Of a stretch of 64,000 bases of DNA, positions 1-64,000 are shown piece by piece. The notes beneath the pieces are model-generated. The model was not told the DNA's origin, ran no database searches, and worked only from the letters and a program-made list of their open reading frames with translations. Each line of letters begins with the position of its first letter. Position 1 is the stretch's first letter. The stretch is from Argopecten irradians (Eukaryota; Mollusca; Bivalvia; Pectinida; Pectinidae). The stretch is taken from assembly GCF_041381155.1 (NCBI RefSeq), contig NC_091137.1, forward strand, positions 17,045,765 to 17,109,764, given 5' to 3'. The translations under genes were made by a program, and so were the position numbers.

Positions 1-6
1 AAACAT
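1..6 (-). other. predicted start of the terminal exon of paralogue A
   Basis: On the minus strand the window ends with a perfect branch-point consensus TACTAAC followed after about 13 bases by CAG and then ATGTTT. Exon 14 ends in phase 1 (last base G), so the first codon would be G+AT, Asp. The terminal exon of paralogue B also begins with G+AT = Asp. This is inference from six exon bases; only sequence to the left of the window can confirm it. Confidence 0.4.
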
Positions 7-284
7 CTGAGTAGCTTAATGTTAGTAAAAAACAAAATATGATTATAAGGAATAATCAATAAGGAATATTTATTTTAGAGTTGATACATGTATATCACAT
101 GATTTCAAGGTCATTTCACGTAGTATAATTGTCACGCACTGACGGCCGTGACACTATATTTTTCTACTTGTTTCCACCTCATACATCTGTCATATCAGTA
201 ATTGACAATACATTGAATATGTACATTACAGAAACAGACATAACGACTTATTCCTAACTTGAAAATGAAAATTAAGATTCATAC

Positions 285-3200
285 CAGATTTAGGGGCCTC
301 CTTCTCAATATTCTGTAGATACATATCATTTCCTTTACTTTCCTTTCGCTTGCTGTCATTTTCTACATCTGATGGCATGTCATCCTCATAATGATCGTTC
401 ACTGTAGAGTCGTACTTTACTCGTGTCCACCAAGTCACCCCATCTAACTAAAGGGAAGAGCATAAAGTTATCATACTTTCTTCAAACTCCTTCCATCTAA
501 CAAGGTAATAAAATAAACTATGAAGTTTTCTGCAAAGAGAATTTTCATTTACCGATGGAAATATGATAAAACCACCAACTAACTTCATAAGATAGAAAAT
601 GAAACTCTCTTAAAGATGCTCCAACGCTGACAATTGTTTTTTTCACTTTAAAAAAACAGCAGCAGACGATTTAGCATTTTTCGTGTTACTCGTGTCCACC
701 AAGTCACCCCATCTAAGCAAAGGAAAGATAATAAAGTTATCAAGCTCTCTACAATGTAACTAAAGGGAAGAGAATAAAACTTTCAAGCTCTCTACAATGT
801 TCACTTCATGTAACTAAACGACAGAGAATAAAACCATCAGGCTCATTACCATGTACACTTCATGTAATTAAAGGAAAGAGAATAAAACTATCAAGCTCTC
901 TTCAATGTACGCTTCATGTAACTTAAGGGAAGATAATAAAACTATCAAGCTCTCTACAATGCACACTTCATGTAACTGAAGGGAAGAGAATAAAACTATC
1001 AAGCTCTCTACAATGTACACTTCATGTAACTAAAGGGAAGATAATAAAACTATCAAGCTCTCTACAATGTACACCTCATGTAATTAAAGGGAAAGGAATA
1101 AAACTATCAAGCTCTCTACTATGTTCACTTCATGTAACTTAAGGGAAGATAATAAAACTATCAAGCTCTCTACAATGTACACCTCATGTAACTGAAGGGA
1201 AGAGAATAAAACTATCAAGCTCTCTACAATGTACACTTCATGTAACTAAAGGGAAGATAATAAAACTATCAAGCTCTCTACAATGTACACCTCATGTAAT
1301 TAAAGGGAAAAGAATAAAACTATCAAGCTCTCTACAATGTACACTTCATGTAACTTAAGGGAAGAGAATAGAACTATAAAACTCTCTACAATGTATATTT
1401 CATGTAACTTAAGGGAAGAGAATAGAACTATAAAACTCTCTACAATGTATACTTCATGTAACTTAAGGGAAGAGAATAGAACTACAAAACTCTCTACAAT
1501 GTACACTTCATGTAACTTAAGGGAAGATAATAAAACTATCAAGCTCTCTACAATGTACACTTCATGTAACTTAAGGGAAGAGAATAGAACTATAAAACTC
1601 TCTACAATGTATACTTCATGTAACTTAAGGGAAGAGAATAGAACTATAAAACTCTCTACAATGTATACTTCATGTAACTTAAGGGAAGAGAATAAAACTA
1701 TCAAGCTCTCTACAATGTACACTTCATGTAACTTAAGGGAAGAGAATAGAACTATAAAACTCTCTACAATGTATACTTCATGTAACTAAAGAATATATGA
1801 CTCTTTCATATGTAGGATAGAACTATTCCATCCGAGGGTACAGAATTTTGGGTCAGAACCGAGGCTTGCTGAGGTTTCTGACCCAAAATTCTGTACCCGG
1901 GGGTGGATTATTTCTATCCTACATAATTTACATATGAAAGAGTTATTTTCTCACATTGCTTGTCGAGTTACTTGCACGAAAGGTGAGGCAGCCATTTTAT
2001 TACAAAATCAAGCTCTCTACAATGTACACTTCATGTAACTACAGAAAAAGCGAATAAAACTATCAAGCTCTCTATAATGTACACTTCATGTAACTAAAGG
2101 AAAGATAATAAGACTATCAAGCTCTCTACAATGTACACTTTATGTAACTAAAGGGAAGATAATAAGACTATCAAGCTCTCTACAATGCACACTTCATGTA
2201 ACTAAAGGAAAGATAATAAGACTATCAAGCTCTCTACAATGCACACTCCATGTAACTAAAGGAAAGGAAATAAAACTATCAAGCTCTCTACAATGTACAC
2301 TTCATGTAACTAAAGGGAAGATAATAAAACTTTCAAGCTCTCTACAATGTACACTCCATGTAACTAAAGGAAAGGAAATAAAACTATCAAGCTCTCTACA
2401 ATGTACACTCCATGTAACTAAAGGAAAGGAAATAAAACTATCAAGCTCTCTACAATGCACACTTCATGTAACTAAAGGGAAGAGAATAAAACTATCAAGC
2501 TCTCTACAATGTACACTTCATATAACTAAAGAAAAGCGAATAAAACTATCAAGCTCTCTACAATGTACACTTCATGTAACTTAAGGGAAGAGAATAGAAC
2601 TACAAAACTCTCTAAAATGTACACTCCATGTAACTATAGGGAAGAGAATAAAACTATCAAGCACTCTACAATCTACACTTCATCTAACTAAAGGAAATAA
2701 AGGAAATCTGTCAGACCTCCAAGGACATTGTTAAATGTAATTACAAAGCAATAATTCTAGAAAATAGCCCATCAATGGGATCACTGAATACTCTAAATAT
2801 TCGTGGTCTTTTTGTTGTTTGACATTCCGGTAACATATGTAACATATATGACTGGGAGGTTTTCGTAAACATAATAATAATAATTTATAATTGTTAATGC
2901 ATTTTCGTTTGTTTATAGGGTCAAAGTTGATTTTCGAAAATAACTAATGACTAAAAAATTCATTAATCATGATTATAGTTTTAAAAGTTTATACATGTTC
3001 TTGTCGGATTATATATGAACTCAGTGGTCGTTATTATACTTTCCAGGCGCGTAGCTACCAAGTAAGCACAAAAGCCCATGGATTCATATCATTTTCCTAA
3101 GCATATGTATTAATGTCGAGAAATTCCAATATTCGAAGGACGTGACCAGTGATCTGAGTTTTGCTTATTCTAAATTACGAACAGATCTTCTCGCTAACAG

Positions 3201-6200
3201 ATGGGATACAATTTATATCTTCCCAGTCAGAAAGTGTACATACATTGAACATTTAACATGAAAGATAACGTACCTACTTGTTAATGACGAGGCCATATTT
3301 AAAAATGAATTAATTTCCTGTGACATCACGAGACTAAAACATATTTAATATACCAACAGATGTATCAGCGTGACCTATTTGGAGTGGTAGATCACGTAAA
3401 AACTGACAAATCAAATCAATGCATTGAAGCATGTAGATACCGACATATATATATATATATATATATATACCATCATATGTGCACTATTCAAACGGTTCCT
3501 TTATCAGGTTTGATTTATCCAGCCGGACGCCAGGTAGTAATGCAGTGTTTGCGCTTGATTATAAGAATTATTTGGTGATTGAAGAAGAATAATAGTGATA
3601 TTTGGCGTGCTAAATATTAAGGAAGGTTCTTTACCTTACGATGCTTTTCCTTAACTTCTATAAAGCTTTTCTATAGGGAAATCTAAGTTAAGGAATATTC
3701 ATGAAACGGACCAGTGAAATTTGTCCAATTCTAAACGTTAATTCCCGATATTACCTCCTCTGTAGATCTTCTTGGTGTTAGTAGGCTGATCACCGTCATA
3801 GATAATGTCGTGATGAAGGCAAGTAATGCCCCAAAGTAAAGAAAATGAACTTTATACAATATAGCCGGTCTATTTTCTGGTTCTCCACAAGGTGGCGCTG
3901 GATAAACAAATTCCAAAACGAGTCGGATGATTCCGCAAAAGTGAGCAATCAACAATCCACCAATTACACCCTAGAGTACAAAACAATCAATAAGGTAAAC
4001 ACAATCTATATCAATTCTTAATTAAGACTTTAAAGAGAATTTATCTACAATGTAATGATAACGTCTCGATTGTTAGCAAGCGATTTTGAGTACATATCAA
4101 ATAATAATTAATTGAGCCCGAGGCTTGGTTACCGATTTCATCTTTTTATGCTTATTTTATTGAATACCAAGTAAAATGCTATTTGACGGAAAAACGTACT
4201 CATTATTCAACTTAAAATGTCATAGGTTGCCTGTAGTGCTTTTATGCCCCCCCACCCCCCATCCCCCTCTTTTTATTGGTATCATTTCTCGTGACATATA
4301 TTACTCGATAAAACTTTAAATGTTTTAAAGCTTACCCATTCCGTAGTTTTCGTCCAAAATATCGCTAATAGGAAGGCTGGACCCACAGGAGTTAATAAAT
4401 TTGCAAGGACCATATTGATGTAGTTAAAGAGTTGTCCCCCTTGGGAGCTCTTTATGAGTGGGAGCCAGACAATGCTTAATCCGCACATTACAAGAATGAC
4501 GACTCTGTGGAAAATAAATGTAACCCGTCAAATGTTTATTTTGTTAATTGTTATCTACGGTTTTAATTTTATATTATATCTGCAAACAATTTGGAACAAA
4601 TAATTTATACTTATTTAATCAAGAATGTTTCTTATCGTGCATGATCAAATTTGATAGCCTATCCACATATATAGATAAGGTCCTTACATTACAGTATCTT
4701 CCGCATTCGTGTTTGTTATGTTGTCCTGGTTTGGTACGTTTTAGTTTGTGTTTTATCATTTGTTATACATATTTCTCAGAGTGTCCATGGTTTCTTCCTT
4801 ATATTTTACATCCCATCGAAGCATACTTCCTGAGACAAAAAGCGTTTGCATGATAATAACGACGTATTAATATCTATGATATACAGGAGAAACTACATGT
4901 ACTTGCAATTTGGGTGTCTTTATCGTTTGCTCATAGATTATTGGCTACAAGATGCCATTTCGAGTTCAAGTGCTACAAGATGTAGCTTCTACAACATGTA
5001 AAATGGAGAACATTATTTTTAGCATTTAACAATCTGACAACTGCGATACCAGGAAACGACATTAGAATGGGTCTACGTACGATTGAAACCGACGTTCCAT
5101 TGAATGTTAAGTTAATATTGTCTCTTTAAATCTTACCCATAAGATTTGATATTATATTGGCATTCTTATATATATACATGTGCTCCCATATATAATACGA
5201 TGTACAAATAACAGAGATATTAGTTAGTGCCGACTCCAAAACATCATAAAATTATATTATACCTTCCGACAATGAGCAGTTCTTTCTGGGTCGATAACGG
5301 CCGGAATCGTCTCCATAGATCCATGGTAACCAAAGTACTGGAACTGTTGAAGATGGAGGTCAGGGAACTCATGATGGCGGACAATATGACTGCCATAAGA
5401 AAACCTCGTAATCCTGAAAAAGCCAGAACATTCTTGCCTTAATACCTGCACTTGTACATCTGAAATGCCCCCTTCTACTCAACTGGTGCGTGCTTATCTG
5501 TAGCATCCATTACTAGGGGCACATATTTCATCCAATTTCTAACTGCACAAAACCTCACCTCGTGGAAGAAGTTCAAGGACCAGTTTAGGGTATGCGATAT
5601 TAGAACAGCCAACAGGGTTCTCACAAATCCTCATACATTCCTCGGGGTCTGCGCAGGCTACCTCATCTAACAAGATACAAATCTTTATTACGATTTCTAT
5701 AAGTTGATTATAGTAAGACAAGAAGTATTGCGTGAGTTTATGCGTTCAAAACGGAAAACTGCATTGACAGAACTTGCTATTTATCGCATATAGACTCTTA
5801 TGATGCAAAAATCGAATTTACCTGGAAACAGAATTCTGCTGATAATCCCAGGTAAAGTCATCAAGAACATTGGAGTTGCTTTCAGGAAAGCAGCAAAAAC
5901 AGATCCACCTTTACCATGTTCCATGTTTTTTGCAGCTAGCGATCGTTGTACTATGATCTACAAACCAAGACACATTATAATAACATCAATTTGCCATTGC
6001 ATTATGGGATTAAGTCATAATTTTTATCTAAGAATTAACTTGAATAGTTTGTTTATGTTATGGAGATATAACACAAAAATCTGAGTGATGAAAATACATT
6101 TAGATTTTTGTGTGCGTAAAACATAAACAAATAATAACATAAAATATATTCAAGTCAATCCTTATATTTTATCCTTACAATTTAATTTCCTAAAGACAAT

Positions 6201-9200
6201 CTCTTTAAACATTTAATGTATTTTAGACTAATTTTCGATGAAATTATCACGCCGTTATCTCAGCCAATTAGAAGCGACTTTACAAATAGTTATCCAATTT
6301 TGTCCTTTATGGGCTGATAAAGTAACTTCTTAGGCAAATGAAAATGCTCGTTACAAGAAAAAACCCATTATGAAAAGAGGGCGACTTTTTGACAAACATG
6401 TGTAATATGAATTTGGGTAAACATGAAAACACAGATGTTTGTTAAATGGGATATGTTAGTGTCTACATATATCTTTATTTTTTAAATAAATCGTTAGCCA
6501 CTTAACACTTATATCTAACTTACTTGCTCACAACACCAGTATGTTAAGGCTAAAACAGGCGCCGATATAAATAGTCCCGGCCATGGTTGATTATTACCGG
6601 CTGGGTCGAGGAAAACGTGGAACGCATCGGCATTCGGCAGGCCACACGAGGTGTTAGTATTCCGTATAGTAGCGGTGGCATTCATATATTTCTTTTCCAG
6701 ATTGTCTAGACTTCCAATTTCTTTTATACCTGGTGAATGTATGACAAAATATATCATTGATATTATATCAGAATACCGTTATGTACATGTATGTCCATGC
6801 CATAATACTGCAAACATTTTCTTTCTACGTTTTTTGCACTTTCAGTATGGATAAGACACTGTCATAAATGACCGAGGGTGTCTCAGAAAATATTTTTGAC
6901 GACATAACTTTAAGTTCATTGTACTTTTTTTAAAAAATATTTGATTGCTTGTTAAGTTACAATGTCAGCTTTAAACAACATCACACTGATTTATTTTTGT
7001 TTTGATGTTTTCATCAAACAGAAGTACCTTCAATTTGTATTCACCTCTGCTTTACTTACCGACTCCAAGTAGCACTAACGCCCCAATCGTCATCACCCCT
7101 GTTTGGAATGTATCCGTAAACATCACAGCAGTGAGCCCCCCTACAAAACAAATATGTTGGTTCAAGGTCCCGAAACACATTATCGTCCATATCTACAGGA
7201 TCCCTATAGGGTTACAAACCTCTAGAGATGTCAGGAAGAAGAGATTGCCTTATAATGTAAGGGAGGAGTTTACAATGCCCCTATAATCATTTCATTCAAA
7301 ATTGTCGGAATATAATAATTAAAGTTTAAAAGCAATATAATTTTATTTAAAAAAATGGAAAAAAAATGAAAAAAAAAATGTATAAAACGGTGTTTGTCAT
7401 AAATTGTTTAAAAATTTTGTAACTGAAAGCGGCTAAACTAGTTTACATTTCCAATTTATCGAAATGTTCTTTTCATATTCGGGAAAAACAACATAAACAG
7501 GACACATTTACTACGAGGTAGACATTATCATGTCGTGCTTTTTAATTTTAGAGATTTTCATTATCAAGCACATGTCTTTGACCTAGTGTTTTTTGAAAAT
7601 TATTCTAAAAATTAAAAGTAAAGCCTTCTTATTGTAATTATTTTGAAATTAAAATTCATTTTTTTTATTTTAAGATTTGTCTCAGTATAGGTATATATAC
7701 CGGTAATGCATTGCGTGTTTCATATAAGGTTTATTTCACATTATTCAGAACATTTGAAGAAAATGTGATGAAAACATTTTATACTACATTAGTTAAATCT
7801 GTTCATAAAAAGTTCGCAATTACTCAGATGTACTAAAGATAATCACTTTGTACATGACAATATTCATTTTCATTAGAATTACATATGTTACACTCATTTC
7901 TATTGGTTAGATATTTGAGGTAATTGAGAAAAATGCATGAATACTTTGGCATAAATAATATACATTTCTACTTACCTACAATGGTGTAAAATCCTGTCAC
8001 CGCCAGAAGTATGATGACAGACAGATACATATTCCATCCCGTCGCCATTTGTAAGAACAAGGCACCGGCAAACATACTCGTCTAAATGATTTATAAAACA
8101 AAACAAAAACAAAACAATGTAAATTGATGTGCAGTGTTTCATTCAGTTATATTTTCGTTCATAAGAATGTCATAAAATATGTTATGGTAGATTCGAAACA
8201 TTTTAAAGATTTCAAAATCACAAACAGATGTTTTATTTTACTAAGATGATAATAGCATGCATTCACTTTGCTTTTTAATTGTATTCCTTTATGAAAGGAA
8301 GCAATTCAGCAAATATAAATAATCTATTGCGAATAGATGAATGCCTGCGAATTCCAGATAAAATTATCTGAATTTCGTGTATAAATAGGGAACTTAATAC
8401 ATTTATGTGATATGATAAAGGAAGTAATTTGAAATGTATTACCGCCAGTTTGGTGATGATGGCCAGCAGTATTGACAAAATGGAGAGGTAGATCCTGATT
8501 TTATTGCCACCCAAACGCTTCTCCATATACTCTGGTAATGTATACACCTTATGGGGAGAATAAATAGTAACATAGATTTATTAAGCACGTTATGAACGTT
8601 ATGCCAACGAGCAAATAATCGATTGTGGACCGAAATACACAAGTGTCTAACCTCTAACATGTTCAGTTTGTCAAACACGGAACCGACGATAACTGTAAAA
8701 CGGATTTCAAGTGAATTGCAAACCCTTGTGCTCTTAGGAAAATTAATGTAAATGGTAAATGAATAAAACAAATATTCGTATAACAAAGATATCGCTGCTT
8801 TCTCTGTAGTCTTCAAAGAATTTTTTGCTGGCGTGTGATTGGTTCAGACTTTTTCCTTTTTTCCTCTGAGCTGCTTTGAGTTTTAATATGAGATAGTCCA
8901 TGGGTGTAGAGATCGTAAGTGATCGAAACCCCTGGAGTATCGAGGATGATTAAAGTATGATTTTACCAGCAAAAATGAAAATAGAAAAAATGGTATATTC
9001 TTAATGTATTTATCGTCACTTAAAATGCATGTGCTGAAATACGTAATTTAAACCTCATACATATGTGTGCCTAAAATATATCTTGTGCTTTCGCGTCCCT
9101 ATGTGACAATTTGGTTAACCTGACTGAAGTCAGTAGGGCGTTGGGAAGATTATTATAAGTTCATAATAGGAAATTCAGCATTTAATCTGCACACTTTTAA

Positions 9201-12200
9201 CCCGCACATATTTTTCAGTTATTTTTATTAAAGGATAATAGCTATCAATGATACTGCACTAAAATGCTACTTACCCCAGCAGATATGAAAACAGGCAGAA
9301 AGTACCAGCCAAGCAGCAGGATGGGAAACATCGACTGCAAAAGTATGTAATTGAAACGATACCCGTTTTGAGAATATGTTCTGAGTTATGATGAATGAAA
9401 ATGATAAAGAAAGTCCTGGAGCGAAAAATAAGGAGCAGGTCTTACGCATGTATGTAAAAGTGAGTTTTTAGAATATGCACGCCTAGAGCATTTTACACAA
9501 TGTAGATAAATTCAAAGTGGTTAAAGATTTTAATGATTTTAAACAACTTTATTGCTCATAGTTTTTGTAGGAGGAAACAATGTAAGTGTCTTGATAACAC
9601 ACCATCCATTCAAATGTGATGTTGACTATCCCGGCCGAGGCCGCTGATCCAGCCAATCCAACGAAATGCTCACTCCCGATATTACTGGAGAAAAGGGATG
9701 CACCTACCTACAATACGAATGATACGACTAATGATTAGTCATGAGCAAAGGAAAACTGTTTTACAATGGTTATTATTATCGGAAGTATTAGTTTATAAAG
9801 TACTTGAAAGTTTTGAAAATGAAATGGATTTGTTGGTTTAAACCAAAAAATGCTGTTCACGAGGATTCTTTTTCGAGGGATGTCAAACGTTATGTGGCAT
9901 GGTGAAACTTATATTGCGACTTGTATGTAGACCAAATAAAAACCTGACAATGAAATTCGAGCAGATATACAAATTATCTTAAAATTATCTTAGTATGTGA
10001 TTGATATGATTAATAGGGGCATCAGTATAACGGATAAACTTTTTATTATTTTCAAAACATTCACTATAGATTACGAGTTTATCGTAATATAATGTTATAG
10101 ACAATATGTCTAACTGTAATTATGTTATGTAACTTTACACAGCCATCAATTATAAATATTATCAAAATAACCGTCCAAGAACTTGGATTATTTTAAATCA
10201 TTTTCCCGAAGATAACATTTTGACCCTTACAACCACGCAAGCAGTGGATTTATCGTGACGGACAGTGTACCGTTAGATGAGTATTAGGTTAAGACGTATA
10301 CGTAAGATAAATAAAGCTATTTGTTATCTAGTGACTGACCAAGGGTCATAATTCTAAAACGTATCAGAAAGACAGAAAGTAGTTTATTTAATTGACGTCT
10401 ATTAACGTCTGGGTGTGCATGTCCCATTGGTATGTTCCAATAACCTTTACCACTAACAAACAAGCGTAGTTAGTCATTAGAACTCTCATCAAGTGACACC
10501 AAAAATAGCATATGATTTAAACAGAAACATGGTCGCCCCAATAACAACACGTGGTGTCTTTTCCAACAGTCCTGTTTATTGGACAAGATTTACGACTCAT
10601 TATCTGGAAGAACCGATCAAATGATGATAATTTGAGACTGAGAGATGATGACGTAACAAATGTAGCATACACGTGTGTGTTATTTACATCTGGGACCCCG
10701 GGTGTACAAGGATCATTAATTAGTAGGTATACACTCGATGATGTAATTTACATACCGTTACCCAATTCATAGAGTGTTCGGCAAGGAAGTAACTCTTGAC
10801 ATTTCCTCGGTTTGACCGTCTGATTGACTAAAACAATAATAGAATGAAAATCGTTAGGATATGGATCAAATGTAAAAGTAATATTTCAATATTCCACCTG
10901 TATTCAACCATTGTCTAGAAACGTTCAATCAAACTAGGATCATAACTTGTCCTCCTATTAAGACTATGCTTACAGAAACATCAAATATGTATATCCATTA
11001 GGTAAGGCACATATACTATAGGATCGTTGACTATTATTATACTTCATTTCCTGACAGTATACTTAAATTAGTCCAAGGACATAGAAACCGAACTATGTTA
11101 TACACATAAACAGAAGGAGTGAAACTACTTTTATAAATGAAAAATAAACAACTGTCTGAGTAGTCTGAATCTTCCAGCAGGATCTTATATTTCCTTTGGT
11201 GATTAAATCTCAACGTGTACTGCTGAGGTGAAGAGAATAATCCGCTATATAGCAGGACACCAAAGTATAACGAGACCTCACAAAACACATGTGTCGTGAG
11301 ATGAGAATTATATATTTGAAGCTTTCGACGATATTCACATTTATATTATCACGCTATCAAAATTCATTTAAATATTTCAGTAATATTCTGACATACATGA
11401 ATATTGTCTTTTATACCTCACATCATAAATATAAGCTTGTCTTGAAAGAGATTTCTAATACGCATTTGTTATTTCTTTCTGTAATACCACAATTTGATGT
11501 TTCTTGGTCCTGTTTGTTTGTTTTATTTGAGTTTTGAATTGAAAATTAATTAAAAATACCTGGTGACTTGTTTTGCTATCGTCATATATTTACATTTTTA
11601 CATCTGATATCTTTTTAAAGTCAGTCAAAATCCAATAAAGATCTAAATTGCGCCTAGAAAATGCTGTGCGATCTGACCCAATATTTAATGAACTCCTGAC
11701 TGCGCATATATTCAAATCAAAAGTAAGCATTTCTGTCTGTAGATATTAAGCAAGTTTAGTATCCTCATGTATACAAGTAAATAAAAAATAATGAATATTC
11801 ATCTGGCTGTGTCGGCGGTGAAGCTTCTTTAAAGACTGAACGAATTAGATGGACGCACGAAATTATAAGTATTTTGTCTAGATTGTAACATCCACCAAAA
11901 TATGTGAAGAGAGAAGTACATGCATGCACTAGCTACCTGACATTATCAATCCATCAGAGATATATTTATATTTACATAACAGGTATTTCCTCGGAACTAA
12001 TTTTAGATGATGAATTGTGTAGCGATTAATTATCATAATATCAAAGTACGTCTGGTGACCTTGACCTCGTCTAAAGCATTTGTAATCAGTGAAGTTTAAA
12101 AGCAATAGCGTTATCAAAAATATTGCACACTTACCCATAACCCTATGGCTAACACAGCAGCAAAGTAAATTACAAGGACCAAAATGTCAGCCCAGTTGTC

Positions 12201-12218
12201 AATTCCTTTAGTCGTCAT
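285..12218 (-). CDS. SLC5A9-like: SGLT4/SLC5A9-like sodium/sugar cotransporter, paralogue A (3' end cut)
   Basis: Predicted plasma-membrane Na+-coupled hexose symporter of the SLC5 family. Fourteen exons are visible, read high to low: 12135-12218, 10756-10827, 9603-9707, 9275-9334, 8443-8547, 7976-8081, 7060-7140, 6524-6729, 5822-5957, 5559-5666, 5263-5413, 4336-4504, 3755-3970, 285-447; all have GT/AG borders and compatible phases (587 codons plus one base). Family landmarks: [13 protein letters not shown] and FEW in exon 3, TLPEYMEKR in exon 5, YTIVGGLTA across exons 6/7, YWCCEQ in exon 8, [10 protein letters not shown] in exon 9, [14 protein letters not shown] in exon 11, YPAPPCGEP in exon 13, TWWTR in exon 14. 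The last pieces match SGLT4 best among family members I know. The start is the ATG of MTTKGIDNW, 28 codons before the first donor. Odd: the conserved FLAGR motif of exon 2 reads FLAEH. The C-terminal exon lies at or beyond the left edge. Confidence 0.9.
686..716 (-). pseudogene. duplicated 31-bp fragment of exon 14 at the array edge
   Basis: Bases 686-716 are identical to 417-447, the first 31 coding bases of exon 14 ([10 protein letters not shown]). The following bases diverge into the minisatellite unit. It has no continuation of the coding frame and is best read as a by-product of the duplication that founded the array. Confidence 0.85.
717..2700. repeat. 54-bp minisatellite array in intron 13 of paralogue A
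   Basis: About 33 imperfect tandem copies of a 54-bp unit containing ATGTAACTTAAGGGAAGAG and AAGCTCTCTACAATGTACAC. The array is split at about 1797-2005 by a fold-back element. Because 54 is a multiple of 3, several stretches stay open on both strands and give 18-residue peptide repeats; these are not genes. On the minus strand each unit carries a pyrimidine-rich tract ending in CCCTTTAG or CCCTTAAG, almost the same as the true acceptor of exon 14 at 448-465. Confidence 0.95.
1797..1950. repeat. fold-back (palindromic) element inside the minisatellite
   Basis: Two arms of about 75 bp are imperfect reverse complements: the left arm begins ACTCTTTCATATGTA and contains GTACAGAATTTTGGGTCAGA; the right arm ends TACATATGAAAGAGT. 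The centre is GAGGCTTGCTGAGG. No coding capacity. It interrupts the 54-bp array and so is younger than at least part of it. It may be a small fold-back MITE. Confidence 0.85.
3444..3469. repeat. (TA)n microsatellite
   Basis: Run of about 13 TA dinucleotides in intron 13 of paralogue A. The rest of this intron (2701-3754) shows no other feature I can name. Confidence 0.9.
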
Positions 12219-12537
12219 GTTGGTCGGGAGGCCGCACTCTATAAACTGGCGTGTAAGTTTCCTTTTATGAATCAGAATAAACAGGTAAGAGTTAAATGCG
12301 CCCGAGGGGATACAGCCGAAAAGATCAGTATACCAACTGTGATAACTCCGTACGTGTAGATAATACAGGGCCGCAGCATAGATAGTGTAGTAAGGCTTTG
12401 TATGCATTACAAACCATTGTGATAATAAGACGTAAGGTAGAGTTCCTATACTGCTCAGATGATGTTTATCAATTCACTCAGCTGTGATAACTTATAGATG
12501 ATCTATTATATTGGTTCATGTACCTTAGAAAAATACC

Positions 12538-12783
12538 TTTTTCCACTTCTTCAAATAGTAGGTACTAACATCCCTAGTTTGTGCTTCCTACCACAAACTA
12601 ACAAGCAGCAAGCTCTGTTCACTCAAGGAATTAACGCAACAAGGATATGGCGAATACTTGGCACATCTTAATGAAAAAAGATGGCCGATAAGTTTTATTA
12701 TATGATCTTTCAATTAAAGTTTTCAATAAAATAAGGTTTTACAAAAAACTATGAGTGAAGGTGCGGCTTTAAAATCGCCACAC
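12538..12783 (-). repeat. split direct repeat B2
   Basis: 246-bp copy of the sequence at 13266-13512, from TTTTTCCACTTCTTC to AAAATCGCCACA. It forms the outer 3' boundary of the retrotransposon. Differences from B1 are about four substitutions or indels. Confidence 0.92.
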
Positions 12784-13101
12784 AGTACAATATCCAGAAA
12801 TTTTACAAGAGAGAACAATATGCTAACAATAGCAAACATACATTATACATATAAATGGTACACATACAAGTACAAAGAAAGCGGTGACAAAATATTACGA
12901 GAGAGAACAATATGCAATAAATGATAAAATAACAATAGTAAATCTACATTATACATATAAATGTTACACATAGAACTACAAAGAAAGCAATGAGTATAAA
13001 ATAAATGTGGATAATAAGAACAAACAGGGATGTGGTCTGGGTGGGTAATGAAATGTTGATAGAATCGATTAATGGCGCCTGTGAAAATTTTTTCTGTCCG
13101 C
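12784..13101 (-). repeat. spacer between A2 and B2, with an internal duplication
   Basis: AT-rich DNA with two diverged copies (about 12808-12888 and 12899-12992) of a unit containing GAGAGAACAATATGC and ACATTATACATATAAATG. No coding sequence seen. It is part of the element, because it lies between A2 and B2. Confidence 0.7.
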
Positions 13102-13270
13102 TGAAATGAGTAGTGCGCAAACTCATAAACAAAGCGTGGTCACGTGAGCTGATAAGCCAATCAGAAGTAATCAAATATATACGCAGAGGCGGTAAATTTG
13201 AATCGACTACAAGGAGGCGGTAAATTTGAATCGTGTAAAAAATCGTCTATTGCATAGACTCTTTATTTTT
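13102..13270 (-). repeat. split direct repeat A2
   Basis: 169-bp copy of 16939-17107 with about one mismatch. Contains two copies of AGGCGGTAAATTTGAA about 28 bp apart. It abuts B1 through a shared TTTTT. Confidence 0.92.
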
Positions 13271-13512
13271 CCACTTCTTCAAATAGTAGGCACTAACATC
13301 CCTAGTTTGTGCTTCCTACCACAAACTAACAAGCAGCAAGCTCTGTTCACTCAAGGAATTAACGCAACAAGGATATGGCGAATACTTGGCACATCTTAAT
13401 GAAAAAAAGATGTCCGATAAGTTTTATTATATGATCTTTCAATTAAAGTTTTCAGTAAAATAAGGTTTTACAAAAAACTATGAGTGAAGGTGCGGCTTTA
13501 AAATCGCCACAA
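13266..13512 (-). repeat. split direct repeat B1
   Basis: 247-bp copy of B2, directly joined to A2. The B1-A2 block is the internal repeat junction of the element and ends the coding part near 13515. Confidence 0.92.
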
Positions 13513-13602
13513 AGCTTCATATATATATATAACCTATAACACAATATATGAAGCTGCCGCCACCCTTGCTGCGTATGAATGAAATACTAACTACAGACCT
13601 GA

Positions 13603-14442
13603 TTACCAGTTTAAATTATTATAGAAAAAATACCAGTGAAAACATAAAGCAAAATAGGAAAGACAAAATAGGAAACGTGACACATCAAGGTGGCACAGTG
13701 ACAAGCATTGTTGGACGAGGGAATCAAAACGCTTTCGCGGGAAGGGAAGTCCTTGGCGTGTTAGAAAGAGGCATCCTGCTTTAGAACCACGAAGTTTTAA
13801 ATAATTGATAAGGTATAACACTGGACAATGCTTCTGGGGCATGGCTTTGACTGGAATAGTGTGAGGTTTCCCACTGATGTTGTGCTTAAAATGACGAAAT
13901 GTGATAAATACTTGATTTGGTCTTTTGTCTTTAAATTCAACATCAACATCTGCTAATTGCAACAATTTCTTAGCTTGCGCTGAAGTATATGCTAGCAATT
14001 CCCCTAAACGAGCTAACGCATAAAATGCTAGTGTAAAGACCGCTGCTAAGAGAGACTGCTCGTGTGGGCAACTAGTAACTTTGCAGATTTGTTCACAAAG
14101 TGAATGCAAAATTGGAATAGTTATGGGCAGTCTCGTGTCGAAAGAAGAGGCCAGACGTGTAGCACCTTGAATGACCTTGCGAACAAAGAAGGATTTGGTA
14201 GGGTCGTTTAAACCATTTAGCTTATGTACATAGCCTAAAGCTGACAACTGTGACGTTATAGTACCAGGTGCCTTGCCCATTTGGTAGGCATGGGCAACAT
14301 ATAATGCTACTGTACTATGAGGTACTGGTATGCAGAATGGTTGTCCTAGTATGACAGTAGAAAATTGCGAAATCGCTGATAAAGCTCGATCATATATTCT
14401 TCTTGATGCTGGGGCCAGAGAAGCATTCAGGAGGGTTGACAA
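13603..14442 (-). pseudogene. tyrosine recombinase of the Ngaro-like element, C-terminally incomplete
   Basis: The 279-residue frame has the phage-integrase-like N-terminal part (ASRRIYDRALSAI near residue 13; GTITSQLSALGYVHKL near residue 60). It also has the catalytic box I as ALARLGELL (about residue 143), where the Arg is the first catalytic residue. The downstream box with HxxR and the nucleophilic Tyr is not found in frame. After CLSLCHLD the sequence becomes T-rich and unlike the family, then stops. An SFIRS-GGGS-like string in another frame near 13550-13580 may be the remains of the HxxR box. Possible explanations are truncation, or an unrecognised intron ending at the ATCAG near 13600. 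Probably inactive. Confidence 0.75.
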
Positions 14443-14939
14443 AGTGGGAAGAAGAGAGTTTGGTCCACCTGAGGATGCACTGGAGTTGGCTGAGGATTTG
14501 CAGAAGGCAGCAACTCTTTGAACCGCTTTATCTGTAAACGAGACAGAGCATCAGCCAATATATTTTTTCTACCTTCAATATGTTGAGCTTTTATCAAAAT
14601 GTTATGGTGTAAACATTTTAGGACTAGAGCGCGAACCATTGTCATGATCACAGGGTCTCGAGAAGATTGAGAGTTTAAAACCGAAACAAGACTCATGTTA
14701 TCAGTAAATAACCAGATAGCCGTGTTTTCTACTTGATGACCCCATGTATATATAGCAGCGACAATAGGATATAGCTCTAAGGCATTGATGTGAGGTTTTG
14801 TAATGTTGGGTGCCCAAACACCATACAACCATTCATCCTTGAATACAGCCCCAAAACCAATAGAAGCTGAGGCATCAGTAAAAAGCTGAATTGTCTCTGA
14901 GGTCTCCCATATATCTGACAAGAAGAAGTTTTTTTCCAT
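14427..14939 (-). CDS. RNase H domain of the Ngaro-like element
   Basis: 170-residue frame with the RNase H catalytic acids in order: FTDASASIGFGAVF (Asp), ALELYPI (Glu), FTDNMSLV (Asp) and ADALSR (Asp). It cleaves the RNA of RNA/DNA hybrids during reverse transcription. It continues the RT polyprotein but in the +1 frame: the join lies in a run of seven A (minus strand) around 14930. Its 3' end overlaps the start of the recombinase frame by 16 bp, a common layout in YR retrotransposons. Confidence 0.85.
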   Translation of the reverse strand: MEKNFFLSDIWETSETIQLFTDASASIGFGAVFKDEWLYGVWAPNITKPHINALELYPIVAAIYTWGHQVENTAIWLFTDNMSLVSVLNSQSSRDPVIMTMVRALVLKCLHHNILIKAQHIEGRKNILADALSRLQIKRFKELLPSANPQPTPVHPQVDQTLFFPLCQPS

Positions 14940-16353
14940 TAAATTTGTCTAAAAATTCAGCCCATAATGCCATATCAGCTCTTCCACCCGCGTTAAGTCT
15001 AATTTTATGACCCGATTTCTTTATGCCCTTGGTCAAGTCTATCATCCGACGCAGGAAGGGCCGACCTGGTATCACGACACTAGTTGCAAATTGTAATGTC
15101 CCAATTAAAGATTGTAATTCCTTAAGGGTGACTTTTTTGCGACATTTGAAATCGTGGCATAAAGCTTTACATTTAGATAGTTTGTCTTGTGGGAGACGAG
15201 ATTCCATGACAATAGCATCAAGAGTGATTCCTAGAAAGGGGAGGATTTTATCCGGTCCAAAAGTTTTTTCTGTTGCCAAGGGAACCCCTAACTGTGAACA
15301 AAGTAATTGAAAATCTTGTAAACTCGAAAGGCATTTCTCATAAGAAGGTTCAATGAACAAAAAATCATCCAAAACTTTGACAATGGCTGATGTTCTGCCT
15401 CGCTGATACATGATCCATTCAATAGCAGAGCTAAACATCTCAAAAATTCTGCAACTTTCTGCAAGGCCCATGGGAAGACATTTATCAAAATAAAATTGAC
15501 CTTTCCAATGAAAACCAAGCAGATGGTGTTGACTGGGGTGAATTGGAATAATCCTGAAAGCTGATTCAATATCTGATTTGGCCATAAATGGTGTTGGAGT
15601 ACGTTTCAAGAAAGATATTGCGTCCTGAATTGTTTGATACTGTACCGACGTAAACTCCTCATGAATACCATCATTAATAGAAGAACCCTCTGGAAAACTA
15701 AGGTGGTGAATGAGTCGGAATTTATTGGATTCTTTCTTAGGAACAACCCCTAAAGGGCTTAAATGAAAAGTTGAAAATGGTGGATTTGGAAATGGGCCTG
15801 CAATACGACCTGCTTGTATTTCTTTAGCCAGTTTTTCGTCAACAATTTCAGGTATATCTTTAGCCGATACCAGATTATTGCAGAATTCATGAGATGGCTC
15901 ACCTTGAAAATGAAATTTAAAACCTTCAGTAAAACCATTCACTAAATAAGAGGCTTTTCCCTGGTCATAACCCTGAAGGGCACGAGCAAGAAATACTGGA
16001 TCAACCGGCGAGATTACTTTATTGTCCGAAGCGCCATTGATGCCCGCGGGCATTTCCACGATAGGGGAAGCGGTAGTTGGATGGATTGTTGAAACGTTGG
16101 CCGAAGCGTGGCCCACGGAAGCGAAAGTGAGGGGGACGAAAATTGCCATGGGTAGATGACCCTTGGTTGCCCTGATAGCCCAAAACCGGGCAATTAGAGC
16201 TGGCATGTTTCGCCCCACAAACTCCACATTTGTGCAGAAATTTGCACCCACTGCAATATTCACCACGCGCGTAGCGATGACAGACATTTGTATTTTGAGA
16301 CAAGTTTGCGCGACGCGACATGGCCTCCTGCCACAATTCCATTTGGCATTCAT
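14875..16353 (-). CDS. reverse transcriptase of the Ngaro-like element
   Basis: A DIRS-clade RT. The true protein begins around 16018, where the frame leaves the gag overlap (DPVFLARALQGYDQGKA); the first about 110 codons of the open frame are a shadow of gag. Landmarks: LGVVPKKESNKFRLIHHLS (fingers), AKSDIESAFRIIPIHP (first catalytic Asp), LPMGLAESCRIFEMF (palm), KVLDDFLFI (catalytic Asp pair with Val in place of the usual Tyr), LPFLGITLD (primer grip region). The frame then runs into a thumb-like segment ending WAEFLDKF. An extra A in an A7 run moves the RNase H into another frame. Confidence 0.85.
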   Translation of the reverse strand: MNAKWNCGRRPCRVAQTCLKIQMSVIATRVVNIAVGANFCTNVEFVGRNMPALIARFWAIRATKGHLPMAIFVPLTFASVGHASANVSTIHPTTASPIVEMPAGINGASDNKVISPVDPVFLARALQGYDQGKASYLVNGFTEGFKFHFQGEPSHEFCNNLVSAKDIPEIVDEKLAKEIQAGRIAGPFPNPPFSTFHLSPLGVVPKKESNKFRLIHHLSFPEGSSINDGIHEEFTSVQYQTIQDAISFLKRTPTPFMAKSDIESAFRIIPIHPSQHHLLGFHWKGQFYFDKCLPMGLAESCRIFEMFSSAIEWIMYQRGRTSAIVKVLDDFLFIEPSYEKCLSSLQDFQLLCSQLGVPLATEKTFGPDKILPFLGITLDAIVMESRLPQDKLSKCKALCHDFKCRKKVTLKELQSLIGTLQFATSVVIPGRPFLRRMIDLTKGIKKSGHKIRLNAGGRADMALWAEFLDKFNGKKLLLVRYMGDLRDNSAFY

Positions 16354-16867
16354 CCCAGCGAAGATGACATGCAGGGTTGGCCATCAACATTCTAAATGTT
16401 TTGTCATAATATCGCCAGTCTGCATGTTTTGCTGCCAGATGACGGACCATTGACATGTATTTAAGCAGTTGGGGAAAAACCTCTTTGTTAGCATCTATGC
16501 TACAAAACACAGCAATAAATATATTGAAATGATTTGTCCATTCATCTATTGATAGAGTCTTTGGTGGACCAGATTTCCTGACTAGCTGAAAGGATGGTTT
16601 GTCATCATTGGTGTTGATGACCATAGTCATGTTCCCATCAGTGTCTTTATCTGTTAACGTGCTCATGTCAACGAATTTATTTGCCAAAATCTTTTGTCGA
16701 ACAATGTCAGAGACCATCAAATGTAAGGGTAAAGATTGAGACACGAAATGCCTCGAATTGTCAGTGTCTGTCTCTACGTCATCATGAAATGCGAGAGAGT
16801 TGGCTGGAAAAATGCCCTCACCAATAGCCATTGTTGTGGATGGGGCACTTGACATGTTGGCAGTCAC
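16019..16867 (-). CDS. gag-like protein of the Ngaro-like element
   Basis: 282-residue frame upstream of RT. The middle carries a conserved-looking block (SIDEWTNHFNIFIAVFCS, about residue 105). The C-terminal third has Cys/His clusters: CHRYARGEYC and CKFLHKC, then CGVCGAKHASSNC (C-x2-C-x3-H-x4-C). It ends in an Arg/Phe/Gly-rich basic tail likely to bind nucleic acid. It overlaps the RT frame by about 330 bp in another frame. The start used is the MTANMSS methionine; the frame is open further upstream toward repeat A1, so the N-terminus is uncertain. Confidence 0.75.
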   Translation of the reverse strand: MTANMSSAPSTTMAIGEGIFPANSLAFHDDVETDTDNSRHFVSQSLPLHLMVSDIVRQKILANKFVDMSTLTDKDTDGNMTMVINTNDDKPSFQLVRKSGPPKTLSIDEWTNHFNIFIAVFCSIDANKEVFPQLLKYMSMVRHLAAKHADWRYYDKTFRMLMANPACHLRWDECQMELWQEAMSRRANLSQNTNVCHRYARGEYCSGCKFLHKCGVCGAKHASSNCPVLGYQGNQGSSTHGNFRPPHFRFRGPRFGQRFNNPSNYRFPYRGNARGHQWRFGQ

Positions 16868-16938
16868 AGTTGTTGCAGTAAACTGGGTGCTGGGTGGGGT
16901 TGTGGTTAACTCGACTGTTGTTGGTGTTGCTGCTGTTT

Positions 16939-17107
16939 GAAATGAGTAGTGCGCAAACTCATAAACAAAGCGTGGTCACGTGAGCTGATAAGCCAATCAG
17001 AAGTAATCAAATATATACGCAGAGGCGGTAAATTTGAAACGACTACAAGGAGGCGGTAAATTTGAATCGTGTAAAAAATCGTCTATTGCATAGACTCTTT
17101 ATTTTTT
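16939..17107 (-). repeat. split direct repeat A1
   Basis: Outer 5' repeat of the element; about one base differs from A2 (GAAACGAC versus GAATCGAC). It likely holds the promoter, but I see no firm TATA box or initiator. Confidence 0.92.
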
Positions 17108-19637
17108 ATGAATTCATTTACTTGACATATCAAAGATTAAAAAGGAGAAGAACCCTACATGCAATATCAGCAACATGTATGCATAATTATGTGGGATTTT
17201 GTTTGTTTGTTTATGTTTATGTTGATATTTATGTCATTCCTTAAATGGTGTATTTTTGCGATACATAGGCAGGTCGCCTGGACAATTAAGCAGTATTTTT
17301 GTCCACGCTGTAAGAAGTAACTTTTTGCCCTGTATTTACTACTTGAAGTACTTCATCTCATACAGACACATGTTTTATAAGATATGTCATACAATGTGTA
17401 AAATGTGTAACATAAAAGATAATGTCGCAAAACCAACCGAAAACATCTTTAAAATAATTGTCCCATTACATTGTACATGTTACGATTGATGAAAATTAAG
17501 GAACCACAAGAGATTTGGTATAGTAATGCTTAAGAATACAGATGCATATAGTTCGAATATAATTGTTGATAGTTCATTGCCAGATTTGTAAACGAACGCA
17601 GTTAAAATATAATGTAATTACATTCTACAACTTTCAGAACTTGAGTACATTATAATATTCTGTTTTCGTAAATATAGTCTCTTTAAATCATCGCTGTTCA
17701 AAACAGCTTTATTTTAAGCTGGTAAAAATTTCCAAAATTTCGTTTATAAGATATCTCATATATTTGTGTTTAAAGATACCTTAATAACTTAATTAGCTAT
17801 CTTATAAAAGATATTGGAAATCTTACAAAGTTATAGAAGATATATTCCTACCAACCGTGCTCCGGGAATAAATGTGTATTCCCTATACGGGAATAAATGA
17901 GTATTCCCTATATAAATTTCATGAACAGTGTATTAACGGTAAACCGTAGCAATAACATTGTAGTCATTTAAGTCGTTTAAAATTAGCGAGATTACTTATA
18001 GAAAACGTGAGGTGATAACACAGTAATCACACACATTATGTGAGAATGGCCTTACACACAGGCATCATAGTTAAGATTTATTCCTACAAAAACGCAAAAT
18101 AAGGCCAAAGTTGATAAGACTAGATAGTTTAACATTAAAAGTGCTGAAGTTACATAAAACATTTTTTAAACTTTTTGAAGTTGTTTGATATCATTCTATC
18201 AGTCAATTACAGAATAAAACACTTTGTAGTGTTTTGTTCTAGTTGAGGTTGATAATGACTATGGTTATTCGCATTCGTAAAATGTCATAATTAATCTGCG
18301 TTTCCTATTACGTCTTAACTTCGCTTGGTTTTGAGTTGTCGTTCTGATTCGGTCACTATTTGAGGCCTTAGCGAGGAAGTAAGGATTAACTGGGTAACAA
18401 ATTAGTAGAAATATATTCTTTATTACGTTTACTTTTCATCCATAAATCGCTAAACGAAATAAAAGATAACCATAATATAGCAATTGCTGAATAATTCTTT
18501 AATTTGTAAAAACGCACATCATATAATTTGCATACTATTGGTCTTAACTATTTTTATTAATTGTGTCATACAATTTAATTCACATACATAAACAAAGTCA
18601 GCATACTTATACCATATGCCATACAATCATTTCTAATTTACTGAATGGTCAATCTGGTACATATTAAACTAAATATCATATATATTATATGACATCATAA
18701 TTGATTAAAATGGTAATAACATCGACTAGTTTAAATAATCACTTTTCATGTTTTTGTTAGTTTTTTTGTTTTTTTTAATTTTATGGTCATCTTTAATTAA
18801 ACATGAGCCTATCCTAAAAGTTTAGATGGTGTTGAAGCAAAATAGCTTAATTTGAAACATATGCTGTGGATGAAATGAGTTTGGCTGGTACAGCACATGT
18901 TCGAGCCCTAAATGTCCAAACGATCAATTTACCTCTGTAACACAATAATGTGTCCTGTTATAAGCTAAAATTAGCTTATATAATATTACCAACCAACACA
19001 TGCGTCTAGCAATTCAATATCAAACACTAAAACAAGATATGCTACATCTACTTTCAAGATTAGAGAGGACTCTTCTACACATGGTCGTTACTATGTATGA
19101 TCTTAATTTCAATTTCCAAATATTTTATTGACAAAAAGATGTTAGTGTCAAAAGGATTAGACATCAGGCATAGCCTATCTTAGTCTTCTCTTGATATTGG
19201 TGGTACAGACAAATTATTATATAAAACATATATACATGGTGAGGTTTATGAAAATAAGGGGAGGTAACTCCTAGATGAGGAATGACATAATTTTTGATCA
19301 TATATATTGTAACTCTATAAATTGACAACAATTTTTTATATAATAACAAAATATTTCACACAATTCTAACTATACTTGATAGTATGTATATTTTATGATA
19401 TTGGTCCCATTCGCCACAACAGATACAGGCTATAAAGTCCGCATGTGTTTAAAACAATTAGCCATCCACTGATGGGCATCAAGAATCAATTTCACAGAAT
19501 ACACATATATTTGATTTGTGGAGTATGATCTTAATTCAAGAAATTTGCATTTTGAAATATCTCTAAATATAATAATTATAGTATTATTTTCGTTCTGTTT
19601 AAATAGTACGAATTCAGTATATTATCAACAAAGGAAA
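17108..19637. other. intergenic DNA without recognised features
   Basis: AT-rich sequence between the Ngaro-like element and the methyltransferase pseudogene. Only short chance frames are present. The 5' untranslated exon and original promoter of paralogue A could lie here, but nothing in the sequence identifies them. Confidence 0.6.
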
Positions 19638-20902
19638 TCACTTTTTCGTAGCATGCAACATAAAAATTCCACTATAATATGTTGGTTTTTTTCTAAATCA
19701 CATTTCTGATCGCTATCTAACATAGCAGTTTTTATTGTCGATACTTGGAAACCGCATTCTGTGTATATTGATTCTATTTCGTTTTGAGACAAAGAAGAAC
19801 ATAAAAATTTAACTTTCCCAACCTCATAATGCGTATTATTGAAAAGGCCAAGCAATATCAAATGTCCGCCATCTTTTAGCAAACGTGATACATTTTGTAC
19901 TACTTTCCGATATTCCGACACGGTTTGCGAAGCTGCTTCAAAACATAAAGATGATGTAATTACATCGAACTGACCTGGATGGTCTCCCTTTCCTAATGGA
20001 CATTCGGATCTAATTTCAATATGAAGAATTCCTCGTACGTTCCCTTTCATCATCTTCGCCTTTCTTCAATAGCTTGCCTAAAGCAAAGAAATGGTACATT
20101 AATTTAAGAATTAATAAACGCTAGATGAAAGCACTGAATAACGAATTACAACGATAATCGGAAGCAAAACAGAGAGGAGATAATCATAAAACCATTAATA
20201 CACTTTACCCTCATTTCCTCAGCAGAATTTTGATACTAGATTATTTTCATCTCGGTTGAAATTCTATAATCAAATATGCCGTTGTGACTTTATCAAGGAA
20301 AATGTATTTTGGATTGGGCCTTTTTGTCACTTAAATCCATCATTTTTTAACTTTACTAAGCGCTTCGAAATAAAGTGATTTTATTCGAAATATTAAGTAC
20401 ATCCCTTATTCACTGGCAGTTTTTCAGCTTTAATTGCAATGGTAATCGTACAAGATATATATATATATGGACTAATCAACAGAATGCGACTAATCTCTTA
20501 TTTACTGTTTGTTTTTATAGTTTTCTCTAGGAGAGCAATATAGCGCAATCTTTAGCAACCATTATATTCACGTAATATGTTTGAAAATTTGACAAATTAG
20601 GGGGAAATGCTTTACGATCACAGTCCACCTTGTGATTATAATATTATGTTCACTGGTGGCGAGTTCAGTGACTAATGTGGCGCTCCATTATTATATTATT
20701 CATACCTGGCATTTTCTTTTTGACGACGTAATCTGTAATTTCCTTATCTAACATTCCATCACCCGTCCACCAATTAGTCAGCACAGCTCTGTTTCCATTA
20801 CAAATGTCGCTCAAATTTCATCCATGTGTACAAAGGCACTAACCACAGATTTAATTGATGGTCCTGTTCCAATATCAAGGAGACTGTCACCCTGGATATC
20901 AC
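19638..20902 (-). pseudogene. NNMT-like methyltransferase pseudogene
   Basis: Two exons match the intact gene at 41365-42915. Exon 2 (20706-20902) begins GDIQGDSLLDIGTGPSIKSV, the SAM-binding motif I. It has lost four bases after MDEI, giving an immediate TGA, and one base near its donor. Exon 3 (19638 to about 20083) starts after TTTGCTTTAG and has a one-base loss near its start. It then reads well through GDHPGQFDVITSSLCFEAAS and LLKDGGHLILLGLF. Near the end it shifts again, so the true C-terminus (GIFMLHATKK then TGA) is in another frame. No exon 1 was found upstream. Splice sites are still recognisable, so the loss is fairly recent. A 142-residue open frame starting MMKGNVRG remains but lacks the cofactor motif. 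Confidence 0.85.
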
Positions 20903-21810
20903 CTGGAGATACAAAACTTGTGCGTATTACAAGCAAAATAAAAACCGCAAGCAAACATCGCATAAGGATATGTCAATACATCCTTTCAGTAATCGAAACC
21001 TATCCTATTACAAACAACTAGAAACTATAAAGATGAAAAGAAGTTTGTTTTTTTCGTGGAAGGGGGATTTTTGAACCACTACATTTGAGAGAAATATGTT
21101 GATTTATTGAAAAATAATAGATTAAAACGTTTTTTATGGAAAAGATCATTTCACTTTCCTCATGTGATCCTAAATTTGCAACCGCCATATTTTGCCAAGG
21201 TCAGAAAAGGCTCAATCCCGTTACGGAAATTAAAGCCTTACTATAATTGATAAACACAAGCTTGTGGCAATCGCACATCTCGTATTTCAAATAAGTTCCC
21301 CGCAGCAAGTTGCTAGAAGCCTACGGCGAACAATTGACGCAAACTTATCGTACATTTTGTTGAAATGCGCTGCAGCAATCTAAGCTTGCTTACATTTTGA
21401 TGCAAATGACACTCAATTTGTAAATAGCAAATACTTGAAAACTGCACATGTTAATATTTACATCATGTTTCCTTGTGAGCAACCTTATAACACTTAATTA
21501 CAATTTGGGTGCTGATTTTATGCACACAAAAAAAACAGGAAAAAATTGATAATAATTTCCTGATTGTTGTATATATATCCAAAGGTTAAGGCCTAATGCT
21601 TAGATGAGGACTGAATAGTTCAATGTTATGTTTATTTTGAAATTTTATCTTATTTTTAGATGCATTCCTATCTGTATTTGAATATGTTAGTTTCAAATAT
21701 GTAAATCAGATGTAATGTATTTAAATATTAGATTTGCATATCGACTAAGTTGATAATAATTCACCAATTAAACGTTTAAATCACTTGTCATTCACTTATG
21801 GTGGCTGATA
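20903..21810. other. intergenic DNA without recognised features
   Basis: AT-rich sequence between the methyltransferase pseudogene and the short-repeat cluster. Exon 1 of the pseudogene would be expected here, but I could not recognise it. Confidence 0.5.
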
Positions 21811-22012
21811 TGTGCCATTTCGTTATTTCGTTATTTCGCCTAACAAAGGCGATAATCATCGTCTTTTCGCCCCGCTAATCATCGTCTTTTCGCAGCGCCA
21901 GAACGAAATAACGAAATTATTTCAGTCGCTAATTTGCGACGCGAAATATTTCGCCCCGCTGTTTATCGTTTTTCAATCCGATAATCTTCGTCTTTTCGCC
22001 AACGAGCAATAG
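21811..22012. repeat. short-repeat cluster rich in CGATAATCATCGTCTTTTCGC
   Basis: Irregular repeats of GATAATCATCGTCTTTTCGC-like words (about 21848, 21877, 21980) mixed with TTCGTTATTTCG and its complement CGAAATAACGAA. The direct and inverted copies could form several hairpins. It abuts the broken 3' end of the DIRS-like element. Confidence 0.7.
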
Positions 22013-22025
22013 AATCCTTTGATGC

Positions 22026-22990
22026 CTACCTGTGGTTACCACATTGGTATGTAAGGAAAAGACGTGTCTTATCGCCTCTAGTAGACTTTAAGCTATTTAC
22101 ATTAAGTCTCAATGCTCGATATGGGCACAACTTCAGATCTGCCTCCTCTGTCGCATAAGCTGTAAACTTTCGAAGGAAAAATGCCTCCCATGGTTTCCCA
22201 AGACGTTGATTCTTAGCAATAAACTGTAGGTTAGGCAGCAAACGAACACCTCCTTGCTCCCAGCGGATAACGCATGTAACTCGCTAGATCTAGCTGCAGA
22301 AGCCACTGCCAACAGAAACTCTGTTTTCAAAGTAAGCCATTTCAACGGGGCTTCTTCTAGAGGTTCAAATAGTGGTTCTGTAATTTTTAGCAAAACAAGT
22401 GGCAAACTCCAGTTTGGAACCAATGATCGTACCTCTGGTCTGCTATTAAAAAGACCCTTCACAAGTCGAGATAAATCTCTATTAGTCCCAATAGCTTCAG
22501 CCTGCGTGTGAATAACTCCAATCGCTGACCTATAACCAGCTAATGTAGAAACCTTATAACCTTTCGTCTGATGAAGGTGTAACAGAAAATCTGCAATATC
22601 ACTTTTAGTTGCTGTACGTGGATCAATCTGCCGTTCCTCATACCAGCTGTTGTAGCATCTGATTCTTGTATTATAGACTGCCTGTGTAGAAGTTCGTCCA
22701 GATGCAGAGATTGCCTGAACAAACTCCTGTGAAAATCCCTTTGTAGCGTAAGCCTGCTGGACACTTTCCATACAGTCAGTCGAAACATTCCCGGATCTGG
22801 ATGTATGAGTCTGCCCCTTTGTTGTGTCAGCAACAACTCGTGAAGAGGTAACTCCCTTGGGTAATCGACTAAAAGTTCGAGAAGCTGTGGATACCATGAT
22901 TGGCGTGGCCATCTCGGAGCTACTAGAAGGACCACACAATCCTCTTGTGTTACTTTCCGCAGAACCTGAGGAATCAAAACTATTGGAGGG
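22026..22990 (-). pseudogene. tyrosine recombinase remnant of the DIRS-like element
   Basis: The N-terminal core-binding part reads YATKGFSQEFVQAISASG and STLAGYRSAIGVIHTQAEA (about 22765-22480). The first catalytic box follows as LLAVASAARSSELHAL (about 22340-22295). One base later the frame breaks and continues in another frame as LLPNLQFIAKNQ and LCPYRALRL, ending at LTYQCGNHR. The HxxR and Tyr region is absent. The long open frame that also covers 23665-22990 reads through RNase H in a different frame; that part is mostly a shadow. Confidence 0.75.
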
Positions 22991-23040
22991 AATGCGTAAG
23001 CAAACATTCCTTCCCATGGAACCGACAGTGCATCCACCGC

Positions 23041-23568
23041 CTATGCTGCCTCCTCTGGAAACGGGCAACAGAAAACTGGTCGATTCTTGTTCTCCTTTGC
23101 CTGAACCGTCCGACCCCTGAAAAGTGAATCTGCCAAAACATTCCTTCTCCCCGGAATATGAGCTGCTTTTAACTGAATTTGATTTTCCTCGCACCATAGC
23201 AGAATCTCCCATGTCAAGTAACAAAGATCTGGAGAATGAGTTCCACACTGTTTGTTGATATAACTGACTACTGTTGAGTTGTCGCATCGCAGTCTGACAG
23301 ACCATCCCCTCACCTTGGAATGAAGCCCTTTTAATGCTAGTAGGACGGCTTTCATTTCTAACCAATTGATGTGATGTTTGGCTTCTCAACTGTTCCATAG
23401 ACCAGACCTCACTCCTTCCTCTAGATGGGCTCCCCAGCCCTGGTTCGACGCATCCGTGACTAGTGTGGTCTCCATCAGTGTGGTCTGTAGGCTCATGCCC
23501 TTCAGAAGATTTACCCGAGACTTCCACCATCTTAAAGTTTCCCGCAGTGGCTCCCTCACTGCAATCAA
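23041..23568 (-). pseudogene. RNase H domain of the DIRS-like element
   Basis: LVTDASNQGWGAHLEEG (first Asp), then after a break INWLEMKAVLLALKGL (Glu), LRCDNSTVVSYINKQ (Asp) and RRNVLADSLFRG (Asp). The four acidic residues of RNase H remain, but the domain is interrupted between 23386 and 23355. Confidence 0.75.
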
Positions 23569-23723
23569 AGTCAGAACCTATTGAGTGGAGTGTCTCCACA
23601 GGGCTAACAAGTACAGCTGAATTGGACGCATGCGGAGGCGTCCCATAGGAATCAGAAGTATACATGGTTCCATCTGGCCTAGCAAGCGCAGCACTACCTG
23701 TGCTGATACTAACCTTGTCTGCT

Positions 23724-24358
23724 CTATCTGTCTGACCAGAGTCTGAATAGTCTCCACTTTTTTATAGTTGGCCTGACCACCCCTTCCTTCAAGCAAATGT
23801 CTGCTCCTAGATGAGTGATTGTCTGGGTGGGATATAAAACTGACTTCTCCTGATGGATCAGAAGTCCTAGCCTTTCGGCCAATGTCACCGTAGCCTGCAG
23901 TGATCTTTGCACTACCTCTGGACTTCGTCCCATTGCAACAAACTGTAGATGTCTGCCGTCCACACAAAACCGAAGAAATCGGCGGAAGGCTGGGTGCACT
24001 GGAACATGCAGATATGCGTCCTGAAGGTCGAGAGAGGCGACCCAATCCCCCTCTGCAACGCGTTTATTACTACCTGTAATGTCTCCATCTTGAAATGAAC
24101 TTTCTCCAAAAACTTATTTAGGATGCGCAGGTTTAAAATAGGCCGAAACTTGCCGTTTGGCTTTTGAACCACAAAAAACGTACTGTAAAACCCGGAACCG
24201 ACCTCGTCCTCGGGAACATATTCTATAGCACCTTTTTCTAAAAGGTTTTCTTGTACCCTTGTCTGCCTGATCCCTGTATCTGCAGGAATCTTGATGAATT
24301 GGAGTTTTAATCCTACCTGGATAGTGCTCCTCACCCACTCGTCGTCCTTAATCTGCAC
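23724..24358 (-). pseudogene. reverse transcriptase of the DIRS-like element, catalytic block deleted
   Basis: Recognisable parts: TRVQENLLEKGAIEYVPE, FFVVQKPNGKFRPILNLR, and in a shifted frame a segment up to AFRRFLRF. The sequence then passes directly from QFVAMGRSPEVVQRS to AERLGLLIHQEKSVL and THLGADI. The family stretch with the PFGL motif and the YxDD active site, expected between these, is missing (about 40 residues, inferred from family layout). A TAG stop lies just upstream of the first segment. Confidence 0.8.
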
Positions 24359-24417
24359 CTACTCTCGACAAAGCTGCTGGATTCTGGCGCCTACTGGCTG
24401 GAACAGAATCCTGGAAG

Positions 24418-26109
24418 CTATGGACGAGACCGAAAAGGATGTGGACCCTGGCCCTTTCCCGGCCTCCGAAAGGATCCTCTGCCCTTTCCCTGGAAAGGTT
24501 CCTGCTGAGTGTCTTTGGGTCTCTCCTTCCGTTGCCTATTGAATCCCTGCTGACGCTGTGAACGGGTACTCTGACTCGACTGACGCTGTCTAGGCTCAGA
24601 CTGTTTACTAACTTTAGTAGGAGGTGCTCCACTCCTAGACTTCTGGTCCTCTCTTTGACGCTTGCCATACTTCAGAGCACTCTGTGTCTCCTTAGCGTCG
24701 CGTATGTTCTCTGCGGCCGAGTTCAACACATCGAAATACTTCCCAGCAAATAACTCTGCGTTTGTGGTACATTGTAGGAAGTGATAAAAGACGGCTTTCA
24801 GTCGCCTTGTTGACAAAATTTACCTCATTCAGAAAAAGTTTACGACGACCCAGAGCCGAATTCACCATAATGCAAGATGTAACATCAGCCATAGACATAA
24901 AGACACTGGCTAGTGCCTGACGGCCAGCTTGCTGTACTGCTACATTACCTGAAGACTTGTCCATGTATGATACAATCATGGTGGCGTATGAAATGGCCCG
25001 CAGCAGTACTCTGGCTCCAGAATCATTACGTGTTAAGTCTTTATTTACTTCCCTCAAGAGCTTGGACTTGAGGCACATCTGACCCTGGTGACTGGAGGAA
25101 CCAACCAATCCTTCCTCAATATAAGAATCCAAGCGAGTGGTTTTCCCAAACTTCTCAAAATCTGTATCTGTAATCAGAAAAGCTTTCTCATCACGGTTTC
25201 TGAATGCACTGACCTTACCATACTTAGTACCCTGACGGTCAATGTCCTGCACAATGTCACTAATTTTCCCCTCTAATGGTAACTTTGTGACCTTCTGTTT
25301 TTCTGATCCTCCACTCAAGTGTGAGGGTAAATAGGATGTACCCTTGGGAGTGTCCCCCTCCCTATCCTGAGTTGGGATGTTCAGCTCACAACAAACATTT
25401 TGTATAAGTTCATCCCACTTAATTGGATCCAAATTCCCTGGAGCTCCCTGAAACACCTGACCTATATTAATAGAGGAGCCTCCACCTAAAGACACGTGAG
25501 ATATGCTATCATTGTCTTTTACAGGCCTGTCCTGGACAGACTCTCTGTCATTAAATCCTGACCCGGCTGCCATGGACACAGATTCCATATCATCGTCCTC
25601 ACTCTCCTGACGTTCACATACAAATCTATCAAATCGACCTTCTCTGCTCCGTGACTTATGAATATTATCTACTGAAAACTGATCGTTCTCATTCTCAGAC
25701 TGCCGAACAGGTGGGGAAGGTCTATGATCTTTGAAAAAATTAGACATTTGAGCAGAAATGTATCGGTCAATCGCCCCACGTGTTGCCTCATCCAGCGAGA
25801 CACTTACCGTTGATAACGGCGATCCCCGCTCCGATTCCTCACATCCTCCGAAGTCTCATTAGTAGGCTCTTGACCCTTGTTTGGGGGGCTCATCCCACCC
25901 TGGGTCCTCGTAATCCCTTTGGGAGGCCGGCCACCACCGGCCGATTTCTCTATCATCTTGTCAAAGATGACCCATTTTTCGCTTATCAATCGTTCACAAA
26001 CGATGCATGGGAACGCTTTATTACATATTCGGTGTCTAAAACACTCCTCGTGATCGTCCAAGACATTCATAGACTTCGAACATTTCTTACATTCTTTAAA
26101 TCTGTCCAT
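24418..26109 (-). pseudogene. gag-like ORF1 of the DIRS-like element, copy 1, frameshifted
   Basis: The N-terminus (MDRFKECKKCSKSM, about 26109) carries paired Cys/His motifs CKKC, CFRHRIC and CIVC, a zinc-binding arrangement seen in DIRS gag proteins. The central part (25747-24692, 351 codons) holds RVLLRAISYATMIVSYMDKS and QAGRQALASVFMSMADVT. The C-terminal part (24816-24418) is in another frame and ends in a basic, Gln/Arg-rich tail. Breaks: one near 25810-25850, where the two tandem copies differ by a 16-bp indel, and one near 24800. Confidence 0.75.
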
Positions 26110-26177
26110 TTTATCTTCTCTAAATAGCGTAGCAAAAATCTCGTGCTGGTTGTAAATGGCGCCCGAAAGAATACTGG

Positions 26178-26189
26178 TGCGCATGCGCG
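26178..26189. promoter_or_regulatory. NRF1-like palindrome upstream of ORF1, copy 1
   Basis: TGCGCATGCGCG matches the palindromic NRF1 core (GCGCATGCGC). It lies about 70 bp upstream of the ORF1 methionine in an otherwise AT-rich window. The copy at 29972-29983 is identical. Use as a promoter site is inference. Confidence 0.45.
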
Positions 26190-27501
26190 AGTACCGGATG
26201 TGCTTCCGGTCGGGTGCATTCGATTTGTTTTCGGGCGTGTAGTATTGGTAAACCGGAGGAATTGTCTAATGTTTTACTCATGCAGGTAGGTATGGGGACT
26301 GAAGTAAACTAGTGTGGGTTAAATCGTCTTAGATACTGGACAGAGATCGGAGTAGTATTTTGTATTTGTCAAAGTTTACCGGACCTGAAGATGTCATGAA
26401 GTGAGTCCAATTTAAAGTGATAAAATTCTCTTTCGTCGTGTGAGCCATTTAATTTTCCGTCAATCTATACGTTGTCATGTATGAAATTGGATCGAAATTG
26501 TCATAATCAGTGGTTTCGATTGATGATGTCATTTTCAACAGCAAATGATCTTGACTCTATATAGTTTCCTTCACAAATTAGAGTATCGCATGGGTGTTAA
26601 ATGTAGTAAATACATTTTGCTAGAACGAATGATGATTTTATAGGAACAGAATGTCGCCATGTATGAATATGTAAGTGGATTCGGTAGATGTTTCCTATGA
26701 TAATAATGCCAGGGATACCTAATTAGTATATTATTACCTTTCTACATTTTTTACATTATGAATTCTCAGTGGTGGATGGTTGAGAATGATATTGCACGAT
26801 AATTACCATATCCCGCGTAAAGGTTAAATTAGTTTTTCTTTATTTAGATCTTCAACAAGACTATTTGTTTCGTGATCAGATTCAAAGATGATCAATTATG
26901 CTTGTTATTTCCAATGTTTACTTTTATTGGTGAACGACCAAATTAATCAAATTCAAATAGTTGTTGTATCATTTTCAACTACAATAGTGTTCACCTTCAC
27001 TGGTTTCGTCCATCATAGAATAATCTTTGATGCGATTTAGTTTGGGATCGATTGTTAGCCTTTTAATAACTTTATTTTACAAACAAACAGTTGTTAGGTT
27101 GATAACGTTTGTCTCCTGTTTACATAAACCCCAGAAATATATCGCCTTATTAAATGAAGAGTATATGTATGAACGATTTTTTAACAAATACAATTATTTC
27201 GTTCCAATTAATCTTTGCATGTCTGTACGTGATTCAATGATTATGAGGTCAAAGCTAGATTCAAAATCTGAAAATATTGTAAAAGAATATCACCTTCATC
27301 CCAGCATTTTTAAAGTTTCCCGCAGTGGCTCCCTCACTGCAATCAAAGTCAGAACCTATTGAGTGGAGTGTCTCCACAGGGCTAACAAGTACAGCTGAAT
27401 TGGACGCATGCGGAGGCGTCCCATAGGAATCAGAAGTATACATGGTTCCATCTGGCCTAGCAAGCGCAGCACTACCTGTGCTGATACTAACCTTGTCTGC
27501 T

Positions 27502-28136
27502 CTATCTGTCTGACCAGAGTCTGAATAGTCTCCACTTTTTTATAGTTGGCCTGACCACCCCTTCCTTCAAGCAAATGTCTGCTCCTAGATGAGTGATTGT
27601 CTGGGTGGGATATAAAACTGACTTCTCCTGATGGATCAGAAGTCCTAGCCTTTCGGCCAATGTCACCGTAGCCTGCAGTGATCTTTGCACTACCTCTGGA
27701 CTTCGTCCCATTGCAACAAACTGTAGATGTCTGCCGTCCACACAAAACCGAAGAAATCGGCGGAAGGCTGGGTGCACTGGAACATGCAGATATGCGTCCT
27801 GAAGGTCGAGAGAGGCGACCCAATCCCCCTCTGCAACGCGTTTATTACTACCTGTAATGTCTCCATCTTGAAATGAACTTTCTCCAAAAACTTATTTAGG
27901 ATGCGCAGGTTTAAAATAGGCCGAAACTTGCCGTTTGGCTTTTGAACCACAAAAAACGTACTGTAAAACCCGGAACCGACCTCGTCCTCGGGAACATATT
28001 CTATAGCACCTTTTTCTAAAAGGTTTTCTTGTACCCTTGTCTGCCTGATCCCTGTATCTGCAGGAATCTTGATGAATTGGAGTTTTAATCCTACCTGGAT
28101 AGTGCTCCTCACCCACTCGTCGTCCTTAATCTGCAC
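27502..28136 (-). pseudogene. RT remnant, copy 2
   Basis: Same segments and same missing YxDD block as at 23724-24358, with identical predicted peptides. The preceding TAG is also shared. Confidence 0.8.
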
Positions 28137-28195
28137 CTACTCTCGACAAAGCTGCTGGATTCTGGCGCCTACTGGCTGGAACAGAATCCTGGAAG

Positions 28196-29903
28196 CTATG
28201 GACGAGACCGAAAAGGATGTGGACCCTGGCCCTTTCCCGGCCTCCGAAAGGATCCTCTGCCCTTTCCCTGGAAAGGTTCCTGCTGAGTGTCTTTGGGTCT
28301 CTCCTTCCGTTGCCTATTGAATCCCTGCTGACGCTGTGAACGGGTACTCTGACTCGACTGACGCTGTCTAGGCTCAGACTGTTTACTAACTTTAGTAGGA
28401 GGTGCTCCACTCCTAGACTTCTGGTCCTCTCTTTGACGCTTGCCATACTTCAGAGCACTCTGTGTCTCCTTAGCGTCGCGTATGTTCTCTGCGGCCGAGT
28501 TCAACACATCGAAATACTTCCCAGCAAATAACTCTGCGTTTGTGGTACATTGTAGGAAGTGATAAAAGACGGCTTTCAGTCGCCTTGTTGACAAAATTTA
28601 CCTCATTCAGAAAAAGTTTACGACGACCCAGAGCCGAATTCACCATAATGCAAGATGTAACATCAGCCATAGACATAAAGACACTGGCTAGTGCCTGACG
28701 GCCAGCTTGCTGTACTGCTACATTACCTGAAGACTTGTCCATGTATGATACAATCATGGTGGCGTATGAAATGGCCCGCAGCAGTACTCTGGCTCCAGAA
28801 TCATTACGTGTTAAGTCTTTATTTACTTCCCTCAAGAGCTTGGACTTGAGGCACATCTGACCCTGGTGACTGGAGGAACCAACCAATCCTTCCTCAATAT
28901 AAGAATCCAAGCGAGTGGTTTTCCCAAACTTCTCAAAATCTGTATCTGTAATCAGAAAAGCTTTCTCATCACGGTTTCTGAATGCACTGACCTTACCATA
29001 CTTAGTACCCTGACGGTCAATGTCCTGCACAATGTCACTAATTTTCCCCTCTAATGGTAACTTTGTGACCTTCTGTTTTTCTGATCCTCCACTCAAGTGT
29101 GAGGGTAAATAGGATGTACCCTTGGGAGTGTCCCCCTCCCTATCCTGAGTTGGGATGTTCAGCTCACAACAAACATTTTGTATAAGTTCATCCCACTTAA
29201 TTGGATCCAAATTCCCTGGAGCTCCCTGAAACACCTGACCTATATTAATAGAGGAGCCTCCACCTAAAGACACGTGAGATATGCTATCATTGTCTTTTAC
29301 AGGCCTGTCCTGGACAGACTCTCTGTCATTAAATCCTGACCCGGCTGCCACGGACACAGATTCCATATCATCGTCCTCACTCTCCTGACGTTCACATACA
29401 AATCTATCAAATCGACCTTCTCTGCTCCGTGACTTATGAATATTATCTACTGAAAACTGATCGTTCTCATTCTCAGACTGCCGAACAGGTGGGGAAGGTC
29501 TATGATCTTTGAAAAAATTAGACATTTGAGCAGAAATGTATCGGTCAATCGCCCCACGTGTTGCCTCATCCAGCGAGACACTTACCGTTGATAACGGCTA
29601 TTCCCGCTCCGTAAGACTGGTACTGGGGGGCCTCACACCCTCCGAAGTCTCATTAGTAGGCTCTAGACCCTTGTTTGGGGGGCTCATCCCACCCTGGGTC
29701 CTCGTAATCCCTTTGGGAGGCCGGCCACCACCGGCCGATTTCTCAATCATCTTGTCAAAGATGACCCATTTTTCGCTTATCAATCGTTCACAAACGATGC
29801 ATGGGAACGCTTTATTACATATTCGGTGTCTAAAACACTCCTCGTGATCGTCCAAGACATTCATAGACTTCGAACATTTCTTACATTCTTTAAATCTGTC
29901 CAT
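28196..29903 (-). pseudogene. gag-like ORF1, copy 2, frameshifted and with a nonsense codon
   Basis: Same layout as copy 1. In this copy the N-terminal Cys/His part and the following PLSTVSVSLDEATRGAIDRY-like part are in one frame, separated by a single TAG near 29602. In copy 1 the same place is frameshifted by the 16-bp indel. The break near 28575 is shared. Confidence 0.75.
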
Positions 29904-29971
29904 TTTATCTTCTCTAAATAGCGTAGCAAAAATCTCGTGCTGGTTGTAAATGGCGCCCGAAAGAATACTGG

Positions 29972-29983
29972 TGCGCATGCGCG
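29972..29983. promoter_or_regulatory. NRF1-like palindrome upstream of ORF1, copy 2
   Basis: Same TGCGCATGCGCG as at 26178-26189. Confidence 0.45.
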
Positions 29984-30397
29984 AGTACCGGATGTGCTTC
30001 CGGTCGGGTGCATTCGATTTGTTTTCGGGCGTGTAGTATTGGTAAACCGGAGGAATTGTCTAATGTTTTACTCATGCAGGTAGGTATGGGGACTGAAGTA
30101 AACTAGTGTGGGTTAAATCGTCTTAGATACTGGACAGAGATCGGAGTAGTATTTTGTATTTGTCAAAGTTTACCGGACCTGAAGATGTCATGAAGTGAGT
30201 CCAATTTAAAGTGATAAAATTCTCTTTCGTCGTGTGAGCCATTTAATTTTCCGTCAATCTATACGTTGTCATGTATGAAATTGGATCGAAATTGTCATAA
30301 TCAGTGGTTTCGATTGATGATGTCATTTTCAACAGCAAATGATCTTGACTCTATATAGTTTCCTTCACAAATTAGAGTATCGCATGGGTGTTAAATG

Positions 30398-32655
30398 TAG
30401 TAAATACATTTTGCTAGAACGAATGATGATTTTATAGGAACAGAATGTCGCCATGTATGAATATGTAAGTGGATTCGGTAGATGTTTCCTATGATAATAA
30501 TGCCAGGGATACCTAATTAGTATATTATTACCTTTCTACATTTTTTACATTATGAATTCTCAGTGGTGGATGGTTGAGAATGATATTGCACGATAATTAC
30601 CATATCCCGCGTAAAGGTTAAATTAGTTTTTCTTTATTTAGATCTTCAACAAGACTATTTGTTTCGTGATCAGATTCAAAGATGATCAATTATGCTTGTT
30701 ATTTCCAATGTTTACTTTTATTGGTGAACGACCAAATTAATCAAATTCAAATAGTTGTTGTATCATTTTCAACTACAATAGTGTTCACCTTCACTGGTTT
30801 CGTCCATCATAGAATAATCTTTGATGCGATTTAGTTTGGGATCGATTGTTAGCCTTTTAATAACTTTATTTTACAAACAAACAGTTGTTAGGTTGATAAC
30901 GTTTGTCTCCTGTTTACATAAACCCCAGAAATATCTCGCCTTATTAAATGAAGAGTATATGTATGAACGAGTTTTTAACAAATACAATTATTTCGTTCCA
31001 ATTAATCTTTGCATGTCTGTACGTGATTCAATGATTATGAGGTCAAAGCTAGATTCAAAATCTGAAAATATTGTAAAAGAATATCACCTTCATCCCAGCA
31101 TTTTTAAATATTCTTTTTTAAATATTTCTTTGCATCGTTTGGTCTTTTTTTATTAAATGTGTTTAAAAGTATGTTTGGAAATCCTTTTATCGTAGTTCCG
31201 TTACTTTGTATGTACTTCATGTACCAGCAGTTCTTGGTAGTGTATCAAGAGGTAGGTTTTGGAGATGTTTAATAATCTTAAGTAATTTCAAAAATATTTG
31301 CTTTATTACAAGAGATTATATATCACATGAGTATTCTAAAATGTAATTAAAATATATATCATAGTAGTTCTTTGCTCATTTGTATCATCGGTAAACTCAT
31401 GTTGTATTGTTTATTTTGTGATCATATCATATTTTATTTCGAAACGTTTACGTGAATTTCATAAGAGAGGTTTGATGATTTATTTAGCAAAAATAATAAT
31501 CAGTATATTTGGCCGAAAAAAGCATTACCACATTCAACAGATTTCGGCATCTCTGAATTATCTGAATTAGTTAGTAATAATCACGGAATCCTTTTTACCT
31601 GTGTTGGCTTAATATAACTGTACTGCACATGGTGTGTAAGTTGAGGAGGAACTGTAAATAATTAAGATAGGTCATTACCAATATTTGCGACCTCACATTC
31701 ACTAATTTGCCTCCTCCCAAGTCAATGTTTTTGGGTCTAAATGAAAAACAACACGTTATCAACCTGTATACTGCTACATGTATATAAATGAATACAGTCT
31801 TACATATACGTGCCTTTGTGAATACTTTTCAAGCTCTGACGTTTTTCTCCAACATGCAATTTACATGCGGGTGTACATGTACCTCAGGGCAGAGGCGTAA
31901 TTCCAATTTGAACAATTTTGAAATCAAAACTTTTCTCATTGATACAGATTTGTTTTAATTTCAATTAAAATATATAAATATTTTGATGCCTCTCTTAAGA
32001 ACGATATTCTATGACTTTCAGTTTGAAAGATCTGTAAGAGCTAGGATTTTTTAGGAAGTGCCTAAGTATCTACTGAATCATATATATGTATGTATATGTA
32101 TAAGTAAAAAAAGAATCATGTCCATGTAATGGTTTCCATTAAAGCGCTATGGAAGAAAAAACTGTTTTATAGTTCTGTTTTCTTTTTATGTATATGTTGG
32201 TTATATTCAACTGAAACGATCACAGAAAACAAAAACAGAGATACATGGAAGACTTTTCTTAATCAAACGAATTTATTATTATCGTAATACAACAACGAAC
32301 ATTTGGGTACAACCAAAGTCACGTTAAAGCATAGTTCGTTATAGATCTACACACATTGCAGTCAAACTTATAGGAACCTTGACGGAGAATAAAATTATTA
32401 CGTTGTATTTCTATTTGCTCGAGACTAACACTATATATCCTTACCAACCAAAAAGGAAATTGATGAGATCATAATTTTCCTATTACTCCCGTAGATATAG
32501 TGATATGTTTAACATGTATTTTGACGTCGTTCTGAACGACGTTATGACGTACTGTGCATTTTCGTGCGTACGTACGTGCTACCGGAATGAAAAACACCAA
32601 TTGTTCCATGTTTTTCGCAACAATATTTGTAGTTTTGATTTTAAAATGTTGAATA
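30398..32655. repeat. older direct duplication, left copy
   Basis: Matches 34300-36790 with scattered substitutions and several indels. It overlaps the right end of tandem unit 2 and extends into flanking DNA. No coding sequence is recognised; the 111-codon frame near 30821 is repeated in all three copies but has no recognisable domain and differs at its end. Confidence 0.92.
32140..32190. repeat. remnant of the fold-back element in the left copy
   Basis: Contains AAGCGCTATGGAAGAAAAAAC and TTCTGTTTTCTTTTTATGT, matching only the outer part of the right arm of the complete palindrome at 36061-36218. The left arm and centre are absent. Confidence 0.8.
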
Positions 32656-32684
32656 TCCGAAAGAAATTTATATTTCCTAACGTC

Positions 32685-32872
32685 TTCCTTGACACCGCCT
32701 CACGTTTGGCCTTCGGTTGAGAGCTCGCCCTTGTGAGGTAGGCTCTGGGTTCTGTCACCTGGCCGAGACACACGTTACACCCTGCTTAGCGCTCAGTATT
32801 AAGGGAGTAGGACGACTGGTTCGCATGTTGTCAGTATAATGTGACTGAGTGGGAATGTGTTGATTATACCCC
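32685..32872. repeat. fragment of a dispersed repeat
   Basis: Includes TGTCACCTGGCCGAGACACAC and GTTGTCAGTATAATGTGACTG. I associate these words with a common dispersed repeat of mollusc genomes, from memory and not checked. It begins just after the end of the left direct-duplication copy. Confidence 0.45.
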
Positions 32873-32877
32873 TGCAA

Positions 32878-33240
32878 GGATTTCTAGAACAGTTCTAAAA
32901 CTGCTCCAGAACGGTTCCGGAAAGAGCTCTAGAAGTGTTCTAGAATTATTCTAAAGGAATTATAGAATCGTTTTACAACGTTTTCTAGAACGATGTTCTA
33001 GAACTATTCTAGAACAGTGTTCTAGAGTAATGTTCTAGAACAATTCTAGAACTATTCTGGAATTAAGAAACTGGAGCAGTTCTAGAACATTTCTAGAATA
33101 TTTTCAGAACATTTCTGAAAAAGTCTCATTTAACATTGTAGAACCGTTCTAGAACAGTTGTAGAATTGTTCTAAAACAGGTTGTTAAACTGTTCTAGAAC
33201 TTTTTAGAGCGTTTCTAGAACTTTCATTAGATAATCTAGA
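32878..33240. repeat. cluster of TTCTAGAA dyads (heat-shock-element-like)
   Basis: About 360 bp dense in GTTCTAGAAC palindromes: at least 12 exact TTCTAGAA words (for example near 32882, 32938, 32983, 33008, 33044, 33080, 33148, 33192) plus many one-off variants. Spacing is irregular, so it is not a simple tandem array. TTCnnGAA is the core dyad bound by heat-shock factor. No gene adjoins it. Confidence 0.85.
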
Positions 33241-34280
33241 AAGCATGCACTTTCATGAAGGATGTTTGATGAGGAAAAACTTATAACTTGTGACCAGTAC
33301 CTGGTAAACTTTTTGATGGTAATATTTCGCGATACTAAAGGTAAAATGAGACATAGCGCCTCGTCTGATGTCTGATTGACGCTAGCAAAAACGGTACCTT
33401 TAGTCGCCTTTTACGATCATGCAATGGGTATAGCAGGTGCAATTCTAACACCCTACCTGAGACGATGGCAACATTGATGGTTCCCGTTAACAATGGGCAA
33501 AGGACACATACTGTCATATTTATTACCTTAATGCTTATACAGTTTCTGGAATGCAACATGGCATTGTATATATGTTAAATCATAACTGTCAGTATTATAT
33601 GTCCCACTGTTTCAAAACAGATAAGTAGAATTTCTAAAAAAATTCATCCATTTGAGCTGTTTATGGTGAAACGATGATAACCTGAATATAATTTTAAACA
33701 TAAAAATTTTAGGGTACTCGAGCAGTGCCTTACTTATTCTGTTGCTCAAACGAAAAATTGAAAACTTCAAAAAGTCGTATCTTTTGTCAAATTTGATATT
33801 TACGTTCCATTTGTGATAAAATGATATTGGATACAGCCACGTGTGATATGTCGTTAAAAAGGCAATTTTATGTGGTATTTTTAATCATAAGAAAAATGTG
33901 ATTTAAGTGTTTTTACTATGACTTATGCCAGGTAAAAGGCCCCAGAGGCTTTAAATTTACCAGTGTTAATGTAGGGGGTGCTGTAGTCCTAATAATGGTC
34001 CAATCGGGTTTTAAGTATTATAGACATATGTGTATTAATGCAATTAATTAATGTAAATTCAAAAATCAAAAAATTATCGTGGTCGGATTTTCAGTCTATA
34101 TGCAACACCTCCTTTAAAGAGGCACACGGCTGTTTTGTAATTTAATTTTAACAATCTCGCATTGAGTGATTGTATTCTATCTTACAAAGCAACAGTTTTT
34201 CGGCGTCGCCATATATTTCTTCATGTAGGAAATACCTTTCTATTAATTATTTCAGTTTTTTTATCTTGATGTGCAATAAA
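33241..34280. other. unique spacer between the direct-duplication copies
   Basis: AT-rich. I see no gene or repeat that I can support. Confidence 0.5.
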
Positions 34281-36790
34281 ATAGTGTGGGTTAAATCAGC
34301 AGTAAATACATTTTGCTAGAACGAATGATGATTTTATAGGAACAGAATGTCGCCATGTATGAATATGTAAGTGGATTCGGTAGATGTTTCCTATGATAAT
34401 AATGCCAGAGATACCTAATTAGTATATCATTACCTTTCTACATTTTTTACATTATGAATTCGCAGTGGTGGATGGTTGAGAATGATATTGAACGATAATT
34501 ACCATATTCCGCGTAAAGGTTAAATTAGTTTTTCTTTATTTAGATCTTCAACAAGACTATTTGTTTCGTGATCAGATTCAAAGATGATCAATTATGCTTG
34601 TTATTTCCAATGTTTACTTTTATTGGTGAACGACCAAATTAATCAAATTCAAATAGTTGTTGTATCATTTTCAACTACAATAGTGTTCACCTTCACTGGT
34701 TTCGTCCATCATAGAATAATCTTTGATGCGATTTAGTTTGGGTTCGATTGTTAGCCTTTTAATAACTTTACTTTACAAACAAACAGTTGTTAGGTTGATA
34801 ACGTTTGTCTCCTGTTTACATAAACCCCAGAAATATCTCGCCTTATTAAATGAAGAGTATATGTATGAACGAGTTTTTAACAAATACAATTATTTCGTTC
34901 CAATTAATCTTTGCAAGTCGGTACGTGATTCAATGATAATGAGGTCAAAGCTAGATTCAAAATCTGAAGATATTGTAAAAGAATATCACCTTCATTCCCA
35001 GCATTTTTAAATATTCTTGTAATTTTCTTTGCATCGTTTGGTCTTTTTTTTATTAAATGTGTTTAAAAGTATGTTTGGAAATCCTTTTATCGTAGTTCCG
35101 TTACTTTGTATGTACTTCATGTACCAGCAGTTCTTGGTAGTGTATCAAGAGGTAGGTTTTGGAGATGTTTAATAATCTTAAGTAATTTCAAAAATATTTG
35201 CTTTATTACAAGAGATTATATATCACATTACATGAGTATTCTAAAATGTAATTAAAATATATATCATAGTAGTTCTTTGCTCATTTGTATCATCGGTAAA
35301 CTCATGTTGTATTGTTTATTTTGTGATCATATCATATTTTATTTCGAAACGTTTACGTGAATTTCATAAGAGAGGTTTAATGATTTATTTAGCAAAAATA
35401 ATAATCAGTATATTTGGCCGAAAAAAAGCATTACCACATTCAACAGATTTCGGCATCTCTGAATTATCTGAATTAGTTAGTCATTATCACGGAATCCTTT
35501 TTACCTGTGTTGGCTTAATATAACTGTACTGCACATGGTGTGTAAGTTGAGGAGGAACTGGAAATAATTAAGATAGGTCATTACCAATATTTGCGACCTC
35601 ACATTCACTAATTTGCCTCCTCCCCAGTCAATGTTTTTGGGTCTAAATGAAAAACAACACGTTATCAACCTGTATACTGCTACATGTATATAAATGAATA
35701 CAGTCTTACATATACGTGCCTTTGTGAATACTTTTCAAGCTCTGACGTTTTTCTCCAACATGCAATTTACATGCGGGTGTACATGTACCTCGGGGCAGAG
35801 GCGTAATCCCAATTTGAACAATTTTGAAATCAAAACTTTTCTCATTGATACAGATTTGTTTTAATTTCAATTAAAATATATAAATATGTTGATGCCTCTC
35901 TTAAGAACGATATTCTATGACTTTCAGTTTGAAAGATCTGTAAGAGCTAGGATTTTTTAGGAAGTGCCTAAGTATCTACTGAATCATATATAATATATAT
36001 ATATATATATGTATATGTATAAGTAAAAAAAGAACCATGTCCATGTGATGGTTTCCATATACATAAAAAGAAAACACAACTAAAAAACAGTTTTTCCTCC
36101 CTAGCGCTTTCTCGGCTCATGCCGGTCTTCAGGGGTTTGAATGCCTGAAGACCGGCATGAGCCGAGAAAGCGCTAGGGAAGAAAAAACTGTTTTATAGTT
36201 GTGTTTTCTTTTTATGTACATGTATATGTATATATAGGTCAAAGTGCAGAATCAAAAAATAGGCATGTCACATCGACACTTGTATGAAATATCAGAAAGA
36301 CAGATACGCGTGCTTCAAAACGTGGAATAATTGGTTATATTCAACTGAAACGATCACAGAAAACAAAAACAGAGATACATGGAAGACTTTTCTTAATCAA
36401 ACGAATTTATTATTATCGTAATACAACAACGAACATTTGGGTACAACCAAAGTCACGTTAAAGCATAGTTCGTTATAGATCTACACACATTGCAGTCAAA
36501 CTTATAGGAACCTTGACGGAGAATAAAATTATTACGTTGTATTTCTATTTGCTCGAGACTAACACTATATATCCTTACCAACCAAAAAGTAAATTGATGA
36601 GATCATAATTTTCCTATTACTCCCGTAGATATGGTGATATGTTTAACATGTATTTTGACGTCGTTCTGAACGACGTTATGACGTACTGACGTAATGTGCA
36701 TTTTCGTGCGTACGTACGTGCTACCGGAATGAAAAACACCAATTGTTCCATGTTTTTCGCAACAATATTTGTAGTTTTGATTTTTAAATG
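34281..36790. repeat. older direct duplication, right copy
   Basis: Starts with TAGTGTGGGTTAAATC (matching about 30103), lacks about 275 bp present in the left copy, and resumes at AGTAAATACATTTTGC (30398). It then continues to GTTGAATATCCGAA near 36790. It retains a full palindrome at 36061-36218 and an extra 100 bp or so after it that the left copy lacks. Confidence 0.92.
36061..36218. repeat. long fold-back palindrome
   Basis: Arms of about 73 bp, near perfect: the left starts ACATAAAAAGAAAACACAAC, the right ends GTTGTGTTTTCTTTTTATGT. They are separated by about 10 bp (GGGTTTGAAT). The inner arm contains GCTCATGCCGGTCTTCAGG and its complement. It can form a very stable cruciform. Confidence 0.92.
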
Positions 36791-37027
36791 TTGAATATCC
36801 GAATGATGGAATATATTGTTTAAAAAGATTGTACTGGTGATTTTATGTTTATATCCATGGACATTTTTTTCACTGCGAATGACGTCCAGAGTTCTTCAGA
36901 CGTCGGAGGTACTTATAACGTCACAAGATAAGCCCAACTGACGGGGGCAGTGGGGAATTTAATTTGGTAATAACGATTACAGTATACATTACACCTTGGC
37001 TTAAAAATAGCAGAAAACGAAAATCTA

Positions 37028-37172
37028 GGCATTAAATTGCCTTCTTGGGAATTTATGTTCCTATAACTTTCCCAGGATTGCAGACAAGTTAATCATAACG
37101 CGCTAACACGCGTTATTCAATCCTGGGGGAAGTATAGGACCATAAATCCCCAAAGAAGGCAACTTAATGCTT
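37028..37172. repeat. fold-back palindrome
   Basis: Imperfect arms: GGCATTAAATTGCCTTCTT to CCCAGGATTG on the left; CAATCCTGGGGG to AGAAGGCAACTTAATGC on the right. The loop is about 38 bp and itself contains ATAACGCG and CGCGTTAT. Different sequence from the other palindromes here. Confidence 0.85.
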
Positions 37173-39261
37173 AAATAACCACGTATTCGTTGTAAGCGTG
37201 ATCATAATCAATATGTTTTACTGTATAATTAAAGCTGAAATGTTTATCGATCTCGAATCACGAAAAAGCATCAATGTTATACCCCTGGAATGGCAAAGAT
37301 TGTTGCTTATGGTCGTCCTCTTTGATTTATTTATGCAGACCTGCCTCAGGATTTCATACACAGAGGTGAATTGAAGTTCCCAAGGATTTCAAACTAGAAA
37401 TAAATTTTAAAAAAGTCCCGAAATGTCAGTCTAACATCTATCTGTATCATCTATATAGGCCACAAAAAAAATATATATAATGATATGTGTAATCATATAT
37501 CCGATGTTCATAGTTTAAAGTACATTGTGCCCTTCACTCAAACATACGTATTATTTCAAATTTAATTTGATATGATATTGATACTAGGATAAATAATGTT
37601 TTTAATATAATATTCTTATAACTCCACACTGGAGAAGCCAAAGTTTTTCTATAATATTTTAAGTTTTACATTTTTGATTCGGACTACAGTTAAGGAAAGA
37701 GCAAATTACATAGATAATCCAATGTCAAATATGATGGTATGGACAAAGCTGCCAAAGAGATCACGTTTTATTATTACGTTATGTACTTTCCCTTTACAGT
37801 ACCATCACTTCTGTTATATTAAGTATTTAGGTCTAAAACTGTTCCGTATTTCCAATTTGATGACTGCTCCGACTACGGTATGGACAAAGCTGCCAAAGAG
37901 AATACATTATAAAAAATTAAAATCAAAATGACATCTGGATTTCTCGCTATGAATTCCATCGTGATGGTGACACTTCAGAGGAACAGCATCATACATAATA
38001 CATGTCGGCTTATTTGAATGGATAGCCTCATCCTACAATGATCCTGACACATTTCTATTTTGGTTTGATTTTGTTTTATATCGACATTAATTTCCCACAT
38101 TACTACTACATGAAAATAATATATTTATAATTTATTACTTTTTACTGAACAATGTGTCAGGTTCCTTCCCGGGTGTTTGCTTTGATTGAATTCACCAGCT
38201 TTTAACATCAGTAAACATGATAAACATGAAACAAATTTATATTGTTGTCATTAAATTTATGTTGAAATTTGACCAAGACAATACGAAAGCACAGCTGTTA
38301 CATACAACATGTGTAGGAGGAATCTATACCGCTTCAATAGCACGAAATAGATTCAACTGTGGAGCCAATGGGACAAATTGATATTAATTGTAATAAAATG
38401 TAAATGACACATAAAACTCAATCTTCCATCGTTTTCATTGGCTGTCGTTACAGCATGCATTGGGGGGGGGGGGGGGGGGGGGGGAGAGAGAGTCTAATCC
38501 TGACGCTTGAATGCAGTTCACTGTAATCTATATGCCCATGTGGAGAAGCCAGGCTCGATTCAGGTAAGAAATTGTGCTGTAACTAACACCAAAAACTGAC
38601 AATTGTTTAAACGTTGAAGATGATCCACCGCCGACAGAGCATAAATGTTATTCATCATTTGAACAATAATTGGTGTTTAATCGTGTATATATATATGCCC
38701 TATTAACACAAAAAAATTACATAAAATAATTTATTTCGCCTTTGGTGCATGCGCAAATCATTACTTCATTCCATATAAGATATAGTGCCACGGAATTTTT
38801 TCGGGATGCAATTAATTATTTTTCATATTTTTAACTTGAAGTAAAATTAGAAGCTCAAACTTTTCAATGATGGTAATGGTGTAAAGTAAGTAACTTTTGT
38901 AACTGAAGAAAAATACTAAATCGTCTGCTCCTGTTTTTGATAGTGAAAAAATACTATTTGTCAGCGGTGGAGCAACTTTAAACGATGGCGTTTGTTTATT
39001 TATTCTTTCAAAAAATCAAAAAACATCAATACTTGGTATTAAGATATTACTTTATATTAAAAAAGTGACATTTCTATTTCAAATTATTTTTTTGTTTATG
39101 AAATAAGACCAAACCATTAGGAAATGTTCAAAATATAAATATTTCTTCAAAATATGAAAATTTAACAATTTGCTTTAAAACATATTGCACTTTATAGAAT
39201 ACAAAGTAGTATTTTTCTACAAATACTTATCTTAAAGGAATATATTTTCAGTTTTAAGAAT
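37173..39261. other. intergenic DNA without recognised genes
   Basis: AT-rich, containing the G23 run at 38462. Nothing else supportable. Confidence 0.5.
38462..38484 (+). repeat. G23 homopolymer
   Basis: 23 consecutive G followed by GA repeats. It is a strong candidate for G-quadruplex formation, and its length is uncertain in any assembly. Confidence 0.9.
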
Positions 39262-41053
39262 AACAAGAGGCCCATGGGCCTTAACGGTCATCTGACTATT
39301 AGCACAATACAACATACACAATGTAGTCGTTTTAAGATTTTAGCCTATTTGGCCCTGTGACATTGATTGAAGATCAAGGTTATTCATTTGAACAAACTTG
39401 GTTGCCCTTCATCCTAGCATGTCACAGGCCCAATATCAGGTTTCTAGGCCTCTTACTTGTAATTATTCACAAGAAGTCATTTAAAGATTTAACCTAGTTG
39501 ACCCCTTGCTAGCCCTTCATCAAAGCATGCTGCAGGCCGAATATGACCATCATAGACCTTTCGATTCTTGAGAAGAAGTTGTTTAAACATTTTAGCTTAT
39601 TAGACCCCCTTGACTTTGAATGAAAGTCAAGGTCATTCATTTAAACAAGCTTGGTAGCCCTTCATTCCAGCATGCTACATGGCCAATATCAGTACACTGA
39701 GCCTTCTGGTTCTTGAGAAGAAGTCGTTTAAAGATTTTTGCCTTTTTAAATCCCAGTGACCTTGAATGAAGATCAAGGTCATTCATTTGAACAAACTTGA
39801 TAGCCCTCCATCCAAGCATCTTACTGCCTAATACCAGGTCTGTAGGCCTCCTAGTTATTCACAAGAAGTTGTTTTAAGGATTTTAGCCTATTTGACCCTA
39901 ATCCAATAATATTAGATCTCGATATTGAGAAACTTCTGAGGGGCAATATCGAGTTCTAATTCCCGACCCCTATATGAGTCTTCACAAGTTCCGCCCTTGA
40001 ACTAGGGCGTAAGTTTGACGCTTAATTACGAAGCTTACTAGAACTTACTAGAATGTCAAAAAATGTATAGCGTGAATCAGTAGTTATCCATGAACACAAC
40101 CAGCTATATCAACTGGTATGACAAAATATAAATCCAAAGAATAATCACACATTTTATAGGTGACCCATGGCAATTATGTGCAGCGCTGTATAATCTAGGT
40201 TAAATCATATTCAAATTTTCGTCACTTCCGGTTTATCAAGTTATAGCACGGTGTATCAAGTGGAAAGATAATATTAATAGTGGTAACCAAGTTGTTTATA
40301 TGCACGGAAACAAGTATTTTTTATCAGTTCTGATTAATTCTGGAAATATTTAAATAAATTAATGCATTTTAGTCGAAATACTGCAAGATATTTTGTAGAT
40401 AATGATATTTTTACTTTCCGTCACCATTCCGTAATTTGTAACTATCGAGTAAAACTGGCGACCGGGTAGACTTACAAATAGTGGTGGGGTAAAGAAATGT
40501 CTAAATTCAGTATAAAAGTGCAATAGTGACGTTTTGTACTTTGGATTTAACATGGTTTGGGATAATTCTTTCAGGATGTGAAAGGTTAGTGTAATCACAA
40601 CTTGAATTTTTTTATTTATATCGAGCCAATTTCCGCGCCGTGTGAATTCTGCCTCGATTGTTAGAGGTTTCACACGACGTAATGATCAAAAGTGTCTCTT
40701 CGTGCTATACCTCTAACATTGTTTGAGCAATTAGACCCCAGTGACCTCAAATGAAGGTCAAGGTCATTCCTTTGCACAAACTTGGTAGCCCTTCATCTCA
40801 GCATATGCTACAGTCCAAATATCAGTACCCTGGGCCTTCTGGGTCTTGAGAAGAAGTCGTTGAACGAGTTTAGCCTTTTTGACCCCTATGACCTTGAATT
40901 AAGGTCAAGGTCATCATTTGAACAAACTTGGTAGCCCTTCATCCCAGCATGATACAGGCCAAATAGGCGCACGGCGCATGGCGGACGGCGCACGACGACA
41001 GACGATGCATGATGACAATAGGGCATCCTGACCCGTCGGGTCAGATGATCTAA
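39262..41053. mobile_element. Helentron-derived (pearl/HINE-like) tandem-core element, copy 1
   Basis: Begins AACAAGAGGCCCATGGGCC (AACAAGAG plus palindrome). The core is tandem diverged units of about 130-140 bp with GACCTTGAATGAAGGTCAAGG and TTGGTAGCCCTTCATCC. A GGCGGACGGCGCAC-rich stretch follows. It ends in a CTGACCCGTCGGGTCAG hairpin followed by GATGATCTAA. A 0.8-kb unrelated segment interrupts the array (about 39904-40726). Same family as 49182-50126. Confidence 0.75.
39904..40726. other. non-core insert within the tandem-core element
   Basis: Begins near CCAATAATATTAGATCTCGA and ends near CCTCTAACATTGTTTGAGC. Array units resume after it. No coding sequence or clear terminal repeats seen, so it could be a nested insertion or old flanking DNA. 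Confidence 0.45.
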
Positions 41054-41364
41054 ATTTACTATTTTATAAATGCACCGTTTCACTTAGATCTCGGTTGTAA
41101 ACGTGAATGACGCAAATACTCCAGATGGAAGCTTACAGGCCTTTAGAACGTATCGCACTTGTATATTGCAGTTGTATATGAACGCTTTTGAGACATATGA
41201 GCATATATTTATCATAGACAATAAATAATAGATAGGAAACAGCCACGTTTTATCGCTACTAGTAAGATGAATATTCACTCGCAAATCTAAGCAATGGTTT
41301 AATTTCAAAGGCTATTTCAAAAGTACTAGTAATGTTCTTGTTTCCATTAGGGTTGTCTTCTACT

Positions 41365-42915
41365 ATGACATCTTTAAAAGAAACCACAGATTATGAGAAC
41401 TTCGATCCCGTGACTTTCATGGAAACCTACAAATGGAAGGAGGGATCAGCTGAAGGTGAATTGTACCAATTCATTTTGGACGCCATGCATGTCATTTTCA
41501 ATTCAGGTAACAATACTACACATTATGCATTATGGTTGAGAGGTCCAATATCTGAGCACATGAAAAGAACAGAAACAAAATAGAGGGAACAAACAAAGGG
41601 GGAGGGAATAGACCAAAATAATAGGAAAAGAGATTACTTAACAAAAAATAAGTGAGAAAAAGTGGAAAAGGGAGAAAAACATAATGATATTGTGCAAAAA
41701 CTTTTCTCCCCGCCTCGTCACAGGTATTTAGAGCTATGTGACCTTTTCTTAGACAAGTCAAAGTAATACTAATAATACGTGTATTTATTTTTATATTATT
41801 TTTTTCTTTCAATTTGAAGGTTAATGGCCGATTATTATCTCAAATGTACCATATTGTCAAGTAAAAAATAAAGAAGCATAATCATATGGAATATCAGATT
41901 ACACATTAATTTAAATATTCACCAGGTACTATTGATGGACATAGTCTCCTGGATATCGGGACTGGCGCAACAATCAAATCTGTGATCTGTGCTCGTGCAC
42001 ACGTGCGTGAAATATATCTTAGCGATATTAATCAACCCAATAGAGATATACTGACAAAATGGTGGAAAAGTGCTGAAACTATGGATAAATGTATAGTAGA
42101 ATATATCATTAAAAAGGAAAATAGCAGGTATGTGTAAAAACATGTAGCATTGAATCTAATTAAATCTATACCATGATGTTTCGGTGTATCCATGCACAGT
42201 ACACGTTTAATGTCTCAAATATCTATTGTTGTCGTTCCATATTTGTGAGGTATGAATGTTTCCATGGTGACTTAATGTTGTTTCTCATAATTTACGTTGT
42301 AAATATAGTAGAAACATGTTTTGAAATAACATTTTTCGTTAATAATCGCCAGTGAATTGCGCTCTCGAAAATATTAAATTCATGAAAGCAGAATAAAATA
42401 TGAAAGCTTGTTCTATCATTATACCAATGCATGATTAACTGTGGATGACATCTCTAATTGAAGTATTATGTTGTTTGAGGCAATCGGTGGAGGAAATGCA
42501 AAACATTTTGAAAAGGAAAATTTGTGGAATTCTTCCTGTTGACGTCCGGTCCGAAAGCCCACTGGCTAAAGGAAACCATCCTGGTCAGTTTGACGTAATT
42601 ACCACTTGTCTCTGCTTCCAGTCGGCATCACATAACTTGGCGGAATATCAAAAAGTCATACAAAATGCCGCTTCCTTGTTAAAAAAGGGAGGACATTTAA
42701 TTGATGTAGGCCTTTTTGACAATGAATATTATGAAGTTGGAAAATTTCGATTTCTATGTGTTTGTGTTAATAAAGAGGACATTGAACGTATGTACAAAGC
42801 CAGTGGATTTCACATAATTGATTTCATAACGAAAACGTTAGACAAGAATGAAGCCAAACGCATGCAAGAGTCAAAATGGAGCGGACAATTTGTGCTGCAT
42901 GCTGTGAAAAATTAA
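41365..42915 (+). CDS. NNMT-like: NNMT/PNMT/INMT-family SAM-dependent methyltransferase
   Basis: Predicted cytosolic N-methyltransferase of the small NNMT/PNMT/TEMT family. Three exons: 41365-41506, 41926-42127, 42480-42915; intron phases 1 and 2; 259 residues, close to the usual 260-280. The N-terminus has DYENFDPVTFMETYKW, like the FNPRDYLEKYY block of NNMT. Exon 2 holds SAM motif I LLDIGTGATIKSV and EIYLSDINQPN, whose Asp should bind the ribose of SAM. Exon 3 holds PGQFDVITTCLCFQSAS and LLKKGGHLIDVGLFDNEYYEVG. The chosen start is the ATG after a possible acceptor (TTTCCATTAG), so an untranslated first exon is likely. The methyl acceptor cannot be told from sequence; nicotinamide, indolethylamine or another amine are all possible. 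It is convergent with the transporter at 43378. Confidence 0.88.
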
Positions 42916-43047
42916 TTGTTTGAGATAAGAATGCTCATAAAAAATGCACTGTGTTTTAGAAACTGTATTCAAGTAAACATTAAGGAGAATACACGATTTT
43001 GGCATATTTCACTTATTTGTATATATCTTTTAGATAGGTTTGGGTAT

Positions 43048-43053
43048 TTTATT
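43048..43053 (-). terminator. poly(A) signal for transporter paralogue B
   Basis: AATAAA on the minus strand, about 325 bp after the stop codon at 43378. Lies beside the opposite-strand signal, so the two 3' UTRs probably overlap. Confidence 0.5.
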
Positions 43054-43071
43054 GTACATAGGCCGGTCTTA

Positions 43072-43077
43072 AATAAA
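43072..43077 (+). terminator. poly(A) signal for the methyltransferase gene
   Basis: AATAAA 157 bp after the stop codon; the first canonical signal downstream. Confidence 0.55.
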
Positions 43078-43377
43078 AACTGTTATAGAGAACTGCAAAG
43101 TTTATCTTATAAAAGACATCATATTTACATGGGGTTTTCTCTCTTTACTTTTATCTATATACTTTTTCCATAGTAAATACAACATAATACATTCTCATTT
43201 TTGTATTTTCTCTGTGATTATAATTACAATCAAACCTTATACATACGCTATGGAATGAGAAACCATTTCTATTGTTTTAAAGGTTTGTTCGATTAGATTT
43301 TTTCTCATTTCCTCATCCACACACAAATGTTACATTGGTGAGTTAACGTAAAGGACTTATATAAATAATTTTTCGGT

Positions 43378-46300
43378 TTACGCGAAATATCCTGATAAAA
43401 ACAGGATGGCTCCCACAACACCAAATGCACTACAATTTAAAATCCACCGATGTGTGGGGCGTTCCCTCATAAATTTTTGTTTCTGTGCAAATGTAATAGA
43501 AATAATCTCGCGTCCTTTATCAGGTTTCCCACAAAGAAAATATATGATTTTCGCTTTCCATGTACTTCCCTTGCTCCCGGAAACAGAGTCCTCTTCCAGA
43601 CTGTCATTATCTGTGTCAATAGAATAAAATGTATTACATTTGATAAAAACAAATTCTGCATATTAGCACAACTTATTAAATGTGAAAAATGTTAACACTA
43701 ATCCATCACCTGGTTAATAGACAAAGCAGCTTCTATAGGCATATGTAAAAAGTCATATGTACATGTAACAGAAAACAGAATTATTTTTATATGGCAACCA
43801 CGAAAAGAAAGTTCCTTTCTTGGTTTAACCGTAAAATTATGTTAAATCATGTTTCTAAAACTTTAACCTTGTGTTCTGGTTGATCCTGAACACGGGACCA
43901 ATAAAATGGAAAAATGGAATGAAATGAAGATGTATGCCTATAACTTGAAATGTCGAAGGGCAAATAACAATATCAGAGTTGTAGAATTGTGATGTTTCCT
44001 ATCTTAACGTAGCATAATTATCCGTATGTTTGGTTTAGTTTTACATCTTATTAAAATCTATGGTCATATTGACGCGCTAGTTTTGATGGCGGAGGAAACT
44101 CAGAGTATCAAGAAAATCAACACGGACCATTGGGCAACTCTCCCACATGGGATTCGAACTCGCGACTCAGAAGTGGAGGACTTGTGGTAATATGCAGGAT
44201 ATCCTGACCACTCGGCCATCGCGGCCCCAAAGCAAATGATACTAAGGTTTCAAAATGCATTGAACCACATAATAAATTCTAACGAATATCAATCTATTAC
44301 ACCTTGTTTTCAGCACAAAGCATGTCTTGAAGACAAATGAAATAAATCCGGTCCATCATATTGGGGTGGTATTGTACTAACTACATATACTGGTTCGGTT
44401 CGGCTGGCCCAGCGCGTTCCATTGCAGATGCAACAGAACTGGTACTAATTCACACATAGAACGCACGAAATATGGTCAAGGGGTACTTGACCTGACATAT
44501 TTATTACTATTTCTTTTAGTTATTTTCATGGTGGTAGAATTTAGTTCATATGTTTATAGAGACAGGGGGTAAATCACTTCTAATTACCCGTGTTGATGTT
44601 CCTTGCGGCGTCCTCTGATACCAAACAACTTTCATTCTTAATTTGGCGTACAATGACATTTTCAGAAGCAGGTAAAATAACAGCAGCGTCATCGTTATCG
44701 TCATTGTCATCGTTGGTGTCCTCCCTTGTCCTCGCTATTGGTTTGACACGCGTCCACCAAGTCAACCCTTCTAACTGTGCACACAAAAACGTTCAACAAC
44801 AACAAAATATATTTTTAACAAGAGATCCCAGAGGGATCTTGGCGCCCACCATAGAATGATCTATGTCTGACAATGGAAAGAAGGATCTTTTCCCTGCTTT
44901 TCAAACTTTTTCAAATATACAACATATGATATTTAAGACAAATCGCTTTATTGTTCTCTGAGAATCAGCGGTGAAATCCAAGATGGCGACAGGTTGGCCA
45001 TCTTGTTGACCAAAGGTACTATGCACAACTAAAGCCCAAGGGGAAACTATGCATACATTATGAGAGATAACCCTTCAGTAATTGCAGACAAATAGCGATA
45101 ATTTGAGACAGATTCATTCATGGCTGCCTGGCGGCCATCTTGTTGACCGATCAGTCTAAAAATGCAATATGCACAACTAGGGTCATAGGGGAACATACAT
45201 ATGACATTTGAGAAACAACCATTCAGTACTTTCTGAGAAATAGCGGTAACAAACTTTAACTATCAAAATCCAAGATGGAGGCCAGTCGGCCATCTTGTTG
45301 ACCGATCTTTCTCAAAATGTAATATGCACAACTTGGGTCCTTGGGGAACCTACATATGAAATTTGATAAAGATCCCTTCAGTACTTTCTGAGAAATAGCG
45401 GTAACAAACTTTAACTATCAAAATCCAAGATGGCCGCCAGTCGCCCATTTTGTTGAGCGATCGGTCCAAAAATGCAATATGCACAACAAGGGTCCTAGGG
45501 GAACCTACATACGAAATTTGAGAAAGATTGTTTCAGTGCTTTCTGAGAAATAGCGGTAACAAACTTTAACTATCAAAATCAATGATGGCCACTGGTCGGC
45601 CATCTTGTTGAGCGATCGGTCCCAAAATGCAATATGCACAACTAGGGTCCTAGGGGAACCTACATATCAAATTTGAGAAAGATCCCTTCAGTACTTTCTG
45701 AGAAATAGCGGTAACAAACTTTAACTATCAAAATCCAAGATGGCCGCCGGTCGGCCATCTTGTAAAGCGATCGGTCCCAAAATGCAATATGCACAACTAG
45801 GGTCCTAGGGGAACCTACATATAAAATTTGAGAATGATCCCTTCAGTACTTTCTGAGAAATAGCGGTAACAAGAATTGTTAACGGACGGACGGACGGACC
45901 ACGGACCACGGACGAAAGGCGATTTGAATAGCCCACCATCTGATGATGGTGGGCTAAAAAACCGAACTACTGTATTTTCAAAAGCATCAGTACATTCTGA
46001 ATCATGCATAATTTTACTGATGTGAAATTTGATCATAGCAGCAAAAACCAAAGACAAGAAATATGAGCTCGTCGCAAGCCCATGACACAGTAAGTCCGTC
46101 CGGTTTCAGATCATCTGTACGGCAATCCAAAGGTGCCAGATATTACATCTATTTTCAAAAATACAAAAGACACCTACAATCGCAATCAATTGACAATATT
46201 TGCTATCTTTTTGACGTACATGATCGTACCATTAAAAGAACTTTTATATAAAAAATGTAGTTAATCGTTAGAAACTATTATTGTAAGTTAATACAGCACG

Positions 46301-49300
46301 CGTCAGGTGGTTTGTTAGTCAAACACCGCCACAGTGTTGGGGTCTAATCCTTTCCACTCAATCAGTCGATTGAATGTCGGATGAAACACCGGGTGACACC
46401 GGCTCAAAACCCGAGTGGCCACTCGTAAACAGACACCGTGCGACACAGTGTTGACGAGTGTTGGGGATTAATGAAACTAGGTCGTTATTTACCTGTTTCT
46501 ACCCTATTTTATAACCATGCTTGCTGAACTACTTAAGAGTTTCGTAAAAGCAGAACATAACAAAATATTAAACGATATAGTTGAAGTTGAAAAATATATT
46601 ATTTCTACGGCCAAGAAGATACATTCACATAATGCGACCGTGATTGTGATTATCTGAGTTTTATATATTGAGAGAGGAACATGTTTTATTTATAATTAAG
46701 GTAAATGATGCCCAGTTAACAAATATCCATTTATAATAGATATATATAATGTACACGTACTTCACACTCTTAAAAATCCGCTGTGCAAAGGCTACCTAGT
46801 AATCTTGTAACATAAACATAGTTATATATTATCATATGTAAAAAAAGAGCAAATAAAATTACATATTAAGAACGGTCACGAATGTTCACAAAAACAAACA
46901 ATGAGCAGATATTGAACATACAGATAAACGGTAGGGGCAATGTCGTAAAGTATTTTCTGCTGAATGATATTTTTGGTCAGTAGTCTTTAACTAGCACAAG
47001 TAAGTTTTTAAGTTGTGTCTTGAGTCATTTATTACATTACGGCAAAATACTGTGATATTTTTTCTAGAAAAAAAAACCAAGAAATAATAAAATAAACATT
47101 TCAGGTATATTTTCGTTTGAGAAAACTCCAAACATATTCCGTAAGCGGTTGAAGTATGAAATGAGGCATTGTTCAAAACATTCAACATATCATAGATTTT
47201 GGCATAAAAATCTAGAAGCATATATTTTAGTGATGTACACAATCAAACCACAGGGATCTGAGAATTAGTTACAGATTATATGATCATGCATCCACCAGAG
47301 TGCCCTAAGACCATTTTCAGACGTTTTTTGGAGGTCTAGATAAAAAAACGATAAAAATCTTATTCTACATGTAACTATATATTATGTTTGATAAAGCAAC
47401 GGCTACTTGATCAGAGTCCGCAACATTTAAGAGGCTTATTGGACTCCTCATCAAAATGTATATTATATAAGCAAAATTTGAATCATTTCATCTTTTCGGG
47501 ACGTTGTACATCTATATATGGATTTCGCCGTTACAATTCAAACATATATAACTGTGGACTTTTTATAGCAGGCCAATGAGATTGCAGCCTAAGCCTCTCT
47601 CATGCAAATTATATCAGCAACACCGCCAGTATGAATCTTAATTTGCTGATGTTCAAGATGTTTGTCATAATAGGGCTTATGTCGTCTTAATGACTGCACT
47701 TTCTATAGATGTGTAGGATGATTTTGAAAGGAAAATTATCGCTCTTTCTAACGGTACATTGTAGTAACCGATTTTATGACGATGTACTAGAAATGTCTTT
47801 TTATAGCCGCTAAATGTGGGCGTGTTAGAAATTTGGAGTCTAAGGCTTTCTACCCTTCTCGTATATAGTACCACGTAGAGTATCACTTTTATCGTTTTTT
47901 TTATCTAGACCTCTAAAATATCAAAAAATGGTCTTAGGGTACTCTAGTGGGTCCATTATATAATCTGTAACTAATTCTCAAATCCCTCTGAATTGAACCA
48001 GTTATTTCAAATCAAAAATTTAATCGTTATGAATTCATGCAATCAACGAAGCATTCCATATCAATCGGTGTTATTTTATATATAGTTATGAATCTGAGTA
48101 TCCCATTACCGTAAGTGAAATTTACAGGTGAGGTGATGAAGCATATCTCTGGGTATAACTGTACGTTTAGGCGTGAAACCTTGACCACATTAAACAAGAT
48201 ATAGGCTGTGATCTAGAGTCGGCCATTCTATTGTTTAGGGGATTAATTTCCACACCATAACGACATCTTAACGTTTGGTTGTTTACGATTTTTATATGTA
48301 CGCAGATTAAATGAGAAAACTTTAATTTGAAGCGTTAAGAAATTGTATAAGTATACACTTTATATAAACATATATTTTTTAGCAATAATTTTATTTGATA
48401 TTGTAATACGGTATATACAAGATCAACTGTCATCATATAATATCTTAATTTCTGCTGATACATATGCATACATGTATCAATTCTGAGTACATGTGCGTAT
48501 ACTTTTCTGGAATATATTAAATTTCTTTTATAAGATATTAATTATGTAATACTTGTATTATAAACGTATGAACATGTATTTCTATATAAACTGACTAGTT
48601 TATATACATGTACATTCATGCTCCTTATCAAATCGTTTTGCGAGGAATCATGTATTCACTTATACAAAGATAACTTCCTCTATAATAGGTTTCTTTTCAC
48701 AAAATCTAAATTATTTTCGAAAAATAGGTCCAAGGCACCGAGGACATGCATTCGTGTATATTATATTTTGTGAGTCTCATTCAATTACGTCCTTGTGATT
48801 AAGAAATCCATTTTATTTATTTTTACAATTAATCGGATGTTCATGTTATAAACACGAATATCTTTATACATAAAATACGGTTTTTTCTACAAGGGTTTAC
48901 ATCAAGGACATATTTGAGTCTCACTTATAAATCCTTGGTTTACATGTATATCATCTTCAAAACATTTTCCTAGCAGTTCTTTTCGTGCAAATTTTCAAGG
49001 AAGGCTTATATTTGAGATCAGATTATTGTTAATAGTTTATGGTATATACAGTTTTGCTGTCGTTGTAACGAGATTCATATACCTGAGTATCTGGATTGGT
49101 ATATCTCAAATGATATTTATTCATGATTTCATAATTCAGTGACAAGATATGGATTGATTTAAAGACAATGGCTTATATAAGACAAGAGGCCCATGGGCCT
49201 TAACGGTCATCTGACTAATGGCACAATACAACATAGTCATTTAAAGATTTTAGCCATTTTGACCGATTTGACCTTGAATGAACATCAAGGTCAATTTTCC

Positions 49301-52300
49301 GTCACCCTATCATGTCACAGGCCAAATATCAGGTCTCTAGGCCTCTTGGTTATTCACAAAGAGTTATTTTAAGATTTTAGCCTATTTGACCACTGTGACC
49401 TTGGATGAAGGTCAATGTCATTTATTTGAAAAAACTTGGTAGCTCTTTATCCCAGCATGTCAATGGCCCAATATCAGGTCTCTAGGTCTCCTAGTTATTC
49501 CCAAGAAGTCGTTTAAGGATTTTAACTATTTGAACCCAGTGACCTTGAATGACAGTCTATGCCATTACTTTGAACATACTTGGTAGCCCTTCATCAAAGC
49601 ATGCTGCAGGCCCAATGTGAGCATCCTAGACCTTTCGGTTCTTGAGCATCCTAGACCTTTCGGTTCTTGAGCGGAAGTTGTTTAAAGATTTATGCTTATT
49701 TAACCCCTGTGACCTTGCATGAAGGTCAAATTCATTCATTTGAACAAACTTGGTAGCCCTTCATCCCAGCATGCGGCAGGCATAATATGAGAACCCCGAG
49801 CCTTTCTGTTCTTGAAAAGAAGTCATTTAAAGATTTTAGCCTATTTGACCCCTGTGACCTTGAATGAAGCTTAAGGTCGTTTTTAGCCTATCTAACCCCT
49901 GTGACCTTGAATGAAGGTCATGGTCATTCATTTGAAAAAAACTTGGTAGCTCTTCATCCCAGCATGCTACAGGCCAAATATCAGTACAGTACCCTGGGCC
50001 TTTCGGCTATTGAGAAGAAGTCGTTTGAATGAAAAGTTTACGGACGGCACACGGCGGACGGCGCAAGACGATGGACGGTGCATGATGACAATAGGTCATC
50101 CTGACCGTTCGGGTCAGATGATCTAATAAATATAATATACATGTATATGAGATACAGTGTATGTAGTGATGCATCATTATCAGTTACTGTACATTGGCAC
50201 GTACGGGTAAGGTTGTGTAACCGTAACCTACTGCCAACAACCATGTTTCCTGCTGCGAGACTTCACACCTATATGTTACTATCTTAATCCCCTACACTCA
50301 TCACCTCCCGCCGCCGGGTTGCGGTCGGTGTAAACAACCGAGTTGAAACAATGGCTGTACTAATCCCCTACACTCGTGTGACACTCGTAACTTCGAGATT
50401 GGACTAAAACAAATCCACTTGACGCGTACTGTAGGTATTTTCGTTTGGAAACTTACCTCTTTGTCTCCTTTTCCTGTCGTGAACAAGCTGATACAAGCTA
50501 TAGCCAAGGGTGTAAATAAAACCAGAAAAGTTCCGAAATACAGGAAATGTACTTTATATAATATGGCCGGTCTGGTTTCCGGTTCTCCACAAACTGGTGC
50601 AGGGTAGTTAAACTCGAGCACAAGTCGAATAACACCGCAAACGTGTGTGATTAGTAAACCCCAAACAACGCCCTGTATCATAAATAAACAACAAAACACA
50701 GTAAGCTATATCCTAAAGTTAACTGTATTCCTGCATATTATACCTAAAATCCAAATTACTAAAATCATCAATTAGACGGTACAGTCATGCAGAAGAGTAT
50801 AAACATCAAAGCTGTGATTAAACCTTTATGGAGAAAACATAATTGTTCTTCAAAACACCCTTTCGAGTTTAGACCAAAAATCATTTTTTCACTTGAAACA
50901 CATTGGTATTAGCTTTTTTCAAAGGAAACAAATAGCAACATCTCTTTCACTCTTACTTTCTCACTTATGATATTTAGTATATTTTGAATGCCTTGGTTTC
51001 AGTCATCATTATTTTTTTCTTTATTTTTAATACCACATTTGTGTAACGAAAATACTGGATAACATTTGTAGTGTATCTACTATGCATTTGTATAAAATTT
51101 ATCTATGCGAATAGCAGTATTTATAATTACATATTCTTAATCTTTAACCAGATTTGATCATAAACCCCACTAAAGATTAAACACATTTGATTTGCCATTG
51201 CACAAGGAGAACCTTTCAGAATCATGATAATTCTTAATATTTTTCCTAACGCTTTCACTATACAACATATTGCCTTTTACACTCTGTCAATATTAATAGT
51301 ACTTAGCGATCAACTGACTTAGTTCTTCAGACAGTATAGACATAGATTGTACAGAATCGCGGAAACGAAATCAAAATCAAATGAAGTAATGCGGGAAATA
51401 TTATGTTTATTTATGAGATGATAAGATGAAATGAATTATATTACTATTACTCTTTGCATGTTTATCTCCCTTGTGGGTAGATTTTCATTATGGTGACATT
51501 ATTTTGTGAGTAAAAATCTTTTTCCGAGAAATGTATGACGTTAAGTCCGCAGATACATGACGTCACATTAATAACTACTAACAAGAGCGGATAACTCTGT
51601 AATACGTAAATGCAAAATATACGCACTTGCTCGGTGGTCCGTTTCGATAGCATAGTCATGATAAAAGCAGGTCCTAATGGCGCCAGTAGATTTGCTTGTA
51701 CCATATTGATATAGTTAAACAGCTGGCCTCCCTGTGATGCCTTTATCACAGGTAGCCAAGCAACGCTGATCGCACACATGAATAAAATGACGACCCTATA
51801 AATTAATGTAACCGATATTTATAAACTGTGCCCTTAATGAGATGTTCTTAAATTGTAAACACCCTTTCCGTATGTTTAATACTTATATCGTATTTTCATT
51901 GCAGAAACCCAAGTATAGACTAAGGTTATTTTTTTTTAAAGTTTCTAACATTGCTAGAATTCTAGCATAATATTGAACAATTACACACTATGAAAGAAAT
52001 ATAGAACAAAAATGTTCACAATACGCAACACTGTTACATCCATTTCTAAAGTTCGACATTGGGTTGATCTAAGAGAAGTTATTCAACCATTGAATTTGTG
52101 TGGAAACCATGGCACCAACCTGCCTACAATGAGCAGTTCTTTCTGGGTAGATAAAGGCCGGAATCTTCTCCATAGATCCATGGTTACCAAAGTACTGGAA
52201 CTGTTGAAGATGGACGTCAGGGAACTCATGATGGCTGACAATATTACGGCTATGAGAAACCCTCTCAGTCCTAGAGGAATGTGTAAGTTTTAATACTTGA

Positions 52301-55300
52301 ATGATTGTGTGTGTTGGAAAAATGCATTCCCACTTAAAATCATAGTATAGATTCTTTCCAATCATAATAGTGTTTCACCATTTCTTTGCCCAGACACCGA
52401 GCATGCTCTATGTCAATTAAATCACTAACATACATGTATACTCAGAAAAGAAAAGAACAACACATTAACGTTTTGCTTTGCGGAACTGTTTTTCACGCAA
52501 GTAATATACGCAAGCAATGTTCTTGAAATTTCAGCCATTTTGACCCTATTTGGTCCCAGGACAGCCAGGACGTATGTGGATATGATGTTAAAATGTTTCA
52601 ATCTATGAAGAGCATTTCATTCTTCCACATCTAGCAGTAGAGTGGAGAGGCCCCTCCTACAGCCCCTGGGGGTTGGGACCAAATAATTCACAATTTTCAT
52701 TTTTGTCTTAGAAGGTTTGTGCAAAATTTTATTGATTTTGATTTAGCAGTTTTGGAGAAGAAGTCGAAAATGTAAACTGTTTACGGACGCACGACTCAGG
52801 ACGATTGTCCGAACGCGATTAGAATAGCGAATTAAAATAAAGGTTTTAATGGTTCTGCGCGTACATAGCAATTACCATCAGGAAGAAGTTCAAGGATCAT
52901 TTTAGGGTAAGCGATGTTTGAACAGCCCACAGGGTTCTCGCATATCCTCATACACTCATCGGGATCTGCACAGGCTACTTCATCTTAAAATGTAGATAAG
53001 ATAGTGCTTGAGTTTGTGACGTAATACAGTTCTACTTAAAACGCAAAAACTTTATCAATTATATATTAATAGTACTCCAACTTGGTGACTTTGTTATAAG
53101 AAGCATCCATATTAAGTTCATTATACAAGATGAATATTTACAAGATTAATTTACATATCAAAATTGCTAATGTTGTTGGAATATTAAACGATGTATTCAC
53201 CTGTTTATATAAATATTTTATTTGAAAATCAAGATGCTATTGACGACCATAACATACGCGTTTTACCTGTAAATAATACTCTGCTGATCATTCCAGGAAA
53301 TATCATGAGAAATAGCGGCAATATCTTTAGAGCAGCGGCCATCACTGACCCACCTTTAGCGTGCTCTATGTTCTTGGCTGCCAGTGATCGCTGTACAATC
53401 ATCTACGTATAGTTTATGACATATATGCATTAGGGGATACGAGTTCGGAATTCAGTTTCGGAGAAATAATTTGACCAAATTATAACAATTAACACAATAA
53501 AATCTTACTTGAGATACAATGAACCTGTTTGTATAAATCAACATGTCTGAAAAGTTATTTACTTTAAAGACAAAACGGTGGAATAATGTTTTATGTGCAC
53601 ATTTTGTACGTGAAACATATTTGTAAAGGAGACATATTCTACGGTATTCTTCCTTTTAACATAAAATGTGTACTGTATATCACTGATCTTAAAGTTACAA
53701 TAATAAAGCAGCCATATTCCTAGTAAGGTAAATAATTAATAAGTGATACGGGGGTTTCGAGATACCCAATCGACGTATGTAAAGTATGATTTACCGTCGA
53801 TAAGTTACACCTTTCGGTGATTTTTACGTCGCAAAACTCATGTCAAAATATGAAGTCATAATCACAGGAAAGTGACTAATTGGCGGCTAATCGTACTTTA
53901 CCCATGTCATTTTTGTATTTCGAAACAAACGCATTGGAAATTTACACCTTGACCAATCTCGTTTATGTAGCCAGCAGTCTAAACAAAAATCAGAAATAAC
54001 AAAATAATGTCAACTCAGGACAAACTCTTGTGAAAAGGAGTCTTAATTTACCTGGTCACAGCACCAATATGCGACACAACCAAGGGTGCTAACGACGACA
54101 AGACCTGGCCAAGGCTGCTCACTTCCGGTAGGGTCTAGGAATATGTGAAACGCATCCTTTCTAGGTAGTCCACACGAAGAATTTGCAATTCTAATGGTTG
54201 CTGACGAGTTCATATATCGTTTCTGTAAGTTCTCAATGCTTCCAATTTCGTTCATTCCTGAAAATTATATATGAAAAATTGCGGAATTTCCCACTTTTCA
54301 CTGACAAAGATATACTTTACTACCATTATTTTAGTGGATTACTTTCTTAACAATTCTATATATACGTTCGTATGAGCTTAATTTCAAATCGAAGCTGAAG
54401 TATATCGGATTTACAAAGAAATTAAAATTGAATACTTGGTGAAACAAAACGCAACGTGGTTATATTTATCTTGTTTAAGAAACAACAAAGGAATAAATCA
54501 ATAAAAACAAATGCGCTTCCTATGCCTTGATGGATATATAAACATTGAGTAAGACCTCAGTTTAATTTTAAGAAAGATGTATCCGGCTTCCACAGCGGTA
54601 GAGGCTAACTAAATTCAGAAAGCGTGCATGCTGTTTCGTCAGCACATGCAGTGTTCAAGCTGTCCTTACCTGTTCCCATCAATACAAAAGCTCCTATTGT
54701 CATCACAGATGTCTGGAAGGTATCAGTGTACATGACCGCGGTTAGTCCTCCTACAATGTACCAGGACTTTAAAAAAACAGATGCAAAACCCCTGTTTTAT
54801 CAGTGTCATTACCTAACGGAATCTTGAACTATCTTGAACACAAAAGTTAGCTTTATGTTACTTTTTTCACTTCAGACGCTTCACTTAACACTTTTAATAC
54901 TGTCGAATGTAGAATTTTAATTGAAGGTATTTACTTAGTGAAGGAACGTTTATGAACGTTAAGTAAAATTTATATCGACATTAGTATCATAAAGCTAATT
55001 TCAAATCCAAAAAGGTAAACAGTATATGGAAATGTACGAAAACATGTAGAAGTATCCAATAATAGATTCAGGTCTTGTACGCTTTCTCAGCTTTGCTGAC
55101 AACTAAAACTTCCTTGCGAGTAATGGTCGATTGTGAGCAAAAATTGAGTCTCTACAAATATGACAGTACGTGCGCTCATACAAAAATGACGTAACAATTA
55201 CTACCTATACGTTTGGACAGATAACACTGTAGTATACAAATACAGAATATGAAAAAACGGTATATTATGACAAAATCGCGGTCTCCATCAACCTACATTT

Positions 55301-58300
55301 CTTGATTATATTTAATATTATGTTCAGACAGTAAACTCGAAATAAAAACACACAAAAACTTACTTACCAAGAATAGTATAAAATCCCGTAATAGCTAGTA
55401 GAATTATGACAGACAGATACATATTCCATCCTGTAGCCATTTGTAGGAACAAGGCACCAGCAAACAAACTTACCTGTTGATAAAAATAAGATTTCAATAA
55501 TAAACAAGGAGACACAAAGCGTGGCATATCCCCCGCGCCCCGCAGCTGTATAAGAACCCAAAAACATCGAGGTCAAAGTAGCAGTTATTCAAGTATAACT
55601 TTAAATGTAAAGTTTCCTTGGTAACAGAAAAAACACCTAACATGGAAGGTACGCAATAGAAAAAGGCACAACTAGGGCACTTGTCTGATATATTCAGAAA
55701 GTTTCATGGTGCTGCGTTTAATGGTTTTGAAGTTATAGTCCGGAAACAAAAGGAAACAGTAATTTGGTATATTTGACTGAGTTTCCATGGAGACGGTGGA
55801 AAATTTCCAAAATTGAAGGTCCATAATAGCAAAAGGCACAACTAAAGCACTTGTCTCTGATGTATACAGAAAGTTTAAAGGAGCTGCGTTGAACGGTTTT
55901 TGAGTTATAGCCCGGAAAAAAAATCTCGGACGGACGAACGGGGAAAGACGGAGCACTAAACAATATCCCTCGCAAACGCGTTCAGCGGGGGATACATATC
56001 AAGGGACCGAAACGACATGTTATCTTTTTTTTAATTATTTTAATTTAATTTTCTTAATTATGTTTTTTCTAAATTTTTATGAATTGAGAATGACAATTTT
56101 CCCACATATGCCTTTTGCAATAAGGATGAAATTTACCGCCAGTTTGGTGACAATGGCAAGAAGAAGAGACAAGCAGGAAAGGTATATCCGGATCTTGTTT
56201 CCTCCCAGGCGTTTCTCCATATACTCTGGCAGGGTATATACCTACAAAACATCTAATCGTTGTATAGGTTGTGTATGTACCATATATACTCATAGTGATC
56301 CTAATATACATCTAGGATTCATGAATATGTGATAGCGCAATGTATATCGAATAGAAATACACCATGGAGAAGACATTGTGTGAATTACTAAAGCTGATAT
56401 TTTATCGCTTGCAATTTGAATGCATTATGTACATTTATTTTGTAGTCATTATGTATCATAATGCAAAGCTTATATTTTGTCTTTTATATTTTGAAGGTGA
56501 AGACATTACATGAATTGTTAAAGCTTATATTTTTAAAGAGATGTCAGAAAACTTACCCCGGATGATATATATACTGGGATGAAATACCATCCAAGTGCTA
56601 AAATGATAATCGCCGGCTAAAATAACAAAATCAAAATTATATTCGTAACATTAAAGAACCACATAACGATACATGTAGTATTAATTCATGTCACGATATT
56701 CAAACAGATGTTTTGTCATTCATTACATACGGGGCACAAACTTTCTTATAATGACATTTTTATTGCTTAAAATGCCTGTGAACTTACATTATTTTGAAAT
56801 CACACACTTTTGTGCATTGATGTTATAACCAAGCATCTATTACCGACAGAGTATAAATAATAATAATCATTTGGACAATATCTGAAGATTTATCGTATAT
56901 ATGAATGTCAAATTGACACAAAAATACATATAAAATACCTGTAATTTGTTTTGCCTTGTGTTGTCTGAGCAATCAGTATAGTTGCTCTATAGAGAGCATA
57001 TAGTGCATGGATTTTTTTCGAGATACAATTGATTATTTTAAATACAATGTACTTTTATACTAAGTTAAAATAAGAAGCCCCATCATCCCCATAATGGAAG
57101 TAGTGCAAAGTAATTAACTATTGTTACTGAATATAAACACTTATTCGTCTGCTCATGTTTCAATAGATACAAACTATCATTCGTCGACCGTGTATCATCT
57201 CTATATACGTGTATTTTTATCATTCGTCGACCGTGTATCATCTCTATATATGTGTATGTTTAGTTATGTTTAGTTATGGTGCAAGTTACATAAAGTGCAT
57301 CGGTGAATTTCAATAACAGAACACGTAGAGACGAATAAATAGACACACTCTATCGTGACAGCATAGTGTGATTTAATCTGTTAATCCTAGGCCTGCTGAG
57401 GGATTTAACGACATAGAGAGAGCAATATCCCCATCATTCGTATCCACACACGGAAGAGTGGTTTGCTTTCACGTCTAGACAATGTCGATGTATTTGGCCT
57501 ATACCTTTTAGCCACATAAAGATATCCAACCATTTAGAAAATTTTGCATTAACTTTTGTCAAAAAATCATGACTGGAAACGAATTATGCAACTATAATAA
57601 AGCACCCTACTCCGATTGTGCACAGACCTATATATGCTGTACAGAACCCAGTTTCAGACGACATGGATGAGTCGCAATAGATAAATCAGTGACGCACCCG
57701 TGGGTAGAGAAAAATATATGTGATGTTATTGTTTTGGGTCTCTATTGTTGTTGACCAAAAAAAGGTGACCAACCCGCTTATATCTTACTATATTTGTATA
57801 ATAAAGGAGGTAAATAATTGAATTGTGTGTTGTTTTCTTTAGGATTTTTATCATTATCCTTTTTCAATGGTGCATTTTGACGGAAGATACAGTACCTTTG
57901 CTGTTATGCTTTAGTCTTATAATTTTCTATTAAAACATTGTGGATCATCTGCAATTGCGCTGGATTGTGCTAATATGCACAAGTCCAAACCTACCATCCA
58001 TTCAAACATAATATTGGCTATTCCACTAGAGGCACCAGATCCCGCAAGACCGACAAAATGTTCGCTGCCGATGTTACTGGAAAAAAGGGAAGCGCCTACC
58101 TGGAATAAGATTTTCAAAACAGTACCGTTGTAGTTTCTTCCAACCTTGATTATTTGGTTTCACATTTAAGGAATATAAGTATTCCGCTGCATATAATTTC
58201 AAATCATTCAGTTTACTATTCCTTTGCTCATATGGCAATATCTAATTGAAGTATTGTTCTTGCTTTCAACATTATTTTATATGAATTCATCAAAGCAATA

Positions 58301-59061
58301 TGATCGCTTATAAGTTTTCTTCGTGGAACTTTGAAATAAATACGTAGACGTCAAATTTGAAGTATGCGACAAATCGGCAAATCAAAATGCTGCTGTTTGC
58401 GCAAAATCAGCAATATCTCCATTTTTAGTTGCATTGAAACTTACATATCATCATTTCAAGTATAGAAAAAAAATCATAAATCAAAATTATATATGGCTGT
58501 GAATACACAACGAACGAGGACGTACCGCTACCCATGGCATAGTTCTGCCAGCAAGAAAGTAGCTCTTCACATTCCCACGATCTGATCGTTTCATTGACTG
58601 AAAACAAAAGGGTTCGGAATTATGTGTGCCGCTCCTGATTGGTAGAACATAAAATAACTACGAAATGTCCCTCATTTACGATTCAAATTCAACGTATGTA
58701 TTTATAATAGAGGATGATGGAGCTAGTGAAGTATTCCTTGTTTGGAGCAAATGCTATTTTTTCTTATAAGGTTTGTGTGACCATTCATTCTATTAAATTC
58801 ACTGCATCTTATACCACTGAGAAATATGAAACAGAACAATTTCTTATTTACGTTTCGAAGAATTCAGCTGCAGAACTTGTTTTGTCTTGAATTTGATGAT
58901 GACGATTGCATATGTCACAAAATATGGCAATAAAAGACAATATTTGAATTTCGCATAAATGTTATACATACCCATAATCCAATAACTAAAACAGCCAAAA
59001 AGTATATGACAAGTACCAAAATATCTGTCCAGTTATCGATACGTCCTTTAGCATTGGCCAT
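43378..59061 (-). CDS. SLC5A9-like: SGLT4/SLC5A9-like sodium/sugar cotransporter, paralogue B (complete)
   Basis: Fifteen exons, high to low: 58972-59061, 58526-58597, 57995-58099, 56557-56616, 56137-56241, 55368-55473, 54670-54750, 54052-54257, 53267-53402, 52876-52983, 52120-52270, 51627-51795, 50457-50672, 44588-44774, 43378-43610. Total 2025 bp, 674 residues, close to 660-680 for SGLTs. Motifs: [102 protein letters not shown], and a last membrane segment ending LSGYFA as in vertebrate SGLTs. The Gln of the usual FDYIQ sugar-site motif is Asn here (FNYIN), as in paralogue A. Exon 14 has an Asp/Asn run (NDDNDDNDD). The start follows a TACTAAC branch point and acceptor ending at 59068, leaving a 6-base leader. 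Na+-driven sugar uptake at the plasma membrane is inferred from the family. Confidence 0.95.
44087..44227 (-). repeat. tRNA-derived SINE in intron 14 of paralogue B
   Basis: On the minus strand: an A-box-like GATGGCCGAGTGGTCAG, then a B box GAGTTCGAATCCC about 50 bases later, a class II tRNA (Leu/Ser-like) spacing. It is followed by a tail with GATACTCTGAGTTTCCTCCGCC resembling the shared central domain of invertebrate SINEs. The acceptor-stem ends do not pair well, so it is not a functional tRNA gene. Confidence 0.7.
44818..45958. mobile_element. Helentron-derived (pearl/DTC84-like) element with about 150-bp core repeats
   Basis: Begins AACAAGAGATCCCAGAGGGATC (AACAAGAG plus palindrome). Six or so units of about 150 bp follow, each with CCAAGATGGC, GGCCATCTTGTTGA, ATATGCACAACTAGGGTCC and TCTGAGAAATAGCGGTAACA. 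Next come ACGGACGGACGGACCACGG, then a GCCCACCATC-TGA-TGATGGTGGGC hairpin and CTAAAA. The core-repeat/(ACGG)n/hairpin/CTAA order is that of bivalve pearl and DTC84 elements. Lies in intron 13 of paralogue B. Confidence 0.8.
47251..47990. mobile_element. TIR (MITE-like) DNA element in intron 13 of paralogue B
   Basis: Terminal inverted repeats of about 115 bp: the left begins CAGGGATCTGAGAATTAGTT, the right, reverse-complemented, begins CAGAGGGATTTGAGAATTAG. Both continue through ACAGATTATAT, CCCTAAGACCATTTT and GAGGTCTAGATAAAAAAA. The 0.5-kb interior has only short frames and no transposase. No clear target-site duplication. Confidence 0.8.
49182..50126. mobile_element. Helentron-derived (pearl/HINE-like) tandem-core element, copy 2
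   Basis: Starts ACAAGAGGCCCATGGGCC, has diverged about 130-140 bp core units, a GGACGGCGCAAGACG-rich stretch, a GACCGTTCGGGTC hairpin and GATGATCTAA. Same family as 39262-41053. It lies in intron 13 of paralogue B and contains a small 25-bp local duplication at about 49643-49668. Confidence 0.78.
50282..50400. repeat. short repeat with TAATCCCCTACACTC
   Basis: Two copies of CTAATCCCCTACACTCNT about 85 bp apart. A related inverted word, GAGTGTTGGGGATTA, occurs near 46455. Possibly one dispersed family; boundaries unknown. Confidence 0.4.
52500..52835. repeat. dispersed repeat fragment in intron 10 of paralogue B
   Basis: Contains CCATTTTGACCCTATTTGG, GGCCCCTCCTACAGCCCCTG and GGACGCACGACTCAGGACG, GC-rich against its surroundings. 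The composition and the GGACG-rich end resemble the other tandem-core elements with a single core unit. Confidence 0.45.
55526..55997. mobile_element. small tandem-core element with ATCCCCCGC termini
   Basis: Begins ATATCCCCCGCGCC and ends GCGGGGGATA, an inverted pair. Inside are two diverged units of about 170 bp sharing AAAAGGCACAACTA, GCACTTGTCT and AGAAAGTTT. A CGGACGGACGAACGG stretch follows. Lies in intron 5 of paralogue B. Confidence 0.65.
57178..57262. repeat. about 45-bp tandem duplication
   Basis: Two adjacent near-identical copies of ATCATTCGTCGACCGTGTATC plus following bases, in intron 3 of paralogue B. Confidence 0.85.
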
Positions 59062-59066
59062 GTCTA

Positions 59067-59098
59067 TCTGTTTTATAGAAGAACAACTCTTGTTAGTA
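59067..59098 (-). promoter_or_regulatory. 3' splice site of a 5' UTR intron of paralogue B
   Basis: Minus strand: TACTAAC branch point, a T-rich tract and CAG, then ATAGAC and the start ATG. It implies an untranslated first exon further upstream (above 59100) and argues for the MANAKG start over the in-frame upstream ATG. Confidence 0.65.
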
Positions 59099-62000
59099 GA
59101 CAAGTTTATAGGTATGACGATTGTTTAACAACTATGTTAGTAAAATGGAGCATTCAATCCAATTTCTCTTCCATATGTCATTGAAAGAAGGGGAAGTAGA
59201 AATATTTATGATGAAACACAGAGCCTGCATTTGAGCGAAATACCTTACTTTTATGATCTAAAATGCCAGACTGATACCAAATACTCAAAATACTGCTATT
59301 TCTGTACTGTGGAACAATAGCCTTTCTATAATTAGAGAAAAAGTCAAGTCATATTACCATAAGCATTTTTGTATTTTGATGTGCTACAAGGAACTTTGTC
59401 TGTTTTGTGATCAAAATCAAGTGTATGCACACAAAGAATATAAATGAATAAAATTCAGAAATTTCGTAGACAGAAAATCAACTCTATCATGACCAATTTA
59501 TTCTAACCATTACGGCAATGACTTTTGATACCTATTTTAGGATAACAACCATCATTTGCAGTTCTGAGACAAAGTACATGAAACTGCTCACTGTAAAAAG
59601 AAACGCTTTTAGGAGGATAGTAAATGCCATCCTATCAATTATTCGGTAGATTTCATTTATAGCCTTTTAATGATAGTAATATGTATGTACTTATTGAGCA
59701 ATATCGTAGATTGCAAATTATGGGTGTACCTTATATATTCCAACTCAGTTCCAAATTGATGAAAATACAAACAACTCCACTTATCCTACTTTTACCTGTA
59801 AAGGGGAAAATGCTTTTCATGGAATTATGAAACACAAAAATACTTTCCACAGCATCTACTTACCTTACACACTGTAAGTAAGCCAAGGTAATGCAAGTCT
59901 AGCTGAACCCCAACGTCATCCACCTCAGGTGTGGTGTTTAACGTGTACGTGGCGCACAGTGGTTACCCGAGGTATCTATATTGATTCGGTTGTACATACA
60001 ATAATCACAGTCGGCCCGAGGTAAATGTATTGATTACAATGTACAAAAAAAACAGAAAAGAAAATGTATTGATTACAATGTACAAAAAAAACAGAAAAGA
60101 AAACTCACAAGGACAAAATCGGCTTTCAAACCTGTCGAAAGGTTTGTTTTAAACATTTATTGTATGTTGAGCAAAACTCATTTTAAAAAATTAACTTTAA
60201 CCAATTTTATCATACTATATCTATCAATATTAACTTCATGAAAATATTGCTAACATTAATTTTAACAAGAAGATATATGCATAGCTTACCATCAGCGTTG
60301 ACTTCTCTACAGACTATATGAACGGCTGGATTGCGATCGAAAGTTCACTCAAACATAAAGTCCCCTTACTGATAAAATCTGAAGCACACATACATACTTC
60401 ATAGGTTTATACGATTGGTTAAAATTATATATTTATATATAGTTCTGTACGCAGTAAGGCATTCAGCCCTCATCGTTTACACTTTCTATTTGGACTTTTT
60501 CCTTCTTTTTTTTTATATTATTCCATTTTTACTTTTTGCGTATTATTATATATATATCCATATATATTAAATCATGAGAACGCCACAAGTTTAAAACAGC
60601 TTTCCGCTCCGTTTTATACAGATCTAGACATATGACGACTTACATATGAATGTATGCCGAGTTTAGATTTGTTATAACTTAGCAGCACAATAACTCAGAT
60701 TTTGTGTGTATCATGTTTCGCGGCATACATGTAGTATTGCCTGTGGACTCTAAAAGTACACGTTGTCAGCCAAAATATATTACTAAGCAAAACAATGTTT
60801 TAGTAGTGATGTGCGTTCTAAAATCTTTGTTTTAAAGGCGTTAGAAAGTTTTGAATTTTTTGAAACATCGAGTCTTTCACGACTTGAAAAAGAGGTAACA
60901 TGTCAGAGACATCGAAGTATTTTACTCTACTGCGTGCGGAGAGTCACATGCACGGCATGTACAGGAGGATCCTACACTGACATCAGATGCTCATAGGTGA
61001 GATATGTTAGACCTGTTTGGAGCCGAGAGAGGACAACTTTCTCTCTCTGCGACGAGATATAAGTTTAGGTTGTATTTAACATGTTTATTTTTTTTCGGTT
61101 GACCACCTTTTTTGCCAATGATAATCAAATGATGACTAACTGAATTAATTTTTTTATCGGTGTATGGTAGTTTTAAACCTGTACAAAGTTGAGAGCAGTC
61201 CTGGCTGTTTTGTTAACTTTTAATTCCCATTTATACCAACATGGCTGGGAAATCCAGAAAAAAAAAGTTATTTAAGTTTTACTAGACATTCGATGTAATC
61301 GGATTAGAATATTTTGAATTAAAGTGTTTATAGGGTTTCTTGAACGCAAACTTTGAAGGACCGATAGAGAGTCGGAATAGTTAACTACCATGTCAATGCC
61401 ACAGGCGCACGCATTTTTTTTAATAAAGATCATTATAAAAGGTGTCCTGGCAATATTCTCTGAAACGATATTATTGCCAAGACATGCTGTCAAATTATTT
61501 TAGTCGCAAATGCCCGTGGTGATTACGATGTCCTTTGATGTGGCCAAGAGCCAAGAGATCGAGAGCAGTGATATTAGATGCACCATCTGGCATGGAAGTC
61601 GAATAGACGAGCAATGATATAGTTATGAAGCCAGTACAGCATACATGATATTATCATGCTTTCAGAAAGAAATATGCAAAACCCTTTTATTTTCGTAACC
61701 CATCTATGTACAAGCTATTTAAGTGTAGCCTTTGTATAGTAAACTAATATTATTTGAGAACAACTTTTCGTTATACGAAGTGACTGCATATAATATTTAC
61801 CCACACAACTACGATTTACAACTACAAATTTAAGCTGTTAATGCACATTAATATTGTAATTGTCTTTAGTAATACACTAATTATCACGTGAGTGTATATG
61901 TATTTTGTTATGCTTCATCATTCTAATAAGGCTACCCATGCAAGAAAACCTCATGATGTCGTGCAGCGTCAACAAAATTACTGTTTTCTCGGTGTAATTT

Positions 62001-62738
62001 TAACATTTTTTTTCCAGAAAGCAGGCAGGATTTACTTTAAACTACAAACAACGGGATATGCGTTGAAATATCACGCATATTTTCATGTGTGGAGAAATTC
62101 GCGTTATTTTTTCAAATTTATTTCAAAATGGTACGGGTTTTACAACATTTTGTGACCCTGGATAGAATATCCCTTTCCTTCATATCTACATATTAAAGAG
62201 TCTTATATCATACAACTATCCCCCGTTAAATAGTTAAGCCGAGCATGTACCGAAACAAAGATTAAAAGTTATAGTAGAACAATTAAACCCCACATTACTA
62301 CCCATCGCCAGTGGAGTAGCTTGCTCTATAAAAAAGCCCGGGCGTGCACATAAATAATCCTAGTATGAGTTACAGTGTATTCATGGTGATGTAAAGTTTA
62401 AACACCTATGTAGATCCGTCAAAATCATGAATGTAATATAAAAATCAAAGTAAAAAATAACCTAAATGTAGATGATTTATCTAAAATTAATGATACTGTA
62501 ATATATCCGTGCAGTTTTGGAAGTACGGAAATGGAAACCTGAAGTCGTATCCGTTTATTACAATCAACCTACGGGTTCTGGGTGTTGTTGTATAGTGCGT
62601 TAATGTGAAGAAGAGACAATTAACGACAGGATGGTTTTTTCAATCCTAAACCGAAAGACACACAAAGTCAAAGGACGACAGATGAACCATCGAAAAGTGA
62701 CACCTCGCAAATTATAGTGACACAGAGTAGATTCTACC
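59099..62738. other. 5' flank of paralogue B and intergenic DNA
   Basis: The promoter and first exon of paralogue B should lie here but are not identifiable. Contains a 40-bp tandem duplication (about 60021-60100, ATGTATTGATTACAATGTAC units) and the retroelement remnant at 61272-61420. Otherwise AT-rich without supportable genes. Confidence 0.5.
61272..61420 (-). pseudogene. RNase H-like fragment of a retroelement
   Basis: A short frame reads VVNYSDSLSVLQSLRSRNP and ILIRLH. The SDSLSVLQSL string resembles the third-acid motif of RNase H domains in non-LTR retrotransposons. No other domain is nearby. A single short motif, so weak. Confidence 0.4.
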
Positions 62739-62868
62739 TAGATAGTCCACTAAAACCTACCTATATTAGTTGTGTTTTTTTGCCTAATATGAAGTCTTTA
62801 TAATCGGCAACAAAAAAAAAATAAATCAAAAAACCTAATAATATAGGCAGGTTTAGCGGACTAGATTA
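62739..62868. repeat. fold-back element
   Basis: Arms of about 35-40 bp: TAGATAGTCCACTAAAACCT and ACCTATATTAG on the left; CTAATAATATAGGCAGGTTT and AGCGGACTAGATTA on the right. No coding sequence. A local duplication of GGCCACCTTATCTAGATATAG follows at 62894-62955. Confidence 0.75.
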
Positions 62869-63392
62869 TATTCAGTCATCTAAATAGGAATAGGCCACCT
62901 TATCTAGATATAGACTTTATGGCCACCTTATCTTATCTAGATATAGACTTTATGAAGACAAAATTTCTTCGTGAGGCGCTGTTTTTATATTTATTCACTT
63001 TTTTCACATATATGTATAATTCGATTTTTACACATGGAAAAATTCCGTATCGTAAGAAAGTTCCGTCCATCTATCCTCAAATCCCCTTAGTGTCACTCAA
63101 GATACATGTTGGACTTATCATGAGATTTTCATACCCTTGTAGACTTGCAAATGGAACAGAAGCGAGTAAAACATTAACGCATAATTATCATGTACAGGTA
63201 GAAAACAGACCTATTCATTTGATTTTACTAACTCTAGTTTAGCAATACCAAGCATTATCAAACATCATTTTCGAGGCTAAACAATTCCTTAAAACCATTT
63301 TCCGTCGAGGGCCTTCGCCCCCCTGGACCCCCAACCAGCTGCAGGACGCTGCCCTGGACCCGCTGCAGTGGCGTAGGAAGATGAAACGTAAT

Positions 63393-63453
63393 GGGGGGGG
63401 GGGGGGGGGGGGGGGTCCTCAATATTTTTTACCCCCCCCCCCCCCCCCCCCCC
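63393..63453. repeat. G23 - 16-base loop - C22 hairpin
   Basis: 23 G, the spacer TCCTCAATATTTTTTA, then 22 C. On either strand this is a near-perfect GC hairpin, and each arm alone can form a quadruplex or i-motif. Confidence 0.9.
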
Positions 63454-63599
63454 GCCGCACCTACAGGAGGAGATTAATTCAACACACAACCATATTTACT
63501 TTACATACTTTTTTTATATATCATTAAATATAATCCTTGTGCACATTTATTGACAGTGTGGTCGCTAAAAGGAAATTAGCGAATACGCAAATTGGCCAA

Positions 63600-63920
63600 A
63601 TTAGCGTGTGAGCGCCGAAGGCGCGAGATTTTGGGGTCTGGGGGTCGACCCCGGGAAAAATATTACGATTTAGAATGGCTGAGGTGAGTTTTACAAATGT
63701 ATTTTGATAATTTTGCGAGCGCGAGATTTTGGTGTTTGGGGGGTTCGGGGTTTCCCCCGGGAACAAATATTACGATTTAGATTGGCTAAGATGAGTTTTA
63801 CGATGCATTTGGATGAATTTATGAGCGCCCGAAGGCGCGAGATTTTGGTGTTTGGGGGGTCCGGGGGTCTCCCCCGGGGAAAAAAATACGATTAGAATGG
63901 CTGAGTGAGTTTTACGATGT
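63600..63920. repeat. GC-rich tandem repeat of about 105-110 bp
   Basis: Three units (from about 63611, 63714 and 63820) with GAAGGCGCGAGATTTTGG, a G-rich tract, CCCCCGGGAA, ATTACGATTTAGA and TGGCTGAG. They form spurious frames on both strands. The array may continue beyond the window. Confidence 0.85.
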
Positions 63921-64000
63921 ATTTTAATGATTTTAAAGCGTTCTTACCATGTTAATTTTTCGATTTAAAGTAACATGCATTTAGAAATGATAATTGTGAT

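Follow-up and report, generated by a model that had tools for sequence, protein, structure and literature searches.

The locus and its genes

The window, by which we mean the whole 64-kb stretch of DNA analysed (C4:17045765-17109764), carries on its minus strand a gene, paralogue A, that we modelled from 12218 to 285 as 14 exons with GT donors and AG acceptors, joined in one open frame of 587 aa. The gene continues past the window edge, and its end lies outside the window. The predicted protein matches the SSF domain of Pfam (3.7e-117) and the solved SGLT1 (8e-186), and the presence of both an SSF domain and SGLT-like sequence identifies paralogue A, as judged from this translation, as an SLC5/SGLT-type transporter gene.

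Paralogue B occupies roughly 59,000 to 44,586 of the window; to the left of the window we found the exon 14 sequences of two further tandem paralogues, C (C4:17034756) and D (C4:17022440). The first base of exon 14 of A is 447, and the junction reads CTCTTCCCTTTAG/TTAGATGG. The exon begins TTA GAT GGG in A and TTA GAA GGG in B, in the same phase, in agreement with the exon number and acceptor position that the initial annotation had assigned.

Other parts of the window hold a retroelement-like stretch in two copies (22133-26308 and 27261-30102; 2608 of the 2813 30-mers of the second are found in the first), a further region with long minus-strand reading frames, labelled retroelement-like by eye (13603-16975), two related reading frames on opposite strands (19625-20065 and 42439-42915), which we take to resemble an NNMT/PNMT-type methyltransferase, and degenerate 11-bp repeats of TTCTAGAACAT type (32928-33225). 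Intron 13 of B has a tandem array of its own, of a different sequence, with 4.9 copies of 155 bp (45120-45872).

A 54-bp minisatellite in intron 13 of paralogue A

The features of intron 13 of A and its flanking exons are as follows, in window coordinates.

285-447, minus strand: exon 14 of paralogue A, 163 nt, with donor GTATGA at 284
441-493, minus strand: native acceptor segment of 53 bp (unit 0), with the direct repeat CCATCTAAC on either side
448-3754, minus strand: intron 13 of paralogue A, 3307 bp
494-538, minus strand: old degenerate second unit, with no AG at its junction, also in paralogue D (0/500 shuffles do as well)
540-609, minus strand: intron sequence, of which 558-597 is common to paralogue C (87.5% over 40 bp; score 55, 0/500 shuffles)
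610-685, no strand assigned: dispersed-repeat fragment, 76 bases, ending at the start of the exon copy, with TTAC common at the joint
686-716, minus strand: exact copy of the start of exon 14, 31 bases, its own junction AG replaced by GC
710-756, minus strand: edge unit of mixed type, with native GTTATC and array-type AAGCTCTCTACAATG
754-2694, minus strand: 54-bp minisatellite (TRF: period 54, 36.2 copies), with AG at 30/33 junctions
1797-1946, no strand assigned: inverted-repeat (foldback) part of an insertion interrupting the array, with inverted arms of 50 nt and 18 nt
2622-2709, minus strand: distal array edge, its last copy (2681) with CATCTAA
3755-3970, minus strand: exon 13 in the exon model of A

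The 54-bp array that the initial annotation placed in intron 13 of A is thus recovered by TRF. Its consensus unit, in splice orientation, is TTACATGAAGTGTACATTGTAGAGAGCTTGATAGTTTTATTCTCTTCCCTTTAG, and the 29 full 54-base units have a mean likeness of 89%; a block of four units is nearly repeated within the array (915-1130 and 1131-1346). A 16-base core of the unit, allowed up to 2 mismatches, gave 31 matches, all within 741-2673, and none elsewhere in the 64-kb window, where the arm of the foldback insertion likewise had no second copy. Searching the genome (846 Mb) with 686-1060 returned 10 best-candidate matches, all at this locus or in two neighbouring paralogues; because the search scored best candidates only and skipped very common words, it leaves rarity in the genome unproved.

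The interior of the array is homogenised and its outer edges are not. CATCTAA is present in the copies at 441, 494, 710 and 2681, and CATGTAA in 27/29 full interior units.

The initial annotation had every unit carry a pyrimidine tract ending in one of two octamers, CCCTTTAG or CCCTTAAG. Among the 33 array junctions (759-2687) an AG is indeed present at 30, but the remaining 3 have AA, and the exact octamers occur in only 17 (6 and 11, respectively). The junction ends are TTTAG (15), TTAAG (11), TTCAG (2), TATAG (1) and TGTAG (1), and the exon-side bases are TTACATG at 29/33 junctions and TTAGATG at 1/33.

Relation of the unit to the exon 14 acceptor

That the unit nearly equals the acceptor of exon 14 had been noted from the bare sequence, and the comparison with a background upholds the homology: 448-493 aligned to the consensus unit with a score of 22, against a background maximum of 11, with 0/40,770 background segments and 0/20,000 shuffles as high. 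With the acceptor core removed (461-493 only), 11/61,168 background segments reached the unit-match score. Past its first 7 bases, exon 14 had no significant likeness to the unit (9% of 61,178 background segments equal it), and we therefore rejected the proposal that half of each unit is made of exon sequence. The exon-like sequence detectable per unit amounts to 7 bases only, and these may derive from an old intronic copy.

The 9-bp direct repeat CCATCTAAC occurs at 440-448 and 493-501 in A, flanking a 53-bp stretch, and by sequence the unit is closest to this stretch rather than to exon sequence. One of the two 9-bp repeats is an old degenerate copy of the boundary inside the intron. As far as these alignments go, the array lies at an exon-intron boundary and is derived from the acceptor region of exon 14.

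We scanned 26 acceptors of A and B (that of A exon 14 included) and 14 donors of A for boundary duplications, and the exon 14 acceptor of A stood out. A weaker, AT-rich intronic match at exon 4 of B (6/1000 shuffles do as well) was read as chance among 40 tests. In a scan of 13 acceptors of C and D, those of D exon 14 (2/100 shuffles; its second unit) and C exon 5 (4/100; far upstream) were marginal, and the rest were not.

Comparison with paralogues B, C and D

TRF, run on segments holding intron 13 of C (624 bp) and of D (405 bp), found no 54-bp array in either. An array of A's unit is also absent from paralogue B, where the end of the intron is unrelated to that of A. Of the four paralogues compared, A is thus the only one with the array.

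A, C and D agree at every one of the final 36 intron positions ahead of exon 14 (36/36). Given that array-free C and D carry the identical acceptor, the acceptor is ancestral to the three and the array arose in A. The initial annotation had proposed that orthologues with the array and without likeness to the acceptor would speak against its reading; a comparable check, run on paralogues instead of species, places the acceptor first.

In paralogue D both CCATCTAAC repeats persist at the 53-bp spacing, together with the degenerate second unit and without expansion, and a third, older boundary copy lies further upstream (score 28, 0/500 shuffles). In paralogue C the second CCATCTAAC repeat is lost and the degenerate second unit is absent. 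Positions 448-560 of A match D (A and D are 92% alike over 333-560), and since 558-597 in turn matches C, the stretch next to the real acceptor is ancestral intron, the sequence at 558-597 included.

The exon itself is unevenly conserved. In its first half, 81/82 bases are identical in each pair among A, C and D, and in its second half 57/79 (A-C), 53/78 (A-D) and 56/71 (C-D), that is, 68-79%; the contrast between halves is significant (Fisher 4e-7 for A-C, 3e-8 for A-D). Exon 13 of A and C agrees at 169/216 positions. A near-identical tract of about 118 bases spans the exon 14 acceptor (window 366-483, C4:17034675-17034792, C4:17022359-17022476), and such a pattern is likely to reflect gene conversion within the cluster. 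Protein constraint alone is unlikely to account for the tract, given the in-frame stops in exons 5 and 12 of C.

Paralogue C (C4:17034595-17039324, L010-L011), with these stops and with no match to exon 8, is probably a pseudogene. It also carries, between its exons 5 and 10, a young 35-bp array of 10.6 copies with 99% matches (L011 2171-2538).

The exon-edge copy and the flanks of the array

The 31-base match to the start of exon 14 that had been reported at 686-716 is exact (417-447, 31/31), with the qualification that the AG of the copy is lost; a blast alignment that includes intron extends over 69 bp at 87%. The exon part of the copy differs from its source at 0/31 positions and the adjoining intron part at 9/38 (Fisher 0.003), a contrast by which the exon copy would seem to be of later date than the array, or else to have been converted. 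We also looked for a full, degenerate copy of exon 14 at 553-716 and rejected it, as the likeness ends with the 31 bases and 397/500 shuffles do as well beyond them.

From the real acceptor outward, the order in A is 494-609, the dispersed-repeat fragment (610-685), the exon copy and the array. Further copies of the dispersed repeat lie at window 38981-38899 and at C4:17014834-17014759. The distal edge of the array, at 2622-2709, aligns to the arrangement of second unit plus native segment in D (score 66, 0/500 shuffles).

Origin of the array

The initial annotation suggested that a duplication across the exon 14 boundary had seeded the array. The acceptor-region origin of the unit and the copy of the exon edge at the head of the array both stand, but its simplest form, a tandem duplication of the 269 bp at 417-685, does not. 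The remainder of such a copy is absent beyond the array: in a comparison of 540-685 with 2694-3754, 299/300 shuffles did as well.

Direct repeats of 5-10 bp around a seed segment, as found beside young minisatellites, are present here as the CCATCTAAC pair, in A and in D. The array does not, however, lie in place between these repeats; the real acceptor is single, and the array is upstream of 494-685. Given that it lies away from the repeats at 440-501, we have to postulate a further copy of the segment, and given that 494-609 and 610-685 intervene between the real acceptor and the array, expansion in place is insufficient and a separate copying step is required. The alignment of the distal edge to D, together with CATCTAA at both outer edges, fits a copied block with a multiplied segment. 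Lastly, the contrast between 0/31 and 9/38 differences calls for conversion or for a second, later event.

We propose that in the ancestral intron two 9-bp CCATCTAAC repeats would have flanked the acceptor at a spacing of 53 bp, and that a copy of the exon edge and the 53-bp segment, with the next direct repeat, may have been placed upstream. Within this spare copy the segment would have been multiplied to about 36 units as its repeats slipped or exchanged unequally, so that the array would have grown beside a second copy of the exon edge and not around the working acceptor. The 0/31 and 9/38 differences could be explained if the array had converted the edge unit and exon 14 had converted the exon copy.

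The opposite direction, in which an array already present as a mobile or dispersed satellite provided or replaced the exon 14 acceptor, would be compatible with the homology of acceptor and array, although homology alone is directionless, and with the acceptor region of B being unrelated to that of A. Against it, C and D carry the same acceptor without an array, and the best-candidate genome matches to array DNA, in the search that skipped very common words, all fall within the gene cluster. We rejected an array-first origin on the acceptor of array-free C and D, and regard it as very improbable. A tree of 34 units was dropped as a guide to direction, having too few columns and only 2/26 inner branches well supported.

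We consider it probable that the array is a minisatellite of the 'mirage' type, which grew from the exon 14 acceptor of one SLC5 paralogue as a by-product of turnover at an exon-intron boundary and is tolerated because the whole of it is intronic.

Predicted consequences for splicing

For the acceptor-like quality of the junctions we built a matrix from 25 acceptors of A and B, leaving out that of A exon 14; in this small matrix the real exon 14 acceptor scores 4.8. Of the 30 junction AGs, 23 score at least as high (21 of 28 strict-pattern matches, plus 759 and 2147), and over the whole array 26/202 AGs do so, where 9.6 would be expected from the window background (2800-44500). That background has 4.8 AGs per kb with a score equal to that of the real site, and when a random 54-base piece of the window was made tandem it contained one such AG in 23% of 1,128 cases. 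The decoy acceptors are thus real as sequence patterns, with a quality above background but modest, such sites being common and the matrix small.

On the donor side, the matrix was made from 27 exon ends, which themselves score 3.7-12.5 in-sample. The exon 14 donor (284) scores 8.0, and the authentic acceptor is intact, whereas no donor-like site within 720-2700 exceeds 5.0. We examined 38 alternative junctions (34 with AG), and all reach a stop before the exon 14 donor, 27 of them after 17-53 codons. Under exon definition, AGs with no donor behind them are poor competitors. Splicing would then mostly ignore the array, whose AGs lack a good donor, in favour of the authentic acceptor beside the strong donor at 284, and occasional use of a decoy would be expected to yield a premature stop and a transcript that is likely degraded.

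The proposal that the repeated acceptors are functional decoys, competing with the exon 14 acceptor and so reducing or controlling productive splicing to a degree set by array length, draws on several of these observations. An AG with a pyrimidine-rich stretch is present at 30/33 junctions, 26 AGs reach the score of the real site against 9.6 expected, and the 23/30 junction AGs that equal or exceed the real acceptor could compete by sequence alone. The AAG ends are also used by genuine acceptors, those of A exon 5 (window 8547) and B exon 10 (window 52983), and predicted pairing is the same as at real acceptors (mean unpaired 0.47 for 30 decoys, 0.45 for 26 real acceptors, p 0.55), on which we rejected the idea that RNA structure hides the decoys. 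Moreover, across the 29 full units (807-2627) no part of the unit varies less than the 7 exon-like junction bases (a mean of 0.29 changes per position, compared with 1.94 for the unit as a whole); we cannot account for this by neutral turnover alone, and it counts against the turnover origin that we favour. On the other hand, the array has no good donor, each alternative junction examined leads to a stop, and the surroundings contain equal-scoring AGs anyway. Changes at the two AG bases themselves, in 3 and 0 of the 29 units, are about as frequent as the unit average of 1.94, and the pyrimidine tract is above that average (2.84). From other systems come one precedent in each direction: the length of an intronic VNTR can alter splicing (TERT VNTR6-1; PMC11830802), and lancelet mirages are reported to be silent (PMC3087553, PMC3902484). 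Taken together, functional decoys seem unlikely.

A related alternative is a poison cassette exon in A, created by the array edge, with its acceptor at 759 or 712 and the donor-like site at 552 as its end, which would introduce an early stop and lower expression if included. With a score of 8.3, the site at 552 equals the exon 14 donor (8.0) in quality, and its GT is missing from D in the alignment; the acceptors at 759 (7.5) and 712 (4.9) are at or above the real 4.8, and the resulting exons of 207 nt and 160 nt, respectively, would reach stops after 38 and 2 codons. These scores come from small matrices (25 acceptors, 27 donors), and acceptors of such score are common by chance, so that we regard the cassette as quite unlikely. 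Overall, it is doubtful that the array and the exon-edge copy act on A splicing in either way, as decoys or as the 759/712-552 exon, reducing productive transcripts in proportion to array length. Were this true, a self-grown minisatellite would give one tandem SLC5 paralogue its own, variable expression level.

Comparison with known minisatellites

The closest parallel is offered by the 'mirage' minisatellites of lancelets, reported from Adh, globin, troponin C and PGBD5 genes, with no interference with regular splicing noted in those reports (PMC3087553, PMC3902484). As described there, mirages are tandem repeats from an exon-intron boundary that lie beside the real boundary with an AG in many units, and their outer units are exempt from homogenisation; both hold for the A array. 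Each unit of a mirage combines exon and intron, and here we find 7 exon-like bases per unit plus a single 31-base exon copy at the array head. By its sequence the A array shows the main mirage features, being boundary-derived, with AG in many units and unhomogenised edges, while the exon share per unit is unproven. Length polymorphism and somatic instability also count among the traits of mirages; the A array is described here from a single assembly. The lancelet globin gene BflGb6 has 6 and 3 units of 150-160 bp, in contrast to about 36 units of 54 bp in an SLC5 gene. In contrast to the mirages as described, too, no more than about 7 bases of each unit are exonic and array-free paralogues give the direction of change. 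The A array is thus longer than the globin mirage and is accompanied by array-free paralogues that show its direction.

In human segmental-duplication genes, internal tandem repeats at exon-intron boundaries average 30-bp units in four copies (PMC2812944). The A array resembles them as a minisatellite expansion at a boundary in recently duplicated paralogues; the human repeats, according to the portion of that study cited, alter exons or create introns with transcript support, whereas the A array is described here from genomic DNA.

The model of Haber and Louis, which concerns yeast minisatellites in general in the portion cited, holds that short direct repeats, of 5-10 bp, often lie on either side of a young minisatellite (PMC4232551). 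The 53-bp segment between 9-bp direct repeats, unexpanded in paralogue D, corresponds to this starting state. In contrast to that model as cited, the segment here is a splice acceptor, and the expansion seemingly took place in its second copy.

VNTR6-1 in TERT intron 6 (38 bp, 24-66.5 copies) is likewise a long intronic minisatellite in a transcribed gene, but its effect on splicing is tied in the cited account to a G-quadruplex, and not to copied splice sites (PMC11830802). The sequence suggests that the animal may be a bivalve mollusc. For molluscs, we found no mirage minisatellite in the open-licence literature; a study of cone-snail gene introns describes dinucleotide to tetranucleotide repeats and mentions minisatellites in its reference list only (PMC3862624).

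Splice-site minisatellites are described mainly from lancelets in the open-licence literature that we found, and boundary-derived arrays have been suggested to be a general tendency of lancelet genomes. In the present cluster the stages stand side by side, with both repeats in D, the second lost in C and about 36 units in A, so that the birth of an array can be traced; and the A array provides a natural test of whether the splicing machinery ignores some thirty acceptor-like sites ahead of an exon.
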